Below, in pieces: positions 1 through 64,000 of a DNA stretch of 64,000 nt. The number at the start of each line of letters is the position of its first letter. The first letter of the stretch is position 1. The notes under the pieces were generated by a model. That model was not told where the DNA came from and made no database searches. It saw only the letters and a list, made by a program, of their open reading frames with translations. Made by a program: the position numbers and the translations under genes. Source of the DNA: an uncultured Gammaproteobacteria bacterium (GTDB lineage Bacteria; Pseudomonadota; Gammaproteobacteria; Pseudomonadales; Pseudohongiellaceae); the NCBI GenBank assembly GCA_913060695.1, contig CAJXUA010000006.1, positions 62,001 to 126,000 of the forward strand, in the 5' to 3' direction.

Positions 1-724
1 AACTGGCGTGGCTGCGTTCTAGATTGCGCAGGCGTAATTTGTCGGAAAAACCCTGTTCCAACAAGATGCGTGTGTCTGCTAATTCTTCGCCAAACGAGGC
101 CGCGAGTTCCTCTTTGCTCTCGCGCACAGCCTTCAAACCCGTTACCCTCGAACGCAGCTGTTCAATACGTTGTTTTAGCACTGCGATGCTGCCCTCGCGA
201 GACGCCTTACGCGCGGCAAATATCTGTTTCTGAGCAGCGAGTTCGGAGCGCGCGTTGACATCGGATGTGTCGAGCGTGGAAGGAAGGTTAAAATCTTCGA
301 GGCCATCGCGCTCAGCAAGTAAACGGGCCTCGAGAGCACTAACAGCAGTGAACTGCGCAGTTGCGATTTCCAATTGTGCAAGGGACTGTGTGCTATCGAG
401 TTCTATTAGTGGTGCGCCAGCGTCAACATAGTCACCGTTCTGGACGTAGATCTTACTGATCATGCCACCTTCGAGGTGCTGAATCGTCTTCTTATAGGAG
501 CGCACAGTTACAGCGCCAGGAGCATGTGCTGCTCCGTCGATCGGCGCTGTAACAGCCCACACACCGAATACGCCAAAGACTAAAAAGGCAATTATCAATC
601 CAGCTCTGCTTGGCGCTTCGATACCGGTATCGACCTCGAAAGGTTCAGGCGCGCGCACTGCCTTGCTCGGTCTGCTGCCAGTCAGTACTGGTAAATTGTC
701 CTGATCGTTCTGTTTGTCAGTCAC
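1..724 (-). CDS. HlyD-family membrane fusion protein of a type I secretion system (partial)
   Basis: This is the periplasmic adaptor that links the inner-membrane ABC transporter to a TolC-type outer-membrane channel. About 241 N-terminal codons are present; the C-terminus lies beyond the left edge. I read the start as GTG at 722-724, encoding VTDKQNDQDNLPVL. A short cytoplasmic tail is followed by one membrane helix (GLIIAFLVFGVFGVWAV, about residues 47-63). The biotinyl/lipoyl-like strand with QHLEGGMISKIYVQNGD is typical of HlyD/PrtE adaptors, and a long coiled-coil stretch rich in Glu, Arg and Leu follows. It begins 35 bp after the ABC transporter stop on the same strand, so the two form an operon. 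The likely cargo is the RTX/S-layer protein at 8667. The family is clear; the cargo is inferred. Confidence 0.88.
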   Translation of the reverse strand, partial: MTDKQNDQDNLPVLTGSRPSKAVRAPEPFEVDTGIEAPSRAGLIIAFLVFGVFGVWAVTAPIDGAAHAPGAVTVRSYKKTIQHLEGGMISKIYVQNGDYVDAGAPLIELDSTQSLAQLEIATAQFTAVSALEARLLAERDGLEDFNLPSTLDTSDVNARSELAAQKQIFAARKASREGSIAVLKQRIEQLRSRVTGLKAVRESKEELAASFGEELADTRILLEQGFSDKLRLRNLERSHAS

Positions 725-759
725 GTTCTTTTATCCTAATGTCGTTCGCAATGATTGTT

Positions 760-2478
760 TCAACCTGGAGCGGCCTTGCGTTTGTCGGCTTGTGGCATGA
801 GGTTGGCGAGGACTTGTTCACGCGGACCAAAGCTGACCGCGGCGCCGTCCTTCATGACGAGAATCTTGTCTACACACATCAACACCATAGTGCGGTGGGT
901 AATCACGACGACGGTACAACCTCGTTCTTTAACTCTTTGCAGCGCCGCTACGAGTTCGCGCTCGCCTTGATCATCGAGATTAGAATTAGGTTCATCTAAA
1001 ACGATGAGTTTAGGGTTGCCGTATACAGCACGTGCGAAACCGATGCGTTGTCGTTGCCCGCCAGAGAGTATGCCGCCGCTACCGCCAATGAGCGTGTCGT
1101 AGCCATTAGGCAAGCGCAGGATGAGTTCGTGTACTCCGGCAAGTTGCGCAGCGTCCACGATTTTGTCAGGGTCAATCTCACCGAAGCGGCAGATGTTCTC
1201 GGAGATGGTGCCATCGAATAACTCGATGTCCTGAGGCAGATAGCCAATGTGAGGGCCCAGCTCGCGGCGGTCCCAAGAGAAGATGTCGGCGCCATCTAAA
1301 CGCACCTTACCGCCTCCGGTTGGCCAGATGCCGAGCAGAGCTCTGGCGAGACAGGATTTTCCAGACGCACTCGGTCCCACGATACCCAAGGCTTCGCCCG
1401 CCGCAAGCTCAAAGGCAACGCCCGAAACCACGGGAGCACGTGCACTTGGCGGCGTTATATATATCCCTTCGACACTGAGATTGCCCTTAGGATCTGGCAA
1501 AGACATTGTCTCTGTGTCTTTCGGAATGTTCTCTAATAATTGGCCGAGTCTATCATACTGAGCGCGAGCTACAGAGAAGCCTTTCCAAGTGCCCACCAGC
1601 ATGTCGATTGGCGCGAGCGCTCGGCCGAGTAATAGGGAGCCAGCAATCACCATGCCGGGCGATATTTCCTGGTTAAGAGCCAGTAGAGCGCCCAAGCCGA
1701 GGATTAGAGATTGCGTGATAACGCGAAAAGATTTGGAGAATGTAGTGAGAATGCCGGCCCAGTGGCTGGCGTCGGTCTGCAGGAAGAGTACCTTGTTGGC
1801 ACGCACTTGCTGACGTTTGCGAACATCTTCGATCATGCCCATTGCTGAGATGACTTCCACATTGCGAATACTGCCATTGATTTGATTGTTTACCCAGTTC
1901 GCTTCGGTATTGGCATCCTTGAGCTTGGTAGTGGTGACCTTCTCCGTAACATAGGCCAAAGCTACCATGACTAAACCGGCGATTATGGCGACGACACCGA
2001 ACCAGAAATGGAACATGAACATTACGGCTACATATATGGGGAACCATGGGGCATCGAATAGGGCAAATAGGCCATTGCCCGTCATAAACTGTCGCAGCTG
2101 GGACAGGTCATTATTGGGCTGTGAGCCATTGCTCATGCCGCCGGAATAGAGAGCCTGCTTGAAGGTCGCATCGAATACACGGTTACGCAGGCCTTGCTCG
2201 ATCTTGTTGCCGGCGCTGACTAAGATTCTCGAGCGGACCCACTCGAATGCGCCGCTTGCCGCCATCAGAAACACCATGATGATGGTTAGCATCGCCAGTG
2301 TTGAAACGCTGCCACTACTCATCACGCGGTCATAGACCTGTAACATGTACAGAGTCGGCACCAACATTAATAGGTTGATAGCGGCGCTATACGCGCCTGC
2401 GTAGATGAAGTATTGGCGGACGGACTTAAAAGCCTCGAAGAGTTCTTTGTAGCGGACGTTATTTTTAGGATCTTTCAT
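760..2478 (-). CDS. Type I secretion ABC transporter (PrtD/RsaD-like permease/ATPase)
   Basis: This is the inner-membrane energiser of a type I secretion system, exporting a C-terminally signalled protein in one step. The protein has 572 residues, the normal size for the PrtD/HasD/RsaD class without an N-terminal C39 peptidase domain. A six-helix membrane domain fills about residues 20-310. The ATPase follows with Walker A GPSASGKS (about 365-372), signature LSGGQRQR (about 470), Walker B LIVLDEP and H-loop VITHR. Start ATG at 2476-2478. The HlyD-type adaptor follows directly. No TolC homologue is visible in the window. With the RTX/S-layer gene nearby the layout resembles Caulobacter rsaADE, so S-layer export is the favoured role (inference). 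Confidence 0.93.
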   Translation of the reverse strand: MKDPKNNVRYKELFEAFKSVRQYFIYAGAYSAAINLLMLVPTLYMLQVYDRVMSSGSVSTLAMLTIIMVFLMAASGAFEWVRSRILVSAGNKIEQGLRNRVFDATFKQALYSGGMSNGSQPNNDLSQLRQFMTGNGLFALFDAPWFPIYVAVMFMFHFWFGVVAIIAGLVMVALAYVTEKVTTTKLKDANTEANWVNNQINGSIRNVEVISAMGMIEDVRKRQQVRANKVLFLQTDASHWAGILTTFSKSFRVITQSLILGLGALLALNQEISPGMVIAGSLLLGRALAPIDMLVGTWKGFSVARAQYDRLGQLLENIPKDTETMSLPDPKGNLSVEGIYITPPSARAPVVSGVAFELAAGEALGIVGPSASGKSCLARALLGIWPTGGGKVRLDGADIFSWDRRELGPHIGYLPQDIELFDGTISENICRFGEIDPDKIVDAAQLAGVHELILRLPNGYDTLIGGSGGILSGGQRQRIGFARAVYGNPKLIVLDEPNSNLDDQGERELVAALQRVKERGCTVVVITHRTMVLMCVDKILVMKDGAAVSFGPREQVLANLMPQADKRKAAPG

Positions 2479-2606
2479 TGAGGCTTCTTATTCATAGTGT
2501 TGTATTAGTGAGTTCATCTAAGTGGGGCGCTGTCGCGCCCTTTTCAAGTTTTGTTCCTTAAGGACGAGATTGTACACGTTCACCGGTTCGCCTGTTAGAG
2601 CTCTAC

Positions 2607-3350
2607 TTAGAGCTCCTGCGCACCCTCTGCGAGGGCTTTTAACGTGTCTGGGTCGTTGATGAGCAAGCAAGCTGGGCCATCGCGTTTAACAATCTGTCGA
2701 GCCTGTAAGGTCTGGAAGACTCGGGTAACAGTTTCTCGGCTCAAGTTCAGCATGATTGCGATCTCCATGTGCGTAGGAGGGTTGTTTATCTTCGAGGCGC
2801 TGCGCCCGCCCTTCTCGCCTGCCTCCAGTAGCATCCACAGCTGACAGCAAACGCGCTGGCTGATATTAGGTAGGCCCAGTAGAGAACGTTGTCGCGTCAT
2901 CTGCCTAAGGCGTGAGGCCAAGCGCTGACCTAGCACCTTGAAAATCTCTGGTTGTTTCAACATGACCTCGCGCAGGCTATCCATCGGAATGAATACTGTG
3001 ACGGCGGAGGTCAATGCAATGACATATTCAGGTTGAGTGCCGTGATCGAAAAGACCAAGATCGCCGCAAAAATCGCCCGGTTCGACAAAATAGAGGCCCA
3101 CTTCGCGCCCATCGATGGTAAAATCAACCCCTTGCAAGCGCCCTTCGAATAAGAAACACACGGCCTCTTCCTCTACACCGGCATTTAAGACAATGCCGCG
3201 GCGAGCGAACTTACGCAGAGTAGACAGTGTCGCAAGTTGACTCAGAATCTCGTGAGACAGAGGTTTTAAAATAGGAAAAGTGCTTAACAGCTCTGGGGTT
3301 ACCACGTTGTGTTCTATCCCTGGTGGCTGGTTTCGGCGACGCTGGGGCAT
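2607..3350 (-). CDS. Crp/Fnr-family transcriptional regulator
   Basis: A 247-residue DNA-binding regulator. The N-terminal cyclic-nucleotide-type beta-roll fills about residues 25-135, followed by a dimerisation helix and a winged helix-turn-helix. The recognition helix SRETVTRVF (204-212) keeps the Arg, Glu and Arg (205, 206, 210) that E. coli CRP uses to read TGTGA. The cyclic-nucleotide pocket is altered: the GELGLF equivalent is GDLGLF (96-101), and the CRP phosphate-binding Arg-Ser pair aligns with Pro107-Glu108. Binding of cAMP is therefore uncertain. There is no N-terminal cysteine cluster, so it is not an FNR-type oxygen sensor. A CRP-like site lies 46 bp upstream, shared with the divergent FecR operon. 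ATG at 3348-3350. Confidence 0.9.
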   Translation of the reverse strand: MPQRRRNQPPGIEHNVVTPELLSTFPILKPLSHEILSQLATLSTLRKFARRGIVLNAGVEEEAVCFLFEGRLQGVDFTIDGREVGLYFVEPGDFCGDLGLFDHGTQPEYVIALTSAVTVFIPMDSLREVMLKQPEIFKVLGQRLASRLRQMTRQRSLLGLPNISQRVCCQLWMLLEAGEKGGRSASKINNPPTHMEIAIMLNLSRETVTRVFQTLQARQIVKRDGPACLLINDPDTLKALAEGAQEL

Positions 3351-3396
3351 TATAGAAGCTCTAAGGGGAATAGCAAACGTCAGTAATTACGTGCCG

Positions 3397-3412
3397 TGTG
3401 ACTGTAATCACC
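3397..3412. promoter_or_regulatory. Crp-type operator between the regulator and the FecR operon
   Basis: TGTGACTGTAATCACC fits TGTGA-N6-TCACA with one mismatch. It lies in the 152-bp divergent region. A -10-like TATTCT at 3434-3439 begins 37 bp after the site begins, the geometry of a class II (about -41.5) activator promoter for the rightward operon. Binding by the adjacent Crp-family protein is inferred from its CRP-like recognition helix. Confidence 0.72.
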
Positions 3413-3502
3413 CGAGTTTCAATTAGCTTGCGATATTCTAAGCATCGTCAATCTAGGTCAGTTGTGCCCCAACTGAACCTCACTCCCTAAGGGGAAGAGA
3501 AT

Positions 3503-4900
3503 ATGCAAACTAGACTACCAAATTTCGGAAAACGAACTGCGACTCGCATCGCGTTGTTGCCATTGCTTATAGCGATGGCGTCGGCCCATGGGGAAACTGG
3601 CGCAAACGTAGGCGAAGTGAGCCTCGTGCTGGGCAAGGCCTACCTTAAATCGGGCGATAAGCGCACACCGGTTCACGCTGGCACTCTTATAAAGGTCAGC
3701 GATCAGGTCATTACAGAGTCTAATGGCCATGTGCATATTCGTTTCGTCGACGACGCCCTAGTGAGCGTTCGTCCCGATAGTACCTTAGAGATTCAGCGCT
3801 ACGACTTCGATGAGAAAAGTCCTAAAGACTCCTCAATCAAGTTAAATCTTCTTGAAGGCGTTACTCGCGCCATCTCCGGTGAAGGAGCTCACGCGGCACG
3901 TGATCGTTTCCGCCTGAATACCCCTGTTGCTGCGATCGGCGTCCGGGGTACTGATTTCGTTGTGAGTGCCTCTGGCCAGTCGGTTCGCGCAATGGTGAAA
4001 GAGGGTGCCATCGTAATGGCGCCGTTCTCATTGGATTGCTTGGCCACTACATTTGGCCCATGTGCAGCAAATGCCGTGGAGCTTTCCGAAGACTCATTGC
4101 AGATGGTACAAGTAGATGGCAATGCACCCCTGCCTCGCTTGGTTCCCGCTACAGATGAACGCGGTGAGCTTTCCACCGAAGAAGTAGCCGTCGCTAATGC
4201 AGAGCCCGAGACTCGGGCAGACGACAAGACTGCCGGTACAGAGCTCTATCTGGAAAATGTCACATCGCGCCGTGTGGCCGAAGTCGCTAGCAATGTTGCC
4301 TCGCGCCCACCTGTGATCGTGACGCCTAAGCCGCCTACCCCTACTGTAAAGCCTGATTTCACGCCAAGCTCAGCTTTGTCGGCCAACAGGCTGGTTGCTA
4401 ACAATCTTGTTTGGGGGCGCTGGAATGGCAATAGCGGTCAGGGGTCTCAAGAGCGAATTAGCTTAGCGTATAGCACTGCAAGTGCTGGTCGTGATGTTAC
4501 TGTCGGTGGTGGTGGGTATGTACTATTCAGGGATAGCAACGGCAGCACACTAGTCCGGCCTGATCTAACAGTGGTGAGCTTCGCTCTGAGCAGTGCACAA
4601 GCTTTTTATCATTCCGATTCAGGGGTGATGTCTATGCAGGTCAACAGCGGTTCTTTATCGGTTGATTTTAATGCAAAGAGCTTCAGGACCCAGCTTGACT
4701 TGAACTCTGACGCCTCTGGCCGAGTCGATTTTTCTGCCTCGGGTAAGTACGACGATGGTGGTTTCTTCTATAACGATACGGACATGCAAAGCGTGAAAGG
4801 TGCAGTGAGCTTGGATGGAAATGAAGCTGCTTACTTCTTCGAGAAGACTCTCGGCGAGGGCAAGCGTGTAGACGGCCTTACCCTGTGGGGCGCGCCATAG
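3503..4900 (+). CDS. Secreted FecR-domain protein with TbpB-like C-terminal barrel
   Basis: A 465-residue exported protein. A signal peptide (about 1-30, ending MASAHG) has no lipobox cysteine. A FecR domain fills about residues 38-155 (GEVSLVLGKAYL through TPVAAIGVRGTDFVV). A proline-rich linker near 267-285 leads to a C-terminal part (about 295-465) with alternating strands. Its end, with KYDDGGFFY, KGAVSLDGNEAAYFFEKTL and a final GLTLWGAP, resembles the terminal barrel of TbpB-like proteins carried by Slam/type XI systems. That resemblance is my own reading and needs a structure prediction. The next gene begins 2 bp later, so the two are cotranscribed. It may sense or bind something at the surface and signal to the cyclase. 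ATG 3503, weak AAGGGG Shine-Dalgarno sequence. Confidence 0.85.
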   Translation: MQTRLPNFGKRTATRIALLPLLIAMASAHGETGANVGEVSLVLGKAYLKSGDKRTPVHAGTLIKVSDQVITESNGHVHIRFVDDALVSVRPDSTLEIQRYDFDEKSPKDSSIKLNLLEGVTRAISGEGAHAARDRFRLNTPVAAIGVRGTDFVVSASGQSVRAMVKEGAIVMAPFSLDCLATTFGPCAANAVELSEDSLQMVQVDGNAPLPRLVPATDERGELSTEEVAVANAEPETRADDKTAGTELYLENVTSRRVAEVASNVASRPPVIVTPKPPTPTVKPDFTPSSALSANRLVANNLVWGRWNGNSGQGSQERISLAYSTASAGRDVTVGGGGYVLFRDSNGSTLVRPDLTVVSFALSSAQAFYHSDSGVMSMQVNSGSLSVDFNAKSFRTQLDLNSDASGRVDFSASGKYDDGGFFYNDTDMQSVKGAVSLDGNEAAYFFEKTLGEGKRVDGLTLWGAP

Positions 4901-4902
4901 TC

Positions 4903-6903
4903 ATGAGCACTCTCCGTCTAATCAATCCCTTCAATCGAGCACTGGCCTTTCTATTGCGCCTAGTGCCCTATGGTGCACGCCTTCTTCTATTGGCGCTCGC
5001 TGGGGTTTTGACGGCATTGATTGTGACCTTATTCAAGGGCAGTTTAGATACGGTTGAAGAGAGTGTTGGGGCGCTGGGTTGGACTCTGAACCCCGAGACA
5101 GCATTGGAGCAGCGCATCACTATTGTCGCGATCGACGAGAAGAGTCTTGCTCAAGAAGGTAACTGGCCTTGGCCTCGCGCAACGATGGCGCGCTTGGTCA
5201 CGGCATTGAATGATGCTGGCGTGCAGCTTCAGCTCCACGACATCGTATTCCCCGAAACGGCACAAGGCGACGATGCATTAGCGTTGGCTCTGCAGGCCTC
5301 CCGCGGCGCAGTGCTGGCACAGCAGCCGCAACTTAATTCTGAGCAAACTCTGCGAACGGGTGTATTGAGTCATCCCGTGTCTGGCGTAAGCTGTTCGGAT
5401 GGCTTGGCTAGCACCTCTAACTACATCGCTAATAACGCCACTTTCGCATCTATTCCCAAAGGGCACATCTCCCCTATCGTTTCTTCGGATGGTGCTATCC
5501 GCAAAATGCCGGCTCTCATCTGTGTAGATGGAAGCGCCTACCCCGCTCTGCCTATCAGTGCTTTACTACAAGCACTTAGTACGCAGGTATGGGGTGTCAG
5601 CGTCACTGAAGGAAATTCTTTGTTTGCTCCCGCACAAATGTTGCAGCTCGACTCTTACCCAGGTCTGCGCATCCCGCTAGATGCACAAGGAAATATGCGC
5701 ATCTCCTATCGCAATCTTCCCGAAACCTATCAGGCTATCTCTGCCGCGGATATTCTCAATGGCGATTACGACCCTGCGATGCTAGAGAATGGTTGGGTGA
5801 TAGTGGGGGCAACTGCTTTCGGGATTGGTGACATTGTACCCACTCCCTATAGTGGTGCCACGCCGGGTGTCGAGTTGCTGGCTCGAATCTTGGGCAGCCT
5901 GCTTGATACTAATGTGCCCTATGCGCCAAGCGGCGCGGCGCTGTTTATGTTTCTACTAAGCATGGTCAGTGCGGCTATCTTGTTTGTTATTGCGGGTGCA
6001 CGCGAGCGTTTCGCTAGCTACGGCCTGCCCATTGCGGGCTTGTTATTGCCCAGTGCGGCCATCACGCTGCATATCGAGTTACTAGGTTCTAGCAACATCT
6101 GGCTTGGCTGGGTAAGCCCTGCCTTGTACTGCGTACTCGCCGCCAGCGCCTTGATGCTGCTAGAACAAGCGCGGGTGCGCGACGAGCGTAGTCGTGTGTT
6201 TGGAAACCTAAATGCCTATCTTCCAAGCGATGTTGCGAAAGAGATCGCCTTTAGTCTGCCCAGCTCCAGCGTTAATGCACGCCGGGCAGAGGTAACCTTG
6301 CTGAGTGCAGATCTACGCAATTTCTCTGCATTCTCCGAGGCTAGACCGCCAGAGGAGTCCGCGGCTCTACTGCATTTCTTCTTCGTGCGCGCCGCAGAGA
6401 TTGTTGAGCAACATGGTGGCCGCATTCATGAGTTTAAAGGTGACAGCCTGCTAGCCATTTGGGATGGTCACGATGCGCAAGCGGCAACGCAGGCTCTGCA
6501 TGCTGCAGAACAAATGCAGGCCTCTATCGATCGCGATATGCTGCCCCAGCATCTACCGCAAGGCTTAGAGCCATTAGCTTTAGGCGTGGGTATTGAGCAA
6601 GGCTCCGTTCTTATTGGTTCTATTGGCCCAGCGCAGCGGCGAACCCATACTCTGTTGGGCGATACCGTTACTATTACTTTGCGCATTCAAGAGATGACTG
6701 CGGAATTAGCGTCACCTATTTTGATCGGAGAATGTGCTGCGCGTCAGCTAAGCGATCAGAAGCTTGAGTCTCAGGGTAGCTATCTCTTGGCTGGTCTGCG
6801 CACGCCTCACGTTTTATTTTCGCCAGTTGCTGCCGACTCTCCTACTCGCAGAAGCAAGTCAGACACAGTTAGCTTAAGCGTTGTCTCTGGTGGGCGCCGC
6901 TAA
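4903..6903 (+). CDS. CHASE2-domain class III adenylate/guanylate cyclase
   Basis: An inner-membrane sensor cyclase of 666 residues. An N-terminal helix is followed by a periplasmic CHASE2 domain (about 50-330; ITIVAIDEKSL, NWPWPR, LHDIVFPE), three membrane helices (about 345-430) and a class III catalytic domain (about 455-640). Metal-binding Asp470 (SADLRNF) and Asp514 (FKGDSLLA) are present, with Lys512 at the purine-selecting position. Thr583 sits where many cyclases have Asp (class IIIb-like). The usual transition-state Asn of GDTVNLAAR is Thr590 (GDTVTITLR), while Arg594 is kept. Activity may thus be low or altered. I chose ATG 4903; an in-frame GTG at 4885 would overlap the FecR gene. 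It probably turns a periplasmic signal into cyclic nucleotide. Confidence 0.9.
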   Translation: MSTLRLINPFNRALAFLLRLVPYGARLLLLALAGVLTALIVTLFKGSLDTVEESVGALGWTLNPETALEQRITIVAIDEKSLAQEGNWPWPRATMARLVTALNDAGVQLQLHDIVFPETAQGDDALALALQASRGAVLAQQPQLNSEQTLRTGVLSHPVSGVSCSDGLASTSNYIANNATFASIPKGHISPIVSSDGAIRKMPALICVDGSAYPALPISALLQALSTQVWGVSVTEGNSLFAPAQMLQLDSYPGLRIPLDAQGNMRISYRNLPETYQAISAADILNGDYDPAMLENGWVIVGATAFGIGDIVPTPYSGATPGVELLARILGSLLDTNVPYAPSGAALFMFLLSMVSAAILFVIAGARERFASYGLPIAGLLLPSAAITLHIELLGSSNIWLGWVSPALYCVLAASALMLLEQARVRDERSRVFGNLNAYLPSDVAKEIAFSLPSSSVNARRAEVTLLSADLRNFSAFSEARPPEESAALLHFFFVRAAEIVEQHGGRIHEFKGDSLLAIWDGHDAQAATQALHAAEQMQASIDRDMLPQHLPQGLEPLALGVGIEQGSVLIGSIGPAQRRTHTLLGDTVTITLRIQEMTAELASPILIGECAARQLSDQKLESQGSYLLAGLRTPHVLFSPVAADSPTRRSKSDTVSLSVVSGGRR

Positions 6904-7056
6904 AACCACGACTCCTCTCTCTATTTAATGCATCCCGCCGAAATGGGGGCATGTTTCTTATTGCTTGTCGCTGCGCGTTTATTGATAATTGCCTGCATGC
7001 TTGTTAAACGACATATGCTCCGCTATGTCTGTCGCCTAGCCGGATCCAAAGAGTAT

Positions 7057-8364
7057 ATGCGCTGGTCTCTTCTCTCTATTAGCTTACTGCTTCCTTTGTC
7101 AGCTCAGGCTTGCCCTGATCTCTCTGCGTTCTATCAATTTGGGGAAGACCCCGAGTCTCAGCGAGCTCTGGAGTCTGGGCTTGCGCCTCTAATGAGCGAG
7201 TGCCTGCTAAGTTCAGAGTACTTCGCTCTATATGGAGCGGTGGTTATGGAGACAGGAGATCTGGCGGAGTCCTTAGATTTGCTAGAGCGAGCCTTGATGT
7301 TAGACGCGAATAATGGCGCGGCCCTTATCGACTATGCACAGGCCCTGTATTTGCGCGGGCAGTTGTTTACGGCTTTAGATTTAAATAAGCAATTGCTCGC
7401 GAGGGAGGATCTGCCAGAGAACATCAAAAACATACTGGCGCAACGAGAGCAGCAATGGCGCGCACAGACTCGGCAACATGGTTTTGGCGCTGATATCTTG
7501 GCGGGCTATGACAATAATCTCAATGGCGCGCCTGACCCTAGCCAAATTACCCTTACACTTTCGGGCGAGCCGGTAATCCTGACCTTGAATTCTGAGTATC
7601 AGCCTATTAGTGGGCCTTATCTAAATCTTCGCCTAGGCGGACAATTTCGCCAACTAGCGGCAGATCATCAACACAATGTAAGTGCCGAGATGCGTGGTCG
7701 TGTTAGTGAAGATTCTGGATCTGACCTTGTGCAATTAGAGTCTCGCTATAGCTATCTGCAACCGAAGCGAGATCAGGCCTGGCAATTCGGTGCGGCGATG
7801 AGCCATCTCTTTTTCGGGGGCAATGCCCTTTATTCTGCGGTTGAGGGCAATGTTCGCTACCAGCACACACTGAACGATGCTTGTAATCGCAGCTATAGCT
7901 TGGCGACGCAGTATCAGAACTACAAAGATCAGAGCAGCCTAAACTCGATAGAGAGCAAGCTCGGCGCAGGCTTGGAGTGTTCTGTCCCATTGGCCGGGAA
8001 GCCGAGTGCGTTTGGCTTAGAGTTAAGCTTGCTGAACAACACAGCCTTTAATGCAGGCAGGCCTGGTGGCGACAGAAACGGCTGGCAATTCAATGCCCAG
8101 TGGCAATACCCCATACTCAAGGGCGTGCTCAGCAGCCAGCTTAATCACACCGAGCTTCGCGATACGAATGGCTATAGCGAGCTATTAGACAATGGTGCGC
8201 AGAGGTGGCTTAAGCGTAGTTATGTGCTTGTACAGTACAGGCAGTCTCTCTTCCCCAATATGGCATTTGTCGTGAATGCCTACCACCAGCATCAGAGCAG
8301 CAATATAGAGCTGTTCGATAGCCTAGATAGCACCCTCGAACTTGGCATAAGTATGAGCTTTTAA
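7057..8364 (+). CDS. TPR plus outer-membrane beta-barrel protein (Slam/DUF560-like)
   Basis: A 435-residue outer-membrane protein. The signal peptide is MRWSLLSISLLLPLSAQA. A TPR-like helical part follows (about 40-145; LDLLERALMLDANNGAALIDYAQAL), then a beta-barrel from about residue 150 (FGADILAGYDNNLNGAPD) to the end. The last strand finishes LGISMSF with a terminal Phe, the usual BAM signal. A periplasmic TPR domain before a DUF560-like barrel is the plan of Slam and type XI secretion outer-membrane proteins. The gene is third in the operon with the FecR/TbpB-like protein, a plausible cargo. I chose ATG 7057 because the signal peptide begins there; the frame stays open to 6928. The Slam assignment is inference. 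Confidence 0.78.
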   Translation: MRWSLLSISLLLPLSAQACPDLSAFYQFGEDPESQRALESGLAPLMSECLLSSEYFALYGAVVMETGDLAESLDLLERALMLDANNGAALIDYAQALYLRGQLFTALDLNKQLLAREDLPENIKNILAQREQQWRAQTRQHGFGADILAGYDNNLNGAPDPSQITLTLSGEPVILTLNSEYQPISGPYLNLRLGGQFRQLAADHQHNVSAEMRGRVSEDSGSDLVQLESRYSYLQPKRDQAWQFGAAMSHLFFGGNALYSAVEGNVRYQHTLNDACNRSYSLATQYQNYKDQSSLNSIESKLGAGLECSVPLAGKPSAFGLELSLLNNTAFNAGRPGGDRNGWQFNAQWQYPILKGVLSSQLNHTELRDTNGYSELLDNGAQRWLKRSYVLVQYRQSLFPNMAFVVNAYHQHQSSNIELFDSLDSTLELGISMSF

Positions 8365-8666
8365 AAGCCAACTTAATGCTTTAAAAATAGTAGCTTACAT
8401 TCGAGAGTTAATGAAAGAAACAGGTTGTAATTGTTGCGAAGGCCTAGTACTATCCCGGGGCATGTCCGCTTGTGGTCAGGAATACTCGTGTCACTCAAGT
8501 GGGTTTAACTAGGAATACGTAAGAGATTTTCCTCTGTGTGACTGTAGTCACAGGGAAATAGATTGGACTTACGTATCCTTGGCACAACCGAATGGGGTCA
8601 TCCGCTGCTGTAGGCGTGTCACAATCGGATAAAACAAATTGGAATAAATTTTAAGGAGTTCTAACA
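8365..8666. other. Long leader and promoter region of the S-layer gene
   Basis: A 302-bp gene-free stretch between the TPR-barrel gene and the S-layer gene. It contains the Crp-type operator and -10 hexamer listed separately, then an AT-rich leader of about 80 bases ending in an AAGGAG Shine-Dalgarno sequence (8653-8658) placed 8 bases before ATG 8667. I see no small gene in it. Confidence 0.6.
8537..8579 (+). promoter_or_regulatory. Crp-type operator and class II-like promoter of the S-layer gene
   Basis: TGTGACTGTAGTCACA (8537-8552) is a dyad, perfect except for its two central bases, and matches TGTGA-N6-TCACA exactly. A -10-like TATCCT lies at 8574-8579. The site-to-hexamer offset (37 bp start to start) is identical to that at the FecR operon, and 11 bases from the TGTGA onward (TGTGACTGTAR TCAC core) are shared. 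This implies activation by the same Crp-family protein, centred near -41.5. Confidence 0.75.
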
Positions 8667-11468
8667 ATGGCGATTACCGTCGAAGCTCGTACCAATATTA
8701 TCGGCCTCGTAGTAGGTATGTTTAACGCTGCACCAGGCGCAAGTGTTTTGTCTGATCTAGTAGCTGCATACGAAAATGGTTCTACAATCAAGCAAATCGC
8801 AGCAAATCTTGCCGCTACTGCCGAATTCAAAACTATATTCCCAACTTTCAGCACTAATGGTGAGTTTGCGACTAAGGTCGTATCACAGCTTTTGGCTGAA
8901 TCAAGTGCAGCCGCACAAGCGGAAGCAGTAACAGTATTGACTGCTGCCCTTAACGGCGGCATGTCACGTTCTGACGCGTTTGTTGAGGCGATTACTTTCG
9001 TTAACGCAACTGCAAGCACTAACGCAACTTTCGGTACAGCAGCTGCTGCATTCGACAACAAAGTTGAAGTTGCAACTTACTACTCTGTTGAGAAGAACCT
9101 CAGCGGTAGCAGCCTAGCAGCGTTGCAAAACATTGTGGTTAACGTCACTAGCTCTGCAGCTACTGTTACAACTGCAAAAGCAGATGTAGATGGTGCTGTG
9201 AACGTTGGCTCAACTTATACACTGACTACTGGCATTGATGGCCTGACTGGTCTTGGCGGCAACGATACATTCAACGCTTCTTACACAACTGCCGCTGGCG
9301 ACGTGTTTGGCGGTCTTGATTCAATCGATGGCGGTGCTGGTACTGATACGTTGAACGTAGCGAGCTCTGCTCCTGCTGCAGCGTTCTCGTTCAACAACGC
9401 AACTATCAAGAACGTTGAAAATATCAGCGTTTCTACTAACGGCAACTTCACTGGTTTGAACATCTCCGGTATTTCTGGCCTGACTTCTTTCACTGGTGTT
9501 GCAGCTGATACAGCGGCAACTACTTTGACTGCAGCGGGAACTACTGACGTAACTCTGAACCTGAGCACGACCAATAACTCTACAGTGACTGGCGGTAAAG
9601 CAGTCAGCATCACTAAGGGCTCTACAGCAGCTGGCACAGTGGGCGTAACTGGTTCCGCATTGACAGCTGTAACGCTCAAAGGTGGTGTTGGTGCAGCTAC
9701 TATCAGCAACAACACGGCTACTACACTGAAGTCTGTAACTCTGGATGGTGTAGATGTTAACACTGGCATCACTGCAAACGGCTTGACTGACGTGACTCTG
9801 AAAGGCGCCGTTACTGCAGCGCGCACTATCACTATCACCAACAGCACAGCAGCTCACAGCTTGACTGTAAATGCAGCGGGTACTGGTTACAACTCTACGG
9901 GTGCGACTGAGTTCCAGACAGTTGTAACTGATACTGTTGCAACAAGCGCTACAGTAAACACAACTGCCAAGAGCAGCTTGGATTTAGTAAACAGCACTGC
10001 ACTTAAGTCTGTAACGTTGACTGGCTCTGGCGCTCTGAAGTTGGCAACAACTGCAGCAGCGGTAACTAGTATCGACGGTTCTGCTGCTACTGGCGCACTG
10101 ACACTCGGTACGCTGAACGCAGCTGCAGTGACAGTTAAAACTGGTTCTGGTAAGGACTCTATGACTATTGCTGCAACAGCTACAACAACTGTTGATACTG
10201 GTGCTGGTGACGACACGGTAACTTTAGGCTCTGCAATTGCCGCTGCTTCTAAGATCTCTCTGGGTGCCGGTAACGACACTCTGTTAGTCGGTACAGGCAG
10301 CGTTGCTACCTCTACAACTACAGTGATTGACGGTGGCGACGGTGATGACTCTGTTTCTGCACAACTTATCACTGCTGGTAACGCAACTCAGTTCAAGAAC
10401 TTCGAGAAGATTAACCTCGATAGTAATACTGGTCTTGACTTGGCTCTTCTGACAGGCAATAGCATTAGTGGTCTGACAATTAGCGGCGTTTCAACTACTG
10501 CAACTTACCAGAACGTTAAACTAGCTAACGCGTTGACTGTTGATTACGTAGCAACTGGCGCACCAGCTGGCAATAACACTTTGACCTTCTCTGATGCAAC
10601 TGGTACTGCTGATTCGTATACAGTCACTTTCGCTGGCGTAACTACTGGAACGCCTGGTGCAGTGAACGTACGTGCGGGCACGTTGAACGCAGCCGGTATT
10701 GAGAACTTTAATCTTGTTTCTGGCGGCACAAGTGCTTGGAACGAAATTACTCTTGGTGCTGCAGCGCAGGCGAAAACTGTGGTGATTACTGGCGCAGCCA
10801 AGTTAACTCTAGCTTTTGCGGCTGGTTTCGGTACTGCAGGCGCAACTACTGGTGTAACGTCAATCGATGGTTCTGCTGCAACTGGTGCATTGTCGATTAA
10901 TACTACAAATGCAAACGTTACTACTGGATCTGCTGGATTGACTGTTAAAGGCGGCTCCGCTGGCGACACAATCACTCTTGCTGGTAAAGCAACTGTTGAT
11001 GCTGGCGCAGGTGCCGACACAATTACATTGGCGGCTGCTGGTGGTACTGTTACTGGTGGTGCTGGTAACGATACTATTGATATGTCTGCGGCGGTTTCTG
11101 GTGCAGCTGCGGCAGGTAATGCCTTCTCTGCTCTAGCTTCAACTACTATTACAGATGCTGCTGCTGGTGATGTGATTAAGTTTGCTAACAACGGTGTTGA
11201 AACCTTCACTACAACTAAGGTCAATGTTGGCTCTGCTACCGCGCTTAGCGGCGGTACTACTAACGCACTTGATCTCGCAGCTGCTGGTAACGGTGGTGCT
11301 GCAAGCATAGTGACTTGGTTCCAGTATGCTGGTGATACTTACATAGTGGTTGATTCCGGTGCAGGTGCAACCTTCACTGCTACTGATCACGTCGTTAAGT
11401 TGACTGGTCTGGTTGACCTGAGCACTGCAGTGATCGACGGTGCTGCAAATACTCTAACTCTGGTGTAA
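8667..11468 (+). CDS. RTX/S-layer-like surface protein, probable type I secretion cargo
   Basis: A 933-residue protein very rich in Ala, Thr, Gly, Ser and Val, with no Cys and only two Trp, as is usual for S-layer and type I exported proteins. There is no N-terminal signal peptide. Residues about 1-130 form a helical DUF4214-like/anchoring segment. RTX-type calcium motifs include GLGGNDTF (about 197), GGAGTDTL, GAGDDTV (512), GAGNDTLLVG (533), GGDGDDSV (556) and GGAGNDTIDMS (797). The hydrophobic C-terminus (VTWFQYAGDTYIVVDSG, then LTLV) suits an uncleaved type I signal. SIDGSAATGAL occurs twice, about 264 residues apart. Caulobacter RsaA is the nearest functional analogue. Strong Shine-Dalgarno sequence, Crp-type promoter and double terminator point to high expression. 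Confidence 0.88.
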   Translation: MAITVEARTNIIGLVVGMFNAAPGASVLSDLVAAYENGSTIKQIAANLAATAEFKTIFPTFSTNGEFATKVVSQLLAESSAAAQAEAVTVLTAALNGGMSRSDAFVEAITFVNATASTNATFGTAAAAFDNKVEVATYYSVEKNLSGSSLAALQNIVVNVTSSAATVTTAKADVDGAVNVGSTYTLTTGIDGLTGLGGNDTFNASYTTAAGDVFGGLDSIDGGAGTDTLNVASSAPAAAFSFNNATIKNVENISVSTNGNFTGLNISGISGLTSFTGVAADTAATTLTAAGTTDVTLNLSTTNNSTVTGGKAVSITKGSTAAGTVGVTGSALTAVTLKGGVGAATISNNTATTLKSVTLDGVDVNTGITANGLTDVTLKGAVTAARTITITNSTAAHSLTVNAAGTGYNSTGATEFQTVVTDTVATSATVNTTAKSSLDLVNSTALKSVTLTGSGALKLATTAAAVTSIDGSAATGALTLGTLNAAAVTVKTGSGKDSMTIAATATTTVDTGAGDDTVTLGSAIAAASKISLGAGNDTLLVGTGSVATSTTTVIDGGDGDDSVSAQLITAGNATQFKNFEKINLDSNTGLDLALLTGNSISGLTISGVSTTATYQNVKLANALTVDYVATGAPAGNNTLTFSDATGTADSYTVTFAGVTTGTPGAVNVRAGTLNAAGIENFNLVSGGTSAWNEITLGAAAQAKTVVITGAAKLTLAFAAGFGTAGATTGVTSIDGSAATGALSINTTNANVTTGSAGLTVKGGSAGDTITLAGKATVDAGAGADTITLAAAGGTVTGGAGNDTIDMSAAVSGAAAAGNAFSALASTTITDAAAGDVIKFANNGVETFTTTKVNVGSATALSGGTTNALDLAAAGNGGAASIVTWFQYAGDTYIVVDSGAGATFTATDHVVKLTGLVDLSTAVIDGAANTLTLV

Positions 11469-11480
11469 GCCAAGTTAGAG

Positions 11481-11547
11481 GCCCGTTATCATTGATAGCG
11501 GGCACTTGTATACAAAGCCCAGCTGCCTAAAGGTAGCTGGGCTTTTT
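11481..11547 (+). terminator. Tandem hairpins ending the S-layer gene
   Basis: A first hairpin (11481-11503) pairs GCCCGTTATC with GATAGCGGGC around a 3-base loop, with one G-T pair. A second (11516-11542) pairs AGCCCAGCT with AGCTGGGCT and runs into six T residues. Two stacked hairpins suit a highly expressed monocistronic gene. Confidence 0.9.
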
Positions 11548-11607
11548 TATGCAGGTAAAAAAGGGAATTGAACTCTGTATATCTAAGCTTAATTCTAAAT
11601 TTAAAGC

Positions 11608-12363
11608 TTACAGACCTTCAAAGCTGATATTGCCGTCGTCATTAGGGAGGTCGAACGGGAGCTCGAGAGGAAGCTCTTCAGGTTTTGATCCTGGATCTAT
11701 GCGTGCTAGGTTTTGCATCGAGATAAGTTGGCAGTAAATCAGCGCCAATACCCCCTTGTCCCGCAAAGTCGCCAAATCTTCAACTTTCAAGGTATTGAAC
11801 TTGCTCTCGTCTACGCAGAACAAGCCGTCGACGGACACGTCCATATCGTCCTTCTTGATGCTGATCGGCCAAGGTACCAATAGTTCTAATTCTTCGAGCA
11901 GTAAACACAGAGCCTGAGTTACGGAGTGGTTTTGTGACACCTGCGAGAGGAATTCCAAAGTTTGTTTTATCTGAGTACTTGGTTCGCCAGTTTCGTCGAA
12001 AAAAGTATTTCCCTCATTGTCGTTGATCAATCCGCTGTCGCTATCGAAGCACAGAACTTGCTGATCTTCTGCGTTAGTGAGAGCGAAAGGAAAACCACGG
12101 TAAGCTGCAGGAATATAGCCAGCTAACCAATTTCCCGCAGCATCTACGAGATAATTGCTCCCCGGCTCAAAACCCTGCACCACGAAAAGTCCAAAATGAT
12201 CCCCCATCTTGCTGAAAGCGATAGGTAGATGTAGCGCTGCTCTGGGCGCCTCCTGAATTACGATTGGGCACAGTGAATCCTGCGCTGCGAAAGAAAAATT
12301 GCTCACAGGCTTCCAGAACATATTCTTGTGTAACTCTTTTGAAACGGCGATGTAATTCGGCAT
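11608..12363 (-). CDS. SapC-family protein
   Basis: 251 residues matching the SapC family, named from the surface-array locus of Campylobacter fetus. Family hallmarks seen are FWKPVSNFSFAAQDSLCPIV near the N-terminus, IPAAYRGFPFAL (about 85-96), CFDSDSGLI, FFDETGEPS and the closing LALIYCQLISMQNLARI. The biochemical role is not established; SapC genes usually sit beside secreted surface-layer proteins. It lies convergent to the S-layer gene, with terminators between. It is probably cytosolic, since no signal peptide is visible. The unknown gene at 12454 lies 90 bp upstream on the same strand and may be cotranscribed. Confidence 0.88.
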   Translation of the reverse strand: MPNYIAVSKELHKNMFWKPVSNFSFAAQDSLCPIVIQEAPRAALHLPIAFSKMGDHFGLFVVQGFEPGSNYLVDAAGNWLAGYIPAAYRGFPFALTNAEDQQVLCFDSDSGLINDNEGNTFFDETGEPSTQIKQTLEFLSQVSQNHSVTQALCLLLEELELLVPWPISIKKDDMDVSVDGLFCVDESKFNTLKVEDLATLRDKGVLALIYCQLISMQNLARIDPGSKPEELPLELPFDLPNDDGNISFEGL

Positions 12364-12453
12364 ATCAATTCCTTAAAGATTCTCAAATGCGAGAATGTCC
12401 GATAAAACTATATTGGGGCAGCGGATCAAGCGACTTAGCAAATAGTCGCGATG

Positions 12454-12954
12454 CTAGTGCAATCGCGAGGCGTGGCCGAGTTCGGATGCATCACCCTTCG
12501 ATGCGATCCATTCAGGCCAAACGTGGCTAGGCCATTCGGCAACGGCCCACAGCGTATGGATTATCTCCAGCCACTGTCGCAATGGTACTGCTTGTAGCGC
12601 TAATGTTTCACGCTGGCCTGTCTGAGATCGAAAACTCATGGCGAGGGTATTTGAGTTTGGAGTGAGATCTACCGCGCCGACCAGCCATTCCTGCGAACCG
12701 GTAAGGCGTTGTACTGGCGTTTCTGGAGTAAGATTCGCCTTTGCAGCGTCTTGTGCGAAACTTTGCTCGATCTCCATCGGAATATTGTCATTAGATTGTT
12801 TCTCTAGCCACAAGAACAAGTGGGGCAGTAGGCGCAATAGAAGGCGCTGACTTAGCCACATCACGACAGTCTCGCTGGATGTAAGTTCGCCAGAGATGCG
12901 GATCCTGTCCTCTGCCTCGACATACTCAGTGGTTAAACGTTGTAACTCTTTCAT
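12454..12954 (-). CDS. Conserved-looking protein of unknown function beside sapC
   Basis: 166 residues, not recognised. The N-terminal half has an amphipathic, Leu-rich segment (MWLSQRLLLRLLPHLFLWLEKQ, about 32-53), too charged at its edges for a clear membrane helix. The C-terminal half is Trp-rich (QWLEIIHTLWAVAEWPSHVWPEW), suggesting a folded domain. No signal peptide or known catalytic motif is visible. It lies just upstream of sapC on the same strand, so a role with SapC in surface-layer biogenesis is a reasonable guess. Codon use resembles its neighbours, and the ORF is well bounded by an ATG. Confidence 0.7.
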   Translation of the reverse strand: MKELQRLTTEYVEAEDRIRISGELTSSETVVMWLSQRLLLRLLPHLFLWLEKQSNDNIPMEIEQSFAQDAAKANLTPETPVQRLTGSQEWLVGAVDLTPNSNTLAMSFRSQTGQRETLALQAVPLRQWLEIIHTLWAVAEWPSHVWPEWIASKGDASELGHASRLH

Positions 12955-13178
12955 AGTTGCTTGAATTGCTCCTGCTTAGCACTGCACAGAATGTGCGCTT
13001 ACTACATAATTGGGGGCTCGAAACCCAGCTTACAAGGCGGCAAATCCCAATGGTAGTAAGTCGAGAGTTTAATTTTCATCCTAACTTGAATTGCATCAGG
13101 CTGGGTTAAATGCAAACTATTTTTGAAGCAAAGCTGTCAAACGAGTACCATTAGTAAACACCCGCGCGAGTATTGCTT

Positions 13179-13871
13179 ATGTCTAAGTCCAGTTTACCAG
13201 TTGTACTCGTGGTAGTGCCTCTGCTACTTGCCGCAGGGTCGATTTGTGCCCAAGATTTAACCCTATTCGAAGCCGTAGAGACCCCCGCTAACGCCGGCGG
13301 CCCAGGCGCCGCACAGGCCCGTGAGCAGCGCAATCTCCCCAATGGCCCTGCCTTCACGCTCTTGGGCACCAGCCGCATAGGAGATACCCGTCGAGCTAGT
13401 CTTATCGATAGCGATGGCAAGGTGCTGTTCGTGGAGCTGAGCGACGGCGACTCTACTCCTATACCAGATCACAGCGGCTATAGCATCGTGTCCCTAGGCT
13501 CGGGAAAGGTCTCGATCCGTATGCCGGAGGACACTCCCTGTATCGGCTCTAGCGACAAGGGCGTGCACTGTGGTTCCAATGGCTTGGCGGAGTTATCCCT
13601 GACTACCGCAGCCCCAATAGTGCTTGCTAGCAGTCAAGAGAATAACAACGGCGCTCCAGAGCAAGCGGGCGGAGCCGAAGAAGGTCAGCCAGAGAATCCG
13701 TTCGCAGCGGCGCTGCGTGCGGCAGCTCAGAACGAGGCGAGCGCCCAAAGCGGTCGTCCGCGCCGGAACAACGGCGATGGGTTCGAGGCACGCCGTATTG
13801 CAGACGAGGATGTGCCACCAGGCATGCGCAAGGTGCGCACCCCCTTCGGCGACCGCCTTGTTGAACTCTGA
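13179..13871 (+). CDS. Exported protein of unknown function
   Basis: 230 residues from ATG 13179 (a TTG two codons earlier is possible). A signal peptide is clear: MSKSSLPVVLVVVPLLLAAGSICAQ. A small beta-rich domain follows (about 60-145; PAFTLLGTSRIGDTRRASLI, a Cys pair in CIGSSDKGVHCG), then a low-complexity Gln/Glu/Ala/Gly linker. The basic C-terminal tail ends VPPGMRKVRTPFGDRLVEL. The layout resembles small periplasmic accessory proteins of secretion or pilus systems, but I cannot assign a family. It precedes the glycosyltransferase by 11 bp, so it probably belongs to the polysaccharide operon. Confidence 0.72.
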   Translation: MSKSSLPVVLVVVPLLLAAGSICAQDLTLFEAVETPANAGGPGAAQAREQRNLPNGPAFTLLGTSRIGDTRRASLIDSDGKVLFVELSDGDSTPIPDHSGYSIVSLGSGKVSIRMPEDTPCIGSSDKGVHCGSNGLAELSLTTAAPIVLASSQENNNGAPEQAGGAEEGQPENPFAAALRAAAQNEASAQSGRPRRNNGDGFEARRIADEDVPPGMRKVRTPFGDRLVEL

Positions 13872-13882
13872 GCACGGATGAC

Positions 13883-14737
13883 GTGACTCAACTGTCGTCA
13901 CAACTCCCGGATGCAGGTCTAGCGCTAACGGTCTCGATCGTTGTGTATCGATCGGACCCTGCTGTACTACAGCTCACTCTGGACTCTATAGTGGCCGCTA
14001 TCCACCATGCGCAGGGCACAGGTCTGCTGGGCAGGGCTTCCATCGACATCATTCACAACTGTGGCAGTGAGCCGGCATTGACGGCGCTTGTCGCTGTATG
14101 TCGCAAGCAGGCAACTGACATCGACATCGTGCTGTTGGAAGGCCATGGCAATGTCGGCTACGGCCGGGGCCACAACCTGTCTATTAACAAGGCGGAGTCG
14201 CATTGCCATCTGATCTTGAACCCCGATGTTACGCTAGCGCCAGAGTCCCTAGTGGAAGGCCTGCAGTTCATGAGCCGTAATCCAGAGATTGTAGCTCTTA
14301 GCCCTGCGGTTACAGACGGTGAGGGGCATAAGCAATATGTTTGTAAGCGCTACCCTTCTGTCCTGGACTTCCTATTACGAGGCTTCGCGCCGGCGTTCCT
14401 GAAGCGTCGTTTCGCCACCCGCTTAGCGCGTTATGAGATGCGTGATCTGCCCGAGCAGGAACCCAGCACCGATATTCCAATCATCAGCGGTTGTTTCATG
14501 TTGTTCCGCACTGCGGCTTTGCGCGCTGTAGGGGGTTTCGACGAGCGCTATTTCCTCTATTTCGAAGACTTCGATTTATCTTTGCGGGTACACAGCGAGG
14601 GTAGCCTCGCGTATCTGCCTTCGATGCATATCGTGCACTTAGGTGGGAATAGCGCGCGCAAGGGGCTGGGACATATCGGCATGTTCGCGCGCTCTGGTCT
14701 GCGCTTCTACAACTCCCATGGTTGGCGATTGCTGTGA
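13883..14737 (+). CDS. Glycosyltransferase family 2 (rhamnosyltransferase-like)
   Basis: 284 residues of the GT2/WbbL type, transferring a sugar from a nucleotide donor to a lipid-linked glycan at the inner face of the inner membrane. Visible motifs are VSIVVYRSDP at the N-terminus, NVGYGRGHN (donor site), LILNPDVTL (DxD-like metal site), ISGCFMLFR, and GGFDERYFLYFEDFDLSLR (acceptor/base region). It starts at GTG 13883. The next gene overlaps by 4 bp (GTGA), which implies translational coupling. With rfbC, rfbD and rfbB downstream a rhamnosyl transfer is likely, though the donor sugar cannot be read from sequence. Confidence 0.88.
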   Translation: MTQLSSQLPDAGLALTVSIVVYRSDPAVLQLTLDSIVAAIHHAQGTGLLGRASIDIIHNCGSEPALTALVAVCRKQATDIDIVLLEGHGNVGYGRGHNLSINKAESHCHLILNPDVTLAPESLVEGLQFMSRNPEIVALSPAVTDGEGHKQYVCKRYPSVLDFLLRGFAPAFLKRRFATRLARYEMRDLPEQEPSTDIPIISGCFMLFRTAALRAVGGFDERYFLYFEDFDLSLRVHSEGSLAYLPSMHIVHLGGNSARKGLGHIGMFARSGLRFYNSHGWRLL

Positions 14738-15699
14738 ATAGTATCAACTCTCCGATTGCGCAGGCTGTCTTAGTCACTGGTGCCACGGGCTTCATTGGGC
14801 GCTCGCTTATGCAGCGCCTATTAGAGAAGCAACTGCGGGTCCATACGCTGTCTCGGGAGTTGCCCCAGCTGGGTCCGGATCAAGCCGACTGTGTGCCCTT
14901 CCAAGGCGATATAGCTGACGCGGAGCTGCTAGCTCGGGCGTGCAAAGGGGTTGATACGGTGTTTCACCTCGCTGGCTACGCGCACGTTAACCAACACGAT
15001 GTGGCGGAGCTGCAGCGCGTCAATGTCGAGGGCACCCGCGCTCTTTTGAACGCGGCCATCGCCGCGGGTGTGCGTCGGATCGTCTTCTTTAGCAGCATTC
15101 TTGCAGATGCACGCCTAAACCCTGAGGGCAGTGCCTATGGGCAGAGTAAGTTAGAGGCCGAAACCCTGCTCCTCAAGGCGGCGAGCGCGGGCCTGATAGA
15201 GGTCTGCTGCCTGCGACCGGCTAATGTGTATGGCTTGGGCATGAAGGGCAATCTTCTAACGATGATACGGCTGGTGCAGCGTGGGCTTATGCCGCCACTA
15301 CCAGTGCCTAGCGCCAGCCTGTCATTGGTGGGCAATCGGGATCTCTGTGAGGCGGCGCTATTGGCCGCACAAGAGCCCCAGGCGAATGGACAGGTCTACG
15401 CTGTTACCGACGGCAAGACCTACACCATGAAGGGCATCGAAGTCTCGGTGCGCCGAGCTCTGGGCCGTGCGCCGCGCAGCTGGCACACACCCTTTCCGGT
15501 TTTCTATATGGTCTTCGCCACTTTGGAAGTGCTCGGTAAAGTGCTGCGCCTAGCGAACGCGCCTGGCCTGCGTTCCTACCGCGCATTGCGCAGTGGCAGC
15601 GTGGTTTCCAGCGAGAAAATACAGCAGGAACTGGGCTATAATCCAGCCGGTTCCCTAACTGACGAACTCCCCGGCATCATGGCGCAGCGCGCGCGATGA
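14734..15699 (+). CDS. NAD-dependent sugar epimerase/dehydratase (extended SDR)
   Basis: 321 residues of the extended short-chain dehydrogenase family. The Rossmann motif is VTGATGFIG near the N-terminus. Ser/Tyr/Lys catalysis is suggested by FFSSILADAR and YGQSK. A nucleotide-sugar-binding C-terminal half follows. It resembles UDP-glucose 4-epimerase-like enzymes of O-antigen clusters (WbpV type), converting a UDP-hexose or UDP-N-acetylhexosamine. The exact substrate is unclear. I chose GTG 14734 because it overlaps the preceding stop as GTGA; a TTG at 14722 is an alternative. It follows the glycosyltransferase and precedes rfbC by 47 bp. Confidence 0.86.
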   Translation: MNSINSPIAQAVLVTGATGFIGRSLMQRLLEKQLRVHTLSRELPQLGPDQADCVPFQGDIADAELLARACKGVDTVFHLAGYAHVNQHDVAELQRVNVEGTRALLNAAIAAGVRRIVFFSSILADARLNPEGSAYGQSKLEAETLLLKAASAGLIEVCCLRPANVYGLGMKGNLLTMIRLVQRGLMPPLPVPSASLSLVGNRDLCEAALLAAQEPQANGQVYAVTDGKTYTMKGIEVSVRRALGRAPRSWHTPFPVFYMVFATLEVLGKVLRLANAPGLRSYRALRSGSVVSSEKIQQELGYNPAGSLTDELPGIMAQRAR

Positions 15700-15746
15700 T
15701 GTGAACCAGACGCCCAAGGGTGTCGCTTTAGTGTAGAAGGCCCAGT

Positions 15747-16307
15747 GTGAAAGTCATTCCAACAGCAATTCCCGATGTCCTAATCTTCGAGCCCACCGTC
15801 CATGGCGACCATCGCGGTTTCTTTCTAGAGACGTGGCGCGAATCGAGCTTCAACGAAATCGTCCCTGGGCAGCGTTTCGTGCAGGACAATCATAGCAAGT
15901 CCGGCAAAGGCATCTTGCGAGGCCTGCACTATCAGCTGACGCAACCCCAGGGCAAGTTGGTGCGCGTGCTCGCTGGTGAGATCTATGATGTTGCTGTGGA
16001 CATGCGCCGCGCGTCACCCACCTTCGGTCGTTGGGTGGGTGTTACCTTAAACGCGGACACTCATCGCCAGCTGTGGGTTCCGCCAGGCTTCGCCCATGGC
16101 TTTATCGTAACTAGCGATAGTGCCGAGATGGTGTACAAGTGCAGCGACTACTATAACCCAAGCGATGAGCACTCATTACTCTGGAACGACCCTGAGCTCG
16201 CAATCGATTGGCCCCTCGCTGAGGCGGGTATCGAAGCGCCAGTGCTATCCGCTAAGGATCGCGATGGACGCCGTTTTGCAGATGCTCTAGTCTACGAGAC
16301 CCGCTAA
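15747..16307 (+). CDS. rfbC: dTDP-4-dehydrorhamnose 3,5-epimerase
   Basis: 186 residues, the normal RmlC length. It epimerises dTDP-4-keto-6-deoxyglucose at C3 and C5, step three of dTDP-L-rhamnose synthesis, in the cytosol. The cupin fold signature is RGFFLETWRESSFNE, then the catalytic-His motif GILRGLHYQL, IYDVAVDMRRASPTFG, and the Tyr-containing AEMVYKCSDYYNP. GTG start at 15747. It sits 14 bp before rfbD and is clearly cotranscribed with it. Confidence 0.96.
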   Translation: MKVIPTAIPDVLIFEPTVHGDHRGFFLETWRESSFNEIVPGQRFVQDNHSKSGKGILRGLHYQLTQPQGKLVRVLAGEIYDVAVDMRRASPTFGRWVGVTLNADTHRQLWVPPGFAHGFIVTSDSAEMVYKCSDYYNPSDEHSLLWNDPELAIDWPLAEAGIEAPVLSAKDRDGRRFADALVYETR

Positions 16308-16321
16308 ACGAGGTGTATGAA

Positions 16322-17200
16322 ATGGGTAAGCGAATCGCAATAACAGGGGCCAATGGCCAGCTTGGTCAAACCCTGATGCGCTCCGAGCTTTTCGAAGAGC
16401 ACATACTTTTGCCATTGGGCCGTGATGACATGGACATCACCGATCAGGCGAAAGTAAGCGCGACTCTCGATTCATTGAAGCCGGATATCATCATCAATGC
16501 CGCAGCCTACACCGCGGTGGATGCCGCCGAAAGCCAGCCAGAGCAAGCCTATAGTATTAATGAGCAAGGCGTTAAGCACTTAGCACGCTGGGCCAAGTCC
16601 AAGAAGGCCCATTTGATTCATATCTCCACAGACTTCGTGTTTGCCGGCGACAAGAATCGACCCTATAAAGTAGACGATGCTACCGGGCCAATCAGCCTCT
16701 ATGGGCAGAGCAAATTGGCGGGTGAGAAGATGATCGCGACTTTGCTGCCGGGTAAGGCAACCATTGTGCGCACCGCCTGGCTCTACTCTCCCTACAACAG
16801 CAATTTCATGAAAACCATGCTGCGTCTAATGAGGGAGCGTGAATCCTTAAACGTGGTCGATGATCAGATCGGCACGCCCTGCTCCACTCAATCGCTAGTG
16901 TCTTGTCTGCATGCAGTGATCGAGCGCAACGAGCCGGGCGCCACGTACCACTGGACCGATGCGGGCGTGGCAAGCTGGTACGATTTCGCGGTGGCGATAC
17001 AGGATGAGGCTATCCGCTTAGCGCTATTGGATCACGCGATTCCAATTCATCCTATCTCTACCGACAAGTACAAAACCCCCGCGGCGCGTCCGGCCTATAG
17101 CGTACTGGATAAGTCTAAAGCCTTATTGGAATTGCAATGCCCACAGATGCATTGGCGAGAAGCATTGCGAGATACGCTGAGGACCCTGAGCGAGAAATAA
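16322..17200 (+). CDS. rfbD: dTDP-4-dehydrorhamnose reductase
   Basis: 292 residues. It reduces dTDP-4-keto-rhamnose to dTDP-L-rhamnose with NAD(P)H, the last step of the pathway. The Rossmann motif is ITGANGQLGQ; the active site has Thr/Tyr/Lys (STDFVFAG, YGQSKLAGE); the RmlD signature INAAAYTAVDAAE is seen. I chose ATG 16322 over an in-frame GTG at 16313, since GAGG at 16309-16312 is well placed for the ATG. The gene that normally follows, rfbB, comes only after a REP-like palindrome. Confidence 0.95.
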   Translation: MGKRIAITGANGQLGQTLMRSELFEEHILLPLGRDDMDITDQAKVSATLDSLKPDIIINAAAYTAVDAAESQPEQAYSINEQGVKHLARWAKSKKAHLIHISTDFVFAGDKNRPYKVDDATGPISLYGQSKLAGEKMIATLLPGKATIVRTAWLYSPYNSNFMKTMLRLMRERESLNVVDDQIGTPCSTQSLVSCLHAVIERNEPGATYHWTDAGVASWYDFAVAIQDEAIRLALLDHAIPIHPISTDKYKTPAARPAYSVLDKSKALLELQCPQMHWREALRDTLRTLSEK

Positions 17201-17218
17201 ATTAGAACCACTGACTCT

Positions 17219-17366
17219 AGGAGCGGGCTTGCCCGCGAATTGGTTCGATTAATGAAGATCTGCGGAAGATTTTGACCTTCGCGGGCAAGCCCGCTCCTAC
17301 AATTGATGCCAGATCATTTGAATAGTGGCGGCCGCAAAAATTAAGGTAGGAGCTTGCCTGCAAGCG
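17219..17366. repeat. REP/BIME-like palindrome between rfbD and rfbB
   Basis: Two 21-bp arms (17219-17239 and 17278-17298) form a perfect inverted repeat built on GAGCGGGCTTGCCCGCGAA. The 38-bp spacer contains GAAGATCTGCGGAAGAT, which recurs in other copies. A third, diverged arm (TAGGAGCTTGCCTGCAAGCGA) lies at 17346-17366, close to the rfbB ribosome-binding region. Confidence 0.88.
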
Positions 17367-17397
17367 ACCAGAAACAACAACAGAAAGGAAGACAAGA

Positions 17398-18489
17398 ATG
17401 CGCAGCGTACTAATCACCGGAGCAGCCGGTTTCATCGGAGCGAACTTTACTCACTACTGGTTGAAGCAGTATCCAGAAGACCGAATTATTGCGCTCGACG
17501 CACTAACCTATGCAGGTAATACTTGGAATCTACGCGATATTTGGAAGAAATCCAATTTCACTTTTGTTCAAGGTGACATTACAGACCAGGCATTAGTCGA
17601 GAGTCTCATTAAGCAGCACGAAATCTCGGTAATCGTGCATTTCGCGGCAGAGAGCCATGTAGATCGTTCGATAACAGGGCCAGATGCCTTTATTAACACG
17701 AACATCATTGGCACGCATAGCTTATTAAAAGCCGCTAAGAAGTGCTGGCTCGATCAAGACGAGGTGATTCCACATCACTTCCACCATGTCTCTACTGACG
17801 AGGTCTATGGCACATTGGGGCCTGAGGATCCGGCTTTCACCGAATCTACGCCCTATGCACCTAATTCTCCCTATGCGGCGAGCAAGGCAGCGTCCGATCA
17901 CTTGGTGCGTGCCTATCATCACACCTATGGTCTAAGGGTCACCACCAGCAATTGCTCTAATAATTACGGCCCCTATCATTTCCCGGAGAAACTGATTCCG
18001 CTGTGTCTACTCAACATCCTGCACGGCAAGGATCTACCGATCTACGGCGACGGACAGCAGATTCGCGACTGGCTCTATGTCGACGATCATAGCCGTGGTA
18101 TCGATCTCGTTATCAAGAGCGGCAAACCGGGTGATACTTATAATATTGGTGGCAACAACGAGTGGGCGAATATCGACACCGTTAAACTACTTTGCCAATT
18201 GGTGGATGGATTCTTTGCGACAGACGAAGAGTTGCGCACGCGTTTCCCGCAGTGCCCTGCATCGAAAGGTAATGCGAGTACGAAGCTAATTACTTATGTG
18301 ACAGATAGACCGGGTCATGATACCCGTTATGCCATCAATGCCGAGAAGATAATGTCGGAGCTAGGTTACGAGCCCCGTGCTGGGTTTGCCGATGGGCTCA
18401 CCCGCACAGTGCAGTGGTACTTAGATAATCAGACTTGGTGGGAAAAAATCCAAGATGGCAGCTATCAAGACGGTTTCGAGTCCGCTTAG
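17398..18489 (+). CDS. rfbB: dTDP-glucose 4,6-dehydratase
   Basis: 363 residues. It converts dTDP-glucose to dTDP-4-keto-6-deoxyglucose with bound NAD, the second step of dTDP-rhamnose synthesis. Seen are the Rossmann motif ITGAAGFIGANF, the NAD-site stretch AAESHVDRSITGP, the Thr-Asp-Glu of HVSTDEVYG, YAASKAASDHL with the catalytic Tyr and Lys, and the substrate loop NCSNNYGPYHFPEKLIP. It is separated from rfbD by repeats. No rfbA, the thymidylyltransferase of the first step, is in the window. The 3' end overlaps the convergent Calx-beta gene by 4 bp. Confidence 0.96.
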   Translation: MRSVLITGAAGFIGANFTHYWLKQYPEDRIIALDALTYAGNTWNLRDIWKKSNFTFVQGDITDQALVESLIKQHEISVIVHFAAESHVDRSITGPDAFINTNIIGTHSLLKAAKKCWLDQDEVIPHHFHHVSTDEVYGTLGPEDPAFTESTPYAPNSPYAASKAASDHLVRAYHHTYGLRVTTSNCSNNYGPYHFPEKLIPLCLLNILHGKDLPIYGDGQQIRDWLYVDDHSRGIDLVIKSGKPGDTYNIGGNNEWANIDTVKLLCQLVDGFFATDEELRTRFPQCPASKGNASTKLITYVTDRPGHDTRYAINAEKIMSELGYEPRAGFADGLTRTVQWYLDNQTWWEKIQDGSYQDGFESA

Positions 18490-20162
18490 GGTAGCAAGTA
18501 AAAATACTGCTCGTCGCCGTTGGAATAGACCATCTTAAAGTCTTCCGTGCCGTCGCTGTTCAAGTCTGCAACGCCAAACAAACCCGTCGTGGGTGATGCG
18601 CCGCTGTAAGTTGTTGGGTCTACGCGGCGCACGATAAAGTCTGCATACATGCGCAGCGTTCGGCCATTGAATTCGAAGGCGCTGATGCCATAAGGTTCAA
18701 AACGCACATTACTGACGCCGTTCAGCGCTAGCAATCCATTGATATACTCCGACCCAATTGCTGGCGCAGTCGTAAACAATTGTTGCCGCAGAGTGGTACC
18801 GCTCGTATACACCACCTGCATATAAACCTCGTTCGGCAAGGCTGCGTTGGGGTGTGGAATGAGATAGACCCCCTGGGTTGCATTGTCTGCCGCTAAGCTA
18901 GAGGTTATCGAGGGGCGCAGATTATAGCGATCGTAAAAGGAGTTATTGATCACTAGTTTGCCGCTGCTATCTAAGTCTAGTGGGGGCGGGCCCTGATTGC
19001 GCTGCACCGTTAGATTGCCATTGCTGGTAATGGTCATCTTCGGCAAAGACATCAAATTCAATGCGCTCTGCAAGACCGACGTGTTCGCCATCGCGGGCTG
19101 GAAATTAATCTGCAAGCCCTCGTCTGTCACGATACGACCACTCTGATCCTGATTGAGGAAAATCGCCGCAGTGCTGTTGCTAGCCTGCCCTGCCGTATAA
19201 GGCAAGATGTGGAAAGACGTGTCGCCGACGGGGATTTCCATGATGCCGGTAGTCCCAGATTGCACGGCAACTAATGAGGTGATGGTCAATTCCGGCACGC
19301 GATTGATAGTCGCGAGAATGGTGTTGGCGGAATTGAAAGGGGAGTTCTGAGAAAGGCTGATGACCTCTCCCTGAGTTATGTTCGCCACGGCAGGCGTGAT
19401 CTTCGTCAGTCCAGAGGTAAAGTCTACGTCGTCGTTCACGATCGTGACGGTCGTGCTGGCTTGGGTGCCTAGCAAGGCGCCGCCGGTTACGGCAGAAAGG
19501 TTCACGGTAAACGTCTTATTCGCCTGACCTAATGTGTTATCGATAATAGTGATGGGAAAAGTCTTGCTGAGGTCTCCCTCGGCAAAGGTGAGTGTGCCCG
19601 TGGCCGCAGTAAAGAATGCGGGAGATACTGCAGTGCCGTTAACTGTAGCGTAGTTGACCGTAACCGCCCCATTGCTGCCACTTACGCGGCTAACGGTGAT
19701 AGAGGCTGTGCCGGCGTTCTCGGCCACACTGAATGCGGCGCTTGAGAACTGCAGAGTGCCTTGCTCGTAGTCTAGGATGCTCAGGGTAGTTGTAGAATCT
19801 GTGCCAATCGTGTCCCCTGTAACTGCCGAAAGACCCAGCGTTACAGTTTCAGTGCCCTCCACTAAGCGGTCGTCGACTATCACTACGCTAACGGTCTTAT
19901 TGGCCGAATCGCCCGCAGCCCAGCTCACGGTGGCAGGAGTGAACGTGAAGTCACTGGTCGCGGCAGCGGTGCCTCCGGTAACCGATACTAAAACCGATGC
20001 AGCGGCAGTGCTATCGCCAGTGCGTTTGAGGGTAATGGTGGCGGGTGTAGTAATTTCATTGGTGCTGAAGGTCGTGGCATTGAACTCAACTACCCCAGCA
20101 TGGGCGGCGCCGAAGAGGCTCCATAGTATGAAAGTCAGTGCGCTGCGCTTAATAAAAGTCAT
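18486..20162 (-). CDS. Secreted protein with Calx-beta domains
   Basis: 558 residues from ATG 20160-20162, chosen because the signal peptide (MTFIKRSALTFILWSLFGAAHA) begins there; the frame is open to 20204. Two tandem Calx-beta repeats (about 23-125 and 125-240) show the typical VSVTGGTA-SDF and TFTVNLSAVTG patterns and end in Asp-rich calcium loops (IVDDRLVEGTET, IVNDD). The remaining 320 residues are beta-rich and unassigned. They end with an FG-GAP/EF-hand-like ADLNSDGTEDFKMVYSNGD. Calx-beta domains bind calcium and occur in adhesins. No lipobox or type I signal is visible, so Sec export to the periplasm or surface is likely. Confidence 0.83.
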   Translation of the reverse strand: MTFIKRSALTFILWSLFGAAHAGVVEFNATTFSTNEITTPATITLKRTGDSTAAASVLVSVTGGTAAATSDFTFTPATVSWAAGDSANKTVSVVIVDDRLVEGTETVTLGLSAVTGDTIGTDSTTTLSILDYEQGTLQFSSAAFSVAENAGTASITVSRVSGSNGAVTVNYATVNGTAVSPAFFTAATGTLTFAEGDLSKTFPITIIDNTLGQANKTFTVNLSAVTGGALLGTQASTTVTIVNDDVDFTSGLTKITPAVANITQGEVISLSQNSPFNSANTILATINRVPELTITSLVAVQSGTTGIMEIPVGDTSFHILPYTAGQASNSTAAIFLNQDQSGRIVTDEGLQINFQPAMANTSVLQSALNLMSLPKMTITSNGNLTVQRNQGPPPLDLDSSGKLVINNSFYDRYNLRPSITSSLAADNATQGVYLIPHPNAALPNEVYMQVVYTSGTTLRQQLFTTAPAIGSEYINGLLALNGVSNVRFEPYGISAFEFNGRTLRMYADFIVRRVDPTTYSGASPTTGLFGVADLNSDGTEDFKMVYSNGDEQYFYLLP

Positions 20163-20356
20163 GAATACTGCCGTGATATTGCTGTGTAAAAGCGGGTTTA
20201 ACATGTTTAATACAGCGGCCGAGGCCGCGTTTTCTTGAGTGTTCTTGGTTCACAAGGATAGCGGGTTTTAGTGGCTAACTCACGAGTATTTCCGCAGAGT
20301 GTGACATACTTGGCGCGCGTTCCTCGCCAATAGTATTGCTTAGGAGACTCCTTGGA

Positions 20357-21001
20357 ATGAGAGCATCGAAACAGCGTTTTCTCAAGATCGTGTACCCAAT
20401 AGCTTTGTTGATCGCATTTTGCAGCTTAGCCAGTGTGCAGGCCAGCACTGTTCTACAGATGGACTTCGGTGAGGTTGTAGAAAGCGCAGAGTTAGTCTTC
20501 GAGGGCCGGGTCACTGCGCTTCAAGCGCAGCGCATCTCCGATGGCAGCATTCACACCTTCGTCACCTTCCAGATTAGCGAAATCATTAAAGGCGAGTTCG
20601 CCGGCGACACTATCGAGCTGCGATTTTTAGGCGGCCAAGTCGGTACGCGAGGGCTCCAAGTAAGCGATATGCGCATGCCGGAAATGGGCGAGACTGGCAT
20701 CTATTTCGTCGAGACGCTGCGTGATTTGCAGGTCAACCCCCTAGTGGGCTGGGCACAAGGCCATTTTCTTATCCAAGATATGGGCAATGGCGATTCTGTA
20801 GTGACTACGACCAATCATGTGCCGGTTGTCGCAGTAAAAGGCGCTGACGTTGCCTCCATGACACTCTCTGAGGCAGAGTTTAGCAAGGGCGTCGCGAAGG
20901 GAGTTAGCGTGCGTAGAGGCTATACGAGCAATGCGCTTAGTGGCCTGAGTAAAGACCAATTCAAGGCTAGTGTCCGCGAAATAATGGGGCTAGCTCAGTG
21001 A
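20357..21001 (+). CDS. Exported protein of unknown function, coupled to a matrixin protease
   Basis: 214 residues with a signal peptide (FLKIVYPIALLIAFCSLASVQA). I chose ATG 20357, preceded by AGGAG at 20342-20346. The body (about 30-165) is a beta-rich domain: an opening VVESAELVFEGRVTAL, a central GEFAGDTIELRFLGG and a GETGIYFVE segment. It resembles a domain that often accompanies M10-type proteases in gammaproteobacteria, but I have no name for it. Its stop overlaps the protease start by 4 bp (GTGA), so the two are translationally coupled. It could act as chaperone, inhibitor or surface partner of the protease. Confidence 0.78.
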   Translation: MRASKQRFLKIVYPIALLIAFCSLASVQASTVLQMDFGEVVESAELVFEGRVTALQAQRISDGSIHTFVTFQISEIIKGEFAGDTIELRFLGGQVGTRGLQVSDMRMPEMGETGIYFVETLRDLQVNPLVGWAQGHFLIQDMGNGDSVVTTTNHVPVVAVKGADVASMTLSEAEFSKGVAKGVSVRRGYTSNALSGLSKDQFKASVREIMGLAQ

Positions 21002-22479
21002 GAACTAAATTCAAAACCATAGCGATTGCTTTGTCCGCAATATTATTGGGCGGCGCCTCCATGACCGCTTTTACGTTCAATATTGCGGGTATTAAGTGGC
21101 CGGGTGCGACGGCGCGAATCTATATAGGGATGCCTGGCAGCTCGCCAAGCGGCACTAGCTGGCGAGATGGCTTGGCGCGCGCCGCCAACGAGTGGACGGA
21201 TAAAACACCGTTTAACTTTGTGGTGGATCAGACTTACCGGAACCCTTGCCAGGGTTATACCGCGTCAGGCCCTAACGACGATTTCAATAATGGAGATGGC
21301 GATGGTCGCAATGGTGCCGACTTCTCCTCAACGGTATGTGGCAATGCCTATGGTGACAATACCCTCGCCGTTACCCTGATTTACACAGAGTCCAATCTAT
21401 TGGGTGGCTTCGATATCACAGAGGCCGATATCGTTTTTAATGCCAATACTAGATTCGACATCTACGATGGGCCATTGGTCGATCAGTCCAGAGGCATCGA
21501 TTTCGGTCGCGTTGCGCTGCACGAGATGGGTCATGTCATTGGCATGAGCCATGAACAAGGCAGCGCCTCAATTATGCGCGCCACCATCGGCAACCTTTTT
21601 ACATTGCAGCCGGACGATATCGAGGGGGCCACGACACTCTATACCGGCTATACGAATTGCCCCGTCACCTCTATCGATTTCGGTCGCGTCTCTGGGGCCT
21701 TGAGCGGGGGGGATTGCAGCGTGAAGCAGCTAGTAGGGGGCGGTAGCGACGATAGTCTCGTCGACACCTATGAGTTCACCCTTGCCCAGTCTACCTCGGT
21801 CAGTATCGGCATGAGCTCCTCGTCGCTCGATTCGGTGTTGGTGTTGATGGATGCTAGCTCGAGGGTGCTCGATGTCGATGATGACAGCGGCGCGGGCTGC
21901 GACGCGAGAATCTCAAAGACCTTAGCGGCTGGTACCTATGCCGTTCTAGCCAACACCTTCGCCGAAGGGTCCGAGTGTGGCGACACTGTCGGGCCTTATC
22001 AGATTACGATGAGCTACCAGAGCAGTGTGCTCCTCGAGCGTGGGCGCAATACTAGCCTTCAAGGCTCTGTGAGCAATGCCAGGTTCGCCGGGGCTGTAAA
22101 GGCCAAGAATAAGAGCACTTATAGCAATATTGTTAAGCCTAGCGAGTTCTTCGACGTTGAGGGGCGTATCACTGTCGATGCCCAGCACCAAGGGCAGCTT
22201 GGCTTCATAGTAGTCGCTGGTATTTTAGATAGCGGCGAGATTCTGCTACGCAACTCGGCGGGGCAGTTTATCCCCTACGACGGTCAGGGGGGCTTTACCA
22301 AGGCTAGCACTAAGGTGCTTACGGCCCTTGAGAGTGTCAGTATATTGGGTAATACAAGGGCCTCAGACTTGGGGCTGAATGACATCGAAGTCAATTTCCT
22401 CATAGGCTACGGCGTGAACAGCAAACCCAGTGAGCTGTACTTCCACAGCGCCCCGATCAATCTAGTGGTAACGCCTTAA
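20998..22479 (+). CDS. Secreted matrixin-type (M10) zinc metalloprotease
   Basis: 493 residues with an N-terminal export signal. The zinc site HEMGHVIGMSH (about residues 176-186) is a full HExxHxxGxxH motif, and SIMR shortly after gives the Met-turn of metzincins. Typical matrixin sequence precedes it (ITEADIVFNA). A pre-peptidase-C-like domain follows (about 230-340; DTYEFTLAQSTSVSIGMSSS, TYAVLANTF). The last 150 residues form a beta-rich module without assignment. There is no obvious cysteine-switch propeptide. It probably acts outside the cytoplasm on proteins. GTG start overlapping the preceding stop. Confidence 0.86.
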   Translation: MRTKFKTIAIALSAILLGGASMTAFTFNIAGIKWPGATARIYIGMPGSSPSGTSWRDGLARAANEWTDKTPFNFVVDQTYRNPCQGYTASGPNDDFNNGDGDGRNGADFSSTVCGNAYGDNTLAVTLIYTESNLLGGFDITEADIVFNANTRFDIYDGPLVDQSRGIDFGRVALHEMGHVIGMSHEQGSASIMRATIGNLFTLQPDDIEGATTLYTGYTNCPVTSIDFGRVSGALSGGDCSVKQLVGGGSDDSLVDTYEFTLAQSTSVSIGMSSSSLDSVLVLMDASSRVLDVDDDSGAGCDARISKTLAAGTYAVLANTFAEGSECGDTVGPYQITMSYQSSVLLERGRNTSLQGSVSNARFAGAVKAKNKSTYSNIVKPSEFFDVEGRITVDAQHQGQLGFIVVAGILDSGEILLRNSAGQFIPYDGQGGFTKASTKVLTALESVSILGNTRASDLGLNDIEVNFLIGYGVNSKPSELYFHSAPINLVVTP

Positions 22480-22638
22480 TGAGCATCAATAGATAATGCA
22501 AATTTACTCCGGCGCCCCTGTGGCTGTATAATCGCGCGCATCTCATGGAAAAGATGGTTCGTGGCAGCATGTTGTCATTTTCGATGCGCTCGAACGCGAG
22601 AGACATATTTAGCAAGATTAATTAAAGAGGATAATAGC

Positions 22639-23103
22639 GTGGCAGGATTCAACAGCAGTATCGTTTTACGGTTCGCTCAGGTGGGCGCGCTGGCAGCAAG
22701 CGTCGTTTTTATGGGTGCTAGCGCCGCTCAGACAAGTGATGAGCTGATCGCAGAACGCCTTAAGCCCGTTGGCGAAGTTTGCCTTGCCGGCCAGTCTTGT
22801 GCACGCGGTGGGGCTGCGCCAGTGGCTGCAGCTAGTGCGGCTCCAGCTGCAGGCGGCGAGTTCAATGTTGAACAGGCATATCAGCAGAGCTGCAACGTTT
22901 GCCACGCCTCTGGCATGGCGGGCGCACCGAAGCTCGATGACACTGCCGAATGGGCAGCTCGTTTAGAGGCTAAAGGGCTAGAAACGCTAGTCGCGAATGC
23001 GATCAACGGCGTCAACGCAATGCCTCCTCGCGGAATGTGTATGACCTGCAGTGACGAAAACATTGCAGCGCTAGTTGAGTACATATCAGGACACGGTCAG
23101 TAA
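22639..23103 (+). CDS. Cytochrome c5-like monohaem cytochrome c
   Basis: 154 residues, periplasmic or membrane-anchored electron carrier. The start is GTG 22639 with AAAGAGG placed 8 bases upstream. A signal/anchor segment (VLRFAQVGALAASVVFMGAS) is followed by an Ala-rich linker and one haem site, CNVCH. A later CMTC pair and the INAMPPRG methionine-ligand region are typical of cytochrome c5, where the second Cys pair forms a disulfide. It is probably a paralogue of the next gene, from which it differs mainly by the Ala/Pro linker. Partners are unknown. Confidence 0.9.
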   Translation: MAGFNSSIVLRFAQVGALAASVVFMGASAAQTSDELIAERLKPVGEVCLAGQSCARGGAAPVAAASAAPAAGGEFNVEQAYQQSCNVCHASGMAGAPKLDDTAEWAARLEAKGLETLVANAINGVNAMPPRGMCMTCSDENIAALVEYISGHGQ

Positions 23104-23189
23104 TTCTGTTCATTATTGGTTAAGCTTGGTTAAGATACTCTTAATTCGAAACGGTGAAGTACCGGTAACAGTAATAGGAGCAAGACGTC

Positions 23190-23564
23190 GTGAAATTGAT
23201 CAAAGTATTGAAGTCCCTTGCAGTACAAGTAAGTGCAATGTCCTTGTTGGCAGTGATGTCTGGTTCAGTATCTGCCGACACGCCCACTCTAGGTGTAATG
23301 CAGTTGGCTCAGAATTCGGATGGTTTCGAAGTTGAGCGCGTTTACATGCAAAGCTGCTGGGCTTGCCACAATAGTGGTGCGGCCGGTGCTCCTAAAGTAG
23401 GCACGGCAGCCGATTGGGCGCCACGCATTGAGAAAGGCATGGACACACTACTCGCGAATGCGATTAATGGTATCAATGCAATGCCCGCGAAGGGTCTTTG
23501 CTTCACATGTACTGATGACGATCTAAAAGACCTGATTCAATACATGGTCGATAGCAGCAAGTAA
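23190..23564 (+). CDS. Cytochrome c5-like monohaem cytochrome c
   Basis: 124 residues with a Sec signal (MKLIKVLKSLAVQVSAMSLLAVMS). The single haem-binding motif is CWACH; NGINAMPAKG carries the probable axial Met; a CFTC pair matches the c5 disulfide. GTG 23190 is preceded by AGGAG at 23176-23180. Tandem duplication with the gene before it is evident from the shared DWAPR/EWAAR, LLANAINGINAMP and CxTC blocks. It is likely a periplasmic carrier to a terminal oxidase or similar. A strong terminator follows. Confidence 0.92.
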   Translation: MKLIKVLKSLAVQVSAMSLLAVMSGSVSADTPTLGVMQLAQNSDGFEVERVYMQSCWACHNSGAAGAPKVGTAADWAPRIEKGMDTLLANAINGINAMPAKGLCFTCTDDDLKDLIQYMVDSSK

Positions 23565-23585
23565 GCAGTTCTAGATTGAAGAAAA

Positions 23586-23609
23586 GGGCTCTTAGGAGCC
23601 CTTTTTTTT
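23586..23609. terminator. Bidirectional terminator between cytochrome and rep genes
   Basis: GGGCTC (23586-23591), loop TTAG, GAGCCC (23596-23601), then eight T residues. An A-run before the stem gives T residues on the other strand, so it can end both convergent transcripts. Confidence 0.9.
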
Positions 23610-23612
23610 GGC

Positions 23613-25637
23613 TTAAGCAAAGAGATCTTTGAGGCCGGCTATAGCAGCAGCGCCCTTCTCTTGTTTCTGTTCGGGCGTCGCATCGGAGCGGCCTTCCCAG
23701 TTGAGCAAGTCTTGAGGTAGTTCGTCGAGGAAGCGGCTTGGCGTTGTCGAAGTACTCTCTCCGAAGGTTTTCCGTTTTCGCGCTAATGTGAATGTTAGGC
23801 TCTGCTGTGCTCTGGTAATTCCAACATAGGCGAGCCTGCGTTCCTCCTCGATATCATCGTTCTCGATACTGTTGCGATGGGGAAGTAACTCCTCTTCCAT
23901 GCCCATGATGAACACGTAGGGAAATTCTAGCCCTTTCGCCGCATGAAGAGTCATCAGCTGCACCTGATTGTCGATGTCCTCTTCCTCCTGACGCTCGAGT
24001 AGGTCGCGGAGAATGAGCTTATTGATGGCGGCCTCGATATCCTCATCGCCACCCTCTTCCTCGTCTTTGGCCAGGCTCTTCTGTAGAGACCCCATCAACA
24101 TCTCGACGTTGCCGATGGCGCGTTCGGCCGCCGACTGGGATTTGGCATTCTGGTGGATCCAGCCCTCGTAGTCGATGTCGGTTAACATCTCGCGTATGGC
24201 CGCGATGCTGTCGCCGCGTTGCACCTGCTCGCGAAGATTATTGATCCACTCGGCGAACTTGCTTAGCTTCTCTTGCTTCTTAGCTTCTAGAAATTGACCA
24301 AGCCCAAGCTCGGAGCAGGCTTGTAGTAAGGGCACTTCGCGTTCATTCGCATAAGTGCTGAGCGCCTCTAGAATGCTGGGGCCGATCTTGCGACGCGGAG
24401 TATTGATGGAACGTAGGAAGGCGTTATCGTCATCTGGGTTCACCAAAAGTCGAAGATACGCCATAAGATCTTTGATCTCGGCTTTGGAGAAGAATGAAGT
24501 GCCACCTGTAATTTGATAAGGAATTTGGTGTGCTTGTAGTTGTAGCTCCAGCGTACGGGCTTGATGATTGCCGCGATACAAGACCGCAAAATCCCTAAAC
24601 CGGAGGCGCTTATTCACGCAAAGACTCAAGATCTCTAAGGCTATTCGCTCCACCTCTGTGTCCTGGTTCGGACACACAAGCACCCGGATTTGATCGCCGA
24701 GACCGAGTTGGCTCCATAGCTTCTTATCATAGATGTGGGGGTTGTTCGCGATGAGGGTGTTTGCGGCGCTCAAGATATTATTGTTGGAGCGATAGTTCTG
24801 CTCCAGCTTGATGAGCTTCAAGCTTGGGTAGTCTTTCTCCAGTTGAATCATATTCTCAGGCCTAGCGCCTCGCCAAGAATAGATCGACTGGTCGTCGTCC
24901 CCTACCACGGTAAGGCCGCTACGTGGGCCGACCAGTAATTTTACTAATAGATATTGTCCGGTATTGGTGTCTTGATACTCGTCCACTAGTAGATAGTGAA
25001 TGCGATTCTGCCAGCGCTCCAAAACTTCTGCGTGTTCCTGGAAGAGCGTAACGGGCAGTAGAATCAGGTCGTCGAAATCCACCGCGTTAAACGCGCGCAG
25101 ATGGCGTTGATACTCCGTGTAAACCCGTGCAGCGAATATTGTCTCTGGCTCGCTAGCTGTTTTCTCAGCCTGTTCTGGCAAAAGGAGCTGATTTTTCCAA
25201 TTTGAGATGGTGCTTTGTAAAAATTTGAGCTGTTCATCACTAATTTCAGCTTCTTTATGTAGTAGGCTCTTGAGAAGACTAGTGCTGTCTTGGCTATCGA
25301 AGATGGAGAATCCGGATTTAAAACCAAGCTTTTTATGCTCGCGACGTATGATGGTGAGCCCGAGATGATGGAAAGTCGAAATTGTCAAACCGCGGGTGTT
25401 GTTGCCTCCCTCGCGTTTACGGGCAAGGTTGGTGACGCGCTCTTTCATTTCGCGCGCTGCTTTGTTGGTAAAAGTCACAGCGGCAATCTTATGGGCAGGG
25501 TAACCACATTCATTAATCAGGTAGTTGATCTTTTGCGTGATTACGCTAGTTTTGCCACTGCCGGCACCGGCGAGAACGAGCAAAGGAGAGCTTATGTATT
25601 TCACCGCCTCTAATTGGCGGGGATTGAGTTTGTTCAC
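23613..25637 (-). CDS. rep: ATP-dependent DNA helicase Rep
   Basis: 674 residues, the usual Rep length. A 3'-to-5' superfamily 1 helicase that clears replication forks. Seen are MNKLNPRQLEAVKYISSP, Walker A GAGSGKT (about 23-29), FTNKAAREMKERV (Ia), DEYQDTN (II), GDDDQSIYSWRGA (III), EQNYRSNNNIL (IV), LMTLHAAKGLEFPYVF (V) and YVGITRAQ (VI). It is distinguished from UvrD by the Rep-like N-terminus and length. Convergent with the cytochrome genes. Confidence 0.95.
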   Translation of the reverse strand: MNKLNPRQLEAVKYISSPLLVLAGAGSGKTSVITQKINYLINECGYPAHKIAAVTFTNKAAREMKERVTNLARKREGGNNTRGLTISTFHHLGLTIIRREHKKLGFKSGFSIFDSQDSTSLLKSLLHKEAEISDEQLKFLQSTISNWKNQLLLPEQAEKTASEPETIFAARVYTEYQRHLRAFNAVDFDDLILLPVTLFQEHAEVLERWQNRIHYLLVDEYQDTNTGQYLLVKLLVGPRSGLTVVGDDDQSIYSWRGARPENMIQLEKDYPSLKLIKLEQNYRSNNNILSAANTLIANNPHIYDKKLWSQLGLGDQIRVLVCPNQDTEVERIALEILSLCVNKRLRFRDFAVLYRGNHQARTLELQLQAHQIPYQITGGTSFFSKAEIKDLMAYLRLLVNPDDDNAFLRSINTPRRKIGPSILEALSTYANEREVPLLQACSELGLGQFLEAKKQEKLSKFAEWINNLREQVQRGDSIAAIREMLTDIDYEGWIHQNAKSQSAAERAIGNVEMLMGSLQKSLAKDEEEGGDEDIEAAINKLILRDLLERQEEEDIDNQVQLMTLHAAKGLEFPYVFIMGMEEELLPHRNSIENDDIEEERRLAYVGITRAQQSLTFTLARKRKTFGESTSTTPSRFLDELPQDLLNWEGRSDATPEQKQEKGAAAIAGLKDLFA

Positions 25638-25806
25638 TTAGGAGTCGATTCTGTTGATGGCTGGTATTGGGTTGAGGTGTTCTCTATTATATACAAGGCC
25701 ACGCCTCATGCCTTGACCTGTTTTAGATTATTTCTGTCGTTGGGCTGGAGTAATCGATCGATAGTGCCGATAACAATACTTGTATTGTTAAACCGTGGAG
25801 CACCTA

Positions 25807-27540
25807 GTGCGAATACTGCTTATCGCAGAACATGACGCCGAGTTTCGACTAATCGAGCGTCTCTTAAAAGGCATCGAGCGGACGCCTCATGAGCTAACTT
25901 GGTGTCACGCAGATGCCCAAGCACTTTTGGCTACACAAGTGTCTAGTTTTCAGATCTTGTTGTGGGGGCGAATATCAGATCCAGAAGTATCCCGTGCATT
26001 ATTCGAAGTACTGAAATCCCAGCAAGCTAATATTCCTGTAATCGCCATTAGCGATCAGTTTCCTCCCAATGCAGATCGTGCCGCGATTAAGCGCGGAGAG
26101 TCCGACATCTTACTGCGCTCTACCCTTAGCTCAGAGGTTCTTGGTCGGGCTATTAGCTATGCCTGTGAGAGAAACCTTCCTAGTGTTAGCAATATTGAAT
26201 CTCTGCACGCAGACCCTCTAACTGGCCTCAGTAATAGACAGGATTTTAAGGAACGTCTAGCCCGAATTCTAGCCGATGCGGTCCTTCCCGAATCGGTAGG
26301 CTTGCTTCTAATCGATGTGGATCAGTTCAAAAAAGTGAACGCTTCCTATGGTCAGGGCGCAGGCGACGCGCTTATACAGCTAATCGCCGCGCGCATTCGT
26401 GGCACTCTTTCGGAGTCTCAACATGTCGCCAGGATCGGCGGCAACGAGTTCGCAGTAGTCTTTCAGAATTCCGAAGAGTCAGTTGAGAGTGCTTGTCGTG
26501 CCTGTATTGAGCAGATCATTCAATCAATGGCTAAGCCTTTTCCGATTGCCCAGCATGCGATCCGAATGAATATCAGCATCGGCGTGGTTACAAATAAAGA
26601 CGTCGAAATTACTGTAGATGCAATGGTGGCGAATGCCGACATCGCAATGCGTATCGCGAAGAGCGAGAAAGGCAGCAACTACCAATTTTATTCTCGCGAC
26701 ATGACGGATGCAGCACAGAAGATATTGAAGTTGGAGTCCGAGATTAGACGGGCCGTGCGCAACGAGGAGTTTGAACTATATTACCAGCCTCGTATCGATA
26801 TCAATGGCAATTCGATAGTAGGTGCAGAGGGCTTGGTGCGCTGGAACCACCCTACTCGTGGTTTATTGTTGCCTGCAGAGTTTATATCAGTCGCAGAGGA
26901 AAGTGGCCTCATTGTTCCCCTAGGTTATTGGATCATCCACCAGGCATGTAAGGACCTCAATTCCTTATCGGAGCTGGGGCATCACGACGTGCAATTGGCA
27001 GTGAATGTTTCCTTTAAGCAGTTTCAGGATCGTAACTTCGTGCAAACCGTTGCGAATATCCTAGGTAATCAAGGCATCACCGAAGGTCGATTGGAATTCG
27101 AGCTGACCGAAACTACCATGATGATTGAAGGTCTAGCGGTCGATCAGAGCTTGCGACGTCTCAATGAGCTAGGTATCGATATTTCACTAGACGACTTTGG
27201 CACCGGCTATTCCTCCTTCGCGCATATTCAACGCCTGCCAATTTCGACGCTAAAAATCGACCGTTCGTTCGTTGGCAGTGTAACGAGCAATGAGGACGAT
27301 GCCACGATTGTGAAAGCGATTATCAACCTAGCCCACAGCCTCAATATGCAAGTAATAGCGGAGGGAGCAGAGACTGCCGAGCAGGTAGAGTTCCTATGCC
27401 TGAATAAATGCGATCAGGTGCAGGGCTACTTCTTTAGCCAAGCCGTGAATTTCACCGCCATTAAAGAACTCCTGAATCAGGAAGGCTTCGTCGACGATCA
27501 TATTCAATCTATCCTCACTCGTAGCAGCGCAATTAGTTAA
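25807..27540 (+). CDS. GGDEF-EAL protein with pseudo-receiver domain
   Basis: 577 residues, cytosolic cyclic-di-GMP protein. I chose GTG 25807 with GGAG six bases upstream; GTG 25795 is an alternative. Residues 1-120 look like a receiver domain, but the phospho-acceptor position (LLWGR) is not Asp. The GGDEF domain (about 135-300) has GGNEF (211-215) and no RxxD inhibitory site. The EAL domain (about 315-560) has EGL (341-343), yet keeps Asn (AVNVS), Glu (ELTET), DDFGTGYSS, LKIDRSF and AEGAET, so phosphodiesterase activity is plausible. The cyclase is doubtful because of the Asp-to-Asn change. It is divergent from rep. Confidence 0.9.
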   Translation: MRILLIAEHDAEFRLIERLLKGIERTPHELTWCHADAQALLATQVSSFQILLWGRISDPEVSRALFEVLKSQQANIPVIAISDQFPPNADRAAIKRGESDILLRSTLSSEVLGRAISYACERNLPSVSNIESLHADPLTGLSNRQDFKERLARILADAVLPESVGLLLIDVDQFKKVNASYGQGAGDALIQLIAARIRGTLSESQHVARIGGNEFAVVFQNSEESVESACRACIEQIIQSMAKPFPIAQHAIRMNISIGVVTNKDVEITVDAMVANADIAMRIAKSEKGSNYQFYSRDMTDAAQKILKLESEIRRAVRNEEFELYYQPRIDINGNSIVGAEGLVRWNHPTRGLLLPAEFISVAEESGLIVPLGYWIIHQACKDLNSLSELGHHDVQLAVNVSFKQFQDRNFVQTVANILGNQGITEGRLEFELTETTMMIEGLAVDQSLRRLNELGIDISLDDFGTGYSSFAHIQRLPISTLKIDRSFVGSVTSNEDDATIVKAIINLAHSLNMQVIAEGAETAEQVEFLCLNKCDQVQGYFFSQAVNFTAIKELLNQEGFVDDHIQSILTRSSAIS

Positions 27541-27612
27541 GCCCCCGCTGGCGCAAATCCACACTCTGCACTATTAATAGTATGAGTCTTTCACGAACCC
27601 AAGGACTGGACC

Positions 27613-29151
27613 GTGTCGCTTGTTATTGTATATACCCGCGCTAACATCGGTGTAGATGCGCCACTGGTCACGGTGGAGACCCATCTCTCCAACGGGCTGC
27701 CTAGCCTTACTATCGTTGGCTTACCCGAAACCGCAGTGCGGGAAAGTCGCGAGCGTGTTCGCTGCGCAATTCTCAATGCCAAGCTCGAATTTCCTACTAG
27801 GCGTATCACGATAAACCTTGCTCCGGCGGATCTGCCTAAAAGTGGTGGGCGCTTCGATCTCGCCATCGCCATAAGCATTCTTGCCGCGTCTGGCCAGATT
27901 CCTCTGCAGGCCTTGTCCGGCTATGAAATTTTGGGAGAGCTGGCACTTACCGGCGCGCTACGACCAATCCATGGAGTGTTGCCAGCCTTGCTCGCAGCGC
28001 GTGCTGATAATCGAATACTGCTATTGCCTAAGGCGAATCAGGTAGAAGCCTCGCTGGTACGGGGCGTACAAGCTCTCGTTGGGGCTCATCTGTTGGATGT
28101 ACATCAGCACCTGGTTAGTGGGAGCGGCATGACGCAATGCGCTTTCGACCCGGGGGCGTTAGATGGGTCACTTGAGCGTGATGCTTCAAATTTCGAGCAA
28201 ATAAGGGGTCAACTTGCGGCCAAGCGCGCGCTAAAAGTAGCGGCGGCTGGGGCGCATAATATTCTATTTATCGGGCCGCCAGGCACGGGGAAGACGATGC
28301 TCGCAAATAGCTTGGCTAGTTTATTACCCCCACTCGAAGAGGAGGCGGCGCTAGAGGCCGCCGCCATCAAGTCGATTGCTCGTCTGCGAATAGATCCAGT
28401 GCAGTGGCGACAACCTAGTTTCCGGGCACCACACCATACCGCCACAAACGTTGCCTTGGTGGGCGGTGGGGTTAGCGCCAACCCAGGCGAGGTAACCCTA
28501 GCGCATCGTGGGGTGCTTTTCCTAGACGAGATTCCGGAGTTCAAGCGCACGGTCTTAGAAGCGTTGCGAGAGCCACTCGAGGCTGGAGTCATCACCATTA
28601 GCCGCGCGAACTACCGGCTGGAATTGCCGGCGCGCTTTCAACTAGTCGCTGCGATGAACCCCTGCCCCTGTGGCTACTACGGAGATCCGCAGGGTCGTTG
28701 TCTGTGCCCGCCTGAGAAAGTACAACGCTATCTTGAGAAGATCTCAGGCCCATTGCTCGACCGCATTGACTTGATAATCGAGGTGCCACGAGTTCCCCAT
28801 CAAGACCTACGTGCACCCCCTGCAGCGAATGGCACGTCGACAGTTACTAGCGCGCAGCTGCGCTGCCAAGTACAAGTATGTAGAGAGTTGCAAATGCGCC
28901 GTTGTGCGCACCTGAACAAAGACTTGGGTCTACAAGATCTCGAGAAATACTGCGCGTTAGATAGTGAGAGTGAGTTGCTACTAGGCAAGGCGGTGGAGAA
29001 ACTCATACTAACAGCACGGGCGACTCACCGCATTTTGAAGATCGCGCGCACAATTGCTGATCTAGAGGCGCGGGAGTCAATTAGTGTTACCGACTTATCG
29101 GAGGCAATCGCCTATAGGCGTCATGCACGTTTAATAAATGTGGGCACTTAG
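27613..29151 (+). CDS. YifB/ComM-family Mg chelatase-like AAA+ ATPase
   Basis: 512 residues, the usual length. An N-terminal Lon-protease-like S5 domain 2 fold (SNGLPSLTIVGLPETAVRESRERV) is followed by a MoxR/Mg-chelatase AAA+ module: Walker A GPPGTGKTML (about 219), Walker B GVLFLDEIPEF (about 300), and MNPCPCGYYGDPQGRC with paired cysteines. In Vibrio the homologue ComM is a hexameric branch-migration helicase used in transformation. It starts at GTG 27613. It is the sole rightward gene before ubiK, which is convergent. Confidence 0.93.
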   Translation: MSLVIVYTRANIGVDAPLVTVETHLSNGLPSLTIVGLPETAVRESRERVRCAILNAKLEFPTRRITINLAPADLPKSGGRFDLAIAISILAASGQIPLQALSGYEILGELALTGALRPIHGVLPALLAARADNRILLLPKANQVEASLVRGVQALVGAHLLDVHQHLVSGSGMTQCAFDPGALDGSLERDASNFEQIRGQLAAKRALKVAAAGAHNILFIGPPGTGKTMLANSLASLLPPLEEEAALEAAAIKSIARLRIDPVQWRQPSFRAPHHTATNVALVGGGVSANPGEVTLAHRGVLFLDEIPEFKRTVLEALREPLEAGVITISRANYRLELPARFQLVAAMNPCPCGYYGDPQGRCLCPPEKVQRYLEKISGPLLDRIDLIIEVPRVPHQDLRAPPAANGTSTVTSAQLRCQVQVCRELQMRRCAHLNKDLGLQDLEKYCALDSESELLLGKAVEKLILTARATHRILKIARTIADLEARESISVTDLSEAIAYRRHARLINVGT

Positions 29152-29164
29152 GGCGTTTTGCGTT

Positions 29165-29428
29165 CTATCCCTTGCTCGCCTCTAACTCCTGAACTCGATT
29201 CTCTAGCTGAGCAACTTGTGTTTCCAGTGCGTCTATTTTTTCTTCGGCCCTCGCCAAGGCCGCTAATTGCGCCTCAAACTCCTCGCGGGTCAGCAAGTCC
29301 ATTCGCGCAAAACCTTTCTGCAATGCCGATGAGACTGAACGCTTCATGTCGTCGCCCGCCGCTTCAGCCTGAGGCAAAATTTTGGAAATTTGTTGGCTAA
29401 TCTCTTCAAAGAAGCGTTTGTCGATCAT
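29165..29428 (-). CDS. ubiK: Ubiquinone biosynthesis accessory factor UbiK
   Basis: 87 residues. It helps assemble or feed the soluble Ubi complex for aerobic ubiquinone synthesis. MIDKRFFEEISQQISKILPQA at the N-terminus, a central amphipathic DDMKRSVSSALQKGFARMDLLTREEF, and a C-terminal coiled coil (EEKIDALETQVAQLENRVQELE) are the family pattern (formerly YqiC/BMFP). The gene is convergent with yifB, separated by 13 bp. In many gammaproteobacteria it lies near yifB and the glnK-amtB set, as here. Confidence 0.92.
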   Translation of the reverse strand: MIDKRFFEEISQQISKILPQAEAAGDDMKRSVSSALQKGFARMDLLTREEFEAQLAALARAEEKIDALETQVAQLENRVQELEASKG

Positions 29429-29835
29429 GATGCGAGTCCAGTTTTAGATTAAAGACGTTGTGCTCGATTGTAGCTGACTCTCTTTCCCATACAAACGTTT
29501 CACTTACTTCTGTGCACGCACAATAAGGGGGCGCAGGGGTTTTTAGTACTTCTGGAAACAAATATTTATGCTCCAAAGCAGTGCGTTTAGCGTTTTTATA
29601 AGCTCTTGAGCTCCCTTCAAGTCCCACGCTCTTTTCGGGAGGCGTGATCTTATCGTTTTGTTTTATATAGATATTCATCAATATATTAAGGTGTGCACGA
29701 AAATAGGCACGCATTATGCTTAATGCTATATGTCCAGTTTAGGAGCGACCACTAGAGAATTACAACGTTCGCCCTTTTAGGAACTTAAGACCCACAAGGT
29801 TTAAAACTTTACTACAACGTCAAGGAGTTACAGAT
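29429..29835. other. Gene-free region between ubiK and torF
   Basis: 407 bp of relatively AT-rich sequence between divergent genes, so it should carry both promoters. I see no convincing -35/-10 pair, no NtrC or sigma-54 motif and no credible small gene. A leftward 102-codon frame starting at 29714 overlaps the ubiK start and reads as noise. Confidence 0.5.
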
Positions 29836-30519
29836 ATGAAGAAATTAACACAGGCATTGTTAGCCACAGGATTGATCAGCGCTGCGTTTACCGTTCAGGC
29901 TCAAGAAAGCCCGATCAGCGCCAACGTTGCACTGACTTCAGATTACATCTACCGCGGTGTTTCTCAGACTAGCGGCGGCTCTGCAATCCAGGGTGGTTTT
30001 GACTATGCAAGTGAGTCTGGTTTCTATGTAGGAACTTGGGCATCTAGCATCACTTTCGATGACAGCATCGAGATCGACTACTACGGCGGCTTCTCCGGCA
30101 GCCTGACCGACGAAGTGGGCTACGACATCGGCTTCCTATACTACGATTACCCGGGCATGAGCAGCGATGACTTCCTAGAATTCTATGGCGTACTAAGCTA
30201 CGGCGGCCTTTCAGGGTCTATCAACTACTCCGATGACTTCTATGCTGGCGTAGGCAAAGCATGGTTCTACACGCTTGATTATGGCTTTGACCTCGGCAAT
30301 GACTTCTCCCTTGGCCTGCATTACGGCCTACAAACCTACGATCAAGACGTTTGGGGCACTGAAGACAGCTACTCCGAGTACAACATCTCCCTAGGCAAGT
30401 CTTACGCTGGCCTCGATTTCGGTTTGATGTTTACTGATACGGACCTCAGCGACGCAAATTGCGGTGGCTCATCAGATTGCGACAGCACAGTCGTCTTCTC
30501 TGTTGCTAAATCGTTCTAA
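29836..30519 (+). CDS. TorF-family outer-membrane porin-like protein
   Basis: 227 residues. The signal peptide is MKKLTQALLATGLISAAFTVQA. The mature part is an aromatic-rich beta-barrel of the TorF family (SANVALTSDYIYRGVSQTSG, GGFDYASESGFYVGTWAS), ending in VVFSVAKSF with a terminal Phe for barrel assembly. In many gammaproteobacteria this family stands just before glnK-amtB, as here, though its role is not settled. AAGGAG lies ahead of ATG 29836. Two hairpins follow it, so it is probably transcribed apart from glnK. Confidence 0.9.
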   Translation: MKKLTQALLATGLISAAFTVQAQESPISANVALTSDYIYRGVSQTSGGSAIQGGFDYASESGFYVGTWASSITFDDSIEIDYYGGFSGSLTDEVGYDIGFLYYDYPGMSSDDFLEFYGVLSYGGLSGSINYSDDFYAGVGKAWFYTLDYGFDLGNDFSLGLHYGLQTYDQDVWGTEDSYSEYNISLGKSYAGLDFGLMFTDTDLSDANCGGSSDCDSTVVFSVAKSF

Positions 30520-30539
30520 GAATGCCCTTTAAAGGCGCG

Positions 30540-30600
30540 CTCGCACCATTTAAGTGCGAGTTCGAAAGGCCCGTAAGCGCTTAGTTTGCGGGCCTTTTTT
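30540..30600 (+). terminator. Tandem hairpins ending torF
   Basis: First hairpin CTCGCAC/GTGCGAG (30540-30560). Second pairs AAAGGCCCG with CGGGCCTTT around a loop (30565-30597) and runs into T residues. The second is a standard intrinsic terminator. Confidence 0.85.
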
Positions 30601-30651
30601 CCCCTCCTAGCTAAAACAGATGTGAGGGTAGGTTAGGGCACGAAACAACAA

Positions 30652-30698
30652 TGCTAGGCAATGGTGCATATTGAGATGCGCCGCACCAAAAAGGTGCG
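30652..30698. promoter_or_regulatory. Two NtrC enhancer sites upstream of glnK
   Basis: The strong site GCACCAAAAAGGTGC (30683-30697) matches the NtrC dyad GCACC-N5-GGTGC exactly. A weaker site at 30652-30668 has TGC-TAG-N5-GGTGCA (9 of 12 consensus bases). Their centres are 30 bp apart, close to three helical turns, and lie about 100-130 bp upstream of the -24/-12 promoter. Confidence 0.88.
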
Positions 30699-30782
30699 TA
30701 TTAAGGCTCGACGATGGGCTAATACGGAAAGAAAAGCGCAATACAATCCGTATCCCATTGTTATTTAAATGAATAATCATTA

Positions 30783-30798
30783 TGGCACGTCACGTGCA
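30783..30798 (+). promoter_or_regulatory. Sigma-54 (-24/-12) promoter of glnK-amtB
   Basis: TGGCACGTCACGTGCA keeps the invariant GG and GC with the required 10-base spacing, within TGGCACG-N4-TTGC. It lies 67 bp before the glnK start. Together with the NtrC sites this predicts induction by nitrogen limitation. Confidence 0.9.
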
Positions 30799-30850
30799 TA
30801 AAGCCTTCTCAGGTGTATCTGTACTGAATCGGCGGAGCAGATATTAATAG

Positions 30851-31204
<354 letters not shown>

Positions 31205-31291
31205 GAAAACTGATCTTGGTGATCAAAACTACAAACGACTACTTAAATTAATCAGGCTGTAAAACTAAAGCACTGGTTTGGAGGTGATAAG

Positions 31292-32554
31292 GTGGAAGAC
31301 CAAATTTTTCAACTGCAGTACGCAATGGACACATTCTACTTCCTAGTGTGTGGCGCACTTGTGATGTGGATGGCGGCAGGTTTCTCTATGCTAGAGGCCG
31401 GTCTCGTTCGTTCAAAAAACACGACTGAAATTCTAACGAAGAACGTCGCGCTATATGCGATCTCTTGCGTCATGTACTTGGTGTGCGGTTACGCGATCAT
31501 GTACGGCGGCACAATTTTCCTCACTGGCATTGAAGGCGGCGACACTCTAGTGGCAGACGCCCTTGCAGCAAAAGCAGAGGAAGGTTTCGATGGCGGCTCT
31601 GTCTACTCAGGTGCTTCTGACTTCTTCTTCCAGGTAGTGTTCGTTGCAACAGCAATGTCCATCGTATCTGGTGCTGTTGCCGAGCGCATGAAGTTGTGGG
31701 CATTCCTACTCTTCGCAGTCTTCATGACTGGTGTGATCTATCCTCTGGAAGGTTCTTGGACTTGGGGTGGTAACGCAGTATTCGGCATGTACACTCTTGG
31801 CGACATGGGCTTCTCTGACTTCGCAGGCTCAGGCATCGTACACATGGCAGGCGCAGCAGCTGCACTAGCTGGCGTACTTCTACTGGGTGCTCGTAAAGGT
31901 AAGTACGGCGCTGATGGCAGCATCAAAGCGATCCCAGGTGCAAACCTACCTCTCGCAACTCTCGGTACCTTCATCCTGTGGATGGGTTGGTTCGGCTTTA
32001 ACGGCGGCTCGGTTCTGAAGCTCGCTGACATCGGCAACGCAAACGCAGTAGCAATGGTGTTCCTGAACACGAATGCTGCAGCCGCTGGTGGCTTGATTGC
32101 TGCTCTTGCAGTAGCACACGCATTGTTCGGCAAGGCTGACCTGACTATGGCACTTAACGGCGCATTGGCCGGTCTAGTTGCGATCACTGCTGAGCCTTCC
32201 ACTCCTACTGCACTGCAAGCAACGATCTTCGGTGCGCTGGGTGGTGTGTTAGTAGTGTTCAGCATTGTGTTCCTCGACAAGATCAAGATCGACGATCCGG
32301 TTGGTGCGATCTCTGTTCACGGTAGCTGTGGTCTGCTCGGCCTGTTGCTAGTACCAATTACTAATGATGGTGTGTCGTTCTCAGGCCAGATCATTGGTGC
32401 CCTCACAATCTTTATCTGGGTATTCGTAGCAAGCTTCATCGTCTGGACCATCATTAAGATGGTGATGGGACTGCGTGTTACTCCTGAGGAAGAAGATCAA
32501 GGCGTGGACGTATCTGAGTGTGGCTTAGAAGCCTATCCAGAGTTCACAAAGTAA
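31292..32554 (+). CDS. amtB: Ammonium transporter AmtB
   Basis: 420 residues, inner-membrane trimeric ammonium channel with about 11 helices. FYFLVCGALVMWMAAGFSMLEAGLVRSKN, the conserved family stretch DFAGSGIVHMAGAAAALAG with the first pore His, and ISVHGSCGLLGLL with the second pore His are seen. GTG start 31292 follows a strong GGAGGTG. It lies 87 bp after glnK and should be induced together with it. There is no cleavable-looking signal peptide. The C-terminal tail ends EECGL-like (DVSECGLEAYPEFTK), suited to GlnK binding. Confidence 0.96.
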   Translation: MEDQIFQLQYAMDTFYFLVCGALVMWMAAGFSMLEAGLVRSKNTTEILTKNVALYAISCVMYLVCGYAIMYGGTIFLTGIEGGDTLVADALAAKAEEGFDGGSVYSGASDFFFQVVFVATAMSIVSGAVAERMKLWAFLLFAVFMTGVIYPLEGSWTWGGNAVFGMYTLGDMGFSDFAGSGIVHMAGAAAALAGVLLLGARKGKYGADGSIKAIPGANLPLATLGTFILWMGWFGFNGGSVLKLADIGNANAVAMVFLNTNAAAAGGLIAALAVAHALFGKADLTMALNGALAGLVAITAEPSTPTALQATIFGALGGVLVVFSIVFLDKIKIDDPVGAISVHGSCGLLGLLLVPITNDGVSFSGQIIGALTIFIWVFVASFIVWTIIKMVMGLRVTPEEEDQGVDVSECGLEAYPEFTK

Positions 32555-32605
32555 TACCCGTAGGAAGGTTATGCAGTACTCTCAAATAACGTAGACTTTA
32601 ACGTA

Positions 32606-32630
32606 AGCGCCCTTCGGGGCGCTTTTTTTT
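32606..32630 (+). terminator. Terminator of glnK-amtB
   Basis: AGCGCCC, loop TTCG, GGGCGCT (32606-32623), then eight T residues in total. Confidence 0.93.
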
Positions 32631-33325
32631 GCTTTGTGTTTCTTGGTGAGCAATGCGGTTCTATTAAAAGCGTAGCAATTGCTTGTTCGAATCTCTCAAC
32701 GGGTTGCTTCGTCGGCAGATTGACGCTGCCCTCTCTTGTGCTCCGTAGCACGAGCGTCACTGCGGGGTACTTCGCTGCCGGACACGCCGTAAACCCATCC
32801 ATGGGGGCTCAGTCGCCGCCGTCCGGGCGGCTCATGGTCCTGCATCGAAGCACCCCACATCGCCCCTCTGATTTCGCAGAAGGGATATGGATCAGCGCTC
32901 TATTGTAAGGCAAGTTCGATTTTGCTCAGACCTGATAGAAACCACTGACTGTAGGAGCCTGCTTGCAGGCGAATGGGGTCGATTGACGAAGATCTGTGGA
33001 AGATTTAGGCCTATCGCCTGCAGGGCCGGCTCCTATATTCAGAGAATTATCCCATTTAGGTGTTGACAGAAACCACTGATTGCAGGAGCTCGCCACAGGT
33101 GATTTCGCGGACAGATTGGCGTTGTAATCGAGGAGTGTGGTGTGCGGTGGGGGATGAGGAGAGTGTTAGCGGCATGGATGCCGCGCGCCAAGCCTACATG
33201 GATGTATTCACGGCGTCTCTGCGCAGCCCCTACCGTGCAGCGCGCTCCACCCTCGAAACCGAAGAGCTGAATCAATTTTGTCCTAGTTCGAAAAATTGTT
33301 TCTTGTTTGTGCAAAAATAATTGGC
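32631..33325. other. Gene-free region with repeats between amtB and rsmE
   Basis: 695 bp with no gene I can support. The left part (32640-32905) has a leftward open frame reading MDGFTACPAAKYPAVTLVLR and so on, reminiscent of spurious multi-copy ORFs in gammaproteobacterial annotations; I treat it as a possible dispersed repeat or non-coding element. The centre holds REP-like arms (32951-33035 and about 33083-33108). Overlapping short frames from 33039 to 33341 look random. Confidence 0.5.
32951..33035. repeat. REP/BIME-like palindrome
   Basis: Left arm GTAGGAGCCTGCTTGCAGGC and right arm GCCTGCAGGGCCGGCTCCTA are imperfect inverted copies. The spacer holds GACGAAGATCTGTGGAAGAT, closely matching the spacer of the copy at 17219. 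A further half arm lies at about 33083-33108. Confidence 0.8.
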
Positions 33326-34051
33326 TTAGTAATCGCCCCACAGGTGTTGGGCTAGGCTAATGGCGACTATGGGGGCAGTTTCAGTTCTTAGTACGCGCGG
33401 GCCTATTCGGACTAAGTTGAAGTGATGCTCTTTTGCCTGCATTACTTCTTCTTCGCTCAGCCCGCCTTCGGGACCTATTAGGAACGTGACGGCTTCGGGC
33501 TTCTCTACTGCAGCTAAGCCTTGCTCGCCGCGGTGATCGAGCACGAAGTTTGTGCTAATTCGCGGTAAGGACAGCCACTCTGGGAGTGTCAGTGGGCTCT
33601 CGATTGTCGGCACAACGCAGCGACCGCTTTGTTCACATGCGCTTATGGCTACTCGCTCCCAATGGCTCTTGCGATTGTCGATCCGATCGCCCTTGAGTTT
33701 TACTTCGCAGCGCTCCGTTAACAGTGGGGTGATGCTGCTGACGCCCGCCTCTGTGGCTTTCTGAATGGCATAGTCCATTCTCTCGCCGCGAGACAAACCT
33801 AAGCCTAAGTGAATTGCTAAGCTTGGATCAGCGCCGGCCTCGAGCCGCTCGTCGAGCAGTGCAGCGACGGATTTCTTGTCGATAGCGATGATGCGTGCAC
33901 TGAACTCGCCGTCATCCCCGTTAAAGAGTTTAAGGGAATCATCTGGCCGTAGTCGTAGAACCTTAGAGACGTAATGCGCGGCATCGTCCACTAGCAGCAC
34001 TTCTGCATTGGGGCTGAGAGACTGCGAAGTGTAGAGGCGAGGCACGCGCAT
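33326..34051 (-). CDS. rsmE: 16S rRNA (uracil-1498-N3)-methyltransferase RsmE
   Basis: 241 residues. It methylates U1498 of 16S rRNA in the assembled 30S subunit using S-adenosylmethionine. PUA-like N-terminal domain (MRVPRLYTSQ, HYVSKVLRLRPDD), then a SPOUT domain with KATEAGVSSITPLLTERC, FLIGPEGGLSEEEV and IGPRVLRTETAP, which form the trefoil-knot SAM site. It starts 1 bp after the metF stop, so the two are cotranscribed. Confidence 0.95.
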   Translation of the reverse strand: MRVPRLYTSQSLSPNAEVLLVDDAAHYVSKVLRLRPDDSLKLFNGDDGEFSARIIAIDKKSVAALLDERLEAGADPSLAIHLGLGLSRGERMDYAIQKATEAGVSSITPLLTERCEVKLKGDRIDNRKSHWERVAISACEQSGRCVVPTIESPLTLPEWLSLPRISTNFVLDHRGEQGLAAVEKPEAVTFLIGPEGGLSEEEVMQAKEHHFNLVRIGPRVLRTETAPIVAISLAQHLWGDY

Positions 34052-34052
34052 A

Positions 34053-34916
34053 TTAACGGCTACTCAATCCAAGGTTGTTCCAGATGGCGCTAACTGGCGC
34101 GTACTGGTTCATCGTGTAGAAATGTAAGCCAGGGGCGCCTCCTTCAAGAAGCTTCTCACAAAGTTGCGTGACTACTTCAGCGCCAAATTCCTTAATACTC
34201 TCGCTGTCGTCACCGAAACTTTGTAGGCGCTGGCGCATCCAGCGAGGAATCTCTGCTCCGCAGTTGGTGCTGAAGCGGGCGAGATTCGTATAATTGGTAA
34301 TGGGCATAATGCCGGGTACGATAGGCACGTCGATTCCAGCGGCGCGGGCACGTTCGACATAGTAGAAGTAGGCATCTGCATTATAAAAATATTGCGTGAT
34401 GGCACTATCGGCGCCCGCCTGCACTTTTTTCTTAAAATAGTGTAGGTCCGAGTCGAAGCTATCTGATTTCGGGTGAATCTCCGGATAACAGGCAACATCG
34501 ATATGGAAATGCTCACCCGTGCTGCGCCGAATTAATTCTATCAACTCATTGGCGTAGAAAAAGCTATTGGCCCCACCAGTACCCGATGGAATATCTCCAC
34601 GCAGGGCGACTAGACGGCTAATGCCTAGCTCCTTGTAGCCATTCAACAGCGTAACGATCTCTTGTTCGCTTGAACCACCGAAAGATAAGTGTGGTGCTGC
34701 GTTCGAGCCTGCCTGATGAATATTCATCACAGCTTGACGCGTACCGTCGCGTGTAGAGCCGCCGGCACCGTAAGTTACCGAGAAAAAATCCGGATTCAGT
34801 GCTGCCAACTGCTTGTGCACTTCGGCCAATTTCTGTTCGCCTACTTCTGTCTTGGGCGGAAAAAATTCGAAGCTAAAGCGTGCTTGAGCGCCTTGGCCTG
34901 CAGGTGTTGTACTCAT
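34053..34916 (-). CDS. metF: 5,10-methylenetetrahydrofolate reductase
   Basis: 287 residues, FAD-dependent. It makes 5-methyl-tetrahydrofolate for methionine synthesis. FSFEFFPPKT near the N-terminus holds the catalytic Glu; SVTYGAGGSTRDGT, LVALRGDIP, VACYPEIHPKS and GADSAITQYFYN are the family motifs. The gene continues the S-adenosylmethionine-cycle set (regulator, metK, ahcY), but a REP-like element separates it from ahcY. Confidence 0.96.
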   Translation of the reverse strand: MSTTPAGQGAQARFSFEFFPPKTEVGEQKLAEVHKQLAALNPDFFSVTYGAGGSTRDGTRQAVMNIHQAGSNAAPHLSFGGSSEQEIVTLLNGYKELGISRLVALRGDIPSGTGGANSFFYANELIELIRRSTGEHFHIDVACYPEIHPKSDSFDSDLHYFKKKVQAGADSAITQYFYNADAYFYYVERARAAGIDVPIVPGIMPITNYTNLARFSTNCGAEIPRWMRQRLQSFGDDSESIKEFGAEVVTQLCEKLLEGGAPGLHFYTMNQYAPVSAIWNNLGLSSR

Positions 34917-34984
34917 GAGTTTGTTCTCGTTTTTCGTATCGGGGTGTTTCTAATTATTTATGGTTTGTTGCTAATTTTTAGTTG

Positions 34985-35088
34985 TTCGCGGGCAAGCCCC
35001 CCATGCTAGGGCTAGCGCTCCTACAGGTGGTTAATAAGACCTCTGAATGTAGGAGCGCTTGCCCTCGCATGGGGGGCTTGCCCGCGAA
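34985..35088. repeat. REP/BIME-like palindrome pair between metF and ahcY
   Basis: Two large arms (34985-35025 and 35048-35088) are inverted copies of each other. Each joins TTCGCGGGCAAGCCCCCCAT to a GCGCTCCTACA end. They lie just after the ahcY stop and could stabilise or end its transcript. Confidence 0.85.
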
Positions 35089-35102
35089 TAGCCAGAGCTA
35101 AC

Positions 35103-36482
35103 TCAATACTTATAGCTATCAGACTTATAAGGGCCTTCAACAGCTACGTGAATATACTTGGCTTGAGTGGCTGTAAGTTTTGTCAAAACGCCACCGAAGC
35201 CGCCCACCATGAGTGCTGCAACTTCTTCGTCCAAATGCTTAGGCAATACTTCAACCGTGATATTGTCTTTCTTGAACTCAGGCGATAGCCCTGCAAAGTT
35301 TTTCTCGTAAAGATAGATTTGTGCGATCACTTGGTTTGCGAACGAACCATCCATAATGCGTGATGGGTGACCTGTTGCATTGCCGAGGTTAATCAAGCGA
35401 CCTTCGGAGAGCAGGATCAAATAGTTGCCAGCCTCTTTCTCTTGGTCGCCGCGGTAAATCTTGTGAACCTGCGGCTTTACTTCTTCCCACTTCCAGTTCT
35501 TGCGCATAAAGGCGGTATCGATCTCGTTATCGAAGTGACCGATGTTACAGACGATAGCGCCAGACTTAATCGTTTGAAGCATGTTCTTGTCGCAGACATC
35601 GATGTTACCAGTAGTGGTCACGATCAAATCTGTCTTGCCCAGCACTCCGGTATTGATATCTTCAATGCGGCCAGTGTTGTTGCCGTCATTGTAAGGTGAT
35701 ACTACTTCGTAGCCGTCCATGCAGGCCTGCATCGCGCAGATCGGGTCGATCTCGGCGATCTTCACGATCATGCCCTCTTGGCGCAGGCTCTGTGCGGAAC
35801 CTTTACCTACGTCGCCATAACCGATAACCAAGGCGTGCTTGCCAGAGAGCAGCATGTCGGTGCCACGCTTAATGCCGTCGTTTAGGCTGTGGCGACAGCC
35901 GTATTTGTTGTCGTTCTTACTCTTGGTGACAGAATCGTTAACATTGATCGCTGGCACTTTCAGTGTGCCCTCTTCCATCATCTCGATCAGGCGATGCACG
36001 CCAGTAGTTGTCTCTTCGGTAATGCCGCTGATCAAGTCCAACATCTGCGGATACTTGTTGTGCACCATGCCGGTAAGGTCGCCGCCATCGTCGAGGATCA
36101 TATTGGCATCCCATGGCTTGCCATCTTTCAAAATAGTCTGCTCAATACACCACTCGCCCTCTTCTTCTGTCTGTCCTTTCCATGCATATACAGCGATGCC
36201 TTTAGAAGCGATATAGGCCGCGGCGTGATCCTGGGTTGAGAAGATGTTGCATGAAGACCAACGCACTTCCGCGCCTAGCTCGACCAGTGTTTCGATCAGA
36301 ACGGCGGTCTGTACTGTCATGTGGATACAGCCGAGAATCTTGGCATTGGCCAGTGGCTGTGCGGCGCGGTGACGCTCGCGCAAAGACATCAACGCTGGCA
36401 TCTCGGCCTCGGCTAGAACAACTTCTTTTCTGCCGTATTCTGCCAGTTTAATGTCGGCTACTTTGTAGTCTGGTGTGCTCAT
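35103..36482 (-). CDS. ahcY: Adenosylhomocysteinase
   Basis: 459 residues. It hydrolyses S-adenosylhomocysteine to adenosine and homocysteine with tightly bound NAD, in the cytosol. Seen are [36 protein letters not shown] (catalytic Lys and Asp), the Rossmann motif [14 protein letters not shown], and the C-terminal Lys-Tyr-x-Tyr type ending KSDSYKY that contacts NAD of the neighbouring subunit. Follows metK by 65 bp on the same strand. Confidence 0.97.
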
Positions 36483-36520
36483 TAGTAAATCCTGTTTAGT
36501 CGAATAAAAAAGTTTTTTGA

Positions 36521-36537
36521 GTGACCATTTTGGTCAC
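36521..36537 (-). promoter_or_regulatory. Hairpin in the metK-ahcY intercistronic gap
   Basis: GTGACC-ATTTT-GGTCAC can form a 6-bp stem in the ahcY leader. On the transcribed strand an A-run and then six T residues follow after a short gap. It may be a weak attenuator or a processing site. It does not match the SAH riboswitch. Confidence 0.4.
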
Positions 36538-36547
36538 CGCGAATGAT

Positions 36548-37705
36548 TTAGATACCGGCAGCCTGCTTAAGGGCTTCTGCTCTATCGGTTCGCTCCCAAG
36601 TGAAATTGTCGCCCTCGCGACCGAAGTGACCATATGCTGCAGTAGGCAGGTAAATTGGTCGCAACAGGTCTAGCATTTTGATCAGGCCTTTCGGGCGCAG
36701 TTCGAAATGATCGCGAATGATGGAGACGATGCGCTCCTCGTCAATCTTGCCAGTGCCGAATGTGTCAACGCTGATGGACGTCGGTTCAGCTACGCCAATG
36801 GCATAAGAGAGCTGGATCTCACAACGATCCGCGATTCCAGCAGCTACGATGTTCTTCGCAACATAACGGGCAACATACGCAGCAGAACGGTCGACCTTGG
36901 AAGGATCCTTGCCGGAGAATGCGCCGCCGCCATGTCGTGCCATGCCGCCATAGGTATCAACGATGATCTTACGTCCTGTCAGGCCACAATCTCCGTAGGG
37001 GCCGCCGATAACAAAACGCCCAGTTGGATTGATGAAATACTTAGTGTTCTTGTCGAGCCACTCGGCCGGAAGAACTTTCTTAATGATCTCTTCCATTACC
37101 GCCTCTTTGAGGTCGGCTTGAGAGATGTCTTCACTATGCTGTGTTGACAGCACTACCGCATCGATCGCAACCGGCTTGCCGTTGTCGTAACGGAAGGTGA
37201 TCTGGCTCTTAGCGTCGGGGCGCAGCCAAGGCAGTGTGCCGTCCTTGCGCACTTCAGCCTGGCGCTGTACTAAGCGATGTGAATAGGTAATCGGTGCGGG
37301 CATCAGCACGTCAGTCTCGTTGGAGGCATAGCCGAACATCAAGCCTTGGTCGCCGGCGCCCTGCTCGTGATCTGGTGAGTCGTCAACGCCTTGAGAAATA
37401 TCGGGAGACTGCTTGCCGATCGCGTTGAGTACGGCGCATGAGTGCCCGTCGAAACCCTTGTCGGAATGATCGTAGCCGATGTCGCAGACGAGCTTGCGAG
37501 TGAGCTCCTCGATGTCGACATAGGCTTCAGTTGTCACTTCACCTGCCACGACGACCATGCCGGTCTTGATGAGTGTCTCACAGGCTACACGGGCCTTCGG
37601 GTCTTGCGTGAGAATGGCATCCAGCACCGCATCGGAGATCTGGTCAGCCATTTTATCTGGATGGCCCTCGGAAACGGATTCTGAGGTGAAAAGTGAAGTT
37701 GCCAT
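36548..37705 (-). CDS. metK: S-adenosylmethionine synthetase
   Basis: 385 residues, normal length. It makes S-adenosylmethionine from methionine and [25 protein letters not shown] (ATP site), [12 protein letters not shown] (signature 1) and [16 protein letters not shown] (P-loop-like signature 2) are complete. A Shine-Dalgarno AGGACC-like stretch precedes the ATG. It lies between the ArsR-type regulator and ahcY, all on the minus strand. Confidence 0.97.
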
Positions 37706-37769
37706 AAAGAGGTCCTTTTAATCATTGAGTTATTAATGTGTCTAGCGATTGTTCTATCGTCTTGCTAAT

Positions 37770-38762
37770 TCATTGTTTTTGAAACACGCACATTTGAATC
37801 TGGAAACCGTTGCGCAAGCCGAGGTAAACGGTCTGCGCGGCCTGCAATCCGGCCTGCTCGGCCCATTCGTTCATATCATCGACATCGAAGCCAAGCCACA
37901 GGTCGCCGCAGGACTCGCGCACCCAGTCTTGATCGTGCCGAGACAGGTCCACAATCAACAACTTGCCCTGATCATTGAGTAGGCTATGGGCGTGCTGAAA
38001 AGCTTCGTGGGGCGAGGGCAAATGATGCAAGACCATGTCGAACAACACGAGGTCGCAGCGCACTTGCAGCTCGAGCGCCTTATGGGTGTCGCCATGAATG
38101 AAGTGAACGTTGTCTAAGCCCTGCTCTTGCACAGTCTCTTTGGCGAGGTTGAGCATCTCTAGCGCGTTGTCTAGCGCGATCACTTCGTCGAATTGCTGGG
38201 CAAGCACGGCGAGCAACTCGCCCTGTCCTGGACCAACTTCCATAACTCGGTGCTGTGCATTGAGCTCCAGCTCTCGTAGCAGATCTAACAGGCCGGTCAT
38301 GTATTGACTGTGTTCGGCGATCAAGCCTTGCTTCTCGCGGAACTTGTCGGAGAAGCGTGTAAAGAATTGTAGCGATTGCTCTGAGCGCTCTTGCTGCACG
38401 AGGTTAAGACTGGCGATGCGGGCCTCGCCCAGAGCAATCTTGTCGATGGCGTCGAAGGCGCTCTTCTTGAACTCATAATGAGGGTCGTCTGCTGTCAGAA
38501 GGGGGCGACGATAGAAGATGGTATTGCCTTCACGGCGAGTAGACGCAAGGCCGGCAGTAGCGAGAATCTTAAGATGGTGACTAAGGGCGGACTGGCGAAT
38601 GTCGAGAATTCGACAGATTTCGAGCACGCCGAAGGAGCTGACGCGCAGTAAACGCAGGATCTCAAGGCGCAAGCCATCGGCCAGAGCCTTGCAGAGAGTG
38701 GTTAGCTCATCGGCCTGCTCTTGCTGTGTGTTGCGCTGTTCTCTGACTGCGGTGAGAGTCAC
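37770..38762 (-). CDS. ArsR-type regulator fused to a SAM-dependent methyltransferase domain (SahR-like)
   Basis: 330 residues. An ArsR winged helix fills about 15-100 (LCKALADGLRLEILRLL, ICRILDIRQSALSHHLKILATAGLASTRREGN). A class I methyltransferase fold follows (about 150-320; VMEVGPGQGELLAVLA, IALDNA, CDLVLFDMVLHHLP). This fusion, beside metK-ahcY-metF, matches SahR, a proteobacterial repressor of the methionine cycle that responds to S-adenosylhomocysteine; the methyltransferase domain probably serves as sensor. GTG start 38760-38762. A long palindrome lies 53 bp upstream and is the likely operator. Ligand and regulon are inferred from family and neighbours. Confidence 0.88.
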   Translation of the reverse strand: MTLTAVREQRNTQQEQADELTTLCKALADGLRLEILRLLRVSSFGVLEICRILDIRQSALSHHLKILATAGLASTRREGNTIFYRRPLLTADDPHYEFKKSAFDAIDKIALGEARIASLNLVQQERSEQSLQFFTRFSDKFREKQGLIAEHSQYMTGLLDLLRELELNAQHRVMEVGPGQGELLAVLAQQFDEVIALDNALEMLNLAKETVQEQGLDNVHFIHGDTHKALELQVRCDLVLFDMVLHHLPSPHEAFQHAHSLLNDQGKLLIVDLSRHDQDWVRESCGDLWLGFDVDDMNEWAEQAGLQAAQTVYLGLRNGFQIQMCVFQKQ

Positions 38763-38795
38763 TAATTACTACTCTAATCTATAAATGAAGGGCGA

Positions 38796-38838
38796 CTATA
38801 TCAGCAATAAAAATCTATATCAAAATAAATTGATATAG
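38796..38838. promoter_or_regulatory. Candidate operator of the SahR-like regulator
   Basis: A perfect 9-bp inverted repeat, CTATATCAA (38815-38823) and TTGATATAG (38830-38838), has a 6-bp spacer. A further half site CTATATCA lies at 38796-38803, in direct repeat with the left arm. It is placed where the regulator's promoter should be. Confidence 0.65.
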
Positions 38839-38888
38839 AAATCTGTAGGCCCGCCTTTCTATCCTAATCTAGATAGAAACCGCTGACT

Positions 38889-38999
38889 GTGGGAGCTTGC
38901 CCTGCAAGCGATTGGGTGCGATTGGGTGCGATTGGGTGCGATTGGTGGGGATCAGTGGAAGATTCAGGCTGATCGCCTGCAGGGCAGGCTCCTACAGGC
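38889..38999. repeat. REP/BIME-like palindrome with internal tandem repeat
   Basis: Outer arms GGGAGCTTGCCCTGCAAGCG and CGCCTGCAGGGCAGGCTCCT are inverted relatives of the other copies. The spacer has ATTGGGTGCG three times in tandem (38911-38940) and a fourth, broken copy, then GTGGAAGATTCAGG as in other spacers. Confidence 0.85.
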
Positions 39000-39035
39000 A
39001 GCGAGTCACTCCAATGTGGAGAGAAACCGCCCAAT

Positions 39036-39140
39036 TGTAGGAGCGGGCTTGCCCGCGAAAGACTTGCCTCTCTACAGATCTTCATCAATCGCACCCTATT
39101 CGCGGGCAAGCCCCCCATGAATAGGGCAAGCGCTCCTACT
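39036..39140. repeat. REP/BIME-like palindrome upstream of tkt
   Basis: Left arm GGAGCGGGCTTGCCCGCGAA and right arm starting TTCGCGGGCAAGCCCCCCAT. The spacer carries CAGATCTTCATCAATCGCAC, the reverse complement of the spacer motif in the 17219 and 32951 copies, so this element is in the opposite orientation. Confidence 0.87.
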
Positions 39141-39277
39141 GGTTTTGCCATGCCCAAACCTGATTGAAACCGTTGTTGGGAAGGAAAATAAGAGACATGC
39201 GAGTAGCATATTCCGGCGAGGTGCGGGAAAATAGCGGGCCTTGTAGACCCCTCAGCCCAAGACAGGAGCTAACTCAG

Positions 39278-41284
39278 ATGTCCAGCAGTGTCCCCTCGCG
39301 CAGAGATTGTGCCAACGCTATTCGCGCCCTCAGTATGGATGCCGTCCAGAAAGCCAATTCCGGACATCCCGGTGCTCCCATGGGCATGGCCGATATTGCG
39401 CAAGTACTCTGGACGGACTTTCTGAATCATAGTCCCGTCAATCCCAATTGGATGAATCGCGACCGTTTCGTCATGTCCAATGGTCATGGCTCTATGCTCG
39501 TGTACTCCCTATTGCACCTGACCGGTTATGACGTCTCTATCGATGAGATCAAGAATTTCCGCCAGCTGCACTCCAAGACCCCTGGTCACCCCGAGCTCGG
39601 TTATACACCAGGCGTAGAGACCACTACTGGTCCGTTGGGACAAGGTCTGGCCAACGGTGTTGGTATGGCGATCGCCGAGAAGACCCTAGCTGCACAGTTC
39701 AATCGTCCCGAGCATGACGTCATCGATCACTACACCTATGTGTTCGCCGGCGACGGTTGTCTGATGGAGGGAATCTCCCACGAAGTCTGCTCACTCGCGG
39801 GCACTCTGGCATTGGCTAAATTAATCGTCTTTTACGACGACAACGGTATCTCGATTGACGGTGATGTCGAGGGTTGGTTTACCGACGATACAACTAAGCG
39901 TTTCGACTCCTACGGTTGGCAGGTGTTGGCCGTAGATGGCCATAACCCAGAGCAGATAGCAGAAGCTATAAAGTCGGCGCAGGCTGACACGAAGCGCCCT
40001 ACGATTATTCGCTGTAAAACAGTGATCGGCTTCGGTGCTCCCACTAAGCAAGGTACCTCTGGCGTACACGGCTCGCCTCTGGGAGATGCAGAGATTGCCG
40101 CTACGCGCGAAGCATTAGGCTGGGCCTATGGCGCCTTCGAAGTGCCAGAGTCTATCTACGGGGCATGGGATGGTCGCGAGAAGGGTTTCGCTGCCGAGTC
40201 CGCCTGGAAGGAAAAACTGGTTCGCTACGAAGAGGAGCATCCAGTGCTGGCGATGGAGTTGGTCCGCCGCTTGAAAAGCCAATTGCCTAGTCACTTCGGT
40301 AAGAAGGCGCAGGAATATGTACTGGCCTGTCAGGAGAAGGCAGAGAAGATCGCGAGCCGCAAGGCCTCGCAGAATTGTCTCTCGGCTTTCGGTCAATTGC
40401 TGCCCGAGATGATAGGGGGCTCTGCGGATCTTGCGGGGTCCAATCTAACTGTTTGGTCTGGCAGCACGCCAATCACTGAAAGCGCCGATGGCAACTATAT
40501 TAATTACGGTGTACGCGAGTTCGGTATGAGCGCCATCATGAATGGTATCGCCTTACACGGGGGCTTCATCCCCTACGGCGGCACCTTCTTGATCTTCATG
40601 GAATACGCGCGCAACGCAGTGCGTATGGCTGCATTGATGAAGCAGCATTGTGTATTCGTCTATACCCACGACTCTATCGGTCAGGGTGAAGACGGCCCTA
40701 CGCATCAGCCGATAGAGCAGTTAGCGACTCTGCGCATCACTCCCAATATGTCCGTCTGGCGCCCCTGCGATGCAGTAGAGACAGCCGTTTCTTGGAAGGC
40801 TGCAATCGAGCGAAGCGCGGGCCCTACATCGCTGGTTTTCTCTCGACAGAATCTTGCACATCAGTCACGCACGGCGGAGCAAGTCGCTGCCATTGCGCGC
40901 GGTGCCTATGTGTTAAAGGACTGCGAAGGCACGCCAGAGCTGCTGATCATTGCAACGGGCTCCGAGGTGGAGATCTGTGTAGATGCAGTAACACAGTTGC
41001 AGGCCAAGGGTATTAAAGCCCGATTGGTTTCTATGCCATCTACGGATGTATTCGAGGCGCAAGACGACGCCTATCGCGAGAGTGTGCTTCCTTCTAGTGT
41101 GCGCGCTCGTGTTGCTGTTGAAGCTGCTGCTGCCGACTATTGGTATAAGTATGTAGGTCTAGACGGTAAAGTCATCGGCATGCGCAGCTTCGGCGAGTCC
41201 GCTCCTGGGCCGGTATTGATGAAAGAGTTCGGCTTCACGGCAGAGAATGTGGTGGCTACGGCCACGCAGCTGTGCAAGAAATAG
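39278..41284 (+). CDS. tkt: Transketolase
   Basis: 668 residues from ATG 39278, preceded by AGGAG at 39264-39268; the frame is open to 39164 but the extra codons do not fit the family. Thiamine diphosphate enzyme of the pentose phosphate and Calvin-type sugar shuffles. Seen are [34 protein letters not shown], the TPP motif [18 protein letters not shown], and [24 protein letters not shown] in the pyrimidine domain. First gene of a tkt-epd-pgk-fba set. Confidence 0.96.
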
Positions 41285-41327
41285 AGGCAGCTTTTACGCA
41301 GGTTTAGCCCCCTGACTTGAGAAATAT

Positions 41328-42365
41328 ATGGCTTACCGTATTGCGATAAATGGCTATGGTCGAATCGGGCGTTGCGTGCTGCGGGCCTTGCAGGAATCCC
41401 ATGCGCACCCCGAATTAAGCATCGTCGCGATCAATGATCTAACCGATACTAATTCCTTAGTTTATTTGACTAAGTATGACAGCACCCACGGTCGCTTTCC
41501 GGGGGTGGTGCAGAGCCGCGACAATACGCTTGTCATCGATGACAATGAGATCGCAGTGTTCTCGGAAGCATCAATTGGGCGCTTACCGTGGCAAGACTTA
41601 GAGATCGATCTGGTGATGGAATGCACCGGATCGTTCTCTGATAGGCCTACCGCCGCACAACACTTAGAGAGTGGTGCAAAGCGAGTATTGTTCTCACACC
41701 CTGCACAGAGCGATGTCGACGCCACCGTAATCTACGGTGTAAACCACGATAGCTTGCGTTCTGAGCATAAAATTATCTCCAATGCATCGTGTACAACCAA
41801 TTGTGTTGTGCCAGTGATTCAATGTCTCGACGAGCATTTTGGAATCGAGAATGGCGTGATCACGACTATTCACTCCGCGATGAACGATCAGCCGGTGATC
41901 GATGCGTTTCATCATCATGACTTGCGCAAGACGCGAAGCGCGGTGCAGTCGATTATTCCGGTGAATACGGAGATCGATAAAGGCATTGGTCGCATCCTCC
42001 CCCATCTGAATGGTCGCTTCGCAGCACAGGCGATGCGGGTGCCTACCGTCAACGTTTCAGCAATCGATCTTACCGTTACACTAAACGCAGACGTCAGTGT
42101 CGAGTCGGTGAACGCGGCTATCCGTGCAGGCGCCTTGAAATCTCTACCCTTAGTGCTTGCCTGCACCGACGAACCACTGGCATCCTGTGATTTCAATCAC
42201 GACCCGCGTTCTGCAATAGTAGACCTAAGCCAGACTCGGGTTAGTGGTACGCGTCTAGTGAAGGTGTTGGCGTGGTTCGACAACGAATGGGCTTTCGCAA
42301 ATAGAATGCTCGATGTGGCTGAATTGATTCGCAAGCTAGAACTCAAAGGTAACTCAAAGCAATGA
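41328..42365 (+). CDS. epd: D-erythrose-4-phosphate dehydrogenase (Epd-like GAPDH family)
   Basis: 345 residues. NAD-binding [15 protein letters not shown], active-site Cys in [13 protein letters not shown] and catalytic His in [15 protein letters not shown]. The [12 protein letters not shown] form and the place between tkt and pgk fit erythrose-4-phosphate dehydrogenase, which feeds pyridoxal phosphate synthesis, rather than glycolytic GapA. A gap-like role cannot be excluded from sequence. Its stop overlaps the pgk ATG by 4 bp (ATGA), so translation is coupled. Confidence 0.9.
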
Positions 42366-43540
42366 CTATATTGAGAATGCAGGATTTAGATCTGAGTGAT
42401 AAGCGAGTATTGATTCGCGAGGATCTGAACGTTCCCATTAAAGGTGGCGTCATCGCCAACGACACTCGAATCGCCGCGGCGATCCCAAGCATTGCCTTAG
42501 CGCGAAGCTTGGGTGCTAAAGTGATTATCATGTCCCATCTTGGGCGCCCCAGTGAGGGTAAGCCTATAACAGAGCAACTAGAAGCTTCACTTGCGCCTGT
42601 GGCCGAGCATATGGCAAAGCTACTTGGCTGCAAGGTAAGGCTGTGTCAGGACTATATTGATGTGCCGGGCAACGCCCAGCCACAGGGCGACGAAGTCGTA
42701 TTGCTAGAGAATGTGCGTGTTAATCTCGGTGAGAAGGACAACGCTGACGAATTGGCGAAGCTCTATGCGGCGCTGTGTGATGTGTTCGTGATGGATGCAT
42801 TCGGCACTGCACATCGTGCTCAAGCCAGTACCCATGGGGTCGCGAAATTCGCTCCAACCGCCTGCGCGGGTCCGCTGCTTGGCAATGAGCTCGATGCCCT
42901 CGAATTAGCGTTGAAAAGCCCAGAGCGTCCGATGTTGGCAATCGTTGGCGGTGCGAAGGTGTCCAGCAAGCTTCAAGTATTGGAGAGTCTGGCAACTATC
43001 GTGGATCAACTGATTGTGGGTGGAGGCATTGCGAATACATTCCTATTGGCTGCTGGTTACAATGTAGGCAAGTCACTAGTCGAGCGAGACCTCGTGGACA
43101 CTGCTAAGCAATTAATGCAGAAGACCAATATTCCTATGCCGGTGGATGTGGTCGTGGCTAAGGAATTTTCGGCAGATGCTCAGGCGACTATCAAGAAAGT
43201 TGCCGACGTAGCAGACGACGATATGATTCTCGATATCGGCCCTGATACGGCAGCAGCTTTCACGAAAATCATTGCAGAAATGAAGACTATTATCTGGAAT
43301 GGCCCTGTTGGTGTCTTCGAGTTTGATAATTTTGCGAAGGGCACGCAAGCTGTGGCAGAAGCGGTAGCGGCGAACAAGGGTTTCTCCATCGCGGGCGGTG
43401 GTGAGACGATCTCCGCGATCGATAAATTCGAAGTCACGTCAGATATTTCCTATATCTCTACCGGTGGTGGGGCCTTCTTGGAGTTCGTGCAGGGTGAAAC
43501 ATTGCCCGCAGTGCAAATACTGGATGAGATGGGCAAATAG
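42362..43540 (+). CDS. pgk: Phosphoglycerate kinase
   Basis: 392 residues. It transfers phosphate from 1,3-bisphosphoglycerate to [67 protein letters not shown] and [15 protein letters not shown] cover the substrate and nucleotide sites. It starts within the epd stop (ATGA). Confidence 0.97.
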
Positions 43541-43612
43541 GCCAGCTTAAGAATTAGCTATAGAAAAATTTAACAATTCAATTATGCAGACTAACAGGAC
43601 ACGAGGTAGCAA

Positions 43613-44650
43613 ATGGCATTAATTAGTTTACGTCAACTTCTAGATCATGCGGCGGAGCACGGTTACGGTGTGCCCGCTTTCAATGTAAACAATCTCGAAC
43701 AAGTTCGCGCCATTATGGAAGCGGCTGATGAGGTAAATAGTCCTGTGATTCTTCAGGCCTCTGCTGGTGCACGTAAGTACGCTGGGTCGAATTTCTTGAA
43801 GCATTTGATTCAAGCTGCCATCGAAGAGTTTCCTCATATTCCAATCGTGATGCATCAAGATCACGGCGTCTCTCCGGCGGTTTGTCAGCGTTCTATCCAG
43901 CTAGGCTTTTCATCTGTAATGATGGACGGCTCATTGGGTGAGGACGGCAAAACCCCGAAAGACTACGACTACAACGTAGGTGTAACCAAGCTGACTGTTG
44001 CCATGGCGCACGCCTGTGGCGTTTCGGTGGAAGGCGAGATTGGCTGCTTAGGTTCTCTAGAGACAGGCATGGCCGGTGAAGAAGACGGAATTGGCGCAGA
44101 GGGCGTTCTGTCGATGGACCAGATGCTGACAGACCCGGAAGAGGCCGCGCGCTTCGTCGAGGATACTGGAGTTGATGCGCTCGCCATCGCAGTTGGCACT
44201 AGCCACGGCGCGTATAAATTTAGTCGCCCACCTACAGGCGACACCTTGGCGATCGCTCGCATCCGTGAAATTCATCTACGCATCCCCAATACTCATTTGG
44301 TAATGCATGGTTCCTCTTCGGTGCCTCAAGAATGGCTCGCTGTCATCAATCAATACGGCGGTGAGATTCCCGAGACCTATGGCGTGCCAATTGCCGAAAT
44401 TCAAGAAGGCATTCGTCACGGCGTGCGCAAAGTGAATATCGACACAGACCTTCGCCTAGCATCCACTGGCGCTGTGCGAAAATTCCTTGCGGAGAACAAG
44501 TCTGAGTTTGACCCGCGTAAATTCTTAATCCCGACTATCAAGGCAATGAAGTCCGTCGTGATTCAACGCCTAGAGGCGTTCGGTACCGCTGGACAAATTT
44601 CGACTATCGGAAAGGTTTATAGCCTGGAGCAAATGGCCGAGCGCTATTAA
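43613..44650 (+). CDS. fba: Fructose-bisphosphate aldolase, class II
   Basis: 345 residues, Zn-dependent (Calvin-cycle subtype length and start [19 protein letters not shown]). [16 protein letters not shown], the metal-binding HQDHG ([10 protein letters not shown]), [19 protein letters not shown] and [10 protein letters not shown] are complete. GAGG precedes ATG 43613. Last core gene of the tkt-epd-pgk-fba set; no terminator stands in the short gap after it, but see the hairpin at 44820. Confidence 0.96.
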
Positions 44651-44673
44651 GTCATACTGCAACGAGGCACTAG

Positions 44674-45654
44674 GTGAGTCGCATTATGTTCAACATCAAT
44701 GATGCACAAGTGCTTCGCGACAGTCTGCCGGAATTAGATCTCAAGGCGTCGTTGCCAATCGGTGGCAACGTCTCGAATTATCTGCAATTTTACGGGCTCG
44801 ATGTTGAGTCTCTTTGCCCTAAAAACGCCCATGACATTCACCATGCCATGGGCGTTTTTACGAGCGCAGGTTTTCGCGTAGCTTGCCATTACTATGCCCC
44901 GCCTCCAGAACTAATAGAAGGCACGGTGATTCTGGTGCACGGCTACTATGACCACGTTGGCCTGTACACGCATCTGCTGCGCTACTGCCTCGCGCGTAAC
45001 CTAGCTGTCTTCGCATACGACTTGCCCGGGCACGGACTGTCCAGTGGTGCCCCCGCGGCTATAGACACATTCGCTCAATATACCGAAGTGTTTAGTGACT
45101 GTTTGCAGAAGGCGCGCAGCGTTCAAGGCGACAAACCTCTCCATGTACTGGCTCAGAGCACGGGGGGTGCGATAGTGATGGATTTCTGCCTACTGCGGTG
45201 TGCGCAAAGTCAGCAGCAAACAGGCAATATAGTGCTGCTCGCACCGTTAGTGCGGCCTGTGTCTTGGCGGCGAGGTAGCATGACTTATGCGGTTGTGCGG
45301 CGCTTCGTAAAGGCAATCAAGCGCAGTTTTGCCATCAACAGCCACGATGCAAAATTCTTGCATTTCCTGAGTGAAAGCGACCCATTGCAGTGTCGATTAC
45401 TCCCAGTAGCATGGGTTGGCGCTTTGAAGAACTGGCTGGCGGAGTTTGAGCGTTATCAGGTCTGTAATAAGGCGCTAACAGTAGTTCAGGGAACTGGCGA
45501 TACAACAGTCGATTGGCGCTACAACCTAAAAAGAATCAAAGAGAAATTCCCCGAATCCGAAGCTGTGATTTTGCAGCAAGCGCGCCACCATCTGGCTAAT
45601 GAGAGCCAGGAGATTCGTGACGCGCTATGCAAGGAGCTTGATCAACACCTATAG
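44674..45654 (+). CDS. Alpha/beta-hydrolase (lysophospholipase/monoacylglycerol lipase-like)
   Basis: 326 residues from GTG 44674; ATG 44686 is an alternative. ILVHGYYDHVGLYTHLLRY gives the oxyanion HGxx region; AYDLPGHGLSSG follows; the nucleophile elbow is LAQSTGG, an AxSxG variant of GxSxG; a late His in QQARHHLANES may complete the triad. The best match by pattern is the serine aminopeptidase S33/lysophospholipase group. Substrate unknown. It starts 23 bp after fba and contains a strong hairpin in its 5' part. Confidence 0.85.
   Translation: MSRIMFNINDAQVLRDSLPELDLKASLPIGGNVSNYLQFYGLDVESLCPKNAHDIHHAMGVFTSAGFRVACHYYAPPPELIEGTVILVHGYYDHVGLYTHLLRYCLARNLAVFAYDLPGHGLSSGAPAAIDTFAQYTEVFSDCLQKARSVQGDKPLHVLAQSTGGAIVMDFCLLRCAQSQQQTGNIVLLAPLVRPVSWRRGSMTYAVVRRFVKAIKRSFAINSHDAKFLHFLSESDPLQCRLLPVAWVGALKNWLAEFERYQVCNKALTVVQGTGDTTVDWRYNLKRIKEKFPESEAVILQQARHHLANESQEIRDALCKELDQHL
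44820..44860 (+). terminator. Intragenic terminator-like hairpin in the hydrolase gene
   Basis: TAAAAACGCCCATG (44820-44833) and CATGGGCGTTTTTA (44847-44860) form a perfect 14-bp stem with a 13-base loop. The 3' arm ends in five T residues, as in an intrinsic terminator whose stem extends into the A/T tract. It lies about 150 bases into the coding sequence, which remains open. It may set how much of the fba transcript reaches the hydrolase. Confidence 0.7.
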
Positions 45655-45676
45655 CCCTATCTGACGTAGTTAGCTG

Positions 45677-46906
45677 TCAGAACAATACTCGGCACCGAAT
45701 TGTGCCTTTGACCTGATTGAGCTTCTCTAGGGCCACCTTGCTGTATTCCACATCGATATCCGTCACCACATAGCCAATTTCGTCATTGGTCTGTAGATAC
45801 TGTGAGCGGATGTTGATGCCGTTCTCTGAGAAAATGCTGTTGATCTCCGAGAGCACGCCAGGAATATTATTGTGGATGTGCAATAGTCGATGCTTGCCAG
45901 GGTGTGCTGGCAGTGCAACCTCGGGAAAGTTGACCGAAGTAAACGAAGAGCCATTGTCGCTGTATGTTGTGAGTTTCTCCGCTACCTCAAAACCGATGTT
46001 CTCTTGCGCTTCCATAGTACTGCCCCCAACGTGCGGGGTAAGTATGCAATTGTCGAAGTCCCGTAGCGGGCTGAAGAACTCATCGTCATTGGAGCGCGGT
46101 TCAACAGGGAATACATCGATGGCAGCGCCGGCTAAATGGCCACTGGCGAGTGCGGCGGCGAGCGCGTCGATATCGACTACTGAACCGCGTGAAGCATTGA
46201 TTAGGATGCCGCCCTTCTTCATCCAGCTAAGCTGTTCTGCGCCAATCATCTCTGCCGTCTGCTTGGTCTCGGGGACGTGCAGGCTGATCACATCGCAGCT
46301 CTCCATTAGGGCTTTCAGAGTGGGCAGTTGCACGGCATTGCCCAGGGGCAATTTGCTGACGATGTCGTATAGATAGACCTTCATGCCCATCGATTCGGCG
46401 AGCACGCTAAGCTGCGAGCCGATATTGCCGTAACCAATCAAACCTAGCTTCTTACCTCGTGCCTCAAAGGACCCGGTGGCCACCTTCTGCCAGACGCCTC
46501 GGTGTGCTTTAGCATTCTTCTCTGGCACGCCGCGCAACAGCAGGATGGTTTGCGCGATCACTAGCTCGGCAACGCTGCGCGTATTGGAGAACGGCGCATT
46601 GAAAACGGGAATACCACGCACTAGCGCGGCCTCTAAATCAACCTGATTGGTGCCAATGCAGAAGCAACCAACTGCTTGCAGTTTATCTGCTGCTGCGAAC
46701 ACGTCTTTGGTGAGCTGTGTACGGGAGCGTATACCAACGAAATGGGCGTCACGAATCTTCTCGATCAACTGGTCTTCGGGCAGCGAGGTCTTCAGATACT
46801 CAATATTGGTGTAGCCCGCCTTGTGCAGCGTGTCGACTGCGCTTTGGTGCAGCCCTTCGAGGAGTAAGAATTTAATCTTGCTCTTTTCCAGAGATGTGGG
46901 GTTCAT
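45677..46906 (-). CDS. serA: D-3-phosphoglycerate dehydrogenase
   Basis: 409 residues from ATG 46904-46906, the E. coli SerA length; upstream in-frame codons look non-coding. First step of serine synthesis. FLLLEGLHQSAVDTL, GIRSRTQLTKDV, Rossmann GYGNIGSQLSVLAES, HVPETKQTAEMI, ILINASRGSVVD and TPHVGGSTMEAQENI (catalytic His) are seen. A C-terminal ACT domain (HNIPGVLSEINSIFSENGINI) gives serine feedback. Divergent from the FAD dehydrogenase next door. Confidence 0.95.
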   Translation of the reverse strand: MNPTSLEKSKIKFLLLEGLHQSAVDTLHKAGYTNIEYLKTSLPEDQLIEKIRDAHFVGIRSRTQLTKDVFAAADKLQAVGCFCIGTNQVDLEAALVRGIPVFNAPFSNTRSVAELVIAQTILLLRGVPEKNAKAHRGVWQKVATGSFEARGKKLGLIGYGNIGSQLSVLAESMGMKVYLYDIVSKLPLGNAVQLPTLKALMESCDVISLHVPETKQTAEMIGAEQLSWMKKGGILINASRGSVVDIDALAAALASGHLAGAAIDVFPVEPRSNDDEFFSPLRDFDNCILTPHVGGSTMEAQENIGFEVAEKLTTYSDNGSSFTSVNFPEVALPAHPGKHRLLHIHNNIPGVLSEINSIFSENGINIRSQYLQTNDEIGYVVTDIDVEYSKVALEKLNQVKGTIRCRVLF

Positions 46907-47075
46907 TTTGTGCGATTTCTCTTTGCTAGTGGGGCGGGATGGCGAAGGCCTTATGTTAACATAAGGCATACATTCTGGCGGATGAAAACTCTTTGCATTA
47001 ATGGTGAATAAAATTCACCCTACGCCGGCTGGTTTCCCATTAGAATTCTTTCAAATCACATGGTTGCCTATCTCG

Positions 47076-48473
47076 ATGAATCCATCGCAAGCAGAAATTG
47101 TCGCCGCACTAGGCCAAATAGTGGGCGCGGACAAAGTCAAAACTGACAACGAATCGCTATCCATCTATGGAAAAGACTGGACTCGCGTTTACGAGCCTAA
47201 GCCTTCGGTAATTGTATTCCCTACTAGCATAGAGCATGTGCAAGCGATCGTGCTTTATGCCAATGAACACAAGCTGGCTTTAGTGCCCTCTGGTGGTCGC
47301 ACGGGTCTTAGCGGCGGCGCGATGGCTACCGCCGGTGAAATCGTGGTTGCCTTCGATAAGATGAATAAGATTCTAGATTTCGACCCTGTAGATCGCCAGG
47401 TGGTTTGTCAGCCAGGTTTGGTGACCGAAGCCCTTCAGAATTTCGCCGAAGAGCAGCAGCTGTTCTACCCAGTGGATTTTGCCTCCTCAGGCTCGAGCCA
47501 GATCGGCGGCAATGTTGCTACCAATGCTGGTGGGATCAAAGTAATCAAGTACGGACTAACCCGTGACTGGGTTGTCGGCATGAAAGTGGTGACAGGCAGT
47601 GGGCAGTTGCTAGAGCTCAATAAGGGGCTTATTAAGAACGCCACAGGTTATGACTTGCGCCATCTATTCATTGGCTCGGAAGGAACGTTAGGTTTCATGG
47701 TCGAGCTGAACATCAAACTTGCTACGCCGCCTCAGGATCCGATGGTGTTGGTGCTTGCCGTAGATGCGATGGAATCGGCCATGCATGTATTGCGCAGTTT
47801 TCAAGCGAAGCTGCCACTTACTGCGTTTGAGTTCTTCTCGGAGAAGGCCTTGGCCCATGTGATTGCTGAGAAAGGATTGCAAAGGCCGTGCGAGACAGTA
47901 GGCGAGTTTTATGCCCTTATTGAGTTCGAAAATATTAGCGAGCAAACGCTTGAGGACGCCATGGCGGCCTTCGAGTCTTGCATGGAGCAGGGTTGGGCGC
48001 TAGATGGCACCCTAAGCCAAACCTCGGCTCAAGCGCGCGACCTGTGGCGTCTGCGAGAAGACATATCGGAGACCATCGCGCAGTTCACCCCTTATAAGAA
48101 CGACATCTCGGTTAAGGTCTCCCAAGTACCAGCCTTTCTGCGCGAGGTTGACGAGATTGTGACGAAGCAATACCCAGACTTCGAGATCATCTGGTTCGGT
48201 CATATCGGCGACGGCAATGTGCATCTGAACATCCTGAAGCCAGAGGGTTTAGATAAGGCCTTGTTCTTCAAGCAATGCTCGGAAGTCAGCGTCGATATTT
48301 TCGAATGCGTGCAACGTTTTGGCGGCAGCGTTTCCGCGGAACATGGCGTTGGTTTGTTGAAGAAACCCTTTCTTCATTACAGTCGTAATCCGGAAGAGCT
48401 TGTGTATTTAAAGGCCATAAAGCAGATATTCGACCCTAATGGGCTAATGAATCCAGGAAAGATTTTTGATTGA
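47076..48473 (+). CDS. FAD-linked D-2-hydroxyacid dehydrogenase (D-2-hydroxyglutarate dehydrogenase-like)
   Basis: 465 residues from ATG 47076. FAD-binding PCMH domain with VPSGGRTGLSGGAMA and YPVDFASSGSSQIGGNVATNAGG, followed by GSEGTLGFMVELNIKLATPP; the C-terminal FAD-oxidase domain has IWFGHIGDGNVHLNIL and AEHGVGLLKK, the GlcD/D2HGDH metal-site motifs. SerA is known to reduce 2-oxoglutarate to D-2-hydroxyglutarate, which a D2HGDH re-oxidises. The divergent serA makes this the favoured role over glycolate or D-lactate oxidation. Confidence 0.88.
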   Translation: MNPSQAEIVAALGQIVGADKVKTDNESLSIYGKDWTRVYEPKPSVIVFPTSIEHVQAIVLYANEHKLALVPSGGRTGLSGGAMATAGEIVVAFDKMNKILDFDPVDRQVVCQPGLVTEALQNFAEEQQLFYPVDFASSGSSQIGGNVATNAGGIKVIKYGLTRDWVVGMKVVTGSGQLLELNKGLIKNATGYDLRHLFIGSEGTLGFMVELNIKLATPPQDPMVLVLAVDAMESAMHVLRSFQAKLPLTAFEFFSEKALAHVIAEKGLQRPCETVGEFYALIEFENISEQTLEDAMAAFESCMEQGWALDGTLSQTSAQARDLWRLREDISETIAQFTPYKNDISVKVSQVPAFLREVDEIVTKQYPDFEIIWFGHIGDGNVHLNILKPEGLDKALFFKQCSEVSVDIFECVQRFGGSVSAEHGVGLLKKPFLHYSRNPEELVYLKAIKQIFDPNGLMNPGKIFD

Positions 48474-48657
48474 GAGGCCAAGCGGGGCTTGGATTAGCAG
48501 CAAAATTGTGAAAAAAAAGCAAGGTTTCTGTGATTATGTATGAAAACTATATTCCATCCGTTCTTATATAGGGTTACACTTCGGCGGAATCCCTATGGAT
48601 TCAAGGGTTGGCAGGAATGTTAGCCATGTATTTAATTTTAAAGAACAAGAGAGAAAT

Positions 48658-48867
48658 ATGTCAGAGCAAGTAGAAGGTACTGTTAAGTGGTTCAATGACG
48701 AGAAAGGTTTTGGTTTCATTGAGCAGGAAGGTGGGAAGGACGTATTCGTTCACTTTAGCGCAATTAACGGTTCTGGAAGAAAAACTCTTCACGAAGGCCA
48801 GAAGGTCACTATGGATGTGACTCAAGGTCAAAAAGGCCCGCAAGCAGAGAACGTGACTCCTCTGTAA
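48658..48867 (+). CDS. Cold-shock-domain protein (CspA family)
   Basis: 69 residues from ATG 48658, the usual length. Single-stranded nucleic-acid-binding OB fold with RNP1 KGFGFIE and RNP2 VFVHFSAI. It is preceded by a 184-bp gap that could hold a long structured leader of the cspA type; the frame stays open upstream to 48595 but does not look like CspA. A strong terminator follows. Cold control is not shown by the sequence. Confidence 0.94.
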
Positions 48868-48870
48868 CGA

Positions 48871-48903
48871 AAAACGCAGAGCGCTCACGTGCTCTGCGTT
48901 TTT
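48871..48903. terminator. Terminator of the cold-shock gene
   Basis: AAAACGCAGAGC and GCTCTGCGTTTT form a 12-bp stem with an 8-base loop, followed by more T residues. The A-run on the 5' side allows use on the other strand as well. Confidence 0.92.
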
Positions 48904-48978
48904 AATTTTACAGATTAGGTTTAGATTTTTTCTAAACCTGTGGATTGTTTTACGTAAAGCTTCGCTAGAGCGTTGTTA

Positions 48979-49650
48979 TCAGATCTTGTAGTTTCTGATG
49001 CCTTCACTTGTCCCCAAGATCAACAGATCTGCTGGCCGCACCGCAAATAGTCCATTAGTTACGACACCTGTTATCTGATTGAGCTGTGTTTCCAGCCCAA
49101 CGGGATCCCTTATTTCCATATTATGGATATCGAGGATGTGATTCCCATTGTCGGTAACAAAGCCTTCGCGATAAACAGGATCGCCGCCTAGCGTGACAAT
49201 CGCTCGTGCCACATGGCTACGTGCCATTGGAATCACTTCCACTGGCAGTGGGAATTTTCCAAGTGTGGGCACGTATTTGCTCTCGTCTGCAATACATACA
49301 AATTCTCTGGCGACTGCCGCGATGATCTTCTCGCGCGTGAGTGCTCCCCCGCCACCTTTGATGAGGTGTAGGGATTCATTCGCTTCATCCGCGCCGTCCA
49401 CATAGATAGACACCTCATCGACGCTGTTCAGGTCGCGTACTTCTAATCCGAGTAGGCGCAGGCGTCGCTGAGTTTCTTCTGAGCTCGCAACGGTGCAAAG
49501 AATCTGGTCCTTAAAAGGGGCCAGGCATTCTATGAAAAGATTGGCGGTGGAGCCCGTGCCTACCCCTAGAACCATCTTGTCGTGTAAACGTTCGCGCACA
49601 AACTGGGCTGCTGCCTCGGCAACGGCCTTTTTCAATTGGTTCTGATCCAT
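48979..49650 (-). CDS. rpiA: Ribose-5-phosphate isomerase A
   Basis: 223 residues. Interconverts ribose-5-phosphate and ribulose-5-phosphate. [42 protein letters not shown] and [17 protein letters not shown] are the RpiA signatures, with the catalytic Asp and Lys. Divergent from ilvA, as in many gammaproteobacteria. Confidence 0.97.
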
Positions 49651-49709
49651 GCTAATTTTCCCTGCGTGATAAACAACTTATCGCGGATTATAACCACGAA
49701 AGGTCTCCA

Positions 49710-51227
49710 ATGGATAAATACGTAAAAGACATATTGTCAGCCAAGGTTTACGACGTTGCCGTGGAGACCCCAATCGAGCAGGCAGCAGTGCTGTCCCAAA
49801 GGCTCCAGAACACTGTTTGGCTTAAGCGTGAAGACATGCAGCCTGTGCACAGCTTTAAGCTGCGCGGCGCCTACAATAAGATGGCAGGGCTCACCGCCGA
49901 GGCAGCTAAGAAAGGCGTGATTGCCGCATCCGCAGGCAACCATGCACAGGGTGTTGCGATGGCCGGCAACCGCCTTAATATCCACACCACCATCGTGATG
50001 CCAGTGACGACGCCAATCATCAAGATCAATGCCGTTAAGGCCCTTGGTGGCAAGGTGATTCTGCATGGCGATACCTATGATGAAGCTTCCGCGCACGCTA
50101 AGACGCTAATCGATCAGAAAGGCTATACCTTCGTGCATGCCTTCGACGACCCCGCAGTCATTGCGGGTCAAGGGACTGTAGGTCTTGAGATCGTTCGCCA
50201 GCATAGTGGCAATCTCGATGCCATATTCGTGCCTGTAGGGGGTGGTGGCCTGATGGCGGGCATCGCGGCCTATATTAAATATATACGTCCCGAGATAAAG
50301 CTAATCGCCGTCGAGGCTGAGGATTCGGCCTGTCTACAGGCGGCCCTAGCGGCAAAGCGTCGTGTAGTGTTGCCTCAGGTTGGTTTGTTCGCCGACGGGG
50401 TGGCGGTAGCGCAGATTGGCAAAGAGCCATTTCGCGTGCTGCGCAATCTTGTCGACGAGGTGGTAACCGTAACCACTGACGAGATATGTGCGGCGGTTAA
50501 AGATGTCTTCGACGACACTCGAGCAATGGCAGAGCCTGCGGGAGCGCTCGCAATCGCGGGGCTCAAGAAGTACGTAAGGGAGCACTCATTAACCGGGAAA
50601 GACCTAATGGCAGTGGTTAGCGGGGCAAATGTTAATTTTGACCGTCTACGCCACATCTCAGAGCGCACCGAGCTTGGCGAGAGCCGCGAAGCGATTCTGG
50701 CTGTGACTATAGATGAGCGCCCTGGCAGCTTCCGTCGCTTTTCAAAGGCGATTGGAAAGCGCTATATCACTGAGTTCAATTATCGCTTCGGAGATCCTAA
50801 GCGCGCCAAAATATTTGTAGGCGTGAGGCTCGCGGATTCCGAGTCTGGGCGTGAGAAGTTATTGGAGATGCTCCGCAAGAAGCGTGTCGACGTCGTAGAC
50901 ATGTCGGACAACGAGGCGGCAAAGCTGCATATTCGCTATATGGTCGGCGGCCGCAATCAGGCTATTCACAATGAGCGTGTCTATCGTTTCGAATTTCCGG
51001 AGCGTCCAGGTGCCTTCACGAAATTCCTCGATCTGCTAGGCGGACGATGGAACATCTCGATGTTCCATTACCGTAATCATGGGGCGGCCTATGGGCGGGT
51101 GTTATGTGGCATGCAGGTACCGCCCAGCGAGGTTGCGCAGTTCGAAGAGTTTATGCGGCAGATCGGCTATCGATGTTGGGATGAAACTGAAAATGAAGCT
51201 TATAAGACCTTTCTGGTGCATGAATAG
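49710..51227 (+). CDS. ilvA: Threonine ammonia-lyase, biosynthetic
   Basis: 505 residues, PLP enzyme deaminating threonine to 2-oxobutanoate for isoleucine. The PLP Lys is in HSFKLRGAYNKM; AASAGNHAQGVAMAG and the glycine loop PVGGGGLMAG follow. Two ACT-like regulatory domains in the C-terminus (about 325-505) mark the feedback-inhibited biosynthetic form. ATG 49710. Confidence 0.96.
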   Translation: MDKYVKDILSAKVYDVAVETPIEQAAVLSQRLQNTVWLKREDMQPVHSFKLRGAYNKMAGLTAEAAKKGVIAASAGNHAQGVAMAGNRLNIHTTIVMPVTTPIIKINAVKALGGKVILHGDTYDEASAHAKTLIDQKGYTFVHAFDDPAVIAGQGTVGLEIVRQHSGNLDAIFVPVGGGGLMAGIAAYIKYIRPEIKLIAVEAEDSACLQAALAAKRRVVLPQVGLFADGVAVAQIGKEPFRVLRNLVDEVVTVTTDEICAAVKDVFDDTRAMAEPAGALAIAGLKKYVREHSLTGKDLMAVVSGANVNFDRLRHISERTELGESREAILAVTIDERPGSFRRFSKAIGKRYITEFNYRFGDPKRAKIFVGVRLADSESGREKLLEMLRKKRVDVVDMSDNEAAKLHIRYMVGGRNQAIHNERVYRFEFPERPGAFTKFLDLLGGRWNISMFHYRNHGAAYGRVLCGMQVPPSEVAQFEEFMRQIGYRCWDETENEAYKTFLVHE

Positions 51228-51233
51228 CCGCGC

Positions 51234-51422
51234 CTAGAAGAGCTTATTGTTCTCATCATAATGTGTCGGGATGCGATTAGTGGACGAATGCATACCTATT
51301 ACCACCATCGTAAGGCCGGTTCGGAATCTGGACCACCAAGAGCGATTGGCTTGTTGGGATTCCTCTACGCACTCTTTCAGTGCGCTCTTTTGGTTCTCGT
51401 CTAAGTCTAAACCTTTACACAT
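51234..51422 (-). CDS. Small protein of unknown function
   Basis: 62 residues. Start ATG 51420-51422 is preceded by GGAGG with a 4-base gap, a strong Shine-Dalgarno sequence that makes this frame believable. The acidic N-terminal half (LDLDENQKSALKECVEESQQ) is followed by a hydrophobic stretch (SRFRTGLTMVVIGMHS) that might be a short membrane segment. No family recognised. It is convergent with ilvA, 6 bp apart. Confidence 0.6.
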   Translation of the reverse strand: MCKGLDLDENQKSALKECVEESQQANRSWWSRFRTGLTMVVIGMHSSTNRIPTHYDENNKLF

Positions 51423-51533
51423 GCTGCCTCCTATTGAGGTTCTGTGAGAAAACGGTTTACTGGCTAAATACGCTGCGTGCTAGAATCGGCGGCCGTTTTT
51501 TCAATGAGTCCCCTTTCTAACAGAGATTGTCCC

Positions 51534-51848
51534 ATGAGTAAATTTAACAATGTTACCGTCGTTAAAGCGGCGAATATCTATTTCGATGGCAAGGTCACTA
51601 GCCGCGTTGTCGAGTTTGAATCAGGTGAAGTAAAGACGCTGGGGATCATGTTGCCCGGAGAGTACCGCTTCTCGACCGCCAAGAAGGAGATCATGGAGAT
51701 CCTTTCCGGCCATGTAGAGATTCTTTTGCCCGGCTCAGACACTTGGGAAAACATCGTGGGCGGCCAGAGTTTTGAAGTGCCAGCTAACGCTGCCTTCGAC
51801 ATCAAGGTTCTAGAAGTCACAGACTACTGCTGCTCCTACCTAGACTAA
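51534..51848 (+). CDS. ppnP: Pyrimidine/purine nucleoside phosphorylase (PpnP family)
   Basis: 104 residues from ATG 51534. Cupin-fold phosphorylase (formerly DUF1255/YaiE) that splits nucleosides with phosphate. [56 protein letters not shown] and [14 protein letters not shown] are the family pattern. The frame is open to 51477, but the family starts at MSKFNNV. Confidence 0.92.
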
Positions 51849-51873
51849 GGGATACCTGACCGGTGGGCATGGG

Positions 51874-52740
51874 TCAGCTTGTTGGGGATTGAATAGACCC
51901 GATACGCTGGCCCATTCGCACCGCGTCTGACGCGGCTAAATCGGCTTGTAATTGCACCATGCCAGGGCCGAATACTGCCACAACGGTCGAGCCAAGCTTG
52001 AAGCGCCCCATCTCCTCGCCCTTACCGATTTGAATGGGAGGTACTTGCCCTTCGTAGCTGACGTGGGTACTGGATTCGCGGCCCGGACAAACCTGTCCAG
52101 CCCAGGCCGTGTCAACACTTGCCACTATCATGGCGCCTACTAGGACCAAGGCCATTGGGCCGTGCTCAGTCTCAAAGAAACACACTACGCGCTCGTTACG
52201 TGCAAACAGACTATCCACGTTCTCACTGGTAAATTGATTGACCGAGAATAGCTTGCCGGGCACATGAATCATGCGCGTTAAGGTGCCTGCAATCGGCATA
52301 TGCACACGGTGGTAGTCCTTTGGTGACAAGTAGACCGTGCAAAAACAGCCATCTTGAAACTCCTCGGCCAATTCTGGGTCGCCACCTAAAAGATTTACCA
52401 AGCTAAAATGCCGCCCTTTGGCCTGTAATAGTGTACCGTCAGCGATATTGCCCAGCTGATTGATAGCACCATCGGCAGGGCTTACAACGGTCAACTCATC
52501 GCCATCTAAGGGACGCATTCCAGGCCGCAGTTCGCGAGTGAAGAAGTCGTTAAAGCTTTTAAATTGCCTGGTGTCCGAACATTTCGCCTCGTCTAGATTT
52601 ACCTCATAGCGCTTGGCAAACCAGCTGATAAAAGGCGTTTTCACGAAGCCCCAGCGGCATGCGGCAAGCGCGCCGACTACTCTTGAGAGTGCGTGCTGAG
52701 GGACAAGGTGTTGAAATATTAGGAATAATTTGCCTTTCAT
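51874..52740 (-). CDS. psd: Phosphatidylserine decarboxylase proenzyme
   Basis: 288 residues. Membrane-associated enzyme making phosphatidylethanolamine, with a pyruvoyl group formed by self-cleavage. The cleavage site LGST lies near the C-terminus (GRFKLGSTVVAVF); FNDFFTRELRPGMRP, PADGAINQLG, YLSPKDYHRVHMP and VGAMIVASV are the type I signatures. Divergent from motA across 244 bp in which I see no further feature. Confidence 0.96.
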   Translation of the reverse strand: MKGKLFLIFQHLVPQHALSRVVGALAACRWGFVKTPFISWFAKRYEVNLDEAKCSDTRQFKSFNDFFTRELRPGMRPLDGDELTVVSPADGAINQLGNIADGTLLQAKGRHFSLVNLLGGDPELAEEFQDGCFCTVYLSPKDYHRVHMPIAGTLTRMIHVPGKLFSVNQFTSENVDSLFARNERVVCFFETEHGPMALVLVGAMIVASVDTAWAGQVCPGRESSTHVSYEGQVPPIQIGKGEEMGRFKLGSTVVAVFGPGMVQLQADLAASDAVRMGQRIGSIQSPTS

Positions 52741-52984
52741 ATGATCCGAATCAATGTCACGTAACGTAATGGAGGCACAGCTTAATCAAGCCTAAGAAGT
52801 GAAACAAGTTATAAGGCAAAATGGTTATAATTGCGCGCACGGACTAATGATTTTCGCCTTTTGTCCGATCTATATAGAAGTAGAACCATTCTAGAAACGG
52901 GGTAATGTCGCTCGCGTTTCCATCTTGCTGCGCCGATAGGCGCGAAAACTGGCCTCTAACAGCCGGTTTAAAGGAATCTATTCG

Positions 52985-53836
52985 ATGCTTTTTATCATAG
53001 GTGTCATCGTAGTAATTGGCAGTGTGGCTGGCGGGTACGTGCTCCATGGCGGTATTCTCATGCTGCTGTGGCAGCCAACAGAGGTCATTATCATCGTGGG
53101 CGCTGCCTTTGGTGCGTTCTTGATTGCCAATAGTATGCACTTGGTTAAGGACACGGGTAAGCAACTGCCAAGCGCCATCTTCGGGTCCAATAAGAATTCA
53201 GCCCTCTATCTTGATCTATTAGGCCTGCTCTACGATATTTTCAACAAGGCGCGCCGCGAAGGAATGATGGCCGTAGAGGCGGATATCGAATCGCCGACGG
53301 ACAGTGGGATTTTTACGCGTTATCCAAAGCTGCTAAAAGACAAGCGCATGGTCGAGTTCATCGCCGATAACTTGCGCATTCTAACGACCAGCAATCTTGC
53401 GCCTCATGAGATTGAGGCAATGATGGACACGGAGATCGAGACACAACTGCACGAACTCTCTGAGCCCTCCCATGCAATTCATCGAATTGCTGACGGTTTG
53501 CCTGGCTTCGGGATTGTGGCGGCCGTATTGGGTATCGTAATCACCATGCAGAAGCTCGGTGGTCCCCCCGAGGCATTGGGGCAGAGTGTAGCGGCGGCGT
53601 TGGTGGGAACCTTCCTAGGTATTTTCTTAGCGTATGGCTTTGTGGGCCCGATGAGCACACGCATGCAATCTGTCGCCGAAGAAGACATCAAGATGTTCGA
53701 ATGCGTTAAAGCCGCAATCGTAGCGACTTCCAACGGTCTTCCGCCGCAAATGGCGGTTGAGTTTGCCCGTAAGACCCTATTCTCTGCAGATCGGCCTACC
53801 TTTTCCGAACTTGAGACTCATGTTAGAAGTCGATAG
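52985..53836 (+). CDS. motA: Flagellar motor stator protein MotA
   Basis: 283 residues. Proton-channel subunit with four helices. First helices at 1-18 and about 30-52 (TEVIIIVGAAFGAFLIANS); the large cytoplasmic loop holds the charged FlG-contact region (about 88-150); helices 3 and 4 carry the conserved Pro residues (LPGFGIVAAVLGIVITMQKLGGPP; GTFLGIFLAYGFVGP). The length and start are typical of H+-type MotA. motB follows 43 bp later. Confidence 0.95.
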   Translation: MLFIIGVIVVIGSVAGGYVLHGGILMLLWQPTEVIIIVGAAFGAFLIANSMHLVKDTGKQLPSAIFGSNKNSALYLDLLGLLYDIFNKARREGMMAVEADIESPTDSGIFTRYPKLLKDKRMVEFIADNLRILTTSNLAPHEIEAMMDTEIETQLHELSEPSHAIHRIADGLPGFGIVAAVLGIVITMQKLGGPPEALGQSVAAALVGTFLGIFLAYGFVGPMSTRMQSVAEEDIKMFECVKAAIVATSNGLPPQMAVEFARKTLFSADRPTFSELETHVRSR

Positions 53837-53879
53837 TGTCAATTTACATTTTTTAAACGCCTAACGCTTTGAGCGCATT

Positions 53880-54821
53880 GTGGAAAAAACCGAACAGAAT
53901 ATTGTCATCAAGCGAGTTAAGAAGGTTGCAGGCGGCGCCCATGGCGGTGCGTGGAAAATCGCTTTCGCCGACTTCGCTCTGGCCCTCATGGCCTTCTTCT
54001 TGGTGCTATGGCTGATTGAGTCCACTACCAATCTCGAAAAAATGGCTATCGCCGGCTATTTCTCTGACCCCACCAATCTCGGCGCTGTCGGCGACGGCGG
54101 TACTCCCTATGTGTTGGATTTGCAGGGGCGTCCCCTCAATGTGAACAATCAGGGCTTGAACCTTTCCTTGGTGCGTCAGGATGAAGACCCATTGGTAGAT
54201 TCCGATGATGAGATTAATAACCCGGAGTTTGTGGAGCTAGCTCGTTTGCGCCAAATGGAGGCACTGAGCAATCTGCGTGGCGACGTTGAAGCTGAAATTA
54301 ATCTCAATCAGCAGTTCGATTGGTTTCGCGATAGCGTGTCTTTCGAGATAACCGAAGAAGGGCTCATGGTGCAGATTATCGATCGCGAAGGACGGCCATT
54401 GTTCGACAACGGACAGTCTAGGCTGCGCCCATACGCGATGGAAATCCTGTGGGCGATGGGTCGTATCTTCGGCAATGTACCGAATAAGGTCAGCGTGTTC
54501 GGGCACACCGACGGCGCGCGGTTCAGTAGCGAGGATGACTATAGTAATTGGGAATTATCTTCTGACCGCGCGAACGCGGCTCGTCGTGCACTTGTCGATG
54601 GCGGTTTACATCCAGATCAGGTTGCGCAGATTATCGGAATGGCTGATTCGGTGCCGCTAAACACGGACGACCCACTGGGGCCCATGAACAGGCGCATCGT
54701 TATCATGGTGTTGAATTCTGTGGCTCAATCCCGTGTAGATGCGCTATCCAACTCCGGTCTAGCAGCGCCTACGCCGGGGGAAGAGATTCTACCTCCTACG
54801 CCCACTGTGGAGATATTCTAG
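53880..54821 (+). CDS. motB: Flagellar motor stator protein MotB
   Basis: 313 residues from GTG 53880. One N-terminal helix with the proton-carrying Asp31 (FADFALALMAFFLVLWL), a periplasmic plug and linker, and a C-terminal OmpA-like peptidoglycan-binding domain (SVFGHTDGARF, SDRANAARRALVDGG, NRRIVIMVL). Pairs with motA. Other flagellar genes are not in the window. Confidence 0.95.
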   Translation: MEKTEQNIVIKRVKKVAGGAHGGAWKIAFADFALALMAFFLVLWLIESTTNLEKMAIAGYFSDPTNLGAVGDGGTPYVLDLQGRPLNVNNQGLNLSLVRQDEDPLVDSDDEINNPEFVELARLRQMEALSNLRGDVEAEINLNQQFDWFRDSVSFEITEEGLMVQIIDREGRPLFDNGQSRLRPYAMEILWAMGRIFGNVPNKVSVFGHTDGARFSSEDDYSNWELSSDRANAARRALVDGGLHPDQVAQIIGMADSVPLNTDDPLGPMNRRIVIMVLNSVAQSRVDALSNSGLAAPTPGEEILPPTPTVEIF

Positions 54822-54825
54822 ACTC

Positions 54826-55854
54826 CTATTTGGCCTCGAGTGTAGAGAGCAGGAAGAAATAACTGGCTAGACGCTCTGGGCTAATCTTGCCCTCTTCCAC
54901 CGCTTGCTTTAAAGCGCAATCGGGCTCCTGTTGATGTTTGCAGTCGCGAAAGCGGCAGGCGCCGCGATATGGTGCGAACTCCACAAAACCATCGAAGAGC
55001 ATCTGCGGGTCTAGGTTCCAGAGCCCAAACTCTCGTATTCCCGGTGAGTCAATTAAGTCGCCACTACCAGGCAAGTGGTAGAGTCGCGCGGCAGTAGTGG
55101 TATGGGTGCCCTTGTCGCGGCTTTGGGACATGCCACCAACGATAGCGCTATGCTGTGCATCATCTTCGTCGCCACGTAACGCGTTCACTAGTGATGACTT
55201 ACCAACCCCGGACTGTCCAACGAATACCACCGTTTCCTCTTTCAGTGCCGCCTGCAGTGCGTCCACCCCTGTCCCTTGTTTACTGGATACTCTATGTATG
55301 TCATAGCCGATGCGCGCGTAATTGCTAAGCATCGCTTCGAGCTTTGCATCTCTTTCTGGGTCTAGAAGGTCGGTTTTATTGAGCACTAAGATAGGCCGCA
55401 ACTTCAGAAATGAGGCCATGACTAGGTAGCGGTCAATAAGATTCGCAAAGGCTTCTGGAAGTGGCGCGATAGTGATCGCGACAACACTGACATTGGCAGC
55501 AATAGGACGAAGATTCGCCTGCTGATTGGGCCGTGCCATTAAAGAGCTACGCTCTTTTAGGGCGACAACGACGCCGCTGGTCTCCCCGTCCGCTTGCCAA
55601 ATCACCCGGTCACCGGTGGCTAGTGCGGGGAGGTTGGTGCGCTGAAAGCAACGATATACCTTGCCCGCGCTCTCCTCGGAAGTGCACTCGATCTCCAGCT
55701 GCTGACCGAAATGACAGATCACCAGGCCGGTAAGTTGAGGGCCTAACGCCTCTGTCTCCCTATCTTCCACTGGCTTGCGTACGCCTCGCTCTCGCAAAGC
55801 TTGATTGCGGTCGATGCGCCCACGTTGTTGCTGGGTGAGCCTGCGTTTAGTCAT
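54826..55854 (-). CDS. rsgA: Ribosome small-subunit-dependent GTPase RsgA
   Basis: 342 residues from ATG 55852-55854 (MTKRRLTQQQRGRI). Late 30S-assembly checkpoint GTPase. OB-fold N-terminus, circularly permuted G domain with NKTDLL (G4), GQSGVGKSSLVN (G1), DSPGIREFGLW (G3), and a zinc finger with CRFRDCKHQQEPDC. The frame is open to 55962 but the extra part is not family-like. Divergent from orn, the usual gammaproteobacterial arrangement; convergent with motB, 4 bp apart. Confidence 0.95.
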   Translation of the reverse strand: MTKRRLTQQQRGRIDRNQALRERGVRKPVEDRETEALGPQLTGLVICHFGQQLEIECTSEESAGKVYRCFQRTNLPALATGDRVIWQADGETSGVVVALKERSSLMARPNQQANLRPIAANVSVVAITIAPLPEAFANLIDRYLVMASFLKLRPILVLNKTDLLDPERDAKLEAMLSNYARIGYDIHRVSSKQGTGVDALQAALKEETVVFVGQSGVGKSSLVNALRGDEDDAQHSAIVGGMSQSRDKGTHTTTAARLYHLPGSGDLIDSPGIREFGLWNLDPQMLFDGFVEFAPYRGACRFRDCKHQQEPDCALKQAVEEGKISPERLASYFFLLSTLEAK

Positions 55855-56029
55855 ATAGGTGTCGGTCCTTGAGGCGGGGATGTCCCCGGCGCTGTATGTC
55901 GCGCAGTGTACAGCAAAAGCCCTAGAGACGGGGACTGCCGCGAGTCTGCGGCTCTGATACAATCGCTCATTTACAGCATCGAGATCGCATCACCGATGCA
56001 TGTACTCGCGCAAAGTCCTGGAGTAGCTC

Positions 56030-56581
56030 ATGACAGAATTAGACAAAAAGAACACCCTCATATGGATCGATCTTGAAATGACAGGACTGGTGCCAGAAAC
56101 CGATCGGATCATCGAGATTGCCACTCTGGTAACCGATGCTGACCTCAACTACATAGCACAAGGCCCGGTGATCGCAGTCAAACAGTCCGATGATGCTTTG
56201 GCTGGTATGGACGAGTGGAATCAGCGCACCCACGGGAACTCTGGCTTGATTGAGCGAGTACGCAATAGCCTATTCGACGATAGGCAGGCGGAGTCCGCCA
56301 CTATCGAATTTTTGCGCGAATACTCGGCGCAAGGCGCTTCGCCAATGTGTGGCAACAGCATCTGTCAGGACCGCCGCTTCCTCGCGCGTTATATGCCAGA
56401 GCTAGAGGCGTTCTTTCACTACCGTAATCTGGACGTAAGCACTCTGAAGGAGCTCGCAAAGCGTTGGTCTCCCGAAGTATTAAACTCATTGAAGAAACGC
56501 GCAACGCATCAGGCTATGGACGATATTAAGGATTCTATCGCGGAGTTGCAGCACTACCGCGAGCATTTCATCAAGGCCTAA
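56030..56581 (+). CDS. orn: Oligoribonuclease
   Basis: 183 residues. 3'-5' exonuclease ending RNA and pGpG decay; DEDDh family with WIDLEMTGL (DxE), [11 protein letters not shown], and a C-terminal [11 protein letters not shown] (His and Asp). Essential in many gammaproteobacteria; it would also clear the pGpG made by EAL phosphodiesterases such as the one at 25807. Confidence 0.97.
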
Positions 56582-56594
56582 ATAATTCTATGAT

Positions 56595-56697
56595 TGTAGG
56601 AGCGGGCTTGCCCGCGAATGGGTCCGATTCATGTGAATCTGAGGAAGATTCTGGAATTCGCGGGCAAGCCCCCCATGCTAGGACAAGCGCTCCTACA
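56595..56697. repeat. REP/BIME-like palindrome between orn and queG
   Basis: Left arm TGTAGGAGCGGGCTTGCCCG and a right arm beginning TTCGCGGGCAAGCCCCCCAT and ending GCGCTCCTACA. The spacer has GAGGAAGATTCTGG as in the other copies. It lies between convergent genes and could act as a bidirectional transcript end. Confidence 0.88.
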
Positions 56698-56719
56698 GAT
56701 CAGTGGATCTTTTTAAAAT

Positions 56720-57778
56720 CTAAGTTGCATCGCCGTGTTGCTCAAGCGCCCACTCCACATGTTCGCGCACAAGCGGTGATGGGTGAGAGCGCCGATCATT
56801 CAGGGCAGCAACAATCGCATCACTGCTCGGGGCATTGCCAAGGGCTACCGCGATGTTACGCAGCCAGCATTCATAGCCGATGCGGCGAATCGCGGAGCCT
56901 TCGGTTAGGCGTAGGAACTCCTCTTCGTTCCATGCGAACAATTTCAGCAAGTCAGCATCATCCAAGCCGTGTCTTGGTGCAAAATCTTCCTCAGTGCTTA
57001 GCCGTGTGAACTTATTCCAAGGGCAAATTATCTGGCAGTCATCGCAGCCGAATATCCTGTTACCCATTAAGGGACGTAGCTCTACTGGAATTGAGGTGCG
57101 TAGCTCGATGGTCAGGTAAGAAATGCAACGGCGCGCGTCTAACACATTAGGTGCGACGAATGCCTTGGTAGGACAGATATCGATACAGGCATTGCAAGAG
57201 CCGCAATGCGCGCCGGTGGGGGCGTCTATGGGCAGTGGCAGATCAGTGAAGAGCTCAGCGAGAAAGAACCATGAGCCTGCCTTGCGATTGATCAGCATCG
57301 TGTTCTTGCCAATCCACCCCATGCCAGACTTCTCGGCGAGGGCGCGCTCTAATACCGGGGCACTATCGACAAAGGCGCGATAACCGAAAGGCCCTATCGC
57401 CTCGCTTACTCGGTCGGCGAGTCTCTGCAGTCGTTTACGAATGAGTTTGTGATAGTCCCGCCCGCGCGCATAACGAGAAATATAGGCTTTATCAGGGGTT
57501 TTCAATTCAGCCAAAGAATTAGTAGTAGTGAGCGCATAATCCATACGTACGCAAATTGCCCGCAGGGTGTCGGGCACCAAGGCCTCCGGATCGAGACGCA
57601 ATTGGGCGTGGCGCTGCATATACTCCATGTCGCCATGGTAGTGATTGTCTAGCCAGCTCTGCAGATGTTGGCCGTAGGCACTCATGTCGATATCGGCAAT
57701 AGTGACTTGCGCAAAGCCTAGCTCTAAGCCCCAGGCTTTGATGTCCTGCGCTAAGGTCTCTAACTCACTCTGCTTCAT
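56720..57778 (-). CDS. queG: Epoxyqueuosine reductase
   Basis: 352 residues from ATG 57776-57778. Cobalamin-dependent last step of queuosine synthesis in tRNA. ICVRMDYAL, YARGRDYHKLIRKRL, FVDSAPVLERALAEKSGMGWIGKN (cobalamin/substrate region) and two 4Fe-4S clusters (CGSCNACIDICP and CDDCQIICPWNKF) are complete. The aminotransferase gene ends 10 bp upstream on the same strand. Confidence 0.96.
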   Translation of the reverse strand: MKQSELETLAQDIKAWGLELGFAQVTIADIDMSAYGQHLQSWLDNHYHGDMEYMQRHAQLRLDPEALVPDTLRAICVRMDYALTTTNSLAELKTPDKAYISRYARGRDYHKLIRKRLQRLADRVSEAIGPFGYRAFVDSAPVLERALAEKSGMGWIGKNTMLINRKAGSWFFLAELFTDLPLPIDAPTGAHCGSCNACIDICPTKAFVAPNVLDARRCISYLTIELRTSIPVELRPLMGNRIFGCDDCQIICPWNKFTRLSTEEDFAPRHGLDDADLLKLFAWNEEEFLRLTEGSAIRRIGYECWLRNIAVALGNAPSSDAIVAALNDRRSHPSPLVREHVEWALEQHGDAT

Positions 57779-57788
57779 AGGGCGCTCG

Positions 57789-58928
57789 TTATAATGCACA
57801 TAGAATATGTGCGGCCGCTTCCAACGTTGCATCGTCCTTACAGAAGCAGAAACGAATTAATGTGCTATCGGGCGCCTTTTTGTAGAATGGAGAGAGAGGT
57901 ATTGCAGCCACGCCTTTCTCCTGTGTCAATTGCTTTACGAATTCCATGTCGGTTGCGTCACTAACAGCACTATAATCTGCTAGTTGAAAATAAGTGCCGC
58001 GAGAAGGTTTAAGAACAAAGCGAGAGTTCGCAAGCAGTCGGCAAAAAGTATCGCGCTTCTCTTGATAGAAGTGTGGCAGTTCGATGGCGTGCTGTGGACA
58101 CTCGCGCATGAAATCGGCAATGGCATATTGAATAAAACTAGGCGAGGTGAAGGTGACGAATTGGTGTACCTTGCGAAATTCGCGCGTCAACGATGGGGGT
58201 GCAACGCAGTAAGCTAGCTTCCAACCCGTAGCGTGATAAGTCTTGCCGAAGGAGAACACGGCGAAGCTGCGTTGCCGCAACTCCTCGTGGCGCAATACAC
58301 TCTCATGCACTCCGTCATCGAACACCATGTGCTCGTAGACTTCATCGGAGAGCACATAGATATCTGTATCGCGCGTAATCTGCGCAAGTGTCTCTATATC
58401 GGCCTTGTTTAGTACCGCGCCACTAGGGTTGTGGGGGGTATTGATGACAATAAGCCGTGTACGAGTAGTGATGCAGGCACGCACGCGATCCCAGTCGATG
58501 CTGAAATCGGGCAATTGCAATGGTATATGTATCGCCTCTGCTCCCGCTAAGCTAATCGCGGGGTCGTAGGAGTCGTAGGCAGGGTCGAAGACGATCACTT
58601 CGTCCCCGGCGCTTACGGTCGCGTGGATCGCATCGAACAGCGCCTCAGTGGCTCCAGAGGTTACGGTCACTTCCTGATCCATGTCTGCGCTAAAGCCGTA
58701 TAAGTTTTGAACTTTACGAGCGATCTGTTCGCGTAGAGCCGGAATGCCCACCATAGGCGGATACTGATTCTTGCGATCATTTAAGTAATGGGCGACAAGT
58801 TCGCGCAAACGCTCCGGGCAATCGAAATCGGGGAAGCCTTGTGAGAGGTTAATGGCGCCATATTCCTGTGCCATCGTCGACATCACTGTGAAGATAGTGG
58901 TGCCAATATTAGGGAGCTTACTTCGCAA
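57789..58928 (-). CDS. PLP-dependent aminotransferase (methionine aminotransferase YbdL-like)
   Basis: 379 residues if started at TTG 58926-58928, preceded by AAGAGG with a 7-base gap; the protein then begins LRSKLPNIGTTIFTVMSTMA as in E. coli YbdL. An ATG at 59019-59021 would add a non-homologous tail. Class I fold: INLSQGFPDFDCPERL, VTSGATEALFDAI, NTPHNPSGAVL, and SFGKTYHATGWKLAY with the PLP Lys. Likely acts on methionine or aromatic 2-oxo/amino acids; substrate inferred. Confidence 0.88.
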   Translation of the reverse strand: MRSKLPNIGTTIFTVMSTMAQEYGAINLSQGFPDFDCPERLRELVAHYLNDRKNQYPPMVGIPALREQIARKVQNLYGFSADMDQEVTVTSGATEALFDAIHATVSAGDEVIVFDPAYDSYDPAISLAGAEAIHIPLQLPDFSIDWDRVRACITTRTRLIVINTPHNPSGAVLNKADIETLAQITRDTDIYVLSDEVYEHMVFDDGVHESVLRHEELRQRSFAVFSFGKTYHATGWKLAYCVAPPSLTREFRKVHQFVTFTSPSFIQYAIADFMRECPQHAIELPHFYQEKRDTFCRLLANSRFVLKPSRGTYFQLADYSAVSDATDMEFVKQLTQEKGVAAIPLSPFYKKAPDSTLIRFCFCKDDATLEAAAHILCAL

Positions 58929-59128
58929 AATGTTGCCTCTTATAGGATGCGTGCTGAACAAACCGCACAGGGAGCGCAGGCTAGGCCTTAGGTCGGCCAG
59001 TTTACCCGAACCGAGGACCAACTCAACCCGCTGCGACGGAGCCTAATGTATAGGCATTAGGGTTTTTGTAACGAACAAGGGTCATAATAGTCACTATCGG
59101 ACCCAAACCAACACTCATCAATAGTGCG

Positions 59129-61477
59129 ATGGATCTCATGAAGAAAATAATTAGTAAGAATAAGCAAAAACTTAGCGATGAAGCGGCTGCTCCAGTAATT
59201 CAGATGGCTCGCTTAGCTCCGAAGCCCACCTCTTCCTTGCGCTTACTGCAGTTGGACGCGGGTCGGCAGGCTTTTCTGCACTATTTCGAGAATACTTGGG
59301 GCCTGACTGAGAGTCTATTCTCCGCGCTCACGAGTGAGGAGGCCTACTTCCTCCGGCCCTATCATAAGACGCGACATCCGCTGATTTTCTATTATGCCCA
59401 TCCGGTTACTTTCTACGTGAACAAACTGCTCGTCGCGGGTTTGATAGACACTCCTATCAATCAGCATTTCGAAGTGCTCTTTGAAACGGGTGTGGATGAA
59501 ATGAGCTGGGATGATCTGCATGAGGGCGATCAAGTGGTATGGCCGTCTCTTGAGGAGGTGGTCGACTACCGCAAGACCGTTTATGCATTAGTGAGCAATC
59601 TGATCAAGACCCACCCTGCATTCGATGCCCCAATCACCATGGATAGTCCGGCTTGGGCAATGGCGATGTGCTTCGAGCATGAGCGAATTCACCTCGAGAC
59701 ATCCAGTGTGCTCATGCGCGAATTGCCTCCACAGTATTTGAAGACCCCCGAGAACTGGCCGCGTGTCCTGCTCAGCGAGAAGCCACAGCCAAATACATCG
59801 CCAGTTCCCGATACGCATTATCCTGCCAAGAACCCAATGCTGTCGGTAAAAGAAAAGTCCGTTCGGCTCGGCAAGCCGCGCGCATGGCCGAGCTTCGGCT
59901 GGGACAATGAGTATGGTGAAGACAATCGCCAAGTTGCCGCATTCAAGGCGAGTCAGCGCCTGATAAGCAATGGTGAATTCTATGAGTTCGTTTCTAGCGG
60001 CGGCTATCTCAACGATAGCTACTGGAGCGAGGACGGTTTAGCTTGGCGCCGTTTCCGCAATACCCGTTGGCCGACTTTCTGGGTTCAAGACGGCCCGGTA
60101 GGATCCCATCGATTCAAACTGCGTACGACCTTCAGTGTGGAGGAAATGCAGTGGGACTGGCCGGTAGTGGCGAACCACTATGAGGCTAAAGCCTATTGTG
60201 CGTGGCGCAGCGAGCGCGATGCTGTCAACGTGCCCTACCGTTTACTGCACGAGAAGGAACACTTAGCGATAAGAGAGCCAGCTCTGCAAGAAGCGGCCCA
60301 ATGGCAGGCAGATAAGCCCGAGTTAATCAAACTTGACCGCGTAATGGCTGACGAGGCGGAGTTGGCAAGTGCTTACGAGGTTAACAATAACCTTCATTTT
60401 GGCAGCGAAAACCCAGTCGATCGCTTTGCGCCCAATAGTCTTGGATTCAATGACGTCTTCGGAAATGTCTGGCAATGGTGTGAGGATACCTTTCACCCGC
60501 TGCCAGGCTTTAAGATCCACCCCTATTACGTCGATTTCAGCACCCCTTGCTTCGATGATCGGCACCATATGATCCTCGGAGGTTCGTTTATCAGTACCGG
60601 TGACGAGGCCAGCATTTGGTCACGGTTCCACTTCCGTCCACACTTCTTCCAACATGCCGGTTTTCGCATCGTACAGAGCGAAGAGACGCTGTTAGAGAAA
60701 CAGGACCGTTACGAAACAGACGCCCTTTTGAATCAGTACATGCTTTTCCACTACGGCAGCGCACAAGAGAATCAGGATGGCGAGATAAGTAAGCGTGTTG
60801 GGCACCCGCAAGTGCAGGCGTTCATTCCAGCGACGGTTGAGCTAGTGAACCGCTTTGCATTAGGCAGAGGCAAGGTGCTCGATCTGGGCTGCGCAGTTGG
60901 CCGGGCAAGTTTCGACCTAAGTAAGACATTTAAGGAAGTCATCGGGCTAGATTACAGTCAGGCATTTGTTGATGCCGCAAAGCGTATGCAAGAACACGGT
61001 CGAGTCGACTATGTGCGCCATGAGAGCGGACGTTTTAGCAGCACACTAAGCGCAAGTCTTGAAGAGAGTGTTGACCCTAAGCGTGTGGCGTTCATTCGCG
61101 GTGACGCAGCCAAGCTTCGCGCGACAGATCTTGCCGCCAATGGACAGATGAGCGGATTCGATGCAGCACTTTTGAGCAATCTTCTCTGTCGCCTACCTGA
61201 CCCCGCAGCTTGTCTGCGTCAGTTCGTAGAGGACGAGAGCTTATTGAACCCTGGCGGTGTATTAGTAATCGTTTCCCCCAATAGCTGGATGGCACAGTAT
61301 ACCGACGAGGAAAACTTCCTAGATGGCGAAAGCAGCGAGGTAGCTGTGGCAAAAATAGGCGCCATTCTCGAGGGCTTCGAGCTGCTCCACGAGGACGATC
61401 TGCCGTTCATGATTCGCGAGCATCGGCGCAAGTATGAATATGTAGTCAGTCAAGTATCGGTGTGGCGAAAGCGATAA
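59129..61477 (+). CDS. ovoA: Ovothiol synthase OvoA (5-histidylcysteine sulfoxide synthase and N-methyltransferase)
   Basis: 782 residues, the full three-domain form. A DinB-like iron-binding N-terminus (about 40-215; HPLIFYYAHPVTFYVNKLL, H184-x3-H188 in HERIHLETSS), an FGE-sulfatase/C-type-lectin domain (about 270-560; NSLGFNDVFGNVWQWCEDTF, ILGGSFISTGDEAS), and a class I methyltransferase (about 575-782; VLDLGCAVGRASFDLS at 583). It joins cysteine sulfur to histidine and later N-methylates. Ovothiol is an antioxidant thiol, common in marine microbes. ATG 59129 or 59138. A monocistronic gene. Confidence 0.94.
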   Translation: MDLMKKIISKNKQKLSDEAAAPVIQMARLAPKPTSSLRLLQLDAGRQAFLHYFENTWGLTESLFSALTSEEAYFLRPYHKTRHPLIFYYAHPVTFYVNKLLVAGLIDTPINQHFEVLFETGVDEMSWDDLHEGDQVVWPSLEEVVDYRKTVYALVSNLIKTHPAFDAPITMDSPAWAMAMCFEHERIHLETSSVLMRELPPQYLKTPENWPRVLLSEKPQPNTSPVPDTHYPAKNPMLSVKEKSVRLGKPRAWPSFGWDNEYGEDNRQVAAFKASQRLISNGEFYEFVSSGGYLNDSYWSEDGLAWRRFRNTRWPTFWVQDGPVGSHRFKLRTTFSVEEMQWDWPVVANHYEAKAYCAWRSERDAVNVPYRLLHEKEHLAIREPALQEAAQWQADKPELIKLDRVMADEAELASAYEVNNNLHFGSENPVDRFAPNSLGFNDVFGNVWQWCEDTFHPLPGFKIHPYYVDFSTPCFDDRHHMILGGSFISTGDEASIWSRFHFRPHFFQHAGFRIVQSEETLLEKQDRYETDALLNQYMLFHYGSAQENQDGEISKRVGHPQVQAFIPATVELVNRFALGRGKVLDLGCAVGRASFDLSKTFKEVIGLDYSQAFVDAAKRMQEHGRVDYVRHESGRFSSTLSASLEESVDPKRVAFIRGDAAKLRATDLAANGQMSGFDAALLSNLLCRLPDPAACLRQFVEDESLLNPGGVLVIVSPNSWMAQYTDEENFLDGESSEVAVAKIGAILEGFELLHEDDLPFMIREHRRKYEYVVSQVSVWRKR

Positions 61478-61532
61478 GCTTTGACATAAGGCCTTAGGCT
61501 ACCGTTCAAACTGAAGTAGCCTTGCGTGACAC

Positions 61533-61563
61533 GACAAATGCCAGCATTGTGCTGGCGTTTGTC
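61533..61563 (+). terminator. Hairpin downstream of ovoA
   Basis: GACAAATGCCAGC and GCTGGCGTTTGTC form a 13-bp stem (one T-G pair) with a 5-base loop. The T-tract is inside the 3' arm and no T-run follows, so termination is possible but unproven. The rest of the 257-bp gap to the next gene shows nothing I recognise. Confidence 0.55.
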
Positions 61564-61734
61564 TCGCAAGACAATATCCCCTCAAAGCCCCCTCCCTATG
61601 TAGTGGCCACTATTCCTTGGCAGCGATAGCCCACCATCGATCCCCTAAAACTATGCTAATCTTGCGCTCCGCGAACGCAGTGTTAACGACCCTGTGTTTG
61701 GGACAACGAAAGCGCAATTGATGAGGCAGTATTA

Positions 61735-62217
61735 ATGCAGATAAAGATTTTCACCACTGGTGGCACTATCGACAAGACCTATTTCGATAAAAATAGTGAT
61801 TATCATGTTGGCGAGCCCCAGGCCGGCGGTATATTGGATAAATCGAATGTCGTATTTGACTATACGGTTCACTCCATTTTTAAGAAGGACAGTCTCGATA
61901 TAGACGATGAAGATAGACAGCTCATTAGAGAGACTATCGCCTCGGATTCGGCCACGCACATCATCATTACCCACGGCACCGATTCTATGGTTAAAACAGC
62001 CGAGGCATTGGAAGGCATAGCAGATAAGACGATAGTATTGACCGGTTCTATGTCGCCAGCTCCGTTTCGCGACAGCGACGCGGTTTTCAATGTCGGTGGC
62101 TCGGTAATTGCGGTACAACTATTGCCGGCGGGAGTGTATATCGTAATAAACGGGAAAGTATTCGATCCAAAACATGCGAAGAAGAATGTCGCGATGAAAC
62201 GCTACGAGGTAATTTAA
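61735..62217 (+). CDS. Stand-alone asparaginase N-terminal-type domain protein
   Basis: 160 residues of the asparaginase/glutaminase fold, about half the usual 330. IFTTGGTIDKTY carries the first catalytic Thr; THGTDSMVKTAEAL carries the second Thr-Asp pair; VLTGSMSP follows. The C-terminal small domain is absent, and the 270 bp downstream encode nothing like it, so this is a true short form rather than a recent frameshift. It could be a short amidohydrolase. No signal peptide, so cytosolic. Confidence 0.85.
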   Translation: MQIKIFTTGGTIDKTYFDKNSDYHVGEPQAGGILDKSNVVFDYTVHSIFKKDSLDIDDEDRQLIRETIASDSATHIIITHGTDSMVKTAEALEGIADKTIVLTGSMSPAPFRDSDAVFNVGGSVIAVQLLPAGVYIVINGKVFDPKHAKKNVAMKRYEVI

Positions 62218-62489
62218 TCGCCTTGGCAAGCGAAGCCCATCGACTAGGTGCGCTATAAACTGCAACTCTAGGAATCGATGAGGCGTATTGAGTGAGCAAA
62301 GTTGATTTGGACTCTATGATCTTGCTGCGTTTTTCTTCACGGGTTTGCCTGCGTCGCTTGACCAGCTACGACCTCGAGGATTTTCAAGCTTGCCGCATTG
62401 AGATAGTCTATGAATTGTATAGGTGAGTAGTAAGCCCATTGAACGGGCCAAGAATGGGCTTGGATATGCTCGGGACAAGGATTGAACGG

Positions 62490-63908
62490 ATGCAACTTTT
62501 TACAACACGATCTATAAGGCAGTTGACGATTCTAGGCTTCGTTGCTGTTGCAGCTTTGCTGATCTCGGCACTAGTAGTTACGGCGCGTCAGCTCGATAGT
62601 CTAAGCGAGCAGAGCCAAGTCACTGTTGCCGCAGCGGCCAATGCCATGAGCGCGAGCCGACAGCTAATAGAGCAGAGTATTGCGATGGAGCGCAATGCTC
62701 GTCAGTTTGCAGTGCTAGGGGAGGAGACATTACGCCAGCTATATCGAGATCGCCGCGCTGAATTTTTAGCGCTGATGACGCAGATAGAGGCGCTAGATGT
62801 CGGAACAGAGGCCTTGCAGACCACTCAGGAAATGCGCGCTCGCGAAGCCACTATCTACGCGAGCTTAGACTCCGCAACAGCAACGCGCGCCAACAATTTG
62901 GAGATACCCGAATTAGCCAATCATGCTTATCGAATCGCGGATGCTATCGGACAGTGGATCGACCAGCAGCAAACCGAACTCTTAGCGCGCAGTGAGCAAA
63001 CCAAACAGACCCTAACTTTTCAAGCACTCCTGTTCATCGGTGCCGCGGCCGCATTGGCGGTGCTATTCGTGTGGTTGATCACGAGGCCACTGCAGCAGAT
63101 AAATCGTGCTATTAACAATATTGGCAGTGGCGCCTACGATCAACATATTAAGATCGCCGGGCCGCAGGATCTGCAGGCATTGGGCAAGCGGCTGGATTGG
63201 CTGCGTGGGCGCCTGCAAGAGCTTGAACAGCATCGAAGCTCTTTCTTGCGCCACGTATCTCACGAGCTGAAAACTCCACTAGCCTCTATGCAAGAAGGCG
63301 CCGCGCTACTAAACGAGGGTTTGGTCGGCTCTCTTAGCGATCAGCAGCGCGAGATTAGTCAGATAATTGCTAACAACTGCGCGCGCTTGCAGAACCTAAT
63401 CGAGGACTTATTGCGGCATAACTCGCAGAACTTCGAAGTGCTCGACATCATGCCTAAGGCATTACGCTTCGATGAGCTCGTCCTTGGAGTTGTAGAGGCG
63501 CATCAACTTGCCATCAGCAATGGCAAAGTGCAAATACGCAATAACCTGGAAAAATGTGTAGTCACTGCAGACCCGGAGCGCCTTCGTGTCATCGTCGATA
63601 ATTTGTTTACCAATGCGCTGAAGTTTTCGCCAAGTGGTGGCGAGATTGAGCTGCGCCTGTTTAATACAAAGACTAACGCCGTGTTTGAGATTCAGGATCA
63701 AGGTCCTGGGGTAAGCGAGAGCGACAAAGAGAAGATCTTCGATGCTTTCTTTCAAGGCGTGCAGCAATCCTCTAAGCCCTATAGTGGCAGTGGCCTAGGC
63801 TTGGCAATAGCGAGAGATTACGCGATCGCAGGCGGCGGCGAGCTTACCCTAGTAAACGCGACATCGGGCGCTTGTTTCCGCTTGAATTTTCCCCTTGTGC
63901 CAGCATAG
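62490..63908 (+). CDS. Membrane sensor histidine kinase (GlrK/QseE-like)
   Basis: 472 residues from ATG 62490, near the 475 of E. coli GlrK; the frame opens at 62439. Two helices (about 13-33; about 175-197) flank a periplasmic helical sensor domain. A HAMP region (ITRPLQQINRAINNIGSGAYD) leads to the H-box HVSHELKTPLASMQEG, with phospho-acceptor His258, then N box DNLFTNALKFSPSGGE, DQGPGVS and GSGLGLAIARDYA. GlrK/QseE assignment rests on size, sequence and the QseG-like start that follows; the partner GlrR would lie to the right. Confidence 0.9.
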   Translation: MQLFTTRSIRQLTILGFVAVAALLISALVVTARQLDSLSEQSQVTVAAAANAMSASRQLIEQSIAMERNARQFAVLGEETLRQLYRDRRAEFLALMTQIEALDVGTEALQTTQEMRAREATIYASLDSATATRANNLEIPELANHAYRIADAIGQWIDQQQTELLARSEQTKQTLTFQALLFIGAAAALAVLFVWLITRPLQQINRAINNIGSGAYDQHIKIAGPQDLQALGKRLDWLRGRLQELEQHRSSFLRHVSHELKTPLASMQEGAALLNEGLVGSLSDQQREISQIIANNCARLQNLIEDLLRHNSQNFEVLDIMPKALRFDELVLGVVEAHQLAISNGKVQIRNNLEKCVVTADPERLRVIVDNLFTNALKFSPSGGEIELRLFNTKTNAVFEIQDQGPGVSESDKEKIFDAFFQGVQQSSKPYSGSGLGLAIARDYAIAGGGELTLVNATSGACFRLNFPLVPA

Positions 63909-63956
63909 TTATCAATCTCGCATCACACCTACGTGCAGCGACTTAAAGGAGTTTGT

Positions 63957-64000
63957 GTGAACAGTATCAAGTTATGGATGTTGGGAGTTGGCCTTTTAGG
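63957..64000 (+). CDS. Start of a membrane-anchored or lipid-anchored protein, possibly QseG (partial)
   Basis: GTG 63957 preceded by AAGGAG at 63946-63951 opens a frame reading MNSIKLWMLGVGLL, a typical signal segment, cut by the right edge after 14 codons. In the glrK-qseG-glrR locus the small periplasmic protein QseG follows the kinase, so QseG is the likely product, by context only. Confidence 0.5.
   Translation, partial: MNSIKLWMLGVGLL

Follow-up and report, generated by a model that had tools for sequence, protein, structure and literature searches.

A FecR-CHASE2 cyclase-barrel gene trio shares conserved CRP-type promoter sites with an RsaA-type S-layer gene in a Pseudohongiellaceae bacterium

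We analysed a window of 64,000 nucleotides from an uncultured bacterium of the Pseudohongiellaceae (contig CAJXUA010000006.1) and found tandem plus-strand ORFs for a FecR-domain protein, a CHASE2 cyclase and a protein with TPRs and a barrel, at the positions given in the original prediction. Outside that span (3503-8364), and overlooked before, are a regulator gene (2607-3350), the promoter sites and an S-layer gene (8667-11468). They alter the probable role of the operon. The features are as follows (ORF starts are mechanical calls).

L238:2988-4352: TolC-type gene past the HlyD gene, outside the window (PF02321, E 3.4e-54)
1-724, minus strand: HlyD-type membrane-fusion protein of a type I secretion system (T1SS), running off the window (L238:4358-5725; PF13437, E 1e-17)
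760-2478, minus strand: PrtD-type T1SS ABC transporter (TIGR01842, 738 bits, cut-off 510)
2607-3350, minus strand: CRP/FNR-type regulator (PF00027 and PF13545)
3397-3412: palindromic CRP-type site in the trio promoter, TGTGA-N6-TCACC (pattern match, kept in relatives)
3434-3439, plus strand: TATTCT, the trio promoter's -10 element, 23 nt past the site
3503-4900, plus strand: FecR-domain protein with a TbpB-like C-terminal beta domain, 465 aa (Pfam, model and Foldseek)
4885-6903, plus strand: CHASE2-transmembrane-class III nucleotide cyclase, 672 aa (PF05226, E 1.3e-43; PF00211, E 1.3e-10)
6928-8364, plus strand: TPR and 14-strand outer-membrane barrel, putative distant Slam/type XI relative, 478 aa (model and profile comparison)
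8537-8552: palindromic CRP-type site in the S-layer promoter, TGTGA-N6-TCACA (pattern match, kept in relatives)
8574-8579, plus strand: TATCCT, the S-layer promoter's -10 element (TANNNT offset in relatives)
8667-11468, plus strand: RsaA-type S-layer protein and presumed substrate of the T1SS (phmmer match with the solved RsaA structure 5n97, E 2e-25, residues 265-923)

The regulator probably starts at about 3302 because the start in many relatives corresponds roughly to residue 17, and the barrel protein probably starts at 7057 because several relatives begin at the equivalent of M44.

The close packing of the trio was borne out, with a 16-base overlap between the FecR and cyclase genes and a 24-base gap from cyclase to barrel. 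To determine whether the trio recurs elsewhere, we collected loci with the barrel as query and found FecR, CHASE2 and barrel genes in the same order and orientation in 65 of 67 assessable loci (at least 4 kb available upstream of the barrel), in Pseudohongiella and its relatives and in Marinomonas. Such recurrence argues against a chance arrangement, and lack of conservation was rejected. The median called gaps over 66 loci were -4 (FecR-cyclase) and 105 (cyclase-barrel). Among 137 genomes of the family, 79 had both barrel and cyclase, 5 had one alone and 53 had neither; these counts use different thresholds (barrel E ≤ 0.001, cyclase E ≤ 1e-100) and lists transcribed by hand from separate searches, with G048 (paralogue match only) taken off the barrel list beforehand. 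Oceanospirillum, considered as a counterexample with a barrel but no cyclase, was dropped; its CRP, FecR and cyclase genes are on the same contig, about 15 kb from a barrel gene that adjoins an S-layer gene, and FecR and CHASE2 are still together although the barrel is elsewhere. L170 stays an exception; it is a short contig, with a cyclase fragment on another contig. At two sister loci, PF04575-positive barrels lie beside FecR genes: in L112 (40 bits) the FecR gene adjoins a convergent CHASE2 cyclase gene, and in L106 (46 bits) the cyclase is two genes further. Sugar and glycosyl-transfer-like genes, as read from the sequences, stand next to the Marinomonas trio.

The FecR protein was originally predicted to combine a FecR domain with a TbpB-type C-terminus. 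The FecR domain was found (PF04773, residues 67-170, E 3.2e-13; the only convincing family there), behind an N-terminus that, as read from the sequence, resembles a signal peptide. For the C-terminal part, modelled with pLDDT mostly above 90, the outcome was mixed: Foldseek found TbpB (3ve1, E 3.4e-5), but with TM-scores of 0.22 and 0.18, and also an fHbp chimera and lipocalins; the Pfam TbpB domain had no match in this protein and was absent from the 22 families matched by 48 members. Profile comparison with the aligned C-termini of 12 other barrel-adjacent FecR proteins gave a probability of 91% (hhalign, E 1.1e-6); compared one by one, the best reached 66% (L044) and most stayed below 15%, and the PF04575-neighbour protein of L196 gave 0.4%. 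Foldseek also matched the model to the cell-surface-signalling domain of PupR (6ovk, E 2.9e-5), and the FecR domain superposed on 5ix9, which we take to be a cell-surface anchoring, LapA-type retention domain, with an rmsd of 0.9 over 65 columns (E 0.01). We found no sigma factor among nine scanned proteins (760-13871, Pfam); within this scope, the FecR protein showed neither the ECF sigma partner nor the cytoplasmic anti-sigma part of FecR anti-sigma regulators.

For the third gene, the predicted plan of TPRs and a DUF560-like barrel stood in structure and in profile. The predicted structure has helices followed by 14 strands (pLDDT 91.3), and Slam barrels likewise have periplasmic TPRs and then 14 strands. 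Pfam matched TPR families only: PF04575 (DUF560) did not match the window barrel at E ≤ 1 and was not among the 25 of 28 matched families listed for 48 relatives, and PF24575 (TPR_Slam) matched 4 of the 48, with a best E of 0.016. Pfam thus gave no direct proof of Slam or TbpB in the window proteins, so we used profile and fold comparison. Against five PF04575-positive barrels trimmed at the D-x-N-x-N motif, the barrel part scored 98.9% (hhalign, E 2.9e-17, 276 columns), versus 1.1% for a control of 10 FadL sequences; a sixth barrel (L196) was omitted as the trimming pattern did not match, and the PF04575 matches L197 and L201-L207 were left out of the profile. The other controls were three single window proteins, of which at least one was not a barrel. 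Paralogue barrels (L034 and others) gave 97.9% with the window family and 38.8% with FadL. The best Foldseek E-value of the barrel model was to the cellulose exporter BcsC. Neither an unrelated C-terminal fold, nor a barrel lacking DUF560 similarity, nor an unconserved trio, each named earlier as refuting the prediction, was clearly found. The anatomy given in the original prediction was largely borne out.

Between these genes lies the predicted membrane cyclase, with both the CHASE2 and the cyclase domain; its membrane topology is taken from the family. The two metal-binding Asp and the Arg (D476, D520 and R600) are invariant in 26/26 cyclases. All 26 have Glu516, where adenylyl cyclases have Lys, and the transition-state Asn position holds Thr, Ser or Ala in 25/26 and Asn in 1/26; the adenylyl-type combination of Lys and transition-state Asn was not found in this cyclase. 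Glu516 aligns with a Glu of 2w01, whereas 6fht and 5x4t have Lys there, as do the sister CHASE2 cyclases L044 and L106. The entry 2w01 was deposited as an adenylate cyclase; we take it to be the guanylyl cyclase Cya2. Thr589 is the same as in the 5x4t alignment. PADLOC matches of the cyclase to the Pycsar-cyclase were set aside as general class III similarity.

The S-layer gene directly follows the trio, and a complete type I secretion system (ABC, HlyD and TolC) is nearby, so the locus holds both the RsaA homology and the export genes of an RsaA-type system. The Caulobacter RsaA S-layer is exported by type I secretion, and here, too, an RsaA-like protein is found beside a PrtD-type T1SS; unlike in Caulobacter, its promoter has a CRP-type site and is tied to the FecR-CHASE2-barrel trio. 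An S-layer match at E ≤ 1e-10 was absent in 20 of the 82 cyclase-bearing genomes of the family. Genes of a presumed O-antigen-type exporter lie beside the T1SS.

The two promoters share a CRP-type palindrome. We found GTGA-N6-TCAC in 61/61 trio promoters and in 45/47 promoters of adjacent S-layer genes, counts from related genomes whose rows are not independent (39 and 29 distinct 16-mers, respectively); about 1% of shuffled regions (single-base shuffles) reached 9 of 10 for the site. The full TGTGA-N6-TCACA is found in 42/43 S-layer promoters versus 2/58 trio promoters, where the commonest type lacks one outer base. A TANNNT element lies exactly 23 nt past the site in 54/58 trio promoters and in 3 further regions, and in 36/43 S-layer promoters, with six more one nucleotide later. 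Hence, the site is centred at -41.5, a spacing that would be the one for activation. Where the S-layer gene is displaced, the site usually goes with it, as in three Marinomonas and in L143 and L141, where it also precedes the gene; it is absent from the adjacent S-layer genes of L119 and L121 and the displaced gene of L149. Other patterns were rejected: FNR-type and TGTCG-type palindromes showed no clear excess over shuffles, and when the CRP spacer was widened, 21% of S-layer regions reached 9 of 10, versus 1% of shuffles, but 0 trio regions did. A sigma-70 scan of 2400-8700 gave matches not above shuffles.

The regulator gene is divergent from the trio in 62/63 assessable loci. Its product has the recognition helix S-R-E-x-x-x-R in 26/26 sequences, so that the helix and the site of CRP are both found here. 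The phosphate-binding Arg-Ser/Thr of the canonical CRP cassette was absent: residues 105-108 held Arg in 0/26, the Arg-Thr of 3r6s aligns to Q106-P107, and the phosphate-binding pair of E. coli CRP presumably falls at P107-E108 (hand alignment). Because this Arg is absent in 26/26, the protein may not bind cyclic nucleotide in the usual way. The genome encodes a second, canonical-looking CRP with an Arg-Ser pocket (L193), which could own the promoter sites.

Related arrangements have been described, and the statements that follow refer to the available portions of the cited papers. In Campylobacterota, a cluster of CHASE2 adenylate cyclase, phosphodiesterase, FecR and TPR genes was proposed as one pathway (PMC9239204), which qualifies the original claim that no Slam-type cargo pair with a cyclase had been described: clusters of CHASE2 cyclase, FecR and TPR genes are in print, but that portion does not read them as Slam-type, nor does it hold CRP sites or an S-layer link. 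Our locus likewise groups a CHASE2 cyclase, a FecR-domain, putatively outer-membrane protein and a TPR protein; unlike that cluster, it showed no phosphodiesterase among the nine proteins scanned by Pfam, which are part of the window's ORFs. In Sinorhizobium meliloti, the outer-membrane barrel NsrA is needed for signal perception upstream of CyaK, CyaD1/D2 and Clr, and the FecR protein SMc02177 and the TPR protein SMb20495 are Clr targets (PMC7529298, PMC13001267, PMC5498481). Barrel, CHASE2 cyclases and CRP-family regulator are thus shared; unlike the window barrel, NsrA has its barrel part at residues 600-1200, responds to a plant-protein signal and has no S-layer described with it. Slam/type XI exporters (DUF560, PF04575) also combine TPRs and a barrel, with adjacent cargo that has a C-terminal eight-stranded barrel, and soluble cargo with ordinary signal peptides is known (PMC8406197); our locus differs in the missing direct PF04575 match, the FecR domain on the putative cargo and the cyclase in between. 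In Lysobacter, a FecR-family gene adjoins a Slam pair (sigma factor, FecR regulator, TonB receptor, TbpB-like protein, Slam), but the FecR protein there regulates a sigma factor and is distinct from the cargo, and no cyclase is described (PMC11233812). The Burkholderia BiofilmReg operon pairs a FecR-LysM protein with an adjoining CHASE2 receptor, but this is a histidine kinase, and neither barrel nor cyclase is described with it (PMC5192318).

Building on the observed gene order and its conservation, the fold classes, and the two promoter sites with their spacing, we propose, with a probability of about 0.55, that the trio and the divergent CRP-like gene form an envelope signalling module that controls the RsaA-type S-layer through FecR, barrel, CHASE2 and cyclic nucleotide. 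The barrel, a putative distant relative of Slam/type XI, would serve as an exporter in the outer membrane, and the FecR protein would be its partner, with the C-terminal lipocalin/TbpB-like domain as the putative export-targeting part. The FecR domain would stay in, or report to, the periplasm, where the CHASE2 domain of the inner-membrane cyclase would read it or its absence. Cyclic nucleotide would then work through a CRP-type activator at class II promoters, one in front of the S-layer gene and one driving the trio's own expression. We infer here the export, the FecR-CHASE2 contact, the nucleotide made, the CRP that binds and the signal. A bolder version, which we consider unlikely, is a surface-coat homeostat: the FecR domain, given its likeness to 5ix9, would be a periplasmic stopper and the C-terminal domain would be displayed outside via the Slam-like pore, so that S-layer cover or binding is sensed across the outer membrane by CHASE2, which would set cGMP or cAMP and in this way activate S-layer synthesis. 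If true, a type XI-type exporter would be a transenvelope receptor.

The residues argue against a simple cAMP circuit: the cyclase has a guanylyl-type Glu and the CRP-like protein lacks the phosphate-binding Arg. The cyclase may be of guanylyl type, or a sensor without enzymatic activity, with the module running on cGMP or protein contact, which we regard as a serious possibility though not the favoured one; Glu516 in all 26 cyclases, as in 2w01, and the Lys of 6fht, 5x4t and the sister cyclases point this way, yet specificity cannot be read off residue identity, Thr589 matches the 5x4t alignment, and the metal-binding Asp and Arg are invariant. It is doubtful that the sites belong to canonical cAMP-CRP (L193), with the local protein nucleotide-free and the trio and S-layer gene as ordinary global CRP targets. 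The classical S-layer site and the Arg-Ser pocket found in L193 and not in the local protein are consistent with this; however, we found only 7 exact sites in the 3.73 Mb genome (2 for a reversed-pattern control), 3 of the 5 examined lie inside mechanical ORFs, and the local regulator keeps both its divergent position and its recognition helix.

We also consider it improbable that the barrel and FecR proteins are parts for S-layer or polysaccharide assembly (anchor or exporter), with the cyclase merely co-regulated and no FecR-CHASE2 signalling. The Oceanospirillum barrel beside the S-layer gene, the presumed O-antigen-type exporter genes, the sugar-related genes of Marinomonas and the BcsC match speak for it; against it, there is overlap or almost no gap between the FecR and CHASE2 genes, these genes stay paired in Oceanospirillum, and FecR-CHASE2 adjacency recurs with a histidine kinase output in the part of PMC5192318 available.

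What is new in the proposed envelope signalling module is its wiring: conserved promoter sites tie the trio to the S-layer gene, which suggests that the cell keeps watch on its surface and adjusts it. The target of CHASE2 sensing was stated to be unknown in 2016 in the same portion of PMC5192318, and this locus offers a small, conserved and testable answer, the FecR partner of a Slam-like exporter. The RsaA-type S-layer genes of Marinomonas, Oceanospirillum and the Pseudohongiella relatives gain a conserved putative activator site, and a single system could then be used to test how the envelope is sensed, how cyclic nucleotides signal and how the S-layer is made. If the proposal is true, type XI-type exporters would be signalling receptors and not only secretion pores.

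An ORF map and Pfam scan of the 3.73-Mb genome's window found the three genes that the original prediction had joined in one operon where it had placed them; they lie between secretion genes on the left and an S-layer gene on the right, and the FecR and CHASE2 cyclase genes overlap by 16 bases. Judged from relatives, the barrel gene probably starts at 7057. We found that residues 265-923 of the S-layer protein match the RsaA structure 5n97 (E 2e-25).

Features of the locus (window positions)
just beyond the window's left end: TolC-type gene and ABC-2 type exporter pair
left of the ABC gene, minus strand: HlyD gene
760-2478, minus strand: PrtD-type T1SS ABC protein (TIGR01842, 738 bits, cut-off 510)
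2607-3350, minus strand: CRP/FNR-type regulator (ORF)
3397-3412: trio site, CRP-type palindrome of the FecR promoter
3503-4900, plus strand: FecR-domain protein (ORF and Pfam)
4885-6903, plus strand: CHASE2 cyclase (ORF and Pfam)
6928-8364, plus strand: TPR and barrel gene (ORF)
8537-8552: S-layer site, CRP-type palindrome of the S-layer gene promoter
right of the trio: RsaA-like S-layer protein, 933 residues (match to solved RsaA structures)
11608-12363, opposite strand, past the S-layer gene: SapC-domain protein (PF07277)

The SapC-domain gene has homologues close by in many related loci. The S-layer T1SS locus is also flanked by sugar-nucleotide genes (RmlD-type and GDP-mannose dehydratase-type, 14722-18489) and, just outside the window (L238), by the ABC-2 exporter pair.

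The barrel protein was detected in 82 of 137 family genomes, including G048, where only a paralogue matched. The barrel alignment picked out 74 loci in the named genomes (Pseudohongiella and other Pseudomonadales, mostly metagenome assemblies), and gene-order counts were limited to loci with sufficient flanking DNA. In 65 of 67 assessable loci, we found the FecR, CHASE2 and barrel genes arranged as in the window, in both order and orientation. Hence, the trio recurs in other genomes, as the original prediction had proposed to check. The CRP-like gene is divergent in 62/63, an ABC match lies near the trio in 59/61 (57 without L180 and L182, whose matches, at 26-29%, are a different kind of ABC protein), and an S-layer-like match lies near it in 39/48. 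L170, on a short contig, is an exception among the loci. Of the 137 genomes, 79 have orthologues of both barrel and cyclase, 2 have the barrel alone, 3 the cyclase alone and 53 neither; an S-layer protein (E<=1e-10) is present in 62 of 82 cyclase-bearing genomes versus 1 of 55 cyclase-less ones. In three Marinomonas genomes, the trio and CRP-like gene sit amid sugar-polymer-type genes, with roughly 10.5 to 13 kb separating the cyclase and an RsaA-like gene, and in Oceanospirillum sediminis the barrel is with the S-layer gene and CRP-FecR-cyclase lies about 15 kb off on the same contig. Two family loci come from records titled Klebsiella pneumoniae (L116, barrel 65% identical to the window's) and Rhodoferax (L153, 51%); these assemblies are probably mislabelled or misbinned.

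As called, 58 of 61 CRP-FecR regions contain the palindrome GTGA-N6-TCAC, and the remaining three do so after allowing for over-extended ORF starts. Upstream of adjacent S-layer genes it occurs in 43/47 as called and 45/47 after the same correction; those of L119 and L121 lack it. Among shuffled regions, about 1% reach 9 of 10 CRP-consensus matches. We found a -10 hexamer, TANNNT, which played no part in row choice, starting exactly 23 nt past the trio site in 54 of the 58 promoters plus the three added ones; past the S-layer site it has this spacing in 36/43 promoters and lies one nt later in 6 more. Hence, the site is centred at -41.5, as in class II CRP activation.

When the S-layer gene is displaced, the site mostly goes with it. 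It stands directly before that gene in L143 (2 kb from the barrel), in L141 (inverted) and in the three Marinomonas, where the gene is at least 10.5 kb from the cyclase; Oceanospirillum keeps it both at the S-layer gene and at the separated CRP-FecR pair. L149 speaks against this: its displaced S-layer gene has no site, though the trio site is kept there. Five loci with no downstream S-layer match (L140, L142, L148, L176 and L177) have no downstream site. Within the 64-kb window there are three CRP-type matches with at most one mismatch, no excess by number alone, so the case for the sites stands on conservation and position. The third (42186-42201, one mismatch) is inside the ORF at 41328-42365.

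The AlphaFold model of the barrel (48 relatives, pLDDT 91.3) has TPR helices and then 14 strands, and its top Foldseek matches are BcsC, a cellulose exporter (2.1e-12), and two porins, OmpG and CymA. The original prediction had called the barrel DUF560-like. The window protein gave no match to Pfam PF04575, and TPR_Slam matched weakly in 4 of 48 relatives. However, the profile of the barrel part matched that of five PF04575-positive barrels at 98.9% (E 2.9e-17, 276 columns), versus 1.1% for ten FadL barrels as control. Sister loci link window-type and PF04575 barrels. In L112, L106 and L044, all from other Pseudomonadales, such barrels go with FecR proteins and a CHASE2 cyclase. In L112 a PF04575-passing barrel (40 bits) stands beside a FecR gene, which itself neighbours a convergent CHASE2 cyclase; L106 has a FecR gene next to its PF04575 barrel (46 bits), with the cyclase two genes further; in L044 barrel, FecR and cyclase are adjacent and the barrel does not pass PF04575; in L200 the PF04575 barrel is directly followed by a FecR protein, so labelled from a profile match. 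Hence, from profile match and sister loci, the barrel is a distant Slam/type XI relative, which we do not class as a PF04575 member. The window's genome has a second FecR-barrel pair (L034:8602-14994, contig G000:C15) with no cyclase alongside, in which a TPR barrel of 448 aa accompanies a FecR protein of 1665 aa; such giant FecR proteins occur in relatives too, up to 2327 aa (L053).

The FecR protein begins with a signal-peptide-like stretch that has no lipobox Cys (its only Cys residues are 179 and 187). The FecR domain comes next, then a linker modelled at low confidence and, at the C-terminus, a beta domain that is well predicted (overall pTM 0.49). Foldseek matched the model to the PupR cell-surface-signalling domain (6ovk, 2.9e-5), an fHbp chimera and lipocalins. 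As to the TbpB likeness proposed for the C-terminus, TbpB (3ve1) was matched at 3.4e-5, but with TM-scores of about 0.2. Aligned C-termini of 12 other barrel-neighbouring FecR proteins matched that of the window protein at 91% (E 1.1e-6), though single FecR proteins did so mostly weakly. Part of the model resembles 5ix9, a domain for anchoring at the cell surface (rmsd 0.9, 65 columns, Foldseek E 0.01; hmmsearch E 0.0013 at positions 47-117), and the LapA retention module scored 27 bits, below its 50-bit cut-off. PMC8406197 describes the same plan for type XI cargo, with an effector part at the N-terminus and an eight-stranded barrel at the C-terminus, in lipidated as well as soluble forms.

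The cyclase's metal Asp476 and Asp520 and its Arg600 are invariant (26/26), position 516 is Glu in 26/26, and the transition-state Asn is retained in 1/26. Position 516 is also Glu in 2w01, the guanylyl cyclase Cya2, which was deposited under the name of an adenylate cyclase, and is Lys in 6fht and 5x4t. Lys is likewise found there in the cyclases of L044 and L106, versus Glu in the window's family. All 26 sequences of the CRP-like protein share the S-R-E-x-x-x-R helix, but none has Arg within residues 105-108, the place of Arg-Ser/Thr in CRP proteins; a second CRP of the genome, L193, looks canonical and has Arg-Ser. Because of Glu516, the lost Asn, the missing pocket Arg and this second CRP, neither cAMP nor the ligand of the local regulator can simply be assumed.

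The closest published cases are a Campylobacterota CHASE2-FecR-TPR-phosphodiesterase cluster (PMC9239204) and Sinorhizobium NsrA-CyaK/CyaD-Clr (PMC7529298, PMC13001267, PMC5498481); a Lysobacter cluster (PMC11233812) has a FecR sigma regulator beside a TbpB-Slam pair and lacks a cyclase. In literature searches limited to open-licence PMC papers, none of the matches listed had a title or abstract opening on the S-layer link or the Slam-cyclase pairing.

Gene order, folds, sites and their spacing are observed; export, FecR-CHASE2 contact, the nucleotide and the signal are what we infer. Most likely, the FecR protein would be the partner of the Slam-like exporter and would report the surface state to CHASE2, and the cyclase product would drive a CRP-type activator that acts on the trio and on the S-layer gene alike.
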